From assembly GCA_029834535.1 (NCBI GenBank), contig JAQMWT010000689.1, positions 1 through 59,252 of the forward strand: a stretch of DNA of 59,252 nucleotides, given 5' to 3'. The stretch is from Chrysophaeum taylorii. Lineage: Eukaryota > Sar > Pelagophyceae > Pelagomonadales > Pelagomonadaceae. This document shows, one piece after another, positions 1 to 59,252 of the stretch. The notes under the pieces are model-generated. The model saw only the letters and a program-made list of their open reading frames with translations, was not told where the DNA came from and ran no database searches. The stretch's first letter is position 1, and every line of letters begins with the position of its first letter. Made by a program: the position numbers and the translations under genes.

Positions 1-332
1 TTTACTCCTAACGGTTTTCCCTCTTTCCTTCCTTCCTTACCCTTCCGCAATTATATTTCATGACTATGAAGAACCCAGTCTGAAGCTCTTTTCCAACATG
101 GAGTAGGCCTCCAGGTGCGTACCGTCAGGTACGGGGTTGTCTGTTTAATTAACAGAGGCTTCGTTCCTCGTTGTCAGTGTAAACGCTTCTATGGGACCTA
201 ATGTCCTTAAGGAGTTAGGACTGACTTAAAGCCCTACCTTGTGTAGTAGCATGTGGCAAGCGGAATGGTCTGTACACGCCTAAGACTGCACGCAGTCTCT
301 ACCATGTACCCGGAGAGGGTCAAATCTCTCCA
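1..332 (+). repeat. 5' LTR of copia copy A (5' part missing)
   Basis: Aligns with the two LTRs of copy B (34,010-34,412 and 21,801-22,206, minus strand). The end at 332 is set by the terminal CTCTCCA followed at once by the primer-binding site, and by the fact that the 3' LTR of copy B leaves the alignment at exactly this point. A CTTCC-rich microsatellite near position 25-45 varies in length between copies. About 70 bp of the 5' end lies outside the window. Confidence 0.88.
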
Positions 333-346
333 GGTTATGGGCCCAG
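333..346 (+). promoter_or_regulatory. Primer-binding site, half-molecule initiator tRNA-Met type
   Basis: GGTTATGGGCCCAG directly follows the LTR. It is complementary to the anticodon arm of eukaryotic initiator tRNA-Met (loop CAU), not to a tRNA 3' CCA end. From memory, Drosophila copia primes with such a cleaved iMet tRNA half using nearly the same site. The identical 14-mer is in copy B at 33,996-34,009. Confidence 0.82.
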
Positions 347-816
347 ATGCGTAGGTGTGTCAGCCCAACTGTGTTGTACGTCTAAATCGAATGATCAATT
401 TACGCCTGATCACGAGTACAATGCGACAATGTGTTTGGCGGTGGTCTACTGTACATATTTGTTGTGTGACGGTATGTGCCCACCAGTTAATTTGGTTTGT
501 GACCGAGTTGGGTCGGTCACTGGTCACATGCACTCGCATAACCAATAAAATTAAAATTTTTCCTATACAAGCCGCGGAAACTTGTACGGGTTTTTCCTTC
601 CATTCCCCAACAAAAGGCTGACTGCTCGAGAACTAATCCATTCTTCAGTCTCAAGTCACCCTGTTTTAAATAGCATGTTGATTTGTTTGGTCTTGTCAAT
701 AAGCCCACGTTTAAAATAGCGTACTGTACATAGAACCCGCACTTGAGAAACCCTTCATTCTTATGTGTCGAATCTGTCTATCAATCCTCTAACCTATCTC
801 TTAATAGGTCACAATC
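347..816 (+). other. Untranslated leader of copia copy A
   Basis: About 470 bp between primer-binding site and Gag start. The same leader is present in copy B (33,519-33,995). Short open frames occur here but are not conserved in frame between copies. No promoter or RNA motif recognised beyond an AATAAA at 544-549, which lies outside the LTR and is probably not the retroviral polyadenylation signal. Confidence 0.6.
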
Positions 817-2456
817 ATGTCAAAACAAAAAACAATATCCACCACGGATACCTACGAACAAGAACAAATCCTCGTTGATAAGTTGATATCATCTTCGCTC
901 AATGGAAAGCTGAACAAGTTAATGATTTAAACTTACCTGATGAAGATGCCCTGCCCGAACATTTAAAGACTTGGCACGTCACTCTTCCCATCAACTAACA
1001 GTTGATGCCCGTAATAATCTTGAACGACTTTACTACCAAGAGTCGTATAACCTTGTTCGTCCTGAATTAAATAAGGATGTCAAACATGTCCTCACTTTAT
1101 TAGATACCCGATTCCCTAAATCAATTGTGTATGATTCATCTTTAACTATTATCCTTACAGGTCTCTAATGCCGATTGGATCAAACACATGGAAATTATGC
1201 TGGTTTCTTGTACACATTCTTTAACCTTGAGTCCCAGGAAAAGCCCGCTCTCGCTATGTGGCCTCGAGTCCCAGGAAAAGGCCGCTCTCGCTATGTGGCC
1301 TCAACTAAAGAAAATTTGTGCAATTACTGCACATCCCAATAAATTACTGTAATGCTTAGCTCATCTTACTATGAGACAGTGTCTTGTACAGATGTAACTG
1401 AGCTTAAATCTCAGTTTAATCGAATGTCTATAAATGTTAATTGGTGTGCCCATGTATTTGTCGAAAAACTCCTTGCCTCTCAATCTCAGGCAAAGCAATT
1501 AAATAATGATGAAGCATCAATCCAATTTAATAACTCCATAATCACTCTTAAAGCTCACGAGGAGATCTACCGTCTATATGCTAATCCCTCGGATCACGAG
1601 CGCTATTCTCAATCTTTATTGGAATGGTGTAAACTCTACGAGACACGCTCTAGTAACAACTCGAGTCACGATCCCGAATTGTTAAAGCTAGTTGATCCTA
1701 ACGACGTTCGTCCACTATTGGAATTCTTGTTGATATAATGAGACAAAGTTTTCTTCTATCCTGGATAAACCCGCTTCCTGGATCCCTTACATCCCTGGTA
1801 CTACCGCTACCAAGCCACCTAAGGTATTATTGATGGATACTATTCATCAATCCCACGACTCTCTAAACAACGCTTACTCGTTGTTAGCCACTGTAGCTGG
1901 ACAGTCTGGCTTCAACGCTCGTAAGCTTCGTAATGCAAAAGATAAAGCATCGACAATTTTACCTCGTGACACGTCGTACTATCGTTCACCCTCAAATTAT
2001 AACGTCAAAGGTACCAGCTTCGATCGTCCTGTCTACTCATCTTCCTCTAACCGCAATGCACGCTCTAATATGTCTCTTATGGACCGGGCTACTTATCAAG
2101 TTGATCGTCTTCGCCACCTGTTTGGTAAATTACAGGAAGCGAATCCCAACCATTCCACCGACTCTAAAATGGTACAGGAGGAAATGAAAAGCTTATTGAG
2201 TACCCTCTGGACAACCGCTTCTCAAGCTTCGACACAGTCCTTAGATCCTGATGAAGCCACCCAAGTTCATCTCTACTTATCTCGAGTTGATACTATGTCC
2301 AATACCATATCGAACCTCTTAGAAGCCGATAAGGAATCTCTTGTTTCAGAAGAAAAGTATCAAACTGAAACATCTGCTCCTGAAGCGTCCCCAGTGATGC
2401 GGAGCAGAGGGGAACTGCTGATACAGAGAAAATGTTCCACACTTTCTGTCCATTAA
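817..2456 (+). pseudogene. copia Gag, copy A, frameshifted
   Basis: The start ATG at 817 begins MSKQ, as in copy B (33,518). Soon after it, around residue 20, about 160 bp present in copy B are missing, with the deletion joining at GTTGATA. Further pieces are open at 971-1168, 1352-1738 and 1830-2456 in different frames. A 37-bp tandem duplication lies at 1,229-1,302. The product is a copia-type capsid/nucleocapsid precursor by position only; I see no CCHC zinc knuckle, which many copia Gags have. Copy B has longer open stretches of the same protein (348 aa), with an Asn/Gln-rich central part. Confidence 0.7.
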
Positions 2457-3409
2457 AGATGATGAAATCGATAACATCCCTCAGCCGCTATTGCAGCACA
2501 TAAATGCTAAAGCTCAGAATGCTATCGTTCGTCGTCAAGCTCGGGAAACTTCCTCGCACTCTGAGCTCCCCAGTAATTTAACCAATGAAGATAATGAAGA
2601 TGGTACAGATCCCCCTGTTGCTACCAAAATTAAATACTGGTTTTACACTCGTCGTTGTGCCTTCCGAACAAACGCAAAGTTTCATGACACAGTACGTGTT
2701 TGGTCAAAGCTCAACACATGCCTGTTATGCAACAATGCTTAAACTGTACAACGAGTACAATTTGCCGCTAATGACTACGCCAGGATATGCTGACACATGT
2801 GCTTCTCAACATGTAATTAACTTTAAACGTTATGCTGATCCTATCCACATCGTAAAGCTACCCGAGTCCTTATCACCTGCTATCCAGACTGCTACGGATA
2901 CGCAGAGAATCACACATGATATGATCATGAGGACCGTCATTCCCACTCTCCCAAAGCATCCAAATGTGGGATATGTAAAGCTAGACGTTGCACCTTTTCT
3001 ACCCAAGCAAAACGACCATAACGATCCCGATCTGCACATCATCAGTATGACTCACTGGGGAGAAGATAAGCTTGGTATACACCTTTATGGTGTCGAATTT
3101 AAAGGACAGTCATCTATCCAGAGTAAAATTGATGATCATGTCAAGATTACTTTGTTTCGACTCAGTAACCTGTTGCCAACTCTACCAATTTACTCGCTAC
3201 AACAAGTAAAAGCGCGTAAAATGAAACTTCGCTCACTACAGTTCAGACTATGTGCTTTTACTGAACAACGCGAAATGCTTAAACTATATTCCACCCTCAT
3301 GGAACGAGTAATTTACGTCCCATGGCTTAAAACCATCCTGGAGTCAATGCATTCGCAGCCGCCTTACATACGCAAGCATTTCCCACCTCCGTATGACGCA
3401 AGGTTACCA
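2457..3409 (+). pseudogene. Gag C-terminus and retropepsin-like protease, copy A
   Basis: Open from about 2,585 to 3,430 in one frame. The catalytic motif reads YADTCASQH, with the Asp codon at 2,792-2,794; the usual copia form is DTGAS, so Gly is replaced by Cys. Both copies have this change, so it belongs to the family. The downstream stretch (VGYVKLDV...FLPK...DLHIISM) fits the second half of a copia protease. It would process Gag-Pol. The frame ends just as the methyltransferase domain begins in another frame. Part of this protease (about 2,970-3,190) recurs as a fragment at 23,308-23,525. Confidence 0.7.
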
Positions 3410-3414
3410 CACGA

Positions 3415-4341
3415 TTGCTTCACACAGTAACTTCGTCTCCTAGCCCACGAACACCTACTGTAACTCTCCTTTGCTCTGGGATGTCCACTCCTGCATTCTT
3501 GGCTTGCGCTTCTAATGACTTGCAAATCAACATCAACGTTAAAGTTTTTGTTGAGAGCGATGACAATATCACGCACGTGCTACGAAGACGTTTTGGTAAT
3601 TCCATCGAAGTTTTCCCATCCTTACCTAAATTTTTGACATATCTCCATCGAGCATCGGACGTTGAACGTGCACGATATTACACTGACATAGTGGAATTGA
3701 CATCACCATGCACAAATCGCAACATAATCAATGGGAGATCCATTTCCACCTTCGAGCGCGATATGGATGATTCTTTGTTCCCAAGTGCTCTAAGTGTACT
3801 TGAGCTTTTAAAACCGCTTGTTCTCTTCATGGAAATGACTTCACCACACTCCGCATCATACGAAGATTATATACGAGTTGCCAATCTCATCTTCTCAACG
3901 ATGCACTATACGGTGGACATATGTGACCGATTTCCATGCTATTTATGTGGAGATTATCAAGCCAGAGAAAGATGGATCCTCGTCGCACGCAAATATAACA
4001 CCGGCCCTCTTGATCTGCTTTCATGGCCTAATAAACGAGTCACTTCCTTTCTGGATATTGCAGACCACGCTAATTCCATCAGTCGCAAGTTAATAGTCGA
4101 TGAACCTTGGACGCAGGTCTTTCCTGACATACCATTTGTGTCCACACCTAAAACCTACAATATTTTCAGTCGTACAGGATCCGTGCGCTTAACTGTAACT
4201 GAGCTTGAAACCTTAACTATGCTGTTCCTTCGTCTGCACTCTAATAAAACTGTCGAACATCCCAGTCAAGACGAAATGGAGGGCATTTCTAACTTTCGCC
4301 TGGGATTCTTGACTAATTCAAGAAACCTCTTGCTTGTATGA
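3415..4341 (+). CDS. C5 cytosine DNA methyltransferase, N-terminal catalytic half (motifs I-VIII), copia copy A
   Basis: 308 aa open frame. Motif I is TLLCSGMSTPAF (residues 17-28, SAM binding; family form FxGxGG). Motif II is VFVESDD with Glu47. Motif IV is TDIVELTSPCTNRN with the catalytic Pro98-Cys99 (codons 3,706-3,711). Motif VI is LVLFMEM with Glu140 (family ENV). Motif VIII is QARER at 182-186 followed by WILVAR. Order and spacing match C5-methyltransferases, which transfer methyl from SAM to cytosine C5. The domain lies between protease and integrase, as part of the polyprotein. Motifs IX and X follow after 5,236. The stop overlaps the next ATG as ATGA at 4,338-4,341. The start chosen is simply the first in-frame start; in a polyprotein there may be none. 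Confidence 0.85.
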   Translation: MLHTVTSSPSPRTPTVTLLCSGMSTPAFLACASNDLQININVKVFVESDDNITHVLRRRFGNSIEVFPSLPKFLTYLHRASDVERARYYTDIVELTSPCTNRNIINGRSISTFERDMDDSLFPSALSVLELLKPLVLFMEMTSPHSASYEDYIRVANLIFSTMHYTVDICDRFPCYLCGDYQARERWILVARKYNTGPLDLLSWPNKRVTSFLDIADHANSISRKLIVDEPWTQVFPDIPFVSTPKTYNIFSRTGSVRLTVTELETLTMLFLRLHSNKTVEHPSQDEMEGISNFRLGFLTNSRNLLLV

Positions 4342-4870
4342 GATCTCCTATCGAACTCAAAGCTTTTGTGCTCCTCTATAATATTATGGGACGATTATTC
4401 CCTAAATCCATCACATTACCTGTGTCCTTTCGTATTACAACTATCGAACCTAACCAACCATCTCACAGGTTTTTCTTAAATAAATCCTCTACTTCATCCA
4501 TCATTTACATCACTGGTGGAAGACATACAGGCGGAGACATAACAGTTTCTAACCCTTCTTCTAAATACCAGGCACACATAAATGCTTTTGGCGAAACCTA
4601 CGCCCTTTTAACACACGATGCCGGAATCGATAAGACTGCTTCTCTCGAACCAGTTACCGGTTTTCTTTGGCTTTGCCAAGCATACCATCATAATAATGAA
4701 AATCAAGACACGCGTCGTCTAGTACAAGCACTGGTTTCCTATGCCTCTCCTGTATTTCACGATTCTTTTGTCTTCTACCCTCAGGAAAATCGTCTTGAAT
4801 TTATCGACAAAATATTTGCTTTAAGTGACATGCATTTGTCTCAAAGCAGATATTTGGGCTTTACAACATC
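4338..4870 (+). pseudogene. Methyltransferase target-recognition region with 2OG-oxygenase-like fold, copy A, interrupted
   Basis: Open frame of about 178 aa before the retroposon insertion at 4,871. It carries IIYITGGRHTGGDITVSN and, about 35 residues later, HDAGIDKTASLEPVTGFLWL. These resemble the LVVxLPSxHxGGxLVV and HEVxPVTSGYR blocks of a 2OG-Fe(II) dioxygenase family common in algae, oomycetes and fungi. The iron ligands (HxD and distal His) and the Arg that binds 2-oxoglutarate appear replaced, so any enzyme activity is doubtful. The same region is uninterrupted in copy B (29,838 downwards). Alternatively it is an unrelated DNA target-recognition domain; the oxygenase reading is an inference from pattern only. 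Confidence 0.5.
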
Positions 4871-5235
4871 CCTTACCCTGATCGCCGACTGCGGTTGCGA
4901 TGGAGGACGGTGCCTCATGAATCCTGGGCCTTGCGAGGGCATCCGCCCTCCCGGCGTAGGTTGGCACCTATTCGCCTCCCGGGCGGGCCGGTTGGCAGCC
5001 GGAACGTTCGCAGTGGGACGGGGTATGGCCGGGGGGCGAAGACGGAAGGTTATCGACGAGTTGGTTGTCAGTCACATCGCGGTCTCCTCGTCGCATGGCG
5101 ACAAGCTTGATGGTCACTCTCCGCCGCACGACCTTTCGGCGCTCCTCGTCTACAGGCCCGTGATTCCGGACTGGCACCTGTCGGTCCGGCCTGGCTCCCA
5201 TGCTCGGGAGAGGTCTGAAGTTAGTTAGTTAGTTA
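4871..5235 (+). mobile_element. (TTAG)n-tailed short retroposon, copy S1
   Basis: 365 bp inserted in the copia methyltransferase. Flanks are AACATC at 4,865-4,870 and 5,235-5,240; copy B has the empty site with one ACATC (near 29,310). It begins CCTTACCCTGATCGCC and ends in CTGAAG plus about 3.75 TTAG units. A stem CTCCC/GGGAG around ATGCTC lies just before the tail. Target duplication, simple-repeat tail and a 5'-truncated relative (S2) point to target-primed reverse transcription. I find no convincing pol III A/B boxes, so it is either a SINE or a LINE-derived fragment. Confidence 0.88.
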
Positions 5236-5840
5236 ACATCAAGCGATAGGAAGATGGGTGCAAAGTTCACTCTATATATATTCCCACTCCTACCATTCGT
5301 GGATTTGCCAATATGCTCGTGTGCGATCCACGACTCGATCGCATCCGACACTACTCAACTCGCGAATTGGCACGCGCCAATAACTTCACAGCGTACCAAA
5401 TCAGTTTTCTTTTGTCTTTGTCCCCTGACCTATGCTGTGATATCATCGCAAATACTATTCCAGCTGGAACATATCATACAATTTATAAACACTTGTGTCA
5501 GCTTGTTTACACTTGCGTATTAACGCTATCACCATCGTTTGACCCTGATCACGCTCCTCTAACCAAAAACTATAGGTCAACCTTCACAAATATATTCCCA
5601 CAGATATCCTTAACATTACACCAGAATTCCATTACATGTTCTATATCTCCAATAAAAACTCTTATGTTGTGATACTATCACTTCTAACCACGAACTTCCT
5701 TCTTCCATACTGATTCAGTAGCTCATGCTTCCTTCTAACATCTCATCCGCAGATATATCATCTCCTACTAAAGAAAACAAATACCCTTATAACGCCAAGA
5801 CAGCTCCATGAGAAGCATGCACCTTCGATAAGAAAGTCCA
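5236..5840 (+). pseudogene. Methyltransferase C-terminal half (motifs IX-X), copy A
   Basis: Continues the methyltransferase after the retroposon. Frame from 5,313 reads a target-recognition end (DPRLDRIRHYS), motif IX (STRELARANNF; family form RxLTxREAARLQ) and motif X (IIANTIPAGTYHTI; family IGNAVPxxxxxxI). Copy B has IANAIP here. The remainder to the integrase is a linker broken by frameshifts. With the first half, all diagnostic C5-methyltransferase motifs are present in order. Confidence 0.75.
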
Positions 5841-6847
5841 TGCCAGGGGCACCCGCATTTCGAGATGCGCAACAACGAGCTACCAATTTTCACAACATTC
5901 ACCATTCCAGTGATTCTCAACAAAAGCTGTTCAGGTTATTGCCAGTCCTGGACACCACCCATCTGACGTACCCTACCGTAAGTTCTGTGTGGATTGTACG
6001 ATTCATAAAAACGCTTTCTCATCCACATCACCTTACCAAGCAACCATCATTCGAAAAGTTTTTCAACCTGGTGAAGCTGGGTGTGACGGTGGTTACGTGT
6101 CCGTTCTCTCTGAATGGGGATCCTTTCGACATATCATTGTTTTCAAGTGTCTCATTTCTAAATTTCTGTTAGTGTACTTTTGTCGTAGCACTAACTCCAG
6201 CGAGTTTTGTAACGCCCTTGAGTTTGTCCGTAATTTTGTTCTACTTATGTTCATGTACAACTAAAACAATTTTATTGTGATTCCTTTAAACCCTATTTAT
6301 CCCAGCATGTTACAGCCCCTTCCGTGTGGAACATGGTATTAATATGTCCGCGTTCCCCTGACTTACATGTCTTTAATCATGAAGTCGAAGCCGCTGTTGG
6401 TCACATAGCCACTGCCGCGTCTACACGACTCAGGCATATGCTTAATGTATCCTATAAAGGTCACCCCTAACAGATCCGGCACACACTACCCGTGGGCTGT
6501 TACATGCTATCCAATCATATAATCTCCTCCCTAACGTTTCCCTCGAACGTATTTACAATAAAGTCCTAAGCCCCCAACAAGTTTTGTTAGACCAATGTAA
6601 TGTTCCCCAACAAGACTACCTCAAACCTTTTGGTTCTGTTTGTTATTTGCATTTGGAACCTAACGAATTTCACAAATATGAACCCCGATGTCGTCCTACA
6701 TCTACTTAGTGGTGCTAACGTTATAAACCCTTTAATAACACCCCATGTTAATCATTTAGCCGATGTTGTCCTTATCCTGAAAACGGTCAAGTCCGTGTTT
6801 CTCTAAACTGACTTTTCCTCATCTTATTTCTAAATCTCCTCCTGATT
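5841..6847 (+). pseudogene. copia integrase, copy A
   Basis: Matches the better preserved integrase of copy B (28,531 to 27,233). Fragments read PGEAGCDGGYVSVLSEWGSF, then the region around the second Asp (YCDSFKPYLS in copy B) and the third acidic position (NHEVEAAVGHIATAA), then the typical copia QDYLKPFGSVCYL block. Frames change several times (5,840-6,172; 5,989-6,264; 6,600-6,806), so it is inactive. It would insert the cDNA into chromosomes. Confidence 0.72.
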
Positions 6848-8953
6848 ATGAACAACATCCACCTCCAGCACTCACCCGACACTCCCTTCTCTGTTCACAG
6901 CACCCCCAATGATGCGGCGCAGAGGGGGAATGCTCTGCCTACCGACACTGACCACGAGAGGGGAACCCCTTCTTCTCATCTCCATGCTCCCTCTCCTGCT
7001 CCCACATTTGCTCCAGCTGCTCCTGCACCCGCTACTTCCGCCACCACACCTACATCTGAAGTGTCTCCGACACTCTGCCACTTTTACCATCTTATCGGTC
7101 TCTCTATTCCCAGGATGTCCTACGTCTCACCCGTGGTCCTCATCACCCTCAGCCTCGTCGCAAAACCACTCTCAAGGATGTTCTTGCTCGTATTGCTTCG
7201 CCTACTGTTGCCGCTTATAAACAAGCCGGTGGTACGCTTGCCGACTTCAAATGACCTCTCCAAGCAGCACATAACGTTCTGCGACCCCACCCTCCACTCC
7301 CTTCATCTTGCTCATGGCATCCACTGGACGGCTATACCTCCAGAGGGGGAATTTACACCATCCCTTCATCACCATGTGCACCAAGCGATCTCACAGTCCT
7401 CTTCAGTTATGCTTCATAGGAGCCATAGCCACCCATCGCCTGATGCTCCTCATGTTCACTTCTGCGACGACGCCAACCTTGCAGACTTACCTCCTCAAGC
7501 TCTCGTCCATTTAATTTCTGATCATGCTCACGCCTTTCAAGTTCCTCCCGCTCAATATGTTTATGCTTTGTTCACGCCCCACTCCATTTTGGATCATAAT
7601 GACGCTGCTTATGGTGCCTCCGAGCCTCATCTCTCCGCCATCGAAGACTATATCACCGTGCAATCGCATTACATTGAGGCCCACCTTGGTGATGCTCCTC
7701 TACTAGTTGTTCAACTCGTCGAAGATCTCGATTACGCTCATCTGCACGATAATGTCGCTTCTTACGCAATTACTCATCTAACGACGACTCATGACCCCAG
7801 CACGGCTGGTTCGGACGAATACAAGATTCAAGCCAAAGATATCGAAATTGATGAATATGAGTTGAACTGCCTCAAAGGTCTCTCGGACGCTGATCGCAAA
7901 GCTTATGTTGCTGCCATCTCCAAGGAGATTTTTGATATTGTTAAGTTTGGCTGCTTTAAACTAGCGCTGCCAATGGTCAACTCAAAGCCTATTGACACCC
8001 GCCTCGTCCTACGTATAAAAACCAACGCTGCTGGTCAGTACATTAAACATAAACCACGCCTGGTCCTACGAGGATTCTTAGCCTCACTGGGCACCGATTT
8101 CTTCAACACATTCATCCCTATGGCACAGCTTACCGGCATCCGTTGTGTTTTGGCGCTAGCAGCTCATCTGCGACTTCCCGTCTACCATGTCGACGTCCCT
8201 AACGCTTTTGTTCAAGCTCCCATCGATTCTCATGTCTATGTCAAACTGCCACAAGCCATTTACCTTCTCGATCCCGAAGATACTAAATACCAAGGCCGCC
8301 GTCTCCCAAAGCTACTTAAATTTCTCTATGGATTGCGTCAGAGCCCTGCCCTTTGGAATCAAACCAGAAACGGCTTCTTTGATTCATTAGGCTACACACG
8401 ATGTCGAACAGAAGTATGCATTTACGCTAAAGTCCAAGCTGACGCTACATGTATAATTTGCACGCTCTCAGTATACGACGTCGTCATTGCTTGTACTTCG
8501 GAAACTCTACGTCGTGAGTTCCAGCAAGCCCTGAAAAAGGAATACTCCGTCGACACCTTCGAGGAAGTCCATACTCTCCTAGGCATGCGCATAACGCGTA
8601 CAACTGATGGCTCTATATCACTGGACTGTCGGGCTAAACTTGACGCATTGTTTGAAGAGTACCCCATTTTAATGCAGTTACGTCCCACTTCCACACCGAT
8701 GTCACCATCAGCCACGTATAAAACTGGGGGGCCATCTTCTGATATGGACAAGTTTGTTCTTCATACCTTCCCCACTCTACCCGGCAAGCTCACGTTTGTC
8801 CAATTGGCCTGTCGCCCCGATCTATCACAAAGTCTTAGTCGTTGCTCTCGAGGAATGCATAATCCAGCCTTTCTACATGTTCAAGTACTAACAGGAACGC
8901 TCCACTACTTGCGCAAGCCCGAAAATCGCAATCTTCGCCTCTGGTCCAATTAG
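6848..8953 (+). CDS. copia reverse transcriptase polyprotein segment, copy A
   Basis: 701 aa. The first 300 residues are a Pro/His/Ser-rich linker; RT proper follows from about residue 370 (DTRLVLRIKTNAAG...KPRLVLRGF), with motif A VYHVDVPNAFVQAPI retaining its Asp, and LKFLYGLRQSPALWNQ. The active-site box that is normally YVDD reads SVYD (8,468-8,479), so the first catalytic Asp is Tyr. Copy B has the same residues. The frame ends in the first copy of a 145-bp tandem duplication, which cuts RT from RNase H. It would copy element RNA into cDNA; polymerase activity is doubtful with this site. Confidence 0.85.
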   Translation: MNNIHLQHSPDTPFSVHSTPNDAAQRGNALPTDTDHERGTPSSHLHAPSPAPTFAPAAPAPATSATTPTSEVSPTLCHFYHLIGLSIPRMSYVSPVVLITLSLVAKPLSRMFLLVLLRLLLPLINKPVVRLPTSNDLSKQHITFCDPTLHSLHLAHGIHWTAIPPEGEFTPSLHHHVHQAISQSSSVMLHRSHSHPSPDAPHVHFCDDANLADLPPQALVHLISDHAHAFQVPPAQYVYALFTPHSILDHNDAAYGASEPHLSAIEDYITVQSHYIEAHLGDAPLLVVQLVEDLDYAHLHDNVASYAITHLTTTHDPSTAGSDEYKIQAKDIEIDEYELNCLKGLSDADRKAYVAAISKEIFDIVKFGCFKLALPMVNSKPIDTRLVLRIKTNAAGQYIKHKPRLVLRGFLASLGTDFFNTFIPMAQLTGIRCVLALAAHLRLPVYHVDVPNAFVQAPIDSHVYVKLPQAIYLLDPEDTKYQGRRLPKLLKFLYGLRQSPALWNQTRNGFFDSLGYTRCRTEVCIYAKVQADATCIICTLSVYDVVIACTSETLRREFQQALKKEYSVDTFEEVHTLLGMRITRTTDGSISLDCRAKLDALFEEYPILMQLRPTSTPMSPSATYKTGGPSSDMDKFVLHTFPTLPGKLTFVQLACRPDLSQSLSRCSRGMHNPAFLHVQVLTGTLHYLRKPENRNLRLWSN

Positions 8954-9090
8954 CTTGTCGCCCTGATTTATCCCAAAGCCTTAGTCGTTGCTCTCGAGGA
9001 ATGCATAATCCAGCATTTCTGCATGTTCAAGTACTAACAGGAACGCTCCGCTACTTGCGCTAGCCCGAAATTCGTAATCTTCGCCTCTGG
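8800..9090 (+). repeat. 145-bp tandem duplication at the RT/RNase H junction
   Basis: The segment from CCAATTGGCCTGTCGCC to CGCCTCTGG occurs twice in a row with about 5% divergence; the second begins near 8,946. Copy B has a single copy. The duplication adds stops and separates RT from RNase H in copy A. Confidence 0.85.
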
Positions 9091-9832
9091 TACTACTACT
9101 GGCTCTTCCTCTCTAATGGACCATCTTCGACTTCTTTTCGGTAATCGTACTGACATGGCCACCATGTTGGACTACACTAAAGAACAAGTTAATTCAGGTA
9201 ATTTTGATCCACTGGTCGCATTCGTTGATGCCGATAATGCACCTTCTTATGAACAAGACCGCAAACGTACAACCGGTTACGCTATCTTTTTGTTTGGTTC
9301 TCTCATCACTTGGAAGTCTAAGCTGCAACCTATTACAGCTACTTCTACGCATGAGAGTGAACTTATTGCCCTTAATATGTGCGCCGATGATGTGGTCTGG
9401 TTACGCAAATTGCTAACGGAAATGGCATTCGTTATAAATCCTCACTTCTATCTCCGCCAACCTTCGAGGAAAGGCCTGCTACTAGATTATGATGCTCACG
9501 ACAACCCTCTCCCATCGGACATGTCGTTCATACGTTACAGTCCTATACTTGGAGATTCGGCCTCTGCTATTCATCTATCTAATAATCCCGACAGCGCGAC
9601 TAAGGCTAAAGCTATCAGCACACGCTGGTTCCGTATACGCGACTACGTACAGTTAAAACGAATACGCCTACATCATGTTTCCGGTACCCATAATATCGCC
9701 GATGGATTTACCAAACCCTTTGGAGCTCCACTCTTCAGCAGATTTCGCACGTTACTCGGCTTACAACAACCCATAGCTCAACAAGATGGTCAATCATTGC
9801 CCTCCATTATGTCCGAAATGACTTTAAACTAA
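9091..9832 (+). CDS. copia RNase H, copy A
   Basis: The open frame of 238 aa from 9,116 shows the copia RNase H pattern: FVDADNAPSYEQDRKRTTGY (first Asp), WKSKLQPITATSTHESELIA (catalytic Glu), GDSASAIHLSNN (Asp) and the C-terminal HVSGTHNIADGFTKPFG, equivalent to the usual VxTxxQxADxLTKPL. It degrades the RNA strand during reverse transcription. In an intact element it is fused to RT; here the 145-bp duplication separates them. Confidence 0.88.
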
Positions 9833-9866
9833 CCCTGCTATGCGCAGGATACTGGCTTGCTAAAAT

Positions 9867-11455
9867 GTGAAATGCTACATAAAATGTGATGTGGAGATTC
9901 CTCTCATGATGAATCCCACTAAAAACAAAGATGCTGCGAGCCGACGCCACTCTACCATGAACCGTGGTCGCGGTGGTGGTATACTGTCACTGTCTCCACC
10001 TTTTCATGCTCTAACTCCAAGCGCTGCACCGACTAGTTCCCCTAATAACTAACTAACTTCAGACCTCTCCCGAGCATGGGAGCCAGGCCGGACCGACAGG
10101 AGCCAGTCCGGAATCACGGGCCAGTAGACGAGGAGCGCCGAAAGGTCGGTCGGCGGAGAGTGACCATCAAGCTTGTCGACCATCAAGCTTGTCGCCATGC
10201 GACGAGGAGACCGCGATGTGACTGACAACCAACTCGTCGATAACCTTCCGTCTTCGCCCCCCGGCCATACCCCGTCCCACTGCGAACGTTCCGGCTGCCA
10301 ACCGGCCCGCCCGGGAGGCGAATAGGTGCCAACCTACGCCGGGAGGGCGGCGTTCCCCTAATCGGAAACATAAACTATTTGTCGGTGGCTCAAGGACATT
10401 AATCTACGCCCGTGACGCCCAAGGCGCCCAAGGCAACTGCCCAACAACAGTCTAAATCGCAAGCAGCAAAGTCTGAGTATTTCCTGCTCAAACACGCTAA
10501 GTTTGACGTATTAGCGATGATGTCCGGGAACGTTACTGCTCTTGGTTCTTCGCCACCCAATTTTCTCATTCCGCAACATAAGGATCCCCAGTGCTGGCTT
10601 AAGTCTTTGCAGTAGCTGCTTACGGAAGCACAAAAGACAGAGTTTGTATATAACGCCCAATATCTTAGTTCATTGTTGTGCGTCAAAGCAAAGCGCATTC
10701 GAAACGCCCCCGCTATATCTCCTAATGAGGGGATACGCCTTCATCGCGTCCCACCGATTAAAGGGGTTGTCAAAGTACATGTGACGTGTACAAAGTGCTA
10801 CAATAAAACTGAGATGCCGGGCACACCAGTCGTGCTCATCATTTGTAATGAAGATGAACTTAAAACTGACAGGATTCGCCAAATTATTTAGGATCATCTC
10901 GCGTCTGAGCAACACGCATCGCACTGCTTTGGCGTACCACGCCCTTTCTTTTTGTTGATTTGTGTGCTATGCAATCTGTCACACCATTGGATAGCTTTAA
11001 TTCGCAACAGTCAGCAACCCTTCCAACTCTCTTGTTTTAATGATCCGGCTGCCCACATAAGAGCTATAATCCTCCGCCTTGGAAAGTCGATTGCGATTAA
11101 CAAGCAGCTCAAATAGGCAACCATGCAGACTGCAACATCCCTTAAAGTTGAAGCCTCTAAAATCGTTGTTAACCTTGACGATAACGCCATGCTCTTACTT
11201 CTGCTGCCCTTTATTTCGAGTGTAAATCTTGAGATTCTTGTAGCAGCCTGGTCTTTGTTACAGTCTGTTGAAGATAAAGTATGTGTAGTGACCAACCCTG
11301 ATGAGCTACTTAACGTGCTTGTCGAACGCTTCGTTAATGATGTTTCCCACCAATTTGACGTAACTTCTTCCGAGACGTTGCCGCCAATGCTTAATTATTT
11401 TCGTCAACTATCACTTCTTCGGACATCCCCCGTCCACAGATCAATCCTCTCTTGA
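9867..11455 (+). pseudogene. Extra 3' ORF (ORF3) of the copia element, copy A
   Basis: Homologue of the 349-aa open frame of copy B (24,771 to 23,722). Begins MKC...MNPTKNKDAASRRHS, a basic then Ser/Pro-rich start, followed by KSEYFLLKH...FDVLAMMSG and PNFLIPQHKDPQCWLKSLQ. It has internal stops near 10,614, 10,889 and 11,113 and is interrupted by a retroposon at 10,046. No family recognised. It occupies the place of an env-like third ORF but shows no signal peptide or transmembrane segment. The last codons (after about 11,415) already belong to repeat X. Confidence 0.65.
10046..10352 (-). mobile_element. (TTAG)n-tailed retroposon, copy S2, 5'-truncated
   Basis: Same family as S1 in reverse orientation. 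Duplicated target TTCCCCTAA lies at 10,037-10,045 and 10,353-10,361; copy B retains the empty site with one TTCCCCTAA (near 24,600). The copy lacks about the first 70 bp of the family and starts at CCGCCCTCCC, the 5' truncation expected of target-primed reverse transcription. A 17-bp internal tandem duplication (ACCATCAAGCTTGTCG) is at about 10,163-10,197. Confidence 0.88.
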
Positions 11456-13044
11456 AACATACGCTCCCTACACGTTGTATACTGTACAGCTCTCGCATAT
11501 CGACAACACCCTTCTGTCGAATGTCTCCCCTTTCAGTCACTGCACGATTCGCCAGGGATGCACCACGCTCCCTCGCGCTTGTACATCAAGGGAAGTTTCA
11601 TTCTGGTGAAAACGCTTCGTTTGATTCTGATGAAAACGACTCCGGACATGAAATGAATGGATCAGTCGATTGTCACAGTTCAGGATTACTTTGCAACATA
11701 GAACACGCACGATGCGACTTTGACCATACCTCCGAAGTCAACTCTCCCCCTGGCACGGACACTATCTTCAAGCAGTCCATCGCCTTCAGGCATTCTCTTC
11801 TGTTGCCCGGCTCTTCTGCATTTTCTGAACAGGGCACCGACTCGTCAGCACAGGACACACGCCTGTATCCACCATCATACTCGACGCACTCGCAAACCTC
11901 AGTCTCCGCCCAATCATCTTTCGATGATGGCCACTGGCGACTTACACGAGACTACGAACCCAAGTCTACAACAAATTTAGAGTTTTCAAATTTATGGCCA
12001 ACCCCAGACAACTTTATAACGATATCGTCATCGCACTACGATTACACCCATATCACTTTACACGCTCATAGCCTAGCTTCAGCTGTCCCACGCTACACTC
12101 AGGACGACAGCTTCGACAAGTATGTGACAGGCAATTCTGGTTCTCTCATCTTCCAGGAACAGCTCCGCCTTACTCGCTCTCGTTGCGACGATTACCTTGC
12201 CATGTCGAAACCGATTTGGTTAAATGGTCACATCTCTTCATGGGATCACGCTGGCGCTCCGTCACATCGTCAAATCTTTACTAGCAAAACTTTAGTCACG
12301 ATAGAATCTCATCCCTACGACCTCTTTCACTATTCGCCTTTCGATCAACCATTGGTCTGCTGCACAATTCCCGAGTGCCTGACCCATGATCCCTCCTGTT
12401 ATTATTCGTTAGACCACCCGCTATACTCAGATGCTCCCCCAGCCACTTAGGATTTATCCACCGGCACGCACCGTCCCCTATCTCATTAGCCACTGAGCAA
12501 GATGCTGATCTGACCTCTCGCACAACATTCGCCATACTTCATCTTTAGCCTACCTAGCATCTTCCTCCACTTTTCTTCTTACTCACGATCGATGCTTTTT
12601 CCTTTCTTTGATCATCCACCTCTAATTGCAATACCCCCTTTCTTTTGCTCCCCCTCTCAACCTATTTTACACTCAACTTCGCGCTCTTTCTCCTTTCTCA
12701 CTCACACCTACCTGCGTTTCGTTTTCCTCTATCTCTTCCATGCACTTCGCACACTTTCCTTCAACGCCTCCTCACGACTCGACATCTATTTGTCTCTGGC
12801 CAGACATTTGTTTTGTTTGTCCCAGATTTCGCTCATCACCGAGTTCAATCTGCGAGGGCGTAGAGATAGAAAATTCCATTTAGGGTTAGGAACCCCCCCC
12901 CCCCCTTAACCTCACACTCACACTTACAACCCCAAAATCGCTGTGTCGAACACCGTGCTGCTCTTTGTGTCGTTAGAGGACAGGACGAAAGGCAGCATAC
13001 CACTGCCACCATTCTCTACCAGAGACACTGTGATTTTTACTGTT
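11415..13044 (+). repeat. Repeat X, plus-strand copy (3' portion)
   Basis: Homologous to the minus-strand copy at 16,388-18,160, about 15-20% diverged. Its right end, TGTTCTCTA at 13,044, is the same as in the other copy although the flanks differ (copia integrase here, gypsy methyltransferase there), so this is a true element terminus. A 332-aa open frame (11,452-12,450) has a homologue at 17,937-17,215, but this strand is pyrimidine-rich and so poor in stop codons; many residues differ, and I do not call it a gene. Contains a C-rich tract near 12,890-12,905 beside TTTAGGGTTAGG. Confidence 0.7.
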
Positions 13045-13187
13045 CTCTAGCAGCTTCAACCTCGTGATTAAAAACATGTAGGTAAGGCGGGAAAGCAGAC
13101 ATATTGATACCATGTTCAACACGATAGGGAGTTGTAACATACTGGGACAAATGGGGTTTAAAGGAGTCACAGTATATTTGTTTTAAT
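13045..13187 (-). pseudogene. Fragment of copia integrase
   Basis: About 140 bp matching copy B near 28,105-28,250 at roughly 75-80%, covering the segment around the third acidic residue of the integrase. It is more diverged than copies A and B are from each other, so it comes from another, older copy. Repeat X abuts its left end and the gypsy fragment its right end. Confidence 0.72.
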
Positions 13188-13235
13188 ACTCCGCCGGAAG
13201 AAAACGAGTCGGAAACGCAGAAAGCGCCGGACGAG

Positions 13236-14275
13236 ATGTCGCAAAGAGACGAGGTTTACGTCCCTCTCAACGAGAAGTGCCAGGACTTACTACCGTCAAT
13301 AGAGGAGTGCGGTGACAGCGCCGACGGGGCCGTGCAGGACACGGCAGATGAAGGTGTTTATCGAGTTAAGGCTGACGATGTTCACGAATTGGACGAAGTC
13401 GAGCCGACATGGAGCCTTAAGGAGTTATGGACGAGAGCTCACACCATAACCCTGCGATCGCTAACCGTCGGTTGCGATGGAGGACGGCGCCTAACACGCT
13501 TGCTCCCTGCGGCGGCCCCGGCCGTCCCGGAGTGAGACGGTGCCTGCTCGCCTCCCGGGCTGGCCGGTTAGCACCCGGAAAGTCCGCGCTGGGATGGGGT
13601 TCGCTCGGTTGGGCAGAACGCGACGGACAGGTCGATTGTTCGTGGGCCAACACGTCCGCGGCCTGCGACGCTTTTGCACGACCTCGCACAAGACCGCGCG
13701 CAGTGGCGGTCCACCATCAACAAGTCCGTCCTCGTCCCTCGCCTCTGCCCGAACTGCGTGCTTTTCCTCTGTGATTCTTTACCGGCTCCTGCCGGTCCGG
13801 CCTGGCTCCCATGCTCGGGAGAGGTCTGAAGTTAGTTAGTTAGCTCAGAGCTTCCTACTGAAGAGACCACCAGAACACAAGGAAAGTCGATCGTGTATCT
13901 GCGGTCAAGAGTCTGCTGCGGACAGAGAGCCGATCGGAATTGGAAGTGAATATCGGCAGATTATGAACGAGCGGACGGAAGCGTCTTGGGACGAAGAAAT
14001 GACTGCGATACGGGAGAATCCTGATACCGCCGTGAACTTCCGAGAGGAAGAAGCTGCCAAAGTGCCAAGCTCCTCCGAGATCGTGCCAGACAAGGATAGA
14101 GAGCCACCAGATAAAGATGCGGTTGTGGGCGCCGACTCAGAGATGACGCCGAGACGCGATACGCGGGATCTAGCGTCAGTGACGATGCAGACGCCCGGCG
14201 ACGCACGGCCAAAGGCCCTATGTCATCACACCACCTCTATCACCGCGAGATGGGAAAACTATCGAACAAGACCTA
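13236..14275 (+). pseudogene. gypsy acidic Gag/pre-protease region, copy 1
   Basis: Two open pieces, 13,236-13,441 and 13,963-14,275, split by a retroposon. Rich in Glu and Asp (EVYVPLNEKCQDLLPSIEEC), with low sequence complexity. The corresponding region of copy 2 is at 35,460-35,753. It precedes the protease in both copies, which suggests Gag C-terminus. No zinc knuckle seen. Confidence 0.5.
13442..13841 (+). mobile_element. (TTAG)n-tailed retroposon, copy S3, divergent subfamily
   Basis: About 400 bp, flanked by AGCTCA at 13,436-13,441 and 13,842-13,847. It shares the start (ACCCTGCGATCGC...GGTTGCGATGGAGGACGG), the GCCTCCCGGGC centre and the final GGCCTGGCTCCCATGCTCGGG plus (TTAG)3, but its middle is quite different from S1, S4 and S5. 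It marks an older or separate subfamily. Confidence 0.82.
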
Positions 14276-14700
14276 GTGACCATCGGTTGTTTGGACACAG
14301 GCACGCTAACGTTTATGGTCGGACACATTTACAGGAAATGTGACGGACCGATATTTGCGACGACGATTGGAGTTGATGGAATGGCTGATGTCGCCTATAT
14401 TTGCCGCGAGATGGTCACCAAGTTGGCTAAGGATAAGCTGATTTTCGACCAAGGCGAGCTCCCAATTGCACGCACTCTCTATGGCTCGGGATTAAACACG
14501 ACGACCATCCATACATGGATTTCGATACGTATTGCTCTCGCGGACAACGTCGCAGCTCCCGTGGTCGCCATTAGGGCTGACACCAATCATTTGTTTCTGC
14601 TCGGAGCGCGAGACATTCGAGTACTGGGAGCCGTGGTGGACTACCCGCACGATCGAATTTCATTTCATCGGACACAGATTGCATGTTCGAAAACGGATGA
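14276..14700 (+). pseudogene. gypsy aspartic protease, copy 1
   Basis: TTIGVDGMADVAYICREM aligns with the retropepsin VDTGAxxSxI block; the catalytic Asp stays but the next residues are GM instead of TG. The second half (VVAIRADTNHLFLLGARDI followed by VLGAVVDY) corresponds to the ILGxDxL block. Copy 2 has the same DGM. The frame shifts after about 14,690. It would cleave the Gag-Pol precursor. Confidence 0.66.
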
Positions 14701-15530
14701 CGGTACAGGGTCGACGAGTGGATTCCCCCATCTTAACGTTTCGACCGACTTACGAGCGCAATCCTGTAATAGCACCGATCTACGGGAATCAGCACACAGC
14801 GAGGAGGCAAAGTCACAACTCGGTCGAATCCCGAATTTTCGCTCGTTTGTGCACTATTGAGAATCTCCATCGTCCGCCGCCAGAACGTGCGACAGTTTCG
14901 ACGACCCGGGGACCGTCCACCGTCATTCCCTCTCATGTTTTGAGCGATGCTGCACACGAAGTGGTCGCTTACGCGGCGCGCACGGCGAGAGTCGAGCCTG
15001 GTCGGACCTACAACGTGCCGGTCACTCTCTCACAGCCCTTGGAAGAAGGACAGGTCTTCGTCGCCACGTCTTCTGGATACGAACAATTAGGAGTAGTCGA
15101 TGGAGTGTGTTCTTCTTGCGAGGACCATGGCAAGTTATCCGCTCGAGTGGCCGCTTCCTCGACCGAAGATGTTCCGACCATTGTGACTCAAGGCGAGGTT
15201 CTTGCGCTCGGTGACATCGTTCGTTACCAAGACGAGTTAACGATATCTACGGTCGAAGAATTGACGAAAGATTGCCGAGCGAGCTACGACAAGGCCAGCC
15301 TGTCGTTCGCTGTTTCAGTCGCCAATCATATGACGCACTGCGATGCATCTCCCCCGCAAATGCTTTTGAGCACCGCGCAAGAGGATGCTCCCTCGGCCGA
15401 ACCGGCCACGTCTCCCCGCAAAAGACCGACTGACGATGACGATTTCGCCCAGCGGTCCGACGAAGAAGAGAAGAGGTGTCGAGAGATCACCGAAGGCGAG
15501 ATCCGCCAACGATTTGAAAAGGCTCAATGG
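14701..15530 (+). CDS. Linker with dUTPase-like/beta domain between protease and methyltransferase, gypsy copy 1
   Basis: Part of a 435-aa frame (14,532-15,839). The block VEPGRTYNVPVTLSQPLEEG, then VFVATSSGYEQLGVVDGV, then IVTQGEVLALGDIV resembles the post-protease beta domain found in many gypsy polyproteins. It is followed by an acidic hinge (PTDDDDFAQRSDEEEKRC). This whole region is absent from copy 2. Fold assignment is by pattern only. Confidence 0.5.
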
Positions 15531-16387
15531 CTGCCGATCACTTACCGCAAAGTTGAGATGCTGTTCAGCGGAGCCGGAGGCAGCACTTTGGGCCTCCAAC
15601 GAGCCAACGAGATGTGCGGGACGTCCTTTCGAGTCGTCTTAGCCCGCGATTCCTCGGACGCTGCCAATAAGATTCACCGAGCGAACTTTCCGAACGTCCC
15701 CGTGGTTCAACACACCCTCTGTGGCCGCTATACCACGACTCTGCGTTTAATCGCGACTTGTTTGCCCGAAGCGGAATGGTCGTCATCTCGATGTGCATCG
15801 CCTCGCCCCTCTGTGTACACTCTGCACTTTGCAACTTGACGTCCAGGGATGCCGGCAAAGGGGTAACGGCAACCCATTGGAATATGAAGCTGTAAAAAAT
15901 GGCTGGCTTCTTCATGTGGTTGATTGAGCAGGAATCCTCGATTATCTCCTACGTGGCGTGCCTTGCACCCATACGTGTACGTCGTCAATTTTTACGACAC
16001 CACGCCCAATCTGATGAGCTGTCGCGTGCGGTTGTTGGTCTCCAGCCACCCGCTGCATTTACGCGAGGCTCCCCAAACCTGCGCAAACATGCAACGAAAG
16101 TTCGCTGCAGATCTGGGTTACGCCGATGAACGACATTTGCTCCAGATGAACAACTTAGGCTCGTCCCGAGACGCGACGGACACGGCTTATACAGTCACGC
16201 GGGTTCCTCTTCGCTTAGGACCCCGTCGTTCGGATGCTCGGCCGTTGACTCTCAAAATGACCGCAGAGTTGCTCACGATGCCGATCGACTATGACTGGGC
16301 TGGCTTATCCAAGACCGCCTCGTTCAAACGCCTGGCGTCTATCGTGCCCCCATACACTCTCGCTATATTGGCACTCAATCTGCATAG
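15531..16387 (+). pseudogene. gypsy-encoded C5 cytosine methyltransferase, copy 1
   Basis: Motif I is clear: VEMLFSGAGGSTLGLQRA at 15,555-15,608, better than in the copia version, followed by RVVLARDSSDAANKIHRANF (motif II region). After a frameshift near 15,750, the motif IV position reads IASPLCVHSALCN (SPLC at 15,803-15,814), with Leu in place of the Pro before the catalytic Cys. A stop follows at about 15,894, then MAGFFMWLIEQE. Motif IX is PLTLKMTAELLTMP and X begins SIVPPYTLAIL before repeat X truncates it. It differs from the copia methyltransferase, so the domain was probably captured separately. Confidence 0.75.
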
Positions 16388-19300
16388 AGAACAGCAGAAA
16401 TCACTGTGCCCCTGGTAGAGAATGATGGCAGCGGTAGTGCCGGTCTCACGCCCGGTCTCTAACGACACAAAGAACGGCACGGTGTTGGACACAGCGATCT
16501 TTGGTGATATGGGTGTGTGAGTGTGAGTAGAGGGGGGGGTACTAACCCTAAATGGAATTTTCTATCTCTACGCCCTCGCAGATTGAACTCGGGAAGAGCG
16601 GAATCTGGAGCAAGCAAAACAAATGTCTTGCCAAAGACAAGGAGAAGTTGAGTTGTGAGGAAGCGTGTGGTGAGAAGTGCGCGAAGTGCACTGCACGAGC
16701 GAGATAGGGAGAGCGGAGTCGCAGATGAGTATGAGTGAGAAAGAGAAAATGAGCAAGAAGAAAGCGGAACAAGTGGCAAGGGGAAATATAGTGAGGAGGA
16801 GGACGCAAGAAGAGGAGGCGAGCAAGTAGACAAGGGAACAGCATCGATCGCAAATAAGAGAAAATGTGAAAGAAGATGCTATACGGGCTAAGTGTGAAAT
16901 ATGGCAAATACAGCAATAGAGGTCATATCCTCATCTTGTCCAGTGACTGACGAAGGAAGGATTGAAATGACAGCATCGTGAAAATGATGCTAGATGCAGT
17001 GTGTGTGGTGTGTCTAGAAATAAGCGAGTGTACTAGTATCATCGTTGAATACGAGGGTTGCATGCATTATTACGTCGTGGGTGTTCCATGATGTAGAACG
17101 ACTGTACGTGCGGGTGGATATATCCCAAGTGGCTGAGGGATCCTCGTAGTAGAACGGGCGGTCTAACTGGTAACGATGGCAGGGATAATGGGTCAAGCAG
17201 TCGTGAAGTGTACATCAGACCAATGATTGATCGACAGGCGAATACCGAGTGTGGTCATAAGAGTGAGATTCTACTGTGATTGAAGGTGGGCTAGTAAAGG
17301 TGCGACGATGTGACTGAGCGGCCGCGTTATCCCATGGAGAGATATGTCCATTTAACCAAGTCGGTGTCGACATGGTAAGGTAATCGTCGTTGCGACAACG
17401 AGTAATGCGGAGCTGTTCCTGGAAGATGTGAGAACCAGGATTGTCGGTCACATACGTGTCCAAGCTGTTGTCCTGAGTGCAGCGTGGTGCAGCTGAAGCT
17501 AAACTATGAGCGTCTAAAACAATATGCGAATAATCATCGTGAGATGTCGATATCAGAATGAAGTCGTCTGGTGGTGGCCAGTAAAGAAGGAAGAATTCTA
17601 ATAGTGATTTTGCGGAGTTGGAGTTTTGTCGGTAGTCCTGGATCATGGCTGTAGACCTGGGATTGTGGTCTGGTTGAGGTTTCCATTTGCTATCATCAAA
17701 AGATGATTGGACTGGGACTGAAGTTTGCGAGTGTGTCCCGTATGATGGTGGATACAGACGTGTGTCCTGTGCAGAAGAGTCAGTCGTCAGGGTAAATGCG
17801 TGAAGGCGATGGACTGTGCGAAGACATTGTCCTGGCCTGGGGGAGAGCTGACTTCGAAGGCATGGTCGGAGTTGTATCCTGTGTGTTCGACTGGAGGGTC
17901 GTGTTCTATTCGGCAAGGTAATCCTGAGTCGTGACAATTGACTGGTCCAGAATTCATATCATGTCCGGAGTCGTTTTCACCAGAATCAAACTTCCCTGGA
18001 TGTACAATCGCGAGTGAGCGCGGTGAATTGTGCAGTGACTGAAAGTTGAGACATTCGACAGAAGGGTAATGTCGATACGTGTGAGCTGTACAGTACAACA
18101 TGGAGGGTGCGTATGTTGCAAGAGAGAATGCAGATGTGGATGGGAGATGTCCGAAGACTGAATCTGATGTGAGACAATTGACATAGTGCGAAGACTGTCC
18201 GATAAGCGTGAGTCATGCGAGACTGTGGCTGGCAGCGAGTGTGCGGGAATAAAGGAAATGAGAGGCTTGGCAAGTGACTTCCCTTGATTCATAACGCAAC
18301 TGAGCGGGGCATGCGGTGTGTGGCAGTGACAGTCGGTAGAATGCTAAGAGCAGGGCGCGTGCCCAACCTGTGGAGATTGGGGGTTATCCTCGCGGATGCT
18401 GTGGAAATATCGACTGGGTACGAATCGCAATAGCAGCCGGTGAGCTCAGAGTTCTGCAAGGTGGAACCTGCAGTGTGAACGGAGAGGTGCGAGCCGGGTG
18501 CGTCATAAAGGCATAATATGCGAGTGCAGTCTGAGCTCTGTCCTGAGTGGACTTCTGGCAGTATTGTGGACAGATGCGAATCGTGGACAGAACTGGGCGA
18601 GGATGTCGCGTGAAGTCGTGCTGTAACCGAACCATAGAGGTGCTGATCTTCAACGTCGAGCATAGTGCTGGGGGGGGCGTTAGAAGAGGCGAGGAAGGGA
18701 TTCTGCTTGCGGCTATCATCTAGTGGCGGGCATATGTTTCGCTGGACTGGCGATAACTGCAACATGTGGCGTTGGCGTGACAAAACCTCATTTGCATGTG
18801 GTAGCACACAGGGTGGAACCGAGTGAGCTGAAACTTGAGAGGCGCGACCTGTGAAAGGCTGACAGAAGAGCATGGGAGGCTCAGGATTGCATTGATGACG
18901 AAACTTGGTGTCATCACAAATCGTCGGGAATTGAATTGTCGGAAATCGCGTCGAAGCGGGGAGTAACGACGAGGTCTCATCGGGTCTTGTCATGTGACGG
19001 AGATCCTTAGGAAGCGGGACTTCAGTACGTACCTTGAAGTGAGTTCCGATGCAGCCAGAGTACCCATAGAAGGCGTGGCTGATATGAGTCGCAGCGGGTC
19101 TTGTCTGCGATGGAAAACGAATGCGAACTCGCAATTTGAACTTGGTGAAACCTTCGAATTGCCGGTGAGGCGGAGAGACCGTGGTTGCGGAACGAGCGCA
19201 GAGCCAGGCGGCGGTCGGAGGGGGCGCGTAAGCGGTGACTGAAAAGGCAGGGTTGTGTTGAACCTGAAACAAAGAATGTTCGGGTGTCGTACTGTGCAAC

Positions 19301-21795
19301 AAGCGACCGTGTATCTCGGTTGACCGTGAGTGTGCCATGAAGATGGCGCTATGCGGATAGTCTAAACCGAAAGGGGCGGCGAGCGTGCCGTCGCGAGTGC
19401 GCAGGAGCCTGTGCGGTGTCTGGGCTGTGATCGGAATATGGCGTATGACGTCATACAAGGATGGGAGCTGAATCAGACGTGATAGAGCTGGCTAACAGTG
19501 CGGGGAGCAGTATGTCGGGGGTAACGCTCAGAGAGGAGGGTGGAATGCAGTCCACGTCGATCTGGTTGCCGTATATGGCGGTACCATGAGCGTAAACATC
19601 TGACATGAAGGAAATGCTCGTGTCCCAAACGAGTATACGAGTATAGTCGCATGGGATGGTTGCATATTGTCTCTGCTGAAGTCAAGAGCTATGGAGGAAA
19701 CCAATGGAGAAACCATGAGAATATGGGTAGCGTCTGGCGGCCAATGTTCCCGTGGGATAGGAGGAGTTGGATCCAAAATAGGGTTCCTGCTCGGAGATGA
19801 CTCAATCGGTGCGAAGGGTGCGTGCTCGAGATCAACGTCGTCCCGTATATGATGTGAAGTGGTCGCGAAGGAGCGATGCATCGACCTGGCATCAGGGGAG
19901 ACCGAGGTGGTACGGCGATCTGCTTGGCGGAGGTAGCCGTGCTGATAAGATACCAGCGGGTGCGCATACCTCTGGTGAGTGCTGGCATTGGCTAGTGCCT
20001 GATCTATAGTCATGCAGGGAGGCGAGATCGTCTGTGCTGGCGCGGATTGCAGCGGCAGGTGCGGGTCAGGTGCCTGGAAGATTGGAAGGTGAGCTTTGTC
20101 TTCCAGATGCGAAGAGAGCGAGCGTTGCTGTAGCTTCATTTCATCGTGATCGGATGGGCGCAATACGATAGTGCGCGTAGTCGCGGTGCGCTTACCTGTA
20201 TCTTCATGGTGTGTCTGTGCGTCGTGCAGTGGTGCTTCTGCGAGCGGGACACGTCTGAAGGACTGATCCATCGGATGTGGTGCATCAGCTATGAGTGAGA
20301 CAGGAACCTGTAGCAGTGCAAGGTCGAGTGACAGAACGTCTGCGTGGTAAAGCGACTGAACGTTGGACCTGGGCATTGTCTGCTTAGTCTGGAACCGTGC
20401 TGTGCAGCTGGTTTGCATTGTCTCGTCTGCTACATCAATGGGCTGACTGGTGTAGCTAGCCGTTGTCGTCTTATCTTTCGTCTTGTCGTCCATGAGAGAC
20501 TGCGAGATAGTAGTCGTTGCTATGTGCGAGACGAGAAGTAGCTGCTGAGCAGCTGTGGTGAGCTGAGTGCATACTCGTCTGGCAGTTTCTGTGGATTTAA
20601 AGTTTCAGGGACATGGTTGCGTAGCGTCAGACGTCTTGGCATTGGGGATTGCCATAAAGTGACTCGTAAGTTCAAAGTCGGACGTCGGGAAATGCGTCGA
20701 AAGACCTGTGAGGTCACCAATTGAAATGCGCCCTCGTAAGGCGTGCGCGACTAGGTGTGGGGCGGGCGACTTATGTTGGTGATCGGAAGGTCGTGAGACA
20801 CATAGCGGCACGGAGCGTCAGTGGAAAAGACAAGTGTCTTGGTGTTATAGGTGACGCGGGGAGCATCGAGAAGCGGGTCATGCTCCAAGAGCAAGATCGC
20901 GCAGTGCGAGTGGTCCGAAATCAGTGCCAAAAGGGGTGTGGCGCGCAGCTGACCTGTCTGCAAGGTAGTGTAGTTGGGTGCGTGAGCTGAGATGCCGTTG
21001 GTTGGAATATCCGGCATGGGACACGTGGGGTCCAGTGCGGGAAATCGACGAGAGAGGTCTCGAAAGGAAAGTGCGAGTTCGCTGGGGTCTAACTAACTAA
21101 CTAACTTCAGACCTCTCCCGAGCATGGGAGCCAGGCCAGACCGACAGGAGCCAGTCCGGAATCACGGGCCTGTAGACGAGGGGCGCCGAAAGGTGGGTCG
21201 GCGGAGAGTGATCATCAAGCTTGTCGCCATGCGACGAGGAGACCGCGATGTGACTGACAACCAACTCGTCGATAACCTTCCGTCTGCGCCCCCCGGCCAT
21301 ACCCCCCGGCCATACCCCGTCCCACTGCGAACGTTCCGGCTGCCAACCGGCCCGCCCGAGAGGCGAATAGGTGCCAACCTACGCCGGGAGGGCGGATGCC
21401 CTCGCAAGGCTCAGGATTCATGAGGCACCGTCCTCCATCGCAACCATGCGGTCGGCGATCAGGGTAAGGTTCGCTGGGGTCATAGTGCGTGAATGCAGTA
21501 GAGCCAAGGGCGATGGAAGGGTCAGGCATGCTGGGTGCATCCTCAATGGCGGAGGTGCGGGGACCAGAGTCGCGAGTGCAAAAGCGACTAGGGTTGCTCG
21601 TAGACGTGCAGTGCGTGCGTAGGTACGGGCCTGTGACTTGCGTCCTCGAATGAGGAGTGACATGCCGAGCGATAAGACGCTGTTGAGGGAGGCATCGTGC
21701 GTGGCGATTGTGCATGTCTGCGGTGGAGCCGACAGTTGGCGTTAAACATTCGTCGTGCATCCCTGTTGTGCGAATATGCGGACAGAAGCGGCTCA
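16388..21795 (-). repeat. Repeat X, minus-strand copy (long)
   Basis: Runs from its terminus at 16,388 (TAGAGAACAG on the plus strand) to 21,795, where copia B is inserted; it continues beyond that insertion from 34,418 to about 34,800. The minus strand is pyrimidine-rich and therefore has long open frames (18,289-19,458, 389 aa; 19,528-20,493, 321 aa; 17,215-17,937, 240 aa) with no recognisable domain and odd His/Ser/Pro-rich composition; I treat them as chance. TAGAGAA recurs near the end (16,388 and about 16,417), as subterminal repeats of DNA transposons do. Family unknown. Retroposon S4 lies inside. Confidence 0.6.
21090..21468 (-). mobile_element. (TTAG)n-tailed retroposon, copy S4
   Basis: Full length, reverse orientation, with four TTAG units. 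Flanked by a perfect 13-bp duplication GTTCGCTGGGGTC at 21,077-21,089 and 21,469-21,481. Inside, CCCCCGGCCATACC is tandemly repeated at about 21,291-21,316. The clean 13-bp duplication fixes both ends of the element. Confidence 0.92.
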
Positions 21796-21800
21796 GGTGG

Positions 21801-22206
21801 TGGAGAGATTTGACCCTCTCCCGGTACATGGTAGAGACTGCGTGCAGTCTTAGGCGTGTACAGACCATTCCGCTTGCCACATGCTACTACACAAGGTGGG
21901 GATTTAAGCCCTAACTCCTTAAGGACATTAGGTCCCATAGAAGCGTTTACACTGACAACGAGGAACGAAGCCGCTGTTAATTAAACAGAAAACCCCGTAC
22001 CTGACGGTACGCATCTGGAGGCCTACTCCATGTTGGAAAAGAGCTTCAGACTGGGTTCTTCATAGTCATGAAAATATAATTGCGGGAGTGTAAGGAAGGA
22101 AGGAAGGAAGGAACGAGGGAAAGCCGTATTACGGAGAGAAAATCCTCGTGTAGAGATCGGTGTGAAATGTTCCAGTGTCGCACACATAATAGTGAAGCTC
22201 TCTGGA
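21801..22206 (-). repeat. 3' LTR of copia copy B
   Basis: 406 bp, same ends as the 5' LTR (TCCAGAGAG to CTCTCCA). Differs by about 16 substitutions and two small indels, one in the AAGG microsatellite. The flank CCACC (minus strand) repeats at the outer edge of the 5' LTR. Confidence 0.93.
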
Positions 22207-22213
22207 CCCCCTC
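22207..22213 (-). promoter_or_regulatory. Polypurine tract of copia copy B
   Basis: GAGGGGG on the minus strand, immediately before the 3' LTR, the expected position of the plus-strand primer. Confidence 0.8.
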
Positions 22214-22323
22214 AACGTGTGAAAACGGTTTATGCATTTCAGACGTTCTTGAAGCGGAACTTGTGCAATATACATGAGAACAGTGAACAGTAGAACAAAC
22301 AACAACAGAACAGGACAAATTAA

Positions 22324-23113
22324 TTATGACGTCGAGCGTGTTGTGATGTTGCGCAAAGAAGCAGTATCGGTATCCACAACATCAGATGTGTGGTCCAATT
22401 CATCCTCGCTATTATCGTCCAGTTCCTTCAACTCTGGAGAAGACGAATTATGATCATCGGAGGATAGGTCGTTAGCAGTGTTGGTATTGTGCGTAGTCAT
22501 TGCATCACTCAAGGTGACCAAGGGTGACATAACAGACGAAAGGAAAGACATAGCAGCATCTGGTGTAAGAGCGCGTAGATCCAATGCAGGAATATCACGA
22601 TCATGAGCATCAGACATAGCTGTGTGGAGGTGATGAGCTGCTGCGTCGATTAGAACTCGCTGTGCCTCATTATACGTATCTGGAGGGAGCTGTCCACTAG
22701 ACGAGATAAGCGACCGAGAAATGATATGGACAAATACAGCAGTGGTCGGGATTATGGTGTTCTGATGCATTTGGAGACAAAATGTTACCTAACAAGGAAA
22801 CATGTTTGATGTTCTCGGTCACTTGGGTATTAAGAGTTTCGTAGGTTTCTTGCATCAATGCGAGAGAAGTTAGAGCAAGCGATAGTTGATGTTCTCGTGC
22901 CATCGATTGCTGTTCGGTGTTAGTGAGACGTAGAGATAAAGACCGAACCTCTTCTTTTAATTGGTGTAAGGATTCAGCCATATTGTCGTTAGCTTTATCT
23001 GGCGTGGGCTCAGCGGGTGGATTATCGATCGGCGCTGGTGACACATCTTCAGAAGAGGTATTATTAGAGAAGGTATCAATGATATGGGATGGGTAGCCAA
23101 CTTGGATTAACAC
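22324..23113 (-). CDS. Coiled-coil 3' ORF of copia copy B, frameshifted
   Basis: Two overlapping frames: 138 aa (23,113-22,697) and 148 aa (22,770-22,324), apparently one protein of about 260 aa broken by a shift near 22,780. SLHQLKEEVRSLSLRLTNTE and the following 50 residues are a good heptad coiled coil; the C-terminus is acidic and Ser-rich (ELKELDDNSEDELDHTSD). It lies between ORF3 and the polypurine tract. No family recognised. Copy A has lost this part. Confidence 0.6.
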
Positions 23114-23530
23114 GTTTTTTTGTCTCGAACGAGATTGGCAATCTTACGCGCCACTGGTTGCCGGTCGACGAGAAGAAGGGGGGCGTCGTTCGGTTTACCT
23201 TTGACATGAGGCGCTATCGCGTCCGACAGGCCATTTTCGACGAGTGGTTCGACTTCGCCCACGCGGTCAGCAGGGAGCAACCTTCCAAGTGGCTATTCCT
23301 TACCGGATATGTAAAGCTAGATGTTGCACTTTTCCTACCCAAGCACATCGACCATAACGATCCCGATCTGCACATCATCAGCATGACTCAATGGGGAGAA
23401 GATAAACTTGGTATACATCCTTATGGGGTTGAATTTAAAGGACAATCATCTATCCAGAGTAAAATTGACGACAATGTCAAGATCACTTTGTTTAGATTAG
23501 AAAATTTGTTGCCTACTCTCCTAAATGCTA
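23104..23530 (+). other. Foreign chimeric insertion in copia copy B (GC-rich exon-like piece plus inverted protease fragment)
   Basis: 23,308-23,525 matches the copia protease region (2,970-3,190) but in the opposite orientation to copy B. It is joined directly to a GC-rich 200-bp piece (23,104-23,307) of different composition reading EIGNLTRHWLPVDEKKGG and VRQAIFDEWFDFAHAV. The two form one open frame (23,089-23,538). The first part is unrecognised and could come from a host gene. Confidence 0.6.
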
Positions 23531-23539
23531 ATTGTTGAT

Positions 23540-24771
23540 TAGGTGGAAGTTGGCGAAAGTAGTGCAGTTGGCGGTACCGTCTCGGAAGAAGTTGCGTCAA
23601 GTTGATGAGAAACATCGTTAACAAAGCGTTCGATGAGCACGTTAAGTACCTCTTCGGGATTGGTAACTACGCAGGTTTTATCTTCCACAGATTGTAACAA
23701 AGACCAAGCTGCTACAAGAATCTAAAGATTTACACTCGAAATGAAGGGCAGCTGCAGTAAGAGCATGGTATTAGCGTCAGGGTCGACGAGGATTTTAGAA
23801 GCATCAACGTTAAGGGATGTTGCAGTCTGCATGATTGGCTCTTTGAGCAGCTTGTTGATAGCAATGGACTTTCCAAGACGGAGGATTATGGCTCTTATGT
23901 GGGCAGCTGGATCATTATAACAAGAGAGTTGGAAGGGATGCTGATTGTTGCGAATTAACGCTATCCCATGGTTCGACAAGTTACACATCACACAAATCAA
24001 CAGAAAGAAAGGGCGCGGTACATCGAAGCAGTGCGATGCATGTTGCTCAGACGCGAGATGATCCTCAATAATTTGGCGAATCCTGTCAGTTTTAAGCTCA
24101 TCTTCAGTACAGATGATGAGCGTAAGGGGTGTACCCGGCATGTCAGTTTTATTGTAACTTTTTGTACACGCCACATGTACTTTGACAAACCCTTTAATGG
24201 GTGGAAAGCGGTGAAAGCGAATACCTTCATTGGGTGATATAGCGGGGGCATTCCGAATGCGCTTTGCTTTGACGCACAGCAATGAACTAAGATATTGGAC
24301 GTTGTCCACAGACTCTGTCTGTTGTGCTTCGGTAAGCAGCTGCTGCAAAGACTTAAGCCAACACTGAGGATCCTCATGCTGAGGGATGAGAAAGTTCGGC
24401 GGGGATGCGCCAAGGGCGGATATTTTCCCTGACATCATCGCAAGTGCGTCAAATTTGCAATGTTTAAGCAGGAAATACTCGGACTTTGATGTTTGCGAGT
24501 TAGACGGTTGTTGGACAGTTGCCTTGGGTGCCTTAGGCGCAACGGGCGTAGATTGATGTCCTTGAGCCACCGACAAATAGGTCTGATGCTCCCGATTAGG
24601 GGAACTAGTCGGTGCAGCGCTTGGAGTTAGAGCATTAAAAGGTGGGGATAGTGACGGTGCACCACCACGACCACGGTTCAGGGTAGAATGGCGCCGGCTC
24701 GCAGCATCTTTGTTTTTAGTGGGATTCATCGTAAAAGGAATATCCACATCACATCTTTCATTGCACTTCAC
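23540..24771 (-). CDS. copia ORF3, unknown function, copy B
   Basis: 349 aa open to 23,722; homology with copy A runs on to about 23,545. N-terminus basic and Ser/Pro-rich; core contains KSEYFLLKHCKFDALAMMSG, PQCWLKSLQQLL, KRIRNAPAISPNEGIRFHRF, and two Cys pairs in copy A that are only partly kept. No transmembrane segment or signal peptide seen, so it is not an obvious envelope. Its conservation in both copies after RNase H makes it a true part of the element. It follows RNase H by about 80 bp. Confidence 0.7.
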
Positions 24772-24849
24772 ATTTTAGCGAGCCAGTATTCCTTTACATA
24801 GCAAGGTTAGTTTAAAGTCATTTCGGACATAATGAAGGGTAAGGATTAA

Positions 24850-25640
24850 CCATCTTGTTGAGCTATGGGTTGTGGTAAGCCGAGTAACGTGCGAAATCTG
24901 CTGAAGAGCGGAGCTCCAAAGGGTTAGTAACTCCATCGGCGATATTTTGGGTACCGGAAACATGACGTAGACGTATACGTTTTAACTGTACGTAGTCGCG
25001 AATACGGAACCAGCGTGTGCTGATAGCTTTGGCCTTAGTCGCACTGTCGGGATTTTTGGAAAGATGAATAGCAGAGGCAGAGTCTCGCAGAGTCTCCCAG
25101 TATAGGACTGTTACGTATGAACGACATGTCCGATAGGAGGGGATTATCGTGAGCATCATAGTCTAGTAGCAAGTCTTTCCCTGAAGGTTGGCGGAGATAG
25201 AAATGAGGATTTATAGCGAGTGCCATTTCTGTTAACAATTTGCGCAACCAGACCACATCATCGGCAAACATATTAAAGGCGATAAGTTCACTCTCGTGCG
25301 TAGAAGTAACTGTAATAGGCTGCAACTTAGACTTCCAAGTGATGAGAGAACCAAACAAAAAAGATAGCGTAACCGGTTGTAGACTTGCGGTCTTGTTCAT
25401 AAGAGGGTGCATTATCGGCATCGACGAACGCGACCAATGGATCAAAATTACCTGAATTAATTTGTTCTTTAGTGTAGTCCAACATGGTGACCATGTCGGT
25501 ACGATTACCGATAAGAAGTCGAAGATGGTCCATTAGAGAGGAAGAGCCAGAGTAGTACCAGAGGCGAAGATTGCGATTTTCGGGCTTGCGCAAGTAGCGG
25601 AGCGTTCCTGTTAGTACTTGAACTTGTAGAAAGGCTGGAC
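24850..25640 (-). pseudogene. copia RNase H, copy B
   Basis: FVDADNAPSYEQDRKSTTGY and TSTHESELIAF are present, then a small duplication near 25,085-25,100 shifts the frame, and GDSASAIHLSKN...IADGVTNPLE follows in the next frame (25,159 to 24,863). Otherwise like copy A, without the 145-bp duplication. Confidence 0.8.
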
Positions 25641-27121
25641 TATGCATTCCTCGAACTAAGACTTTGTGATAGATCGGGGCGACAGGCCAATTGGACAAAC
25701 GTGAGCTTGCCGGGTAGAGTGGAGAAGGTGTGGAGGATGAACTTGTCCATATCGGAAGATGGCTCTCCAGTTTTATACGTGGCTGATGGTGACATCGGTG
25801 TGGAGGTGGGACGTAACTGCATTAAAATGGGGTACTCTTCAAACAATGCGTCAAGTTTAGCCCGACAGTCCAGTGATATAGAGCCATCAGTTGTACGCGT
25901 TATGCGCATGCCTAGGAGAGTATGGACTTCCTCGAAGGTGTCGACGGAGTATTCCTTTTTCAGGGCTTGCTGGAACTCACGACGTAGAGTTTCCGAAGTA
26001 CAAGCAATGACGACGTCGTATACTGAGAGCGTGCAAATTATACATGTAGCGTCAGCTTGGACTTTAGCGTAAATGCATGTGTCTGTTCGACATCGTGTGT
26101 AGCCTAATGAATCAAAGAAGCCGTTTCTGGTTTGATTCCAAAGGGCAGGGCTCTGGCGCAATCCATAGAGAGATTTAAGTAGCTTTGGGAGACGGCGGCC
26201 TTGGTATTTAGTATCTTCGGGATCGAGAAGGTAAATGGCTTGTGGCAGTTTGACATAGACATGAGAATCGATGGGAGCTTGAACAAAAGCGTTAGGGACG
26301 TCGACATGGTAGACGGGAAGTCGCAGATGAGCTGCTAGCGCCAAAACACAACGGATGCCGGTGAGCTGTGCCATAGGGATGAATGTGTTGAAGAAATCGG
26401 TGCCCAGTGAGGCTAAGAATCCTCGTAGGACCAGGCGTGGTTTATGTTTAATGTACTGACCAGCAGCGTTGGTTTTTATACGTAGGACGAGGCGGGTGTC
26501 AATAGGCTTTGAGTTGACCATTGGCAGCGCTAGTTTAAAGCAGCCAAACTTAACAATATCAAAAATCTCCTTGGAGATGGCAGCAACATAAGCTTTGCGA
26601 TCAGCGTCTGAGAGACCTTTGAGGCAGTTCAACTCATATTCATCAATTTTGATATCTTTGGCTTGAATCTTGTATTCGTCCGAACCAGCCGTGCTGGGGT
26701 CATGAGTCGTCGTTAGATGAGTAATTGCGTAAGAAGCGACATTATCGTGCAGATGAGCGTAATCGAGATCTTCGACGAGTTGAACAACTAGTAGAGGAGC
26801 ATCACCAAGGTGGGCCTCAATGTAATGCGATTGCACGGTGATATAGTCTTCGATGGCGGAGAGATGAGGCTCGGAGGCACCATAAGCAGCGTCATTATGA
26901 TCCAAAATGGAGTGGGGCGTGAACAAAGCATAAACATATTGAGCGGGAGGAACTTGAAAGGCGTGAGCATGATCAGAAATTAAATGGACGAGAGCTTGAG
27001 GGAGGTGAAAGTCTGCAAGGTTGGCGTCGTCGCAGAAGTGAACATGAGGAGCATCAGGCGATGGGTGGCTATGGCTCCTATGACACATAACTGAAGAGGA
27101 CTGTGAGATCGCTTGGTGCAC
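25640..27121 (-). CDS. copia reverse transcriptase, copy B
   Basis: 493 aa, almost identical to the copy A protein. Carries DTRLVLRIKTNAAGQYIKHK, motif A VYHVDVPNAFVQAPI, LKSLYGLRQSPALWNQ and the active-site box as SVYD (26,015-26,026) in place of YVDD. Since both copies share this substitution, the parent element had it and was multiplied by trans-supplied RT, or by an RT tolerant of the change. RNase H follows in another frame. Confidence 0.87.
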   Translation of the reverse strand: MHQAISQSSSVMCHRSHSHPSPDAPHVHFCDDANLADFHLPQALVHLISDHAHAFQVPPAQYVYALFTPHSILDHNDAAYGASEPHLSAIEDYITVQSHYIEAHLGDAPLLVVQLVEDLDYAHLHDNVASYAITHLTTTHDPSTAGSDEYKIQAKDIKIDEYELNCLKGLSDADRKAYVAAISKEIFDIVKFGCFKLALPMVNSKPIDTRLVLRIKTNAAGQYIKHKPRLVLRGFLASLGTDFFNTFIPMAQLTGIRCVLALAAHLRLPVYHVDVPNAFVQAPIDSHVYVKLPQAIYLLDPEDTKYQGRRLPKLLKSLYGLRQSPALWNQTRNGFFDSLGYTRCRTDTCIYAKVQADATCIICTLSVYDVVIACTSETLRREFQQALKKEYSVDTFEEVHTLLGMRITRTTDGSISLDCRAKLDALFEEYPILMQLRPTSTPMSPSATYKTGEPSSDMDKFILHTFSTLPGKLTFVQLACRPDLSQSLSSRNA

Positions 27122-27232
27122 ATGGTGATGAAGGGATGGTGTAAATTCCCCCTCTGGAGGTATAGCCGTCCAGTGGATGCCATGAGCAAGATGAAGGGAG
27201 TGGAGGGTGGGGTCGCAGAAGGTTATGTACTG

Positions 27233-28593
27233 CTAGGAGAGGTCATACTTGAAGTCGGCAAGCGTACCACCGGCTTGTTTATAAGCGGCAACAGTAGGCG
27301 AGGCAACACGAGTAAGAACATCCTTGAGATTGGTTTTGCGACGAGGCTGAGGGTGATGAGGACCACGGGTGAGACGGAGGACATCCTGGGAATAGAGAGA
27401 CCGATAAGATGGTAAAAGTGGCAAAGTTTTGGAAGACACGTCAGATGTAGGTGTGGTGGCGGAAGTAGCGGGTGCAGAAGCAGCTGGAGCACATGCGGGA
27501 GCGGGAGAGGGAGCATGGAAATGAGAAGAAGAAGTCCCCCTCTCAAGGTCAATGTCGGTAGGCATAGCATTCCCCCTCTGCGCCGCATGATTGGGGGTGC
27601 TGTGAACAGGGAAGGGAATGTCGGGTGAAGGTGCGGGGGGTGGATGCTGTTCACAATCAGGAGGAAATTTAGAAATAAGATGAGGAAAAGTCAGTTTAGA
27701 GGAAACACGGACTTGACCGTTTTCAGGATTAAGGACAACATCGGCTAAATGATCAACATGGGGTGTTATTAAAGGCCTTATAACGTTAGCACCACATAAG
27801 TAGATGTAGGGACGACATCGGGGTTCATGTGTATGAAATTCGGTAGGTTCCAAATGCAGATAACAAACAGAACCAAAAGGTTTGAGGTAGTCCTGTTGGG
27901 GAACATTACATTGGTCTAATAAAACTTGTTGGGGACTTAGGACTTTATTGTAAATACGTTCGAGGGAAACATTACGGAGGAGATTATACGATTGGATGGC
28001 ATTTATAACAGCCCACGGGTAGTGTGGTGCCGGATCTGTTAGGGGGTGACCTTTATAGGATACATTAAGCATATGCCGGAGTCGTGTAGACGCGGCAGTG
28101 GCTATGTGACCAACAGCGGCTTCGACTTCATGATTAAAGACATGTAAGTAAGGGGGGGACGCGGACATGTTAATACCATGTTCCACCCGAAAGGGGGTTG
28201 TTGCATGCTGAGATAAATAGGGTTTAAAGGAATCACAATATAGTTGTTTGAGTTGTACGTGAACATACGTAGAGCAGAAATTGCGGACAAACTCAAGGGC
28301 GTTACATAATTCACTGGAGTTAGTGCTACGACAAAAGTACACTAACAAAAATTTAGAAATGAGACATTTGAAAACAATGATATGTCGAAAGGATCCCCAT
28401 TCAGAGAGAACGGACACGTAACCACCGTCACATACCCAGGCTTCACCAGGTTGAAAAACTTTTTCGAATGATGGTTGCTTGGTAAGGTGATGTGGATGAG
28501 GAAAGCATTTTTTATGAATCGTACAATCCACACCGAACTTACGGTAGGGTACGTCAGATGGGTGGTGTCCAGGACTGGCAATAACCTGAACAG
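27233..28593 (-). CDS. copia integrase, copy B
   Basis: The open frame of 432 aa from 28,531 covers the rve-type core and C-terminal extension. VCDGGYVSVLSEWGSFRHII holds the likely first acidic residue, LYCDSFKPYLS the second Asp, and NHEVEAAVGHIATAAS the Glu. The following LDQCNVPQQDYLKPFGSVCY is the copia-specific block after the core. The HHCC zinc finger upstream is not clear. The Pro/Ala-rich tail runs into RT. Confidence 0.78.
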
Positions 28594-28596
28594 CTT

Positions 28597-29838
28597 TTAT
28601 AGCTTGAGAATCACTAGAATGGTGGATGTTGTGAAAATTGGTGGCTCGTTGTTGCGCATCTCGAAATGCAAGGGTGCCTCTGGCATAAACTTTCTTATCG
28701 AAGGGCGCATGCTTCTCATGGAGCTGTCTTGGCGTTGTAAGAGGAATGTGTTTTTCTTTAGTAGGAGATGGTGTGTATCTGCGGATGAGGTGTTAGAGCG
28801 GAAGACATGAGCTACTGAATCGAGATGAAAAGATGGAAGTTCGTGGTTAGAAGCAGGATTATCACAACATGCGAGTTTTTTATTGGAGATGTAGAACACT
28901 GTAATGGAACTCTGGTGTAATAGTAAGGATGTATCTGTTGGCAATATACTTGTGAAGAAGGCTGACCTATAGTTTTTGGTTAGAGAGGCATGATCAGGGT
29001 CAAACGATGGTGATAGCGTTAATTTACGCAAGTCATAGACAAGCTGACACGAATGTTTATAAATTGTATGATATGTTCCAGCTGGAATAGCATTCGCGAT
29101 TATATCACAGCGTAGGTCCGGGGACAAAGACAGAAGAAAATTGATTTGGTGCGCTGTGAAGTTATTGGCGCGTGCCAATTCGCGAGTTGAGTAGTGTCGG
29201 GTGCGATCGAGTCGTGGATCGTACACGAGCATATTAGCAAATCCACGAATGGTAGGAGTAGGAGTGTATATGGAATGAACTTTGGCACCCATCTTCCTAT
29301 CGCTTGATGTAATAAAGCCCAGATATCTGCTTTGGGACAAATGTATGTCACTTAAAGCAAACATTTTATCGATAAATTCGAGATGATTTTCCTGAGGGTA
29401 GAAGACAAAAGAATCGTGAAATACAGGAGAAGTATAGGTGACCAGTGCTTGTACTAAACGGCGCGTGTCTTGATTTTCATTATTGTGATGGTATGCTTGG
29501 CAAAGCCAAAGAAAACCAGTGACAGGTTCGAGAGAAGCAGTCTTATCAATTCCGGCATCATGTGTTAGGACGATATAGGTTTCGCCAAGAGCATTTATAT
29601 GTGCCTGGTATTTAGAAGAGGAGTTAGAAACTGTTATGTCTCCGCCTGTGTGTCTTCCACCAGTGATGTAAATGATGGATGAAGTAGAGGGTTTATTTAA
29701 AAATAGCCTGTGAGATGGTTGGTGAGATTCGATAGTTGTAATACGAAAGGACACAGGTAGTGTGATAGATTTAGGGAATAAGCGTCCCATAATATTATAG
29801 AGGAGCACGAAAGCTTTGAGTTCAATAGGGGATCTCAT
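28597..29838 (-). CDS. Methyltransferase target-recognition insert, motifs IX-X and linker, copia copy B
   Basis: 413 aa, uninterrupted. Residues about 35-115 hold the 2OG-oxygenase-like blocks (IIYITGGRHTGGDITVSN; TASLEPVTGFLWLC). Then TPTIRGFANMLVYDPRLD (end of the target-recognition domain), motif IX RHYSTRELARANNF and motif X IIANAIPAGTYHTIYK. The last 120 residues are a linker to the integrase. Together with the frame at 30,762-30,025 this is a full set of C5-methyltransferase motifs, with roughly 330 residues between VIII and IX, unusually long. Confidence 0.8.
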   Translation of the reverse strand: MRSPIELKAFVLLYNIMGRLFPKSITLPVSFRITTIESHQPSHRLFLNKPSTSSIIYITGGRHTGGDITVSNSSSKYQAHINALGETYIVLTHDAGIDKTASLEPVTGFLWLCQAYHHNNENQDTRRLVQALVTYTSPVFHDSFVFYPQENHLEFIDKMFALSDIHLSQSRYLGFITSSDRKMGAKVHSIYTPTPTIRGFANMLVYDPRLDRTRHYSTRELARANNFTAHQINFLLSLSPDLRCDIIANAIPAGTYHTIYKHSCQLVYDLRKLTLSPSFDPDHASLTKNYRSAFFTSILPTDTSLLLHQSSITVFYISNKKLACCDNPASNHELPSFHLDSVAHVFRSNTSSADTHHLLLKKNTFLLQRQDSSMRSMRPSIRKFMPEAPLHFEMRNNEPPIFTTSTILVILKL

Positions 29839-30024
29839 GCAAGTGAGTTGTTTTCTTTAATTAGTCAAGAATCCCAGGCGAAAGATAGAAATGCCCTCCA
29901 TTTCATCTTGACTGGGATGTTCGACTGTTTTATTAGAGTGCAGACGAAGGAACAGCATAGTTAAGGTTTCAAGCTCAGTCACAGTTAAGCGCACGGATCC
30001 TGTACGACTGAAAATATTGTAGGT

Positions 30025-30762
30025 TTAAAGTGTGGACACGAATGGTATGTCAGGAAAGACCTGCGTCCAAGGTTCGTCGACTATTAACTTGCGACTGATG
30101 GAATTAGCGTGGTCTGCAACGTCAAGAAAGGAAGTGACTCGTTTATTAGGCCATGAAAGCAGATCAAGAGGGCCGGTGTTATATTTACGTGCAACGAGGA
30201 TCCATCTCTCTCTGGCTTGATAATCTCCACATAGATAGCATGGAAATCGGTCACATACATCCACCGTATAGTGCATCGTTGAGAAGATGAGACTAGCAAC
30301 TCGTATATGGTCTTCATACGATGCGGAGTGTGGTGGTGTCATTTCCATGAAAAGAACAAGCGGCTTTAAAAGCTCAAGTACACTTAGAGCACTTGGAAAC
30401 AAAGAATCATCCATATCACGCTCGAAGGTGGAAATGGATCTCCCATTGATTATGTTGCGATTTGTGCATGGTGATGTCAATTCCACTATATCGGTGTAAT
30501 ATCGTGCACGTTCAACGTCCGATGCTCGATGGAGATATGTCAGAAACTTAGGTAGGGATGGGAAAACTTCGATGGAATTACCAAAACGTCTTCGTAGCAT
30601 GTGCGTGATATTGTCGTCGCTCTCAACAAGAACTTTAACGTTGATGTTGATTTGCAAGTCATTAGAAGCGCAAGCCAAGAATGCAGGAGTGGACATCCCA
30701 GAGCAAAGTAGAGTTACAGTAGGTGTTCGTGAGCTAGGAGGCGTAGTTACTGTGTGAAGCAA
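30025..30762 (-). CDS. C5 cytosine methyltransferase, motifs I-VIII, copia copy B
   Basis: 245 aa. Same motifs as copy A: I (TLLCSGMSTPAF), II (VLVESDD), IV (TDIVELTSPCTNRN with Pro-Cys), VI (LVLFMEM), VIII (QARERWILVAR). Substitutions between copies fall outside these motifs (for example T to P after MEM, I to V in DVCD), which is what selection on the enzyme would leave, although the sample is two. A TAA at 30,025 ends the frame where copy A reads Pro-Lys. Expected activity: cytosine methylation, perhaps of element DNA, so that it escapes or directs host silencing; that role is inference. Confidence 0.87.
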   Translation of the reverse strand: MLHTVTTPPSSRTPTVTLLCSGMSTPAFLACASNDLQININVKVLVESDDNITHMLRRRFGNSIEVFPSLPKFLTYLHRASDVERARYYTDIVELTSPCTNRNIINGRSISTFERDMDDSLFPSALSVLELLKPLVLFMEMTPPHSASYEDHIRVASLIFSTMHYTVDVCDRFPCYLCGDYQARERWILVARKYNTGPLDLLSWPNKRVTSFLDVADHANSISRKLIVDEPWTQVFPDIPFVSTL

Positions 30763-30784
30763 ACGTGTGGTAACCTTGCGTCAT

Positions 30785-31871
30785 ACGGGAGGTGGGAAGT
30801 GCTTGCGTATGTAAGGCAGCTGCGAATGCTTTGACTCCAGGATGGTTTTAAGCCATGGGACGTAAATTACGCGTTCCATGAGGGTGGAATATAGTTTAAG
30901 CATTTCGCGTTGTTCATTAAAAGCACATAGTCTGAACTGTAGAGAGCGAAGTTCCATTTTACGCGCTTTTGCTTGTTGTAGCGAATAAATTGGTAGAGTA
31001 GGCAACAGGTTACTGAGTCTAAACAAAGTAAGCTTGACATTATCATCAATTTTACTCTGGATAGATGATTGTCCTTTAAATTCAACTCCATAGAGATGTA
31101 TACCAAGTTTATCTTCTCCCATTGAGTCATACTGATGATGTGCAGATCGGGATCGTTATGGTCGTTTTGCTTGGGTAGAAAAAGCGCAACGTCTAGCTTT
31201 ACATATCCCACATTTGGATGCTTTGGGAGAGCGGGAATGACGGTCCTTATAATCATAGCATGTGTGATTCTCTGCGTATCCGTAGCAGTCTGGATAGCAG
31301 GTGATAAGGACTCGGGTAGCTTTACGATGTGGATAGGATCAGCATAACGTTTAAAGTTAATTACATGTTGAGAAGCACATGTGTCAGCATATCCTGGCGT
31401 AGTCATTAGCGGCAAATTGTACTCGTTGTACAGTTTAAGCATTGTTGCATAACAGGCATGTGTTGAGCTTTGACCAAACACGTACTGTGTCATGAAACTT
31501 TGCGTTTGTTCGGAAGGCACAACGACGAGTGTAAAACCAGTGTTTAATTTTGGTAGCAACACAGGGGGATCTGTGCCATCTTCATTATCTTCGTTGGGTA
31601 GATTATTGGGGAGCTCAGAGTGCGAGGAAGTTTCCCGAGCTTGACGACGAACGATAGCATTCTGAGCTTTAGCATTTATGTGCTGCAATAGCGGCTGAGG
31701 GATGTTATCGATTTCATCATCTTTAATGGACAGAAAAGTGTGGAACATTTTCTCTGTATCAGCAGTCCCCCTCTGCTCCGCATCACTGGGGGACGCTTCA
31801 GGAGCAGATGTTTCAGTTTGATACTTTTCTTCTGAAACATGAGATTCCTTATCGGCTTCTAAGAGGTTCAC
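30785..31871 (-). CDS. Gag end and protease, copia copy B
   Basis: The open frame of 334 aa contains YADTCASQHVINFKRYAD, the protease active site with Asp at 31,383-31,385 and Cys replacing Gly of DTG. The C-terminal half of the protease passes into another frame (31,122 to 30,781), so one frameshift is present near 31,100. The domain ends shortly before the methyltransferase at 30,762. Confidence 0.72.
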
Positions 31872-33518
31872 ATGGTATTGGACATAGTATCAACTCGAGA
31901 TAAGTAGAGATGAACTTGGGTGGCTTCGTCAGGATCTAAGGACTGTGTCGAAGCTTGAGAAGCGGTTGTCCAGAGGGTACTCAGTAAGCTTTTCATTTCC
32001 CCCTGTACCATTTTAGAGTCGGTAGAGGGGTTGGGATTCGCTTCCTGTAATTTACCAAACAGGTGGCGAAGACGATCAACTTGATAAGTAGCCCGGTCCA
32101 TAAGAGACATATTAGAGCGTGCATTACGGTTAGAGGAAGGTGAGTAGACAGGACGATCGAAGCTGGTACCTTTGACGTTATAATTTGAAGGTGGACGATA
32201 GTACGACGTGTCACGAGTAAAATTGTCGATGCTTTGTCTTTTGCATTACGAAGCTTACGAGCGTTGAAGCCAGACTGTCCAGCTACAGTAGCTAACAACG
32301 AGTAAGCGTTGTTTAGAGAGTCGTGGGATTGATGAATAGTATCCATCAATAATACCTTAGGTGGCTTGGTAGCGGTAGTACCAGGGATGTAAGGGATCCA
32401 GGAAGCGGGTTTATCCAAGCGTCGGTTAGAGGAAAACTTTGTTTCATTGTATATCTTTAACAAGAACTCCAATAACGGACGAACGTCGTTAGGATCAACT
32501 AGCTTTAACAATTCAGGATCGTGAATCGAGTTGTTCCCAGCGCGTGTCTCGTAGAGTTTACACCATTCCAATAAAGATTGAGAATAGCGTTCGTGATCCG
32601 AGGGATTAGCATATTGACGGTAGATCTCCTCGTGAGCATTAAGAGTGATTATGGAGTTATTAAATTGGATTGATGCACCATCATTATTTAATTGCTTTGC
32701 CTGAGATTGGAAAGCAAGGAGTTGTTCGACAAATACATGGGCATACCAATTAACATTTAAAGACATTCGATTAAAATGAGATTCAAGCTCAGTAACATCT
32801 GTACAAGACACTGTCTCATAGTAATGGCAAGCTAAAAGCATTACTGCACGTAGTTTATTAGGATGTGCAGTATGTGCATATATCTTCTTTAATCGAGGCC
32901 ACATAGCGAGTGCTGGTTTGTCTTGTGATTCCAGATTAAAAAATGTGTACAAGAAACCAGCATAAGTTTCGCAGTGTTTGATCCAGTCGGTATTAGAGAG
33001 ACCTGTAAAGGATATGTTAGTTAGAGAAGAATCATACACAATTGATATAGGGAGTCGGGTATCTATTAGACCGAGGACACGTTTAACATCCTCATTTAAT
33101 TCGGGACGAACGAGATTGTATGACTCTTGGCAATAAAGTCGTTCGAGATTGTTACGGACATCAACTGTTAGTTGATGTGATGAGTTGACGTGCCAAGTTT
33201 TAAATGATCAGGCAGGGCATCTTCATCAGGTAAGTTTAAATCGATTACTTGTTCAGCTTTCCATTGAGCGAAGATGATATCAACTTCTTGTTCAAGAAGT
33301 TGATTATACTCCGGAGCATTCCGGGTGTAAGCTTCATATGAATCGAAGCAGAATAACGCGCCCACATATGGACTTGTCATATGCCTGCGAAGCACCTCAA
33401 TTTGCAAGCTCACATTGGTTGAGTTGTCTTGGAAACGCAATCCTGCGTTAATTTTATCCGCGAGGATTTGCTCTAGTTTGTAGATATCCGTAGTGGATAT
33501 TGGTGTTTGTTTTGACAT
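31868..33518 (-). pseudogene. copia Gag, copy B
   Basis: Starts MSKQTPIST at 33,518; open for 116 aa, then a frameshift near 33,175, a 348-aa frame from 33,039, and another shift near 32,225 into the frame ending at 31,868. Otherwise well preserved. N-terminal part has a helical EQxLADKxNAGL region, the central part is Asn/Gln-rich, the C-terminal part is Ser/Thr-rich with acidic stretches. It should form the particle that packages element RNA. No CCHC knuckle seen. Confidence 0.72.
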
Positions 33519-33995
33519 GATTGCGACCTATTAAGGAATAGGTTATAGGATTGATAGACATATTCGGCACATAAGAATGAAGGGTTTCTCAAGTGCGGGT
33601 TCTATGTACAGCACGCTATTTTAAACGTGGGCTTATTTACAAGACCAAACAAATCAACATGCTATTTAAAAACAGGATGACTTGAGACTGAAGAATGAAT
33701 TAATTCTCGAGCAGTCAGTCTTTTGTTGGGGAATAGAAGAAGAAAAAAAAAAACGTACAAGTTTCCGCGGCTTGTATAGGAAAAATTTTAATTTTATTAG
33801 CTATGCGAGTGCATATGACCAGTGACCAACCCAACTCGGCCACAAACCAAATTAACTGGTGGGCATATACCGTCACATAACAAATATGTACAGTAGACCA
33901 CCGCCAAACACATTGTCGCATTGTACTCGTGATCAGGCGTAAATTGATCACTCCATTTATACGTACAACACAGTTGGGCTGACACACCTACGTAT
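33519..33995 (-). other. Untranslated leader of copia copy B
   Basis: About 475 bp between primer site and Gag ATG, homologous to 347-816. No gene or known RNA motif seen. Contains an A-rich run near 33,742. Confidence 0.6.
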
Positions 33996-34009
33996 CTGGG
34001 CCCATAACC
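33996..34009 (-). promoter_or_regulatory. Primer-binding site of copia copy B
   Basis: GGTTATGGGCCCAG on the minus strand, adjacent to the LTR and identical to copy A. Complementary to the iMet tRNA anticodon arm, implying priming by a cleaved half-tRNA. Confidence 0.85.
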
Positions 34010-34412
34010 TGGAGAGATTTGACCCTCTCCGGGTACATGGTAGAGACTGCGTGCAGTCTTAGGCGTGTACAGACCATTCCGCTTGCCACATGCTACTACA
34101 CAAGGTAGGGCTTTAAGTCCTAACTCCTTAAGGACATTAGGTCCCATAGAAGCGTTTACACTGACAACGAGGAACGAAGCCTCTGTTAATTAAACAGAAA
34201 GCCCCGTACCTGACGGTACGCACCTGGAGGCCTACTCCATGTTGGAAAAGAACTTCATACTGGGTTCTTCATCGTCATGAAAAGTATAATTGCGGAAGGG
34301 TAAGGAAGGAAGGAAGGAACGAGGGAAAGCCGTATTACGGAGAGAAAACCCTCGTGTAGAGATAGGTGTGAAATGTTCCAGTGTCGCACGCATAATAGTG
34401 TAGCTCTCTGGA
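34010..34412 (-). repeat. 5' LTR of copia copy B
   Basis: 403 bp, from TCCAGAGAGCT to AATCTCTCCA (minus strand). Ends are fixed by the target duplication outside and the primer site inside. It starts TC rather than the usual TG; the 3' LTR does too. Imperfect terminal inverted repeat TCCAGAGAG/TGGAGAGAT. An AAGG microsatellite lies inside. Confidence 0.93.
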
Positions 34413-34417
34413 GGTGG

Positions 34418-34830
34418 AGCGAGTCTATGCAGTGCGCGTGGAGAATGTTTCCTGAGAGCGCAACATCGATTTCCCGGAGGCAGCGTATGCGTGTGGCGTC
34501 CAGAAGAGAGCTACGCAAGCTGACGAAAAGGACCGAAATTGTCGCAATATGATCGTTTGCAGTTTGGGACTGATCGGGGCGTTCAAAACGCTCGAAATGT
34601 GTGTCCGTGACTGCGGCCATGGTGGAGGCTTGCCAAAAACTTGGTCGCAGTGAGACATAAGGGTCGGCATCCGAAAGGAGTGAGTCCTCTGACTGAGAGT
34701 TGAAGAGCGGGTGAGCATGTGCTGCGACTGATGCATGTGCGGTGACGTCCATTGAATCGTAACATGGTGATCGTAAACGGGTCCATGCAGCCTGCTGGGC
34801 AGTGTCTTCCAGTGCATCCGGCCGGGAAAT
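34418..34830. other. Continuation of repeat X up to the gypsy element
   Basis: Directly joined to 21,795 before copia B inserted. A minus-strand open frame runs through it (34,985-34,425) but composition and lack of homology argue against coding. The boundary with the gypsy element is not resolved. Confidence 0.45.
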
Positions 34831-35408
34831 AGCAAGTCGTCTTCTACACGACAGCGAGACGGACGATCACCTTCTAGACGATCGTCGCGCCGACACCGAA
34901 GTAAGAGCCCTGATCGAAAGGCCAATAGTCCTACATCAAGCCCGAGCCCCCGCCGTCGCCGCCATAGCCGGAGCTCTAGTCGCAATTCGCGCCGGCGCAG
35001 ACGTCATCGACAGCGCGATGACGAATATGACGGAGGCCGATATCAGGATAGTTCGGGACATTCGAGCGCAACTTTCGCGTTCCAATCTCTATGCGAAGCG
35101 CCGCCGTCGTCGGGAGTTGTCTTTCACCCGACGGCGCGCCCCGCCGGAGTCTCCGATGATGTTGCCGGTGCCGCTGTGACGAGCAGCCATCGCTTGCAAC
35201 AGGAGCAAAATACCACCAACGCTCGGGTGTTCGGAGGCCTTTTACATCGTATGTGGAAGCAATATCAGATGCAACTTTGGATTCTCCGCGCTACTGGGAA
35301 GACTCGGACTTGGAGACCGACGAACCCATGCCGCAGGTTCCAGTGTCCCCCCATTCTTCAATGTGCATGTCTTGCAGGGCAGTTCACGATGATGACGTTA
35401 GACCTTTT
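34831..35408 (+). CDS. RS-rich N-terminal region of gypsy copy 2
   Basis: In the frame of 34,831 the product begins SKSSSTRQRDGRSPSRRSSR and continues with Arg/Ser, Ser-Pro and poly-Arg repeats to about 35,015, then QRDDEYDGGRYQDSSGH, and runs to a stop at 35,408. Such RS domains belong to splicing factors and nuclear-speckle proteins; in a retroelement it may serve RNA binding or nuclear entry. No ATG is seen in this frame upstream, so the start is unclear. It precedes the Gag/protease part in the same strand. It could also be a host SR-protein fragment caught in the element. Confidence 0.6.
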
Positions 35409-35459
35409 GCCTTGACGTCGGGGACGACGTCTTCTTTCCTACGCCCCACGAGACTGTTT

Positions 35460-35753
35460 TAGCCGATTTAGCCGATGTTTTGGCCGATACAATTTTGGTC
35501 GCAGCAGAGCAGACCACAGCGGCGCCGATGGAGGAGAAGTGGATGGGAATGTCCGATTTGATGGACGAGAAACGAATATTATCAGAGGAGATAAAGGAGG
35601 AAGTATATGTGCCTCCGATTGAGAAGTGTCAGAATTTGTAGTCAGCGAAACTGGGGAATGAGGAAGCAACGGAAGCGGCGAGAGCCAATATAGATTCAGA
35701 GGCGAGATGTGGAACGCTAGAGATGGCAGCGGCGACGATACAGATGCCGGGCG
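35460..35753 (+). pseudogene. gypsy acidic Gag/pre-protease region, copy 2
   Basis: ADVLADTILVAAEQ, then MEEKWMGMSDLMDEKRILSE and EEVYVPPIEKCQNL, a stop, and GDAKPEIRCHHT. Corresponds to 13,236-14,275 of copy 1 but without the retroposon. Function as Gag C-terminus is by position only. Confidence 0.5.
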
Positions 35754-37199
35754 ATGCGAAACCGGAGATACGATGTCATCACACTGCACTTTCGCCGAGC
35801 GATGGGGAAAAGCGCGATCGAGCAAGACCTCATCACCATCGGTTGTTTGGACCCTGGTACACTTACGTTCATAGTTGGTCATATTTACAGACGACGAGAC
35901 GGACCGAAGTTCGTAACGACTTTAGGCGTGGATGGAATGGCTGATGTCTCCTATATTTGTCGTGGGATGGTCGAAAAACTGACAAAGGATAATATTATCC
36001 TTGACCGAGGCGATCTTCCAGTCGAGCGCACCCTGTACGGGTCAGGATTGAACAAGACGACTATCCACAAATGGGTCGCATTGCGAATTGCGCTCGCGGA
36101 CGACGTGGCCGTTCCAGTTGTTGCCATTGTGGCCGATACTAATCACCTATTTCTGCTGGGTGCGCGCGATATTCGGGTGTTGGGAGCCATAGTGGACTAC
36201 CCGCGAAATCGCTTTGCGTTTCTCCGCACACAAGTCGCTTATGGGCGCAAGATGGCTGGCTTCATGATGTGGCTGATTGAACAGGAGGCGTCCATTATTT
36301 CTTACATAGCGCGCTTACACCCTTACGTGTACGTCGTCAATTTTCATGATATCACGCCCACTTTGATGAGCTCTCGCGTGCGATTGTTGGTTTCCAGTCA
36401 CCCACTGCACTTGCAAGAGGATCGGAGGATATGTGCGAATATGCAACAAAAATTTGCTGCAGCTTTAGGATACGCTCATGAACGCCACCTGCTCCAGCTG
36501 AATAATCTCGGCTCGTCCCGAGAAGCAACAGATGCGGCTTACACCGCTACGCGAGTTCCTCTTCGTTTGGGACCGCATCGCTCGGACACTCAGCCTTTGA
36601 CTCTGGAGATGACGGCCGAGTTGCTCACGATGCCGCTGGACCATGATTGGGCTAGCTTGTCTAAGACAGATTCGTTCAAACATTTAGCGTCTGTCGTCCC
36701 TCCATACACTCTTGCGATTTTAGCAGTTGATCTGCACAACTCCGTGACCAGAGGTTCCCGCCAAAGTGGCGAAGTCATGCCGACCGCGTTGAGCCCGACA
36801 GATCGATCTTTTGAGCAGTATTTGCGAATTTCCGACACCACCCTTCGTCACGTACAGATTCCGCTGTTAAATACACGTACTCGTGTCGTTAAGTGGGTGT
36901 CAAAAGATGATCTCCAGGATCCCACTAAATGGGAACCGCCAGAAGCCCCTATGCTTCCGCTTCCAACAGATGCGCCGGGGACGGCTCATGCTTTTTCTGC
37001 TGGGCCCACCCGACAATCAAAAGTGGACGTTCCGCCGGATCCTGAACCTGAACAGGAGCCGAAAGTAAGGAGCGAGCCGAATGTGCGCGTCAAAGGTGAA
37101 AAGATCAATAAGAGCCACCCTGAGGTGAGGTTCAAATACGAAGAAAAGTTCGATGAGCCATGGAAGGATGCGCCGCGCGACGCGGACGGTGTACCGTAA
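35754..37199 (+). CDS. gypsy protease fused to methyltransferase C-terminal half, copy 2
   Basis: 481 aa. Protease: LGVDGMADVSYICRGM (about residues 53-70) and FLLGARDIRVLGAIVDY. At about residue 170 (RTQVAYGRKMAGF) the frame jumps to the region after methyltransferase motif IV of copy 1: roughly 1.2 kb holding the linker, motif I and motif IV is missing, yet the frame stays open. What follows is HPYVYVVNFHD (VI-like), PLTLEMTAELLTMP (IX) and ASVVPPYTLAILAVDL (X). Without SAM-binding and catalytic motifs it cannot methylate. The tail is Pro/Glu/Lys-rich. Confidence 0.72.
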   Translation: MRNRRYDVITLHFRRAMGKSAIEQDLITIGCLDPGTLTFIVGHIYRRRDGPKFVTTLGVDGMADVSYICRGMVEKLTKDNIILDRGDLPVERTLYGSGLNKTTIHKWVALRIALADDVAVPVVAIVADTNHLFLLGARDIRVLGAIVDYPRNRFAFLRTQVAYGRKMAGFMMWLIEQEASIISYIARLHPYVYVVNFHDITPTLMSSRVRLLVSSHPLHLQEDRRICANMQQKFAAALGYAHERHLLQLNNLGSSREATDAAYTATRVPLRLGPHRSDTQPLTLEMTAELLTMPLDHDWASLSKTDSFKHLASVVPPYTLAILAVDLHNSVTRGSRQSGEVMPTALSPTDRSFEQYLRISDTTLRHVQIPLLNTRTRVVKWVSKDDLQDPTKWEPPEAPMLPLPTDAPGTAHAFSAGPTRQSKVDVPPDPEPEQEPKVRSEPNVRVKGEKINKSHPEVRFKYEEKFDEPWKDAPRDADGVP

Positions 37200-37200
37200 C

Positions 37201-38466
37201 CGCAGACCCCGGAGCACGTCAAGGACAATGAGGCGATGAAAGTCGCAACTCCGACGAAGGAAGAAGTCGAAAAGGTTTTTCGAGAACTAGGAATTCCCGA
37301 CAACCCGCATCTGGATGAGGATGCGAAGATGATGTTGAGCCACTGCGTGCAATACGCGTGGGCCTTTTTTTGATCCGACTATGAGACCCGTGGAGCCACC
37401 GGTTTCTTTGGGATCTAAAGACGCAAACCCACGACCGATCAAGATGACGCCTTATAGGTTGACGCCAGCAAAGCTCGAGTGTCTCAGAAAGCAGATCACT
37501 GAGTGGTGTCGCGATGGAGTCATCCGACCGGCGAACTCTCGGTGGGGATTCCCTGTACTGATGCTGCCTAAGAAGGGAGCAGAGGCCGGGACGTCGAATG
37601 CTTTTCGTGTTGCAGTTGACTTGCGTCAGCTCAATGATCAGCTGGTCAATGACAGTTGGCCGAATATTCGTCAAGATGATGCTTTGGCTTTTCTTGCCAT
37701 GCGCCGTTGGCGGACGTGCATTGATGTTCGATGGGGTTATCATAACCTACGTTTGGACGCCGCCGCTCAGGACGCCGTTACGATGGTTTGTCCACTTGGA
37801 GCCCATAGTTTCTTGCGCTTGCCTCTAGGAGTAAAATCAGCAGGAGCTCTCTTCTGTAAGCAGATGGCTAGCGATTTGTCCACATGGATGTATAAGGACT
37901 TGGTCGCGTTTGTCGAGGATATTATGATGGGATTGGATGAACTCCACCGACATTTACAAGTCCTGATTGAAGTGCTGTGCCATTTCGCACCGCGATTATA
38001 TAGTGGACGAACTTCGAAGTTCCACCTCCTCGAAGATGAAATCGAGTTTTTGGGACACATTTCGACTCCGGAAGGCTTGAAGCCGAATCCCAAGACGTTC
38101 GAAGCGCTGCTGCAGATGCCGATTCCTGGTACGTTGCCGAACACGTCCCCGAAGACCCAGATTCGATCTTTCATCGGCATGAGCAACTATTGCCGCCGAT
38201 ATGTGAAGAATTATTCGAAGATTGTGGAGCCGCGGAGGCGATTGTGTCTTGAAGGCGTTAAGTTTGAGTGGACGCCTGAGTGCCAAAAGGCATGGGACAC
38301 GATCATCGAAGCTTTGGTGGACTCTCGCGGAGATTATCATCCTGACTACGATCTTCCTTTTCAGATCCGCTCGGGTGCTTCCAAGGATGGTCTGGGCTCG
38401 TATCTTTTTCAGCTCGTGGAAGTCAAGGACGAAACCGGCAAGGTGACACGAGAGGAGAGTAATTGA
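37201..38466 (+). CDS. gypsy reverse transcriptase, copy 2
   Basis: 361 aa from 37,381. PYRLTPAKLECLRKQI, then VIRPANSRWGFPVLMLPKK, FRVAVDLRQLN, TCIDVRWGYHNLRLD (motif A Asp kept), FLRLPLGVKSAGALF and the active-site box FVED (37,909-37,920) in place of YxDD. Then EFLGHISTPEGLKPNPK and FIGMSNYCRRYVKNYS, typical of gypsy RT thumb and connection. The first Asp of the box is Glu, so catalysis is doubtful. Confidence 0.88.
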
Positions 38467-38700
38467 GTATTGGAGCCGAGCTGTGCCGAAAGAGATGCGG
38501 AACTATGAGCCTCGCCGGCTAGAGCTACTGGCAGTTATTCTTTCTCTTGAGCATATCGCTCTTATATCGAAGGTCACAAGACGATCCTTGAGACGGATCA
38601 TCGAACTTGACGTTTTCACGAAAGGCGAAGCACTCTGGGCAGTTGGCTCGATGGGCGATGCGGCTCGCCAATTTTGATCCTGAATTGGGTTACAAACCAG
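38467..38700 (+). pseudogene. gypsy RNase H, copy 2
   Basis: The start, LPFQIRSGASKDGLGSYLF, is at the end of the RT frame: the usual TDAS has Gly in place of Asp. A stop at 38,464 and shifts follow; EMRNYEPRRLELLAVILSLE (second acidic block) lies in 38,483-38,677, and RWAMRLANFDPELGYKPGK in the next frame. Broken and with a lost catalytic Asp. Confidence 0.78.
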
Positions 38701-40070
38701 GAAAGTCGCCGGGAATGAGTATCCCTGACTGTATTTCTCGCAATCCTATAGATCATGTCATCGAGACGGACGAGTTTGGTGAACCCTCGAACCACGCGTA
38801 TCTAGTGTGCCAAGAACTTCCTCGCCCTGTCGATGATGAAGGAGTACCTTTACCTGGGTGCCATGTCATTCTGTCGTTTGTTACGACTGAGTTACCTGTG
38901 GAGGAAGAAGAAGAGGATCTCGATGATCCGATGCAATTGGTCACGTCTCATGCTACGAGACAACGTCAGAAGCAACGTCTGCAGACCCAGCCTAGTATTT
39001 TCCGTGATGCCGATGATTACCAAGAGTACATCGACAAGATCCCGGATAATTTGACTTTGGAAGAGATAGCCAAAGAGCAGACCACTGATGCTATTTACGA
39101 GGACATTCGTTATCGCATGGCTCAGGGCCATTCTCTTCGTCGGTACGGAGCCAATTATCGCTATCAAGTGGTGAAAGGAGTTCTCTACCGTGCCGCACCT
39201 GACTTGCACCCGATGATAGTCGCACCCCGAACTTTACGGACGCGCATCATCCGATTGTACCATGACACACCTCTCAATGGTGGTCACATGGGTCGTCAAA
39301 GTACAGTGCAGTCGATACTTGAACGTTTTTGGTGGCCCCACATGTCTAATGAGGTGGGTGCTTATATTGCTGGTTGCATAGTGTGCAAGAAAGCTCGCAC
39401 GCCTGAACCAAAGAGAGCAGGTCTTCTTCAGCAACCGGTGTATGATGGTGATTGCGCCGTCCTTTGTATGGATTTGTTCGGACCTTTGCCCAGTGCTGGT
39501 CCCGAGACATATCTGATCATCTTTTTTGATCCATTTTCTCATTTCTTGATTCTCGACGTACTACACCATAAGACTGCTGAGTCAATCCTCGAGTCTTTTG
39601 TCGCGAATATATTACTCGAAGGTTACCTGGCTCATAGGATTCGTACCGACAATGGGAAAGAGTTCGTCAACAAATTGATGGAAGAGCTTGGTCATCGCTT
39701 CAATGTTCGGTATAGTACCACGATTCCGCATCATGCTCAGGCTAATCCTGCGGAAAGGGTCAACCGCTTTATCAAGGCTTTTCTCCGTGCGTGTCTTCAA
39801 AACCGCAAGATTACGGACTGGCCCGCGGAGTACATTGCTTTTTGCTACAATCGTAAGTCTATTCCGGGAACTCAGATCTCACCTTTCATGCTTCGTCTCA
39901 ACCGGCAGCCTCTATTGCCAACCGATTATACGATAATGGATCTTGATGTCCGCCGCCTGCCGAAAACTCGCTCCGATGTTGTGGCAGAGACTCGCGAGAG
40001 GTTGAAATTCTATACCGCTACGGTGAACGAAGCTCGCGAGAAGGCTCTTCGTAAACAACGTCTCGCTTAA
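38607..40070 (+). CDS. gypsy integrase, copy 2
   Basis: 487 aa including the end of RNase H. HHCC zinc finger: YHDTPLNGGHMG and CIVCKK (about 39,255-39,400). Core: VLCMDLFGPLP (Asp), RIRTDNGKEFV (Asp), HHAQANPAERVNRFIK (Glu), a complete DDE set. Ends with the usual region before the C-terminal domain. Of all the gypsy domains in this copy it is the only one that looks catalytically intact. Confidence 0.9.
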   Translation: MTFSRKAKHSGQLARWAMRLANFDPELGYKPGKSPGMSIPDCISRNPIDHVIETDEFGEPSNHAYLVCQELPRPVDDEGVPLPGCHVILSFVTTELPVEEEEEDLDDPMQLVTSHATRQRQKQRLQTQPSIFRDADDYQEYIDKIPDNLTLEEIAKEQTTDAIYEDIRYRMAQGHSLRRYGANYRYQVVKGVLYRAAPDLHPMIVAPRTLRTRIIRLYHDTPLNGGHMGRQSTVQSILERFWWPHMSNEVGAYIAGCIVCKKARTPEPKRAGLLQQPVYDGDCAVLCMDLFGPLPSAGPETYLIIFFDPFSHFLILDVLHHKTAESILESFVANILLEGYLAHRIRTDNGKEFVNKLMEELGHRFNVRYSTTIPHHAQANPAERVNRFIKAFLRACLQNRKITDWPAEYIAFCYNRKSIPGTQISPFMLRLNRQPLLPTDYTIMDLDVRRLPKTRSDVVAETRERLKFYTATVNEAREKALRKQRLA

Positions 40071-41048
40071 ACTGCGGACCATGTCGATGTGGAGTAGGAA
40101 GAAGGTTCACATGTTCTGCTCTACATCCCGTTCCTTCGGAACAAGCTTCGACCGGAATGGCGCGGTCCATTCGTTATTTTGGAGCGCTTGTCTCCGGTCA
40201 CTTACAGGATTGCGTCTATTGATTCTCCTCCTGAACGCCGCTGTGTTCATGTCAGTCAGATCACCCCTGTGATGGTTTCTCCAGTGGTCGATCGAGCTAT
40301 GCCCAAACCCAAGGGGACCTTTCGGGATGATTACAAGCACGGTAAGTTCGTTATCGTTCGGATTCCAGATAACAAACGGCCCGATTGGCGAAAGAAGATT
40401 TACGTAGCTGAAGTTTATGAACCCTATGATTTTGTGAATGATCGAGTCGCTCTGCATTTTTATGCTGATCTTGGTCCCCATGACAAGGTTTCTTATTACA
40501 AGCCTACCTCACATCTCTCTACTCGCAAGCTTGAGCCGGAATACAGGGACGTGGACGGTCGCAGTTTCACCGACAAGACCAAGGTCAACAACAGTACCAC
40601 TCCTTGTGTCACCGACTTCGGCCCGCATGAGATCGATGTGTTGATTCCCAAGTTCACTTTGCGTAGTGGACGCGTTCCCGAGCCTGTCGTTGAACGTGTA
40701 TACAAGAATATTCGTTCCCGAGATGCTCATTCAGCCAAGGCTCGTGATTCTCGTCGGACTCGCGGAGGGCAGCTCGTATTCTCACCAGGGGAGTCCTGTG
40801 GCGGCAACTCCTGCCCGCTAAGGCTTACCCTCCCTTCTCAAGGCTTGATACCCGTTCAACGGGACGCCTTTTCCTACTTTCCTGGTGACATCATACCTCT
40901 CCCTCATGAGAAGCGTATCTTGCAGCATTCTTGTAGCATTCTTGCTATCATATACCATCTCTCCATCTTGTTGAGAGGCTTGGTGAGCGTGAGCAAGGTG
41001 TGTGGCGAGAATATCCGACCCCGAGTCCGTGTTTTCCACGTTCAGTGA
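40071..41048 (+). CDS. gypsy integrase C-terminal domain and extension, copy 2
   Basis: After a frameshift the text resumes with FLRNKLRPEWRGPFVILERL, then the open frame of 289 aa (from 40,179): SPVTYRIASIDSPPERRCVH, the classic gypsy integrase end. An extension follows (FVIVRIPDNKRPDWRKKIYV; VALHFYADLG) that looks like a small beta-barrel, chromo- or Tudor-like, as many algal and protist gypsy elements have; exact class unknown. Confidence 0.75.
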
Positions 41049-41344
41049 GGTCTAGGACGAGTCGGTGAGTACCCCCTTTGTCACCCGAGGGTCGGGAGTG
41101 GTTTTTCTGTGCCGCCATACCTAAGAGGCCATCGCGCGCCGGAGATAGGATAGCCACAGTATTAATTAAGCGCGTATCTCATGGTTCATACCGCTCGGCC
41201 CAGCACATCAGATCAGCGAGATAACTATGTACTTGTCCTGGCCCTAGGTCCAAACTTTTGTCCTAAAATGACCCATCCATTTTAAGGCCTTAACCCTAAC
41301 CCTATCCATAACACTTACCCCAACAATGCTCATCCCCTTAGGTA
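41049..41344. other. Stretch without a recognised gene
   Basis: Between gypsy copy 2 and the outer hAT. It has a short CCCTAA-type run (TAACCCTAACCCTA at about 41,290-41,303), too short to be telomere-derived with confidence. If gypsy copy 2 had a 3' LTR it should be here, but there is no second copy to prove it. Confidence 0.5.
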
Positions 41345-41399
41345 CTAAAAGGACTACGGACCAACCGGAGGACCAAGGACCAAACTCGACGAGGACCAG

Positions 41400-41732
41400 T
41401 GTGGCAGTAACGCCCATTCCCCCACTTGCCTGCCTGCCACATGACTTACCCTGATTGTTGCTCTGGTACTGACCTTGCAATTATGGGGGGGGGTGTCATC
41501 TGGACACCCTCACCTGCGCTTCCACTGAACCCAATGTACCAGGCATTTGTGTTGCTTTCTTGCTGTCTTCTTGCTATTACCCTCATATGATTGTCCGATT
41601 TCGTGATGGCGTGAGGTATTACGCCGAGATCGGGCGTGTGGTGGTTTCACCCGCGGTTCGGGTTGGGAGAAAGGGTTGTTGAGGCCTCTGGCCTGGCCAA
41701 GAGGGGCGGGTGTCTGAGAGAAAACCACTACA
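41400..41732 (+). repeat. 5' LTR of the gag-only element
   Basis: Canonical TG...CA ends, 333 bp, about 97% identical to the 3' LTR. A G-run (about 9 G) at 41,486 differs in length between the LTRs. Confidence 0.93.
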
Positions 41733-41733
41733 G

Positions 41734-41743
41734 TGGTATCAGA
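41734..41743 (+). promoter_or_regulatory. Primer-binding site, tRNA-iMet
   Basis: TGGTATCAGA one base after the 5' LTR, complementary to the 3' end of initiator tRNA-Met; it matches the site typical of plant LTR elements (TGGTATCAGAGC). Unlike the copia elements, this uses a tRNA 3' end. Confidence 0.85.
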
Positions 41744-42200
41744 AACGGGAATCGATAGTCCAACTCCCGGACTATCGATCTCCTGTTTCTCGGCGGCGAG
41801 TCGGTTCGTAACGGTCGAGTGAGTGCAAAGCCGACGCATTTGTGGGTGAAGATCCAGGGGATCACGGGTACCGCCGCGGGGTTCATTTTACGTGATTCGG
41901 ATCGACGGGGAGCGGAGTCACTACGACTCATTTGGGCGAACATCGTAAGACCTAACGAGGCTAAGAAAAAATAAGCCCCAACCTAGCTCGCGCGAGGCAG
42001 ATCACCTCCCTGACGGCGAGCGACAGCACCGGGAAGGCCGTCCATAGTCTTCACGCGCAAGGCAAAAACTTCCGTAAGTCCAGCGCACCGGTACAGCGCG
42101 CAGTCATACGCCTGCCGGGAATTGTCGTCTCACGAAAAAGAATACAACAAGTGAGTTGTGAGCGTTCGGATTAATCCTATTATCCGGGCAAAGCGCGGTC

Positions 42201-43630
42201 ATGGCAGAGAGGCCAACGACAGAACGACCGCAGTGGTTTCGGGACGCACAGGAGCGTCTGCAACGGTTCAGTGCAGGGACTCCACTTACGTCTATTGGAA
42301 GAACACCGTTGAGTACGCCCTTTCCACGGCCGGAAGCCGATGAAAGCGGCATCAGAAGAGATGCAAGGTCATTGGACAGCCTCGACAACCCCCCAAGCGT
42401 GATCATCCTTCCAGATCCACGCGCTGGCGAAAGGAAGCTACGGTTGCGCCAGACGCAACTTCAAGACCGGGTGAGCCGACGGTCCCGTACGCACGACCCT
42501 ACGAACGTGCGATGAATACTACGGAGTCATCTCGAGCGGAACCCGGCCGTTTACGGCGATGCGTGGACCAGAGGAGAGTGCGCCTCCTAGGCCACCATCC
42601 GCGAATACGAGAGCGACAGATTTTCGCGTGGGTACCGACCCCGAGCTTCTGCAGACCATCAACGAACGATTCGAGATGTACCAGTCGCAGATCGAGCAAA
42701 TCCTACGTGAAATCGAGCGCGCCCGCCGCGACGCGCAACAATAACGCTCAGAAGTGGAGCGGCAGCGGATCGACAACGATCGACTTCGACGAATGGTGGA
42801 GGAATCCACGCGGGCGCATGCTCGAGAGGCACGGCCAACCTCTCCTGATGCCACGTGCCACGCGTGTTACGCCCGAAGAAGATGACGCTGTATCGGCACT
42901 GACCGATGATCAGCCACCGCGAAATCGACCGGAGCCTGCCCCGCAGCATCATACTGACCCCGGTTCAGCTCGTCCTCGTGACGAAGAAGAGATACTTCAT
43001 GTCAAGAAGGGAGCTGCTGGTATGACTCGTATCACGTTTTCGAATCTCAATGGGCAAATTACTAAGGACCGTGATGAGGTGGGCGCGTGGTGGATGCAAT
43101 TGCGGCGTATGATGGAAGGCAGAATCGACAAACCCTCAATAGCGATGAACGTGATCGGAGGCGAGTATCAACTCGCCCCTATGGAAGCTTATCGCAAATG
43201 GGAAGCCGAACGGCCGCAGATGTGGAAACAATATAAGGAAGGAATCGTCACATTAAAAGAGTTGCGCCAGCGTGATGAGGACGGTCTGGATGCTATGCAC
43301 GAGGCGACGAAGCTTCCTTGCCCACCTCGGGCTACGGTTGAGGAGCTTGAACGTGAATGGTTCAATTTACGGCAAGGGAATTTGTCATTGAATAAGTATA
43401 TTGCGCGATGGGCGCAGAAATTCGGCCAGTGGCGAGCAATGTCAGGTCGCGATACTGATCCTGCTGCGTTCCGTTCGCACTTCATTTCTGGGCTCAATTC
43501 TGAGCGCTTGCGGACGAGCGTCGAACTTGCTCAGGCCTCACCTCATATGAAAGCATCTACTCTCACGCTCAATGATGTCATTCAATTGACCATCCAGATC
43601 TCCAAGATTTTGGAAACTAGAGGAGACTGA
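42201..43630 (+). pseudogene. Retrotransposon gag of the gag-only element, frameshifted
   Basis: N-terminal piece 42,201-42,515 starts MAERPTTERPQWFRDAQERL. A coiled coil follows in another frame (ELLQTINERFEMYQSQIEQI, 42,640-42,740), with a stop at 42,742. The main part (42,512-43,630 frame) holds the retrotransposon-gag capsid pattern: EELEREWFNLRQGNLSLNKY, ARWAQKFGQW, FRSHFISGLNSERLRTSV. No zinc knuckle. At least two frameshifts, so this copy no longer makes the protein unless by frameshifting. Confidence 0.78.
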
Positions 43631-43900
43631 CGTTTGTTTTGCGACCGCTTCTGCTGAAGAACGACGCTCAAGACCAGAAGACAAAGACCACGATGGAGAC
43701 AGATTCACTCGCCTACGAACGAATATGGACGGCTGTGAGCCTTGTGACTGACTTTCGCCTGAATGACCGTCAGTAACTTCGGCCTCCACAGCAACAAAGT
43801 TCCTGCTGATGTAGCTCACCGAGCTTATCGTACCATTCGTGAGCGTGACCTTCGTCACCCTTTGAAGTCGAGGACGACTTCATCTCAAGTAGGGGGCTTA

Positions 43901-44232
43901 TGTGGCAGTAACGCCCATTTCCCCGCTTGCCTGCCTGCCACATGACTTACCCTGATTGTTGCTCTGGTACTGACCTTGCAATTATGGGGGGGGTGTCATC
44001 TTGACACCCTCGCCTGCGCTTCCACTGAACCCAATGTACCAGGCATCTGTGTTGCTTTCTTGCTGTCTTCTTGCTATTACCCTCATATGATTGTCCGATT
44101 TCGTGATGGCGTGAGGTATTACGCTGGGATCGGGCGTGTGGTGGTTTCACCCGCGGTTCGGGTTGGGAGAAAGGGTTGTTGAGGCCTCTGGCCTGGCCAA
44201 GAGGGGAGGGTGTCTGAGAGAAAACCACTACA
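43901..44232 (+). repeat. 3' LTR of the gag-only element
   Basis: 332 bp, TG...CA, preceded by the purine run AGGGGG. Followed by the target duplication CCAG and then the interrupted hAT inverted repeat. Confidence 0.93.
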
Positions 44233-44236
44233 CCAG

Positions 44237-44640
44237 GACCCCCCAAGGACTTAGGACCACCGAGGACTAGGACCACGGAGGACCGAGGACTTAAGGAGGA
44301 CCGAGGACTCCCGGAGGACCGAGGACCCCTTAAGGACCGAGGACCCCCTAAGGACCGAGGACCCCCTAAGGACCGAGGACCCCCTAAGGACCGAGGACCC
44401 CTAAAGGACCGAGGAACCCCAACGACCGAGGACTCTCGGAGGACCGAGGACCCCCTAAGGCCCGAGGACCCCTTAAGGACCGAGGACCCCCTAAGGACCG
44501 AGGACCCCCGGAGGACCGAGGACTCTCGGATGACGGAGGTCTCCCGGAGGACCGAGGGACGGCCGAGGAGTACCGAGGACTTCCGGAGGACCGAGGAACC
44601 TTTACGGGGCTAGGACTCCCGGAGGACCAGGGATTTTAGG
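44237..44640 (+). repeat. Minisatellite array, left arm of the outer hAT
   Basis: Units of about 16-18 bp on GGACCGAGGACCCCCTAA and GGACCGAGGACTCCCGGA. It is the inverse of the array at 51,690-52,215, so the two together form long, tandem-built terminal inverted repeats. Confidence 0.9.
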
Positions 44641-44675
44641 AGCTGCCAGCCAACACACACATCTCATAAACCAAT

Positions 44676-45004
44676 TGCAGTGGTTTCTCAGATACCCGCC
44701 CCCTCTTGGCCGGGCCAGAGGTCAGCAACCCTGTCTCCCAACCCGAACCGCGGGTGAAACCACCACACGCCCGATCTCAGCGCAAACACCTCACGCCATC
44801 ACGAAATCGGACAATCAAATGAGGGTAATAGCAAGAAGACAGCAAGAAGGCAATACAAATGCCTGGTACATTGGGTTCAGTGGAAGCGCAGGTGAGGATG
44901 TCAAGATGACACCCCCCCCATAAATGCAAGGTCTGTACCAGAGCAACAATCAGGGTAAGTCAGGTGGAAGGCAGGCAAGTGGAGGGATGGGCGTTACTGC
45001 CACA
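44676..45004 (-). repeat. Solo LTR of the gag-only family
   Basis: 329 bp, reverse orientation, about 90% like the LTRs at 41,400 and 43,901. Target duplication CCAAT at 44,671-44,675 and 45,005-45,009. Left by recombination between the two LTRs of a former full element; its greater divergence suggests an older insertion. Confidence 0.92.
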
Positions 45005-45009
45005 CCAAT

Positions 45010-45436
45010 GGTGGACCCGCTTCGAGTGTCTTGAGCCGTCGGAGATTTTGGTGCCCAACCCGGGATAAATGCCCTCGTACCTGTTTCGCATAAGTTTCGC
45101 ACAGATTCGAGGCCTATGCTAGATTAATTTTGTTTTAGACATCTAAGGACCACGTGTCCCCACACTATTCCGCATCAGTAGTGCAAGTTTTAAAAATATG
45201 CATCCTTTTGGGTCTATGCTCCTCTGCCTGTTTCCGGTCGTGGGACTAAACCTACCCATGGGTGGGGTGGGGTCGAGGGTGGAGGCGGGAGGTCGGTGTT
45301 TCGCGCAAGTTCCGAGTCCAAAGCAATGTGGATTTTGTTTCAGACATCCATGAACCACGTGTCAGCACACAATTCCGCATCAGTAGTGCAAGTTAAAATT
45401 TTTCCATTTTTTTTTTTTTTTGGGGTGCTGAGCACC
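45010..45436 (+). promoter_or_regulatory. 5' flank of the outer hAT transposase with a duplicated block
   Basis: A stretch of about 105 bp (TTTCGC...ATTCCGCATCAGTAGTGCAAG) occurs twice, near 45,090-45,195 and 45,298-45,402, about 80% alike and 206 bp apart. The second ends in a T-run (about 45,408-45,420) 17 bp before the ATG. It may be the promoter; no TATA box is certain. Confidence 0.45.
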
Positions 45437-46179
45437 ATGGCACCGAAGCGGCTCATGGAGCGTACGACGAAAGCAGCAGCCAAGAAGATGACCGTCAAGA
45501 AGGGAATCAAGGCGGGCAACGATTCGGGAGTAATCGTCGTGGATGACGACGACGCGCTCGCTGAAGCGCAAGCGCGGGAAAAGGAGTTCGCGACATTCCG
45601 TGGATGGGCCGAGAAGCACGAACCAGTCCAAGTGCCCGATACTCGTTGGAACAAGACGAAGAAGGATGGGAGCACGCGATCCAGTCGCCAGCAAAAGAAT
45701 AAGTACCTGGCAAAGATTATCGGCTTCGACGCCGAGCACGAAGTTCAGTTGCCCGGGGGGCGCGAGACGAAGAAGCCTATCATCCAATGGGGGCTTTTGG
45801 AGGATCAGGACCCAGAAAATCTTCCGCTCCAGTGGAGTGAAATCACGTTGGTCGTTAAGTGGCGCTCGGACTACCTCCAGGACAAGCAGAGGGGCGAGTT
45901 GGCGAGCAAGGCTGAGAACCTGGTCCTCGCCCATCAGGAGCTCGAGGGTGAAGATGACGACCCGAAGGTGAGCGAGATCATGAAGGATCGCACAGCCACC
46001 GTCTACGCCTTCTTTCGGCCTACTTTGAAAAAAGAGAAGACGACCAAGGACGGCGCCAAAAAAGAGTCGTACAAGTGGGAATGGCGTTGTGTCCTCGATG
46101 ATGCGCGTGTGTGGACCTTCTACGGATCAAAAGACGCGCCCTCCTCCACGAGCACCAAGCTCCGCGAGTGCATAGAAAG
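45437..46179 (+). CDS. Outer hAT transposase, exon 1 (BED-like N-terminus)
   Basis: ATG at 45,437 (MAPKRLMERTTKAAAKKMTV), a Lys/Arg-rich start likely to be a nuclear signal, then an acidic stretch and a central domain. Near the end, YKWEWRCVLDDARVWTFYGS followed by STSTKLRECIER resembles a BED-type DNA-binding unit (W.C....L..H) in reduced form. The exon ends at AG|GTGCGT (46,179/46,180); joining to 49,114 gives ECIERYLKKDEKSKTT with frame kept. 247 aa in this exon. Confidence 0.68.
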
Positions 46180-46191
46180 GTGCGTCCTGTG

Positions 46192-49022
46192 CAGCGTTGG
46201 GAATTCACTGGGCTCACTTCACTAGGTTCACTGAATTTGGTTCACTTAACTTCACTTCACCGAGGATTTTCGTCCGAGGTCCAATGTTCACTTCACGTTC
46301 ATTCACTTTGGCTGACGGCCAAGTCTGATGAGCGAAGTCGAGCCGCGCTACCTGGAGGTGGAGGATAATGCTGATGATGAGGAGGAGTCCGCGGAACAGG
46401 AGGAGCACAAGAACGAGCCGATTGCGACGTCGATGCTGACGTGGAACACACTCGGCAAAACTGGACGATCAACCAGTTCAAAGGTGTGGGACTGCGTGCG
46501 TCGGCTGAAGGAAAATCATCCTAGCCGCGTCAGTGGGAAGGCGACGCATGTGTGTGTCCGGTGCTGGGCACGCCTGAAGGTGACGCGAGACTTCAAGAAA
46601 GGCGCATGGCAGACGACCAAGCCTCTTGCCCACTTCAAGGCTCCGCATCCGGAGGACGAGCTGGGACGTCAACAGCTCACCAAGAAACAGAAGACAGACC
46701 AAGAAAAGGAGGGCGTTATGACGGCCGTGGGCGTTGTGGCAGCCTCGAAGGGTACATCGGATATTGCGAGATACTGCATGGCCATGCCCAGCCAGGCAAA
46801 GCACTCTTCCCTGATGGCGTTCCCGGCTCGGCACTACGTTTACACGTCGCAGCGGATTTCCAAGCGCACCTTTGACGACGAAGATCATCGCAGCCTAATT
46901 GAGGCGTATTACCGCGGCGGTGGCGGGAAAGGCAAGTGCCCGTTCATGACTCGAAAGGCGCTGTTCAGCGGCGCTGAATATCGTTGCTTTGTTCGAATCT
47001 TGATACACGTCCTTGCGGAGTGTTGTGAAGCGGCTTTCGGCAATCCATTTGCCCAGGTGCTGCATGACGGCGGGACACTCAAGGATAAGTTCAAGCGACA
47101 GGCCATTGGCCTATCCTTCATCTGGCCCGAGTGGAGTGGCGTTGAGACGGTGTGCGTGGGCCTTGTTCCAGCTGACGACGGAACCGATCCGGCACGGCTG
47201 CTCTGCTCCGTTCTGTGGTCACGGAGCGTGCGAGAATCGATGTCGATTTGGCGGCCGCAACCATTGTTCAAGACCGGGCTGCAATAGAAATCGCCGAAGA
47301 ATTTTTTGTTGAGGTCGAAGCGTGTGACATGCATGATATCTCAAAAATCTCGGCAGCGGCATGTGGCGACTTGACATGATCCAGAGGCAAGCAGGTGATC
47401 AATCCATTCCCAGCTGGCCAGGAGCTGCTGAACAGTGCCCACGATGGAGCCAAGTACTGTTCTTACGGCACACGTTTGAAGGATCTGCATGCGCGTTTGC
47501 CATTACAGCCGGGGAAATCGCCGAAGCTCAAGCTCAAGCTCGACCTCAATAAGACGAGGTTCCGGGCGCGATACCAGCTTATTCGTTCCTCGCTGCGTAT
47601 GCACCACGTGCTCAAACTGTACACGGCTACCAACATTGGACTCCCCTGGACAATCAGTGATGAGCAATGGGTGGCGTTGGCAGAATTCGAGGCGATTTTT
47701 GCTATAACGAATGACCCCGTTGTTTTCGTGCAGCATGAACACTTATACCTGGGGGCGTGCGCCGCATTGATCAGGCACAACATGATCGAATCTCCGCGAG
47801 CTGGGACGCTAGAAGTCATTGATCTCCCGAACATAACTGCGAAATCCATGCCACGTAAGACTGTCGATGTTGACGACCTCAGCGAAACCGGCAAAATCTG
47901 TCTTCAGCGGGCTATACTCGAATGTGAGCGTCGGTTTTGCGCGAATAATGAAAACAACGTGCGTCACTTCGCCTACGAATTCGACGATCGCGAGCTGATT
48001 GCCTTCCTTCTTGACTTTCGGACTATCAACTGCCGGCACCTGTCGTCCAATCGGAGAGCTCAGGCCAGGAAGTTGCTCAAGGGAGAATATGTGATTTACG
48101 CACGAACTGCATTCCACCACGAAAAGGCAAAGACTTCCTCCGAGTCTGCGCCGCCCTCCGAGCCTGCGCCTGCCCGCAGTCTCCTGGCGGCACTCGACGC
48201 ACCCGGCGCTTAGGACGACATTAGTGGCGACGTGCCTTCTTTCGCTATGCCTGAGAACCAGATGCCCGATTTCAATGTGGAGTTTGAACAGGTCTTCACT
48301 CAATGGATCAGGCTCTCGAGATCGCTCAACTGGAAAGAGCACTATCCTGAACTTGAGAAGAAGGATGAAGTCGGCTTCACAGATCTGGCTGTGCTCGACG
48401 TTGGAAAGCTGTATCGACCGCTCACCAAGGAGCAGTATGGGTTCCTTCCGGACATGGCGAGAGCCTCCAAGGGTTCAATTGGTACACATGGCGCGCAGTG
48501 CTACTGTGAGCGCTGCCTGAGCATTGGAAATCTTGTCCTGACCAAGGGAAACACGCTGCTCGGCGCGGACGAGACGGACAAAGTTGCCCTACTGCGCATG
48601 AACAAGAATTTCATTTCGGATTAAGTACAGGGACCTCGCCGAGACCGAGCTCAAAAACGCCGAGAGTACCATCCCCGAGGCTCTTTGGAGATGGAGGTTG
48701 ATGACGAAGAACCAGACGAAGATACCGAGGTCGTTCACATCGCCTAAAGTAAGAAACACGGAACCCCATCCACGGTAACTCCTCCTTCGTCCCGAAACGC
48801 GAATGAATCTAAGAGCACCAGACCTAGGCAATAGCACGCGGGGGGCACGGAACTGACGGGGCGCGGCAGGGACCGGCGCTGGCGTAAAAAAAAAAAGTGG
48901 CGTTCACTTCACAAAGGCTCACGATGGCCACGTAGGGTGACGTGTTCACTTCAAATCACTTCACTATTGCGTGGCTGGTGAAGTGGCTCACGTTCACTTG
49001 CTGAAGTGAATTCCCAACGCTG
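46192..49022 (+). mobile_element. Inner hAT transposon
   Basis: 2.83 kb with perfect 17-bp terminal inverted repeats CAGCGTTGGGAATTCAC (46,192-46,208 and 49,006-49,022) and an 8-bp target duplication, GTCCTGTG (46,184-46,191) and GTTCTGTG (49,023-49,030), one mismatch. Many TTCACTTCAC-type subterminal repeats lie inside both ends, typical transposase-binding arrays. It carries its own, different hAT transposase. Confidence 0.94.
46328..48624 (+). pseudogene. Inner hAT transposase, frameshifted
   Basis: N-terminus (46,328-47,240): acidic start, then a BED zinc finger (SSKVWDCVRRLKENHP; HVCVRCWARLKV; TTKPLAHFKAPHPEDELG). A frameshift near 47,240 leads to DRAAIEIAEEFFVEVEACDM and a TGA at 47,375, then 272 aa to 48,213 with CDMHD and RARYQLIRSSLRM. 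The C-terminal hAT dimerisation domain is in 48,232-48,624: AQCYCERCLSIGNLVLTKGN and LLRMNKNF, with the conserved Glu-Arg. The stop between 48,213 and 48,232 is a further break or intron. The protein would cut and paste the element; this copy cannot. Confidence 0.78.
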
Positions 49023-49113
49023 GTTCTGTGTCTCGTGTTCTTGCTGACGTGCTCGCGTCTCTGTCTGCCGTCACGGTCGCGTGTCGTGGGAAACACCCCA
49101 AATTATACCGAAG

Positions 49114-51682
49114 GTACCTCAAGAAGGACGAGAAGTCGAAGACGACCGACGAGGAGGGCAATAAAGTCAAGTACTATACGTTCCAGGTTGCCTTCCCCGC
49201 CCACATTCAGTACACGGCCATGTGCGCGAAGGACGCCCGCGCCTTCACGTTGCTCCACACCGAGGCGGCGCGACATTTCCTTGATATGCTCGACCCTCGG
49301 TACCGACCTCCGAGTGCGCACGACTCTCTCAAGAAAATCGCGTTCAGCATGCAAGAAGCCGGCAAGGCGAAGTTGATTAGCATCCTGAAGAAGGTCCATC
49401 GCCAAGTCGGAGGGCCGCACTACTCGATCCAGCTCGACGCGTGGACATCCAAAGATTTGAAGCACTCCTACATGGCTCTTATTCTGACGTTCATGGACAT
49501 GCTGACCATAGAGAAGGTGCTGACTATGGAGGAGATCGAGACCCTGCAGGAAGGCGGGGCCAGCCTGCTGGGCGACGAGGAGCCGGAGGACGTCAGTGCT
49601 TTCGTCTTCAGGTTGTTCGTCATTACCTTCGATGCGTTTGACAAGGACGAACATACGGCAGCCAACATCGCGGACTGGATCATTAGCAAGCTCAACGAGC
49701 ACAAGCTGAAGTTCGAGTTCTGTGTGAAACCGACGATCGATGGCGCGTCCAATGGACAGGCGGCCTTGCGCTGGCTGCGTAAACCGGCGGAAAAATGCAT
49801 GAACCACCAGCTGAAGCGCGTCGTCGACTACGCGACTGGCAATGCCGGCCCCGACATCGAAAACGATCAATTCGCAACGCTCATCAAAAGCGTCTCGTCG
49901 GGAGTCAACAAGGTGTGGTTTGTGCTTATGCTTTGGAGTAGTCAGTTGCGCACTTGCGCTCCTCGACGCGGATTCAAGCCAAGTTCCGCGAGCACCTGGT
50001 CGCAAATGGTCCGAGAGGGAGATGATGATCCCGCCGAAGCCGAATGCAGCGCGCTGGTACGGCTATAAAAACATGTTCGCCGGCGTAAATCGCCAGGTCA
50101 CCCACTACAACTTGTTCTTGAGAAGCGTGCTCCCCGGTATCTCTTCGCGCTCGAAGAAGCGTAAGCAAGATACCGGACAAAGTCTCGACGAGTTGTACAA
50201 GGACATTTCGGACGACGAATACACCGCAGCAATGGCAGAGAGCACCGGGCACAGCGTGTCCAACGAGCAGGGTCCGTCGCTCGCGCTAAGTGCCGAAGAG
50301 GAGCAGCAAGCTCTCGAGGCCGAGGCCTTTTTCAACGCTATTGATGCTGCGTCGCGCAAGATTGAGGATGAGTTCCTCTTACAGTGCGCTCTGATTTCCC
50401 CCACAGGTACCAAGGACCACACGGACGCCGTGTTCAGAGGCGACCTTTCAAAAGCAGCGACGGGTCGTTCGCCTCCTCACCGTGCCGTTACGACGGTGAA
50501 GCGACTCCGGAACCTCTTCGCCGCTAAGCGACTGAATGTTCCGAGGCGCGATGTCCACAATCGTCGCTCTCGCTTGGAGAACCTGACCTACTCCAACGTC
50601 AAGAACATGTCGCAGATGATCCAGAACGCTGTCGAGACCGCTCGCATCCAGCTTGACGAACGCTTCTTCGAAGCGAGCGACAATGTACTGCTGTGCGCTA
50701 TGCTCGACCCGAGCTTCGACTTGAAAAGAAACACCCAAACCAAGTTACCTACGGAAATTCCGATTTTTAGAGAGAGCGATGTCCCGAAAGCCCCCCGCAT
50801 CTACAGTGCGGCTATTGCCCGTCATGCTGACGAGTTGCTGAAGTACGAGCATGACGAGCACGAGGAGCTGCGACTTGCACACGAGCGTCGCGTCGAAGCC
50901 CAGCTCGAATTAACCATTAAAATGCGCGGTGGTGCCATGGCCGGGGTGCAGACGACGCCCAGAAACGCCGCCGACGTGAGCGCCGCCAAAGCCTTCGCCT
51001 CACGGACGATGATTATGATGACGAGGAGGAGGACGAAGTGCCTGGGGTTGACGACGCCTTGGTGCAGGAGGCGCCCAGAGGATATGACGACGACGATGAC
51101 GTCAACCTGACTGAATATGATGATGGAAGCGAAGGCGGCGAGCCCATTGGGCACTCAACCTTTGTGCCACCGACATCGAAATTCGACAGAGCTTGCGTGA
51201 GTGTAGTCCCCCTGTCACGTGTCATACTCATGAGAACAGCACACAGGTGTGAGAAGGAGAAGGAACTTTGCGCTTCGCTTCGCGGCTCAAAGAAAGAGCT
51301 CGCACGCTATGTCGTCAATGGCGTGTTTATGGAGGGAGCATTTTGGGCGGCCGTTGCAGACAAACTGCCGATCCATGTTGCAGTCTGGCGGTCATGTAAC
51401 TCTGTGCTCATTAACTCTTGCGACGTTGAGAGTCTCTTTAGTCTCGCAGGTCGGACGAACAGCGACCTTCTGTCGAACATCGATCCAGAATTCATGGAGG
51501 TCCGAATGTTTATTGCCCACAACTGGGATCAGCTCGATGTCGATCCCGATGCTGTCTGGCAAGCGTACGAGGACATCCGGAAGAGAGGCTCGATGCCTCT
51601 CGCCAATGGCGTCGAGACCGACGATGAAATTGACCACCGTAGAATCGACGGTGATGACGATTGTGGCGATTTGGATGACTGA
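49114..51682 (+). pseudogene. Outer hAT transposase, exon 2 onwards
   Basis: Core domain: YSIQLDAWTSKDLKHSYMAL (first Asp, 49,436), VKPTIDGASNGQAALRWL (second Asp, 49,739), KCMNHQLKRVVDYA (CxxH). The frame changes near 49,920 (a second intron, GTGTGG...CAAG, or a frameshift) into NAARWYGYKNMF (50,043) and again near 50,995 at an acidic run. The C-terminus is the hAT dimerisation domain: SCDVESLFSLAGRTNSDLLS and VRMFIAHNW (51,400-51,535), with the catalytic Glu. So the DDE set is present, but at least two shifts need introns or mark decay. Stop at 51,680-51,682. Confidence 0.8.
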
Positions 51683-51689
51683 GCCAGCT

Positions 51690-52215
51690 GCTCCTCAGGC
51701 GCCCCTCGGTCCTCCTCGGCCGCCCCTCGGTCCTCCGGGAGTCCTCGGTCCTTCTCGGCCGACCCTCGGTCCTCCGGAAGTCGTCGGTACTCCTCGGCCG
51801 CCCCTCGGTCCTCCTTAAGTCCTCGGTCCTCCTTGAGTCCTCGGTCCTCCTTAACTTCAGCCGCTTAAGTCCTCGGTCCTCCGGGAGTCCTCGGTTCTCC
51901 TTACGTCCTCGGTCCTCCGGGAGTCCTCGGTCCTCCTTGAGTCCTCGGTCCTCCTTGAGTCCTCGGTCCTCCGGGAGTCCTCGGTCCTCCTTGAGTCCTC
52001 GGTCCTCCTTAAGCCCTCGGTCCTCCGGGAGTCCTCGGTCCTCCGGGAGTCCTCGGTCCTCCGGGAGTCCTCGGTCCTCCGGAAGTCCTCGGTCCTCCGG
52101 GAGTCCTCGGTCCTCCGGGAGTCCTCGGTCCTCCGGGAGTCCTCGGTCCTCCGGGAGTCCTCGGTCCTCCGAGGGTCCTAGTCCTCGGTGGTCCTAAGTC
52201 CGTGGGGGGTCCTGG
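51690..52215 (-). repeat. Minisatellite array, right arm of the outer hAT
   Basis: GTCCTCGGTCCTCCGGGA units of 17-18 bp, over 25 in a row, more uniform than the left array. Begins 8 bp after the transposase stop. It is inverted with respect to 44,237-44,640. Confidence 0.92.
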
Positions 52216-52266
52216 TCCTCGTCGAGTTTGGTCCTTGGTCCTCAGGTGGTCCGTGGTCATTTTTGG

Positions 52267-52774
52267 TGACTGACGAGTGGTCAGGAAGATGACGGCGAAT
52301 ACCGCGACAGCGACGAGACGGACGCGGCGTTGAGTTTGGAGGAGCTACGAAAGCGGCTCCGTGACTATAAAGCTATGGTGAAGTCGCTACGCATGACAGC
52401 CAACCGTCTGTATTGCGCGCTGGACGAGAAAGAGGACAAGATCACCGCCCAGCAAGAAGAATTCCGTCGCGTACAGGCCGAACTTGATGCTGTTCGACTT
52501 TCGTACCAATGGCAAAGCACCGGTGCCGGAGAAAAAGATGATGATGCGGCGGAGCTGACTCCCCAACGTCGATTCGAGCTTCTCCGACCACTTATGGCTG
52601 CGCGCGAAAAGCTTCCGCGAGGACGACAACGGCGACGCGACCTCCTCAACGACTTCGCATCGAGACTCCCGTCGCACAAGCTTTCGGCTTTGATGCCGAC
52701 GTTGCCGGATGAAGCAGCCAATTGGCCAAAGAACAGCTTGTACATGTTTACGAAATGTCAGGCGGTTTCGTTGA
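52267..52774 (+). CDS. Coiled-coil gene fragment
   Basis: Open frame with no clear start (first residues lie in the outer hAT flank): [20 protein letters not shown], then a coiled coil [20 protein letters not shown], then [20 protein letters not shown] and [20 protein letters not shown]. Retroposon S5 interrupts it at 52,775. No family recognised; it may be a host gene or the Gag of another element. The hAT cut its left side. Confidence 0.5.
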
Positions 52775-53145
52775 CCCTTACCCTGATCGCCGACTGCGGT
52801 TGCGATGGAGGACGGTGCCTCATGAATCCTGAGCCTTGCGAGGGCATCCGCCCTCCCGGCGTAAGATAGCACCTATTCGCCTCCCGAGCGGGCCGGTTGG
52901 CAGCCGGAACGTTCGCAGTGGGACGGGGTATGGCCGGGGGGCGAAGACGGAAGGTTATCGACGAGTTGGTTGTCAGTCACATCGCGGTCTCCTCGTCGCA
53001 TGGCGACAAGCTTGATGGTCACTCTCCGCCGACCGACCTTTCGGCGCTCCTCGTCTACAGGCCCGTGATTCCGGACTGGCACCTGTCGGTCCGGCCTGGC
53101 TCCCATGCTCGGGAGAGGTCTGAAGTTAGTTAGTTAGTTAGTTAG
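52775..53145 (+). mobile_element. (TTAG)n-tailed retroposon, copy S5
   Basis: Full length, five TTAG units, target duplication TTCGTTGA at 52,767-52,774 and 53,146-53,153. Almost identical to S1. Its insertion broke the coiled-coil frame. Confidence 0.92.
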
Positions 53146-53153
53146 TTCGTTGA

Positions 53154-53460
53154 ATACAAAGTCTCTGTAGGGCAGGATTTTTCGTCTGATGTGGCACCTT
53201 TGGGGAGAGAAAGATAGGGTCTAGTTATAGGGTCCGAGGATGGATGACGTCATTCACAGAATCCCCTAACACCCCCCCCAATCCTGCGCCTAAATCTAAC
53301 AATACATGCCGCGTTTGGCAAATGGACGTTGAGCCTACAGTGCTGTAAAATCCCTTCAAGGAAGTGGGATCATCCACTTGCTGATGTGGCTGGTATGGTT
53401 GGGGTGGAGCGGTTGCCTCCATTTGTTTCATGTGATGGCTTTAGTAGAGAACAAGTGCAG
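53154..53460. other. Stretch without a recognised feature
   Basis: About 300 bp of moderate GC with no open frame of note, no repeat shared with the rest of the window and no RNA motif recognised. Confidence 0.5.
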
Positions 53461-53795
53461 GCCAGTAAGTTCACCTAGTCCGAATCTCTAACCCAAGTAA
53501 GTTCACCTGGTCACCTGGTCCCAGTAAGTTCACCTGGTCAGTAAGTTCACCTAGTCCAAATCTCTAACCCCAGTAAGTTCGGCGTAAACGCACTCGTGCT
53601 CACACCCACTCCTTTGAGCTCGTCGCTCTCACCCCCGCCAATCCAAGCTGCTTTGATCCGCACGCGCCGCCAATCCTTGAGTTTACTCTAAAAAAACCAG
53701 TAAGTTCGCCTGGTCTCAGTAAGCTCACCTGGTCACTATATTCACATAGTCCCAATCTCAAACTCCAGTAAGTTCACGTGGTCCCAGTAAGTTCA
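53461..53795 (+). repeat. Minisatellite CAGTAAGTTCACCTGGTC
   Basis: About nine degenerate copies of an 18-20-bp unit (CAGTAAGTTCACCTGGTC, alternating with AATCTCTAACCC) in two blocks around a CCGCCAATCC segment. Confidence 0.85.
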
Positions 53796-53799
53796 CTTA

Positions 53800-54400
53800 T
53801 AGTGCGCGTGTAGACGCCGGGAGGGGGCTTATCGGTATTGCGCAGCACGTGTGGGGTAGGGTGGAGTCGTCGACCCAGATGAGTATATCCTCGGGGATGC
53901 CGATCGACAGAGAGCCACGTAGAGCTGGACGTGGCAGAAGACGGGCTTGGGAAAGAGGACGCCGACCTCGCGGGGCGTCTGGCCCTGGCTCTTGTTGATC
54001 GTTTGGCGTAGGCGGGCCTTAAGCGATACAGGTTGGAGGAGCCTCGGTGACAACGACACGATCGATCATGTATCTGGTACCGTTGCAGTGGCCGTGCGAC
54101 GGGTCGAGGTTGCGAAGACTTTAAGCTCGCGATCAAAGTCAGCATGCCGTTGGTTGTCAGGGAGTTCAAAACTCGACTCTTGAGAGCGAGGCGTCGTCTT
54201 CCGACCCAACCTAGTCGGCCGAAAAGAACTCCGACGCCTCGTCTCCGGGAAAAAAAGGCCGCGGTCATGCGCGCGTTGTCAGCATCGACAACATCGTTTC
54301 GACGGGGCGTGAGAATGGCGCGCTGAAAGAGCCGCCGCGGGTCGTGGAAATAGTCTGCGAGGTCGCCGTAGACGGCTTGGAGGATCACTGTCTGGCTCTC
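53800..54400 (-). pseudogene. Helitron/Pif1-like helicase C-terminus, relic
   Basis: In one minus-strand frame TINKSQGQTPREVGVLFPKP then QLYVALCRSASPRIY (about 54,000-53,880) matches the last helicase motifs of Helitron and Pif1 enzymes (TINKSQGQT...YVALSR). In another frame, DLADYFHDPRRLFQRAILTP (54,365-54,305) matches the block before them. Frameshifts separate them and the rolling-circle Rep domain is not in the window. Confidence 0.75.
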
Positions 54401-54538
54401 GCGCCTACCTGATCCTTACTCTCGCGCCTACCTGATCCTTACCCTAAATCGAGGGACAGACAAACAGACAGACAAACATCTGTCGATTAGTAGTTAAGAC
54501 TAGTAAAGCCAAGTCGGGTTTTTTCCGGGCTTTTTCTC

Positions 54539-54614
54539 GGGGGGCAAGCCCCCCGAACCCCCCGGGAATTGGGGGGCTCTGCCCCCCAAACCCCCCGCCG
54601 GGGGACACCCCCGG
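54539..54614. repeat. Triple GC hairpin cluster, unit 1
   Basis: Three perfect stem-loops in 76 bp: stem GGGGGGC with loop AA, stem TTGGGGGGC with loop TCT, stem CCGGGGG with loop ACA. The same cluster, almost unchanged, is at 56,678-56,753 and 59,060-59,135 although the flanks differ more. Function unknown. Confidence 0.9.
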
Positions 54615-55986
54615 ACCCCCCACGGCCCCCCCAAGGCCCCCCGGGCCTCTGCTGGCGCGCACGGACGCGGGTGCCGACCAAAAACGCCGTCGCACGCCGT
54701 GGCAACGGTTTTTTTTCGTCATTTTCGGTTCTTGAACATGTTGAGATCCGTTATGAGGGTTTATGGTAGAGCGTGTGGCTTCTGCGGTAAGGCTTATGCG
54801 TGTGTTATTTTCGGCTTTGCGTGCCGCGACGCGGTGGACGTGGCCGCCGACCACACGCCCGTTTTATTCTCTTTCTTTGCCGTGGGATCCTGTGGGAGGA
54901 GACAACAGGCTCGGGGTGGAGGAGGCGGACTCCCCATTGGGGAGTTTTCGGCCTTGGGAATAAAGGGTGTAGTAGTCTTTTATTAATATCCATGGTGCGA
55001 GTTGGAGGAGGTAGACAGGGATGAGGCGGTGGAGAATGGAGCGCGCACCGTTGGAGTTGACAGGGCGTGGGTTTCGAAGGAGCACGACGGAGATTTATCC
55101 GTGTGGCCGACGGTGGCCGATGGTCTAGACGTAGATAGCGGACGTCCCGTCGCGGTCGACGGTCGAGCGGGGTTCGGGTCGAGGACGACCCGCGCGAAGA
55201 GCGAGGCGTGGCGGTGGATGCGGGCTCCGTTCCCTCGGCGATGGCCAGACCGCGGCCACGGGCGGTCGTCGTGGACGCGCGCGGGCGCGCGGTCGGTCGT
55301 CGGCGCGTAGGCGCACCGGTCGCTTTCGGATTGGTCGACTGGACGTCAACCCGCGGTCGCGACGGCGGCGACGAAGACGCCGACACGCATCGTATCGAAG
55401 CGCTGCCCGGCGGCGCGGTGCGCTGCCCGGCGGCGCCGCCCGTCGAGCGAGCCGCCGAGTTTTTTTTCGGGTTTGTCGAGTGGACGTCAACCCGCGGGCG
55501 AGTCCGATACCGCGGTCGCGACGTCGATGGCCGCTCGCAGCGACGAAGTCGGCGGCACGCATCGTAACGGAGGTTAAACGGTGGTCGATCCACCGAGTCG
55601 ACGGTCGAGTCTCGTTCGGTCGCGCGCGTTCTCGAGGACGGCCCGTCGGAAGAGCGAGTCGTAGCCGTGGAAGCGGGCTTTGACCGCAGACGCGAGCGCG
55701 GCAAGCCGTTGTCGATTTCGGTGGCCGGTCGCAGCGGCGACGAAGACGCCGGGCAGCATCGCGCGCGTACCGAAGAGTTCGCGCGGAATAAAGGCGAAAT
55801 CGCGTCGCATTTTTGCGCGCGCCAGAACCCCGAAAGAACCCCGAACGTAAAACGCCGGCATGCGATGCCGGCGTCGAGGCTCGCGTAGCGTCCCTGGCTC
55901 GAGCGCGTCGTCCCGTTTGCCGGGCGAAGGCTCCATCGCCGTCGCACGCGACAACCTTACTTCAAAAAAATTTTTTACGACTACAA

Positions 55987-56167
55987 CCTTACCCTGATCG
56001 CTGAGTGCGGGCGATGGAGGACGGTGCCTCACGAATCCTGAGCCTTGCGAGGCCATCCGCCCTCCCGGCGTAGGTTTGGCACCTATTCGCCTCCCGGGCG
56101 TGCCGGTTGGCAGCCGGAACGTTCGCTGTGGGACGGTGCATGGCCGGGGGGCGAAGACGGAAGGTTA
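55987..56167 (+). repeat. Retroposon head fused to another body, unit 1
   Basis: First 180 bp match the head of S1/S5 (CCTTACCCTGATCGC...GGCGAAGACGGAAGGTTA); then the text turns to GGGTTTTCTTCCTCGAAATA instead of ATCGACGAGTTGG. No TTAG tail or target duplication, so it is a fixed part of the macrosatellite or a chimeric relative. Confidence 0.82.
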
Positions 56168-56677
56168 GGGTTTTCTTCCTCGAAATACTCGCGATCTACG
56201 ACTACGCCAGCATACAGCCAGCATACAAATCGACCATCCGACAGGGTTTTCTTTTCAACGAATACTACGGGTTTCCTTCTTCGAAATACTCACGACTAAG
56301 GGTTTTCTCCTTCGAAATACTAACAGGATCCGAACTCGAGACGTACGTACAGCAACTACCCCAGATTCTCGCTCAAACTTCTACGGTCTCTCCGATACTA
56401 CAAGGCTCGCCGTAGATAGCAAGAACAAAACATTTTATAAACATTAATGCTTTTGGCGCATACATTAGCAAAAGAACAGAAAGTAGGTCGCGAGTGAAGC
56501 GTTTTGAAATAAATCGGCTTCACAAAACGCAGATTTTGTCGGGCCGTTTCGCACATACATAGGGAAAAGAACAGAAAGTAGAGTTCCGTTAGAGTTCTGT
56601 CACGGACTGACACACGTTTCCCAATTAATTATTGTGGACTAGTAAGGCCAAGTCGGGTTTTTTTCGGCCTTTTTCTC

Positions 56678-56753
56678 GGGGGGCAAGCCCCCCGAACCCC
56701 CCGGGAATTGGGGGGCTCTGCCCCCCAAACCCCCCGCCGGGGGACACCCCCGG
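56678..56753. repeat. Triple GC hairpin cluster, unit 2
   Basis: Same three stems and loops as at 54,539; after it the sequence departs from unit 1 for about 50 bp. Confidence 0.9.
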
Positions 56754-58356
56754 ACCCCCCACCGCCTCGACGGCCGCCGCGTCTCGGGAGCCGACCAAAA
56801 ACGCCGTCGCACGCCTTGGAAATTCTGTCTTTTCGGTTCTTGAAGATTTCTGCGCATTTTTTCGTTCTTGGGTTAGGGTGGGTACCCTTTTCCTTCCTTT
56901 CCGTTGCGCGAAGCGTTCTGGGGGTTAGCGTTATGCCTCTTTATTTTCGGCTTTGCGTTTTTTGCGGATGGACTATGAGATGGACTATGAGATGGCGGAT
57001 GGCCGCTTTGTTTAATGGAGTATTTCATTATAGACAATAGGCGCCGGGGTGGCGGCGGGCGTAGTGAGAAGGAGGGCGTCGCGCATAATCCATAGATAGC
57101 GGACGCGCCGTCGCGGTCGACGGTCCAGAGGTTCTCGCGGCGAGGACGGCCGCAGCGGGAAGAGCGAGGCGTGGCCGCGGAAGCGGGCTTCGCCGTAGAC
57201 GCGAGCGGGGAGGTCTTCGTCTCCGTGGGCGATGGCCGATGGCCACGGGCGGTCGTGGTGGACGCGCGCGGGCGCCGGCGCGCGGCGCCGCGGAGTTTTT
57301 ATTCGGGTTGGTCGACTGGACACCGCGGGCGAGTCCGAGTCCGCGGGCGAGTCCGAGTCCGCGGGCGAGTCCGAGTCCGAGTCCGCGACGGCGGTGGCCG
57401 CTCGCAGCGGCGACGAAGACGCCGGCACGCATCGTATCGAAGCGATGGCGCACGCGTCGAGCTCGACGCGCCGTCGAGTTTTTATTTCGGGTTGGTCGAC
57501 AGGACGTCAACCCGCGGTAGCGACGGCGGCGACGAAGACGCCGACACGCATCGTATCGAAGCGCTGCCCGGCGGCGCGGTGCGCCGGGCCCGGCGGCGCG
57601 GGGCGCCGCCCGTCGAGCGAGCCGCCGAGTTTTTTTTCGGGTTGGTCGACTGGACGTCAACCCGCGGGCGAGTCCGAGTCCGCGGTCGCGACGGCGGTGG
57701 CCGCTCGCGGCGACGAAGCCGCCGGCACGCATCGTAACGGAGGTTAAACGGTGGTCGATCCACCGAGTCAACGGTCGAGTCTCGTTCGGTCGCGCGCGTT
57801 CTCGAGGACGGCCCGTCGGAAGAGCGAGTCGTAGCCGTGGAAGCGGGCTTTGACCGCAAAGAACATCGAACGAAAAATTCCGGAATGCCATGCCGGCGTC
57901 GAGGCGGTCTTCGTCTTCTTCTTCTCCGTCGGCGATGGCCAGAGCGCGGCCACGACCCGGCCGCGCGCCCGCGCGCGCCCGCGGGGCACGCTCGTCGCGG
58001 TCGTCGCCGCGTTTTTCGTGGTCTTCGATCCGTAGCGGGGGAGAGTCCGAGGCCGCGGTCGCGACGGCGGTGGCCGCTGGCAGCGGCGACGAAGACGCCG
58101 GCACGCATCGTATCGAAGCGCCGGGCCCGTGTGTGTTCCGAAGAGTTCGCGCGCAAAAAAGGCGAAATCGCGTCGCATTTTTGCGCGCGCCAGAACCCCG
58201 AAAGAACCCCGAACGTAAAACGCCGGCATGCGATGCCGGCGTCGAGGCTCGCGTAGCGTCCCTGGCTCGAGCGCGTCGTCCCGTTTGCCGGGCGAAGGCT
58301 CCATCGCCGTCGCACGCGACAACCTTACTTCAAAAAAATTTTTTTACGACTACAAC

Positions 58357-58536
58357 CTTACCCTGATCGCTGACTGCGGGCGATGGAGGACGGTGCCTCA
58401 CGAATCCTGAGCCTTGCGAGGGCCATCCGCCCTCCCGGCGTAGGTTGGCACCTATTCGCCTCCCGAACGTGCCGGTTGGCAGCCGGAACGTTCGCTGTGG
58501 GACGGTGCATGGCCGGGGGGCGAAGACGGAAGGTTA
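58357..58536 (+). repeat. Retroposon head fused to another body, unit 2
   Basis: Same structure and same junction as 55,987-56,167, so the fusion preceded duplication of the macrosatellite. Confidence 0.85.
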
Positions 58537-59018
58537 GGGTTTTCTTCCTCGAAATACTCGCGATCTACGACTACGCCAGCATACAGCCAGCATAGAAATC
58601 GACCATCCGACAGGGTTTTCTTTTCAACGAATACTACGGTTTTTCTTCTTCGAAATACTCACGACTAAGGGTTTTCTCCTTCGAAATACTAACAGGATCC
58701 GAACTCGAGACGTACGTACAGCAATACACCAGATTCTCGCTCAAACTCTTCTACGGTCTCTCCGATACTCCAAGGTCTCGCCGCAGATGGCAAGAACAAA
58801 CATTTTATAAACATTATGCCTTTTGGCTCATACATTTAGCAAAGAACAGAAAGTAGTCCGCGGGTGAAGCGTTTTGAAATGAATCGGCTTTACAAAACGC
58901 AGATTTTTGTGTGGCCGTTTCGAGCATACATAGGGCTTCGAACAGAAAGTAGAGGTCCTTAGAGTTCCGTTCACCTGACGGACATCGACTGACCACACGT
59001 TTCCCAATTAATTATTGT

Positions 59019-59252
59019 GGACTAGTAAGGCCAAGTCGGGTTTTTTCGGCCTTTTTCTCGGGGGGCAAGCCCCCCGAACCCCCCGGGAATTGGGGGGCTC
59101 TGCCCCCCAAACCCCCCGCCGGGGGACACCCCCGGACCCCCCACGGCCCCCCAAGGCCCCCGGCCCCCGCTGGCGCGCACGGACGCGGGTGCCGACCAAA
59201 AACGCCGTCGCCACCCCGTGGCAACGCTTTTTTTTTCTCATTTTCGGTTCTT
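59019..59252 (+). repeat. Macrosatellite unit 3, cut by window end
   Basis: Repeats the start of units 1 and 2 (ACTAGTAAGGCCAAGTCGGG, GC hairpin cluster, CCGACCAAAAACGCCGTCGC). It is nearer to unit 1 than to unit 2 after the hairpins. Confidence 0.87.
59060..59135. repeat. Triple GC hairpin cluster, unit 3
   Basis: Third copy, same stems and loops, flanked on the right as in unit 1. Confidence 0.9.

Follow-up and report, generated by a model that had tools for sequence, protein, structure and literature searches.

A C5-methyltransferase-like domain ahead of the integrase in an abundant Ty1/copia clan of the pelagophyte alga Chrysophaeum taylorii

Two copia elements in a 59-kb contig

The stretch of DNA analysed here (the window) spans an entire contig (C689) of 59,252 bases from the marine alga Chrysophaeum taylorii, a pelagophyte among the stramenopiles, whose source genome comprises 70.8 Mb in 697 contigs. 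A DNMT2-like protein encoded on contig C634 of that genome (102,313 bases) shows 100% identity to a C. taylorii protein. The published assembly is described as 71 Mb in 702 contigs for which ONT and PacBio reads were used, and nanopore reads exist for this genome; words beginning with 'transpos' or 'repeat' are absent from the main text of the genome paper (PMC10366177).

Two elements in the window, A and B, were assigned to the Ty1/copia superfamily; the LTRs, the target-site duplication and the domain order are those of B (Table 1). Element B is flanked by LTRs that are identical at 386 of 407 aligned columns (8 transitions, 8 transversions and 5 gap columns), and its integrase lies upstream of the copia-type reverse transcriptase (RVT_2), the order typical of copia, which is repeated in the genomic copies L040, L055 and L056. 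The ORF that carries the integrase core also contains a match to SH3_retrovirus (E value 1.3e-3), both matches being below the curated Pfam cut-offs. The gag region of B reached only an E value of 0.14 against Pfam Retrotran_gag_2, and the protease-like stretch was without a Pfam match. Element A, truncated by the start of the contig, is interrupted by a dispersed repeat of ~366 bp.

The sequence directly after the 5′ LTR of B, GGTTATGGGCCCAG, is what we take to be the complement of the anticodon arm of initiator tRNA-Met (half-tRNA primer type). Drosophila copia is of the half-tRNA primer type, and the element described here appears to use an initiator-tRNA half as its primer. The reverse complement of this 14-mer occurs 549 times genome-wide, both strands taken together, against 0 occurrences of a reversed control. 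A few of the 549 occurrences may be tRNA genes.

Table 1. Features of the copia elements A and B and of a gypsy-related fragment in the window
Feature	Position	Strand	Basis or detail
Copia element B, whole, 12,612 bp	21801..34412	-	LTR pair and 5-bp target-site duplication
Target-site duplication CCACC, 5 bp, both flanks of B	34413-34417 and 21796-21800		
5′ LTR of B, 403 bp	34010..34412	-	
Primer-binding site of B, GGTTATGGGCCCAG	33996..34009	-	Sequence
gag region of B, broken frames	31993..33527	-	ORFs 33168-33527 and 31993-33207
Protease active-site-like stretch of B, DTCASQH	31365..31385	-	Motif only
In-frame UGA (UGA CGC) between the gag-protease and DNMT-integrase frames of B	30781..30783	-	
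C5-methyltransferase-like domain of B	29040..30780 (end approximate)	-	Motifs, read from 30780 with stops kept: LLCSG (I) 30711-30697; ESDD (II) 30624-30613; SPC (IV) 30474-30466; MEM (VI, Glu) 30348-30340; QARER (VIII) 30219-30205; RELAR (IX) 29184-29170; NAIPAG (X) 29094-29077
Integrase core (rve) of B	28148..28453	-	Pfam rve E 1.1e-4 in ORF 27233-28792
Copia-type reverse transcriptase (RVT_2) of B	25832..26518	-	Pfam E 8e-37
Putative RNase H-like region of B	24863..25532	-	Copia RNase H-like motifs in ORF translations, by eye
Polypurine tract of B, GAGGGGG, 5′ of the 3′ LTR	22207..22213	-	Sequence
3′ LTR of B, 406 bp	21801..22206	-	
Copia element A, truncated by contig start	11..11390	+	Piecewise alignment to B, 86-94% identity
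Methyltransferase-like domain of A, motifs I-VIII, 314-aa open frame	3397..4341	+	96% identity to the corresponding part of B; I 3466, II 3553, IV 3703, VI 3829, VIII 3958
Dispersed repeat of ~366 bp in A, between motifs VIII and IX	4870..5235	+	98% to 52775-53140; further copies at 21090-21469 and 10042-10350
Motifs IX and X of A (RELAR, ANTIPAG), past the insert	5361..5468	+	IX 5361, X 5448; different frame from I-VIII
Gypsy-related fragment with partial methyltransferase module (motifs I-II)	14496..15839	+	Pfam DNA_methylase, phrog_116

A methyltransferase-like domain between a protease-like motif and the integrase

In both A and B, the region between the protease-like motif and the integrase contains motifs I, II, IV, VI, VIII, IX and X of the C5-methyltransferases (DNMTs) in order, including the Pro-Cys of IV, the Glu of VI and a QxRxR at VIII. 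An earlier, sequence-only reading of this DNA had described a copia element with such a domain at this place, and the description is confirmed. That reading had also called the catalytic motifs identical in the two copies, which stands for Pro-Cys, Glu and QARER but not for the residues around motif VI (EMTSPH in A, EMTPPH in B) or for motif X (ANTIPAG in A, ANAIPAG in B). Motif VI reads EMT, in place of the expected ENV. That the window copies could encode the complete enzyme found no support, both being broken: in-frame stops interrupt the domain of B at residues 252 and 308, and that of A has a frame break near 4320-4341 in addition to the inserted repeat.

Against Pfam DNA_methylase (PF00145), the window frames returned E values of 0.32 and 0.28 (~11 bits, cut-off 22), with E values of 0.1 (B) and 0.008 (A) against phrog_116 (DNA methyltransferase). 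The predicted structure of the domain was too poor to be of use (pLDDT 45) and fitted many Rossmann folds, with no methyltransferase prominent among the matches listed. By Pfam, the window copies formally fall under the condition that the earlier reading had named as refuting it, the lack of a significant DNA_methylase match; this outcome is overruled by relatives of the domain, among them those of a family that we call C96, which give significant matches.

Identity of the domain through its relatives

The protein database search for relatives returned only P0001, an MMETSP transcript product 42% identical to the window-family domain, which scored an E value of 4.4e-4 against PF00145 (20.2 bits, below the cut-off of 22) and 3e-8 against phrog_116. 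Three window-family copies from elsewhere in the genome also matched phrog_116 (L041, 1.8e-4; L050, 4.7e-4; L040, 1.1e-3), and a phrogs scan of the whole open frames of L051 and L049 gave no match, so that two of the five open-frame window-family copies were empty. Pfam DNA_methylase returned no match in L050, L040, L041, L042 or L056, and NCBIfam no methyltransferase match for P0001, L050 or L056. On these scores, the window family is filed as a divergent homologue of PF00145 and not as a member by cut-off.

Two further copia families carry the domain. In the C42 family (L056), it is 48% identical to that of the window family and reaches an E value of only 0.051 against phrog_116. The C96 family encodes a protease-like motif (DGGAS), DNMT, integrase and reverse transcriptase in one open frame of 1952 aa, and here the DNMT passes the PF00145 cut-off of 22 (L055: 32.1 bits, E value 1.1e-7; L045, a C96 relative: 38.6 bits), the best PF00145 E value among the six rows of an alignment that includes this family being 6.5e-10. 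It further matched phrog_363 (E value 8.6e-9) and TIGR00675 (E value 2.6e-8, below that model's own cut-off). The order DNMT, integrase, reverse transcriptase is common to the window, C42 and C96 families, with a protease-like motif upstream of the DNMT in the window and C96 families.

The window family is connected to C96 by several comparisons. A profile built from the window family, the C42 family and P0001, with no C96 rows (A5), retrieved the C96 DNMT at an E value of 1.2e-6 among 918 targets, against 0.2 for the best of 900 shuffled sequences. Using hhalign, the window-side profile aligned with C96 along 461 columns that begin at motif II and reach motif X (E value 3.9e-4, probability only 35%), and BLASTp of L040 against C96 gave a match covering the last part of the DNMT together with the integrase (E value 5e-16). 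Pro-Cys, Glu and the last Arg of VIII are invariant in all six rows of the methyltransferase alignment. When the C96 rows were included in a profile search of the PDB, 16 of the 17 chains at E values ≤1 were C5-methyltransferases (best 0.0048); the A5 profile found no methyltransferase there, its sole chain up to an E value of 10 being a ribosomal protein (0.29), nor did the C96 DNMT as a single sequence. Pattern searches of IMG/VR (2, 5 and 158 matches) and of GTDB genomes (14 matches) yielded no relative that tblastn confirmed.

The sub-threshold Pfam scores of the window copies and the A5 search of the PDB are what one would see if the motifs were a chance string in a structural spacer and no methyltransferase existed. 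Against the homology, extending over motifs II to X, to the cut-off-passing C96 family, the separation of A5 from shuffled sequences, the phrog_116 matches, the motif order and the selection described below, such a coincidence is scarcely credible and was rejected. A DNMT2-like tRNA enzyme was also rejected, given that hhalign against 15 DNMT2 proteins returned only a weak match (E value 0.0037, probability 9%) and that DNMT2 proteins scored like shuffles against A5. By hhalign, the match to the other methyltransferase of the host was weak too.

A gypsy family with a partial module

The window holds a second context for such a domain in the form of a gypsy-related fragment (Pfam DNA_methylase: E value 4.7e-4, 20.1 of 22 bits; phrog_116: E value 2.1e-6). 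Its flanks are 75-78% identical to part (35.7-36.7 kb) of a gypsy element of the window that extends over 35.7-41 kb and matches RVT_1, RNase H, H2C2 and rve. The gypsy DNMT module is found at no fewer than 150 genomic places (all 150 scored places matched, of 747 candidates), and for 14 of the 69 RVT_1 matches compared (of 152) it lies ~1.9 kb upstream of the reverse transcriptase. A further gypsy copy (L057) passes the PF00145 cut-off with 26.5 bits and has SPPC, and inspection of its motif VI by eye revealed no clear Glu; the gypsy module may be changed or inactive. Its occurrence beside the copia module raises the prospect that capture may recur within one genome.

Copy number, conservation and selection

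The window-family DNMT occupies at least 150 genomic places at 71-100% identity (150 of 150 scored places matched, of 945 candidates), a few of which may be one locus on duplicate contigs (C25/C521 and C10/C297). For the C96 family, 78 scored of 772 candidates gave at least 89 matches. By eye, some RVT_2 matches lie ~4 kb downstream of a DNMT match on the same contig and strand, for instance in contigs C338 and C523 (window family) and C42 and C127 (C42 family); copia elements without a DNMT may exist as well, the RVT_2 matches having been checked in part. Motifs I through X are in one frame at 12 of the 30 loci cut out (L009-L038, L009 being element B). Among ORFs fitting the search pattern, in which some loci are counted twice, SPC at IV and Glu at VI are present in 38 of 38 and QARER at VIII in 34 of 37.

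The DNMT domain is under strong purifying selection. Across 13 open-frame copies (78 pairs), pooled pN/pS was 0.063 over motifs I-VIII, 0.103 in the target-recognition region, 0.135 over IX-X and 0.096 over the whole domain, against 0.352 in the linker that follows it, with 0.035 for the integrase (45 pairs); sampling open frames only favours intact copies, and the absolute values lean low. The contrast between domain and linker holds despite this bias because both lie within the same frames. Between L050 and L040, dN/dS of the domain was 0.058 at a dS of 0.95, older pairs being near saturation. Three of the 12 loci with open I-X frames were left out of the test (L025, L031 and L033), L031 and L033 being the same places as L049 and L050.

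These data bear on whether the domain has lost catalysis and persists because it binds a cofactor or nucleic acid or serves as a scaffold, as the divergent motif VI, the weak family scores and the doubtful Glu of the gypsy family might suggest. We consider this quite unlikely, since the catalytic residues are retained in nearly all pattern-fitting ORFs and motifs I-VIII are under stronger selection than the remainder of the domain.

A conserved in-frame UGA before the domain

In all 38 rows compared (37 distinct places), a UGA codon immediately precedes the DNMT frame and has C as its next base, the triplet after it being CGC in 36 rows and CAC in two. The gag-protease frame enters this UGA in the same phase in 36 of the 38, the exceptions being window copy A and L022. 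In the C42 family (L056), the junction reads UGA CUA and the upstream frame is open over the 34 codons available. The junction shows features of a programmed readthrough site: a conserved in-frame UGA, C at position +4 and an open frame on both sides. UGA-C, and above all UGA-CUA, are leaky stop contexts. The first Met after the UGA falls within motif I in window copy B, L040 and L050, and beyond motif I in L041. No stable RNA structure was detected just 3′ of the UGA in five copies (z -0.8 to 0.7; plain shuffles, no pseudoknots), a feature that not all readthrough signals need. Since the in-frame UGA-C is conserved before the domain, translation of the DNMT probably depends on readthrough, which would place it at the start of Pol.

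Possible substrates of the domain

In an alignment of 34 copies with 968 single-copy changes, C>T occurred at 53 of 7196 CpG positions and at 180 of 29342 positions elsewhere (ratio 1.2, P = 0.25), that is, with no clear excess in these 34 copies, a comparison that has no positive control for a 5mC trace in this alga. In the DNMT region, the observed/expected CpG ratio of the elements averaged 0.94; the range was 0.94-1.02 for copia elements and 1.09-1.46 for those non-copia stretches that were measured. These values thus give no clear sign that lasting CG methylation, followed by deamination, has marked the elements. Durable self-methylation at CG, the simplest idea, found no support in these values, and the near-undepleted CpG and the C>T counts remove it as the leading explanation.

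The same values weigh against methylation of host chromosomal DNA at CG, by which the element would shape the host methylome. Such activity would have a model in the DNMT domains of SymbioDIRS-Dnmt3, which methylate CG de novo when expressed in yeast (PMC5890265), and the 150 or more matching places would also speak for it; with CpG ratios at or above 0.94 in copia and other stretches alike and no clear C>T excess, we find it very improbable.

Methylation of in-particle cDNA, of non-CG sites or of RNA would each fit the data. We rank cDNA first because the domain would travel with integrase and reverse transcriptase, and a cDNA-type proposal has been made for DIRS elements too (PMC5890265). 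A genuine methyltransferase that acts on RNA (genomic RNA or the tRNA primer) and not on DNA would account for the absent CpG footprint and would suit an element that appears to be primed by an initiator-tRNA half. RNA methylation has also been raised for SymbioLINE-Dnmt; in yeast, no DNA methylation was obtained with it, an outcome that its authors describe as inconclusive (PMC5890265). The affinity to DNMT2 is, however, the weak general match reported above, and we regard an RNA substrate as unlikely.

Building on the observed anatomy, the order of the motifs, the relationship to known methyltransferases that the relatives reveal, the strong purifying selection and the conserved UGA-C, the explanation that we favour, with a probability of roughly 0.6, is that an abundant Ty1/copia clan carries in its Pol a captured C5-methyltransferase before the integrase, which is made by readthrough, packaged and acts on the element's own nucleic acid. 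A small share of ribosomes would continue past the UGA, giving a Pol part headed by the methyltransferase (DNMT-integrase-reverse transcriptase-RNase H), and the enzyme would be packaged in the particle together with the replication enzymes. Its most likely target would be new cDNA, before or at integration, where methylation could protect the cDNA against nucleases or sensors of the host or determine the chromatin at the insertion. A single capture of the module would have preceded the split of the window, C42 and C96 families.

A broader proposal, which we advance only tentatively, is that the genome houses a guild of DNMT-bearing LTR retroelements from two superfamilies, with several hundred copies. 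Its members would be three or more copia families in which the module goes back to a single ancient capture, plus a gypsy family whose module is separate and altered. The copia enzyme would be made by readthrough (two families) as the first Pol domain and would act in the particle on cDNA or RNA and not on chromosomal CG, amounting to recurrent self-marking past a host barrier.

Comparison with known elements

Retroelements that carry an enzyme of the type their hosts use for silencing are a paradox reported from few lineages. DNMTs have been described in LINE and DIRS elements of Symbiodinium and in a Gypsy element of Klebsormidium (de Mendoza et al. 2018, PMC5890265), in agreement with the earlier claim that DNMT-bearing LTR elements come from a few lineages only. 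The copia domain shares with the elements of that report its position inside the retroelement coding region, its conservation across copies and its purifying selection. KnitGypsy-Dnmt3 of Klebsormidium nitens is similarly an LTR element with several copies, a DNMT in its Pol ORF and purifying selection (Ka/Ks < 0.2), but it is Gypsy and not copia, is of Dnmt3 type, resides in a charophyte and has fewer copies than the Symbiodinium elements (PMC5890265). SymbioDIRS-Dnmt3 and SymbioLINE-Dnmt resemble the present clan in having hundreds of DNMT-bearing copies per genome in several families, and differ in being DIRS and LINE elements; the copia elements of Symbiodinium are described as without a DNMT domain (PMC5890265). 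SymbioLINE-Dnmt is reported to be CG-poor (PMC5890265), in contrast to the Chrysophaeum copia (0.94 observed/expected), which is not CG-depleted in this way.

One sentence of a 2025 paper speaks of DNMT3 'embedded within ... LTR Copia and DIRS families' (PMC12344493). It names copia together with a DNMT but cites the 2018 paper, in which the LTR element described is a Gypsy, and words beginning with pelago, stramenopile or ochrophyt are absent from its main text. A 2019 opinion paper assigns C5 enzymes to Ty3/Gypsy and DIRS clades and lists stramenopiles among the hosts whose elements carry N6-adenine or C5 enzymes, the two being pooled; the host group may therefore not be wholly new (PMC6338049). 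In a survey of Ectocarpus, the methyltransferase reported is of N4/N6 type and lies in a DNA transposon, unlike the domain described here (PMC12477816), and no DNMT inside a retroelement was found in the available text of a DNMT survey of SAR lineages (PMC9998398). Our search of open-licence literature, by titles and the starts of abstracts, found no DNMT-bearing copia in a stramenopile. The clan described here adds a superfamily, copia, to the DNMT-bearing retrotransposons and perhaps, for C5 enzymes, a new host group too. In this stramenopile copia, the domain is present at high copy number, in at least three families and under selection not far from that on the integrase, and why selection keeps the enzyme is now a testable question.

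The UGA junction has a counterpart in Tca2 of Candida albicans, in which an in-frame UGA likewise parts gag and pol. It differs in that no DNMT is mentioned in the available text and in that, in yeast, its junction sequence by itself failed to direct readthrough; Tca2 is nonetheless a precedent for stop bypass in a UGA-parted element (PMC2194720).

DNMT modules outside the window family and the host gene

A second copia family (loci L053, L054 and L055, contig C96) encodes a protease-like motif, the DNMT, the integrase and the reverse transcriptase in a single open frame of 1952 aa. Its gag lies immediately upstream in a different frame, with an overlap of 37 nt, suggesting that this family employs frameshifting in place of the UGA readthrough proposed for the window family.

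In one gypsy family an incomplete DNMT module, with motifs I and II and SPPC, sits upstream of the reverse transcriptase; a clear motif VI Glu was not seen in this module. The genome search for this module returned a match at 150/150 scored places, indicating at least 150 occurrences; the window gypsy element at 35.7 kb is without the I–IV part. The host genome also possesses a C5-methyltransferase gene of its own (L002 and L052, contig C621; open frame 2086 aa; PF00145 match at 2.1e-17), which is putatively DNMT5-like.

Rearrangements and other repeats

The extra, inverted gag-PR piece in element B is a sign of rearrangement or nested insertion. A dispersed repeat of ~370 bp, complete or partial, occurs at many window sites and is inserted into other elements.

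Repeats and additional elements, with window coordinates
Feature	Position	Remarks
Gypsy elements	14220-16384; 35721-41048	Further genomic copy, L057
Inverted second piece of gag-PR region	23305-23519	3′ part of element B; 91% to 30995-31208 (self-comparison)
Direct tandem duplication, 146-bp	8798-9089	RT/RNase H part of copy A
Two tandem-like repeats	44232-44631; 51691-52252	Mutually inverted (window self-comparison)
~370-bp repeat, whole or part	4870-5235; 10042-10350; 13771-13843; 21089-21472; 52775-53140; 55987-56167; 58356-58536
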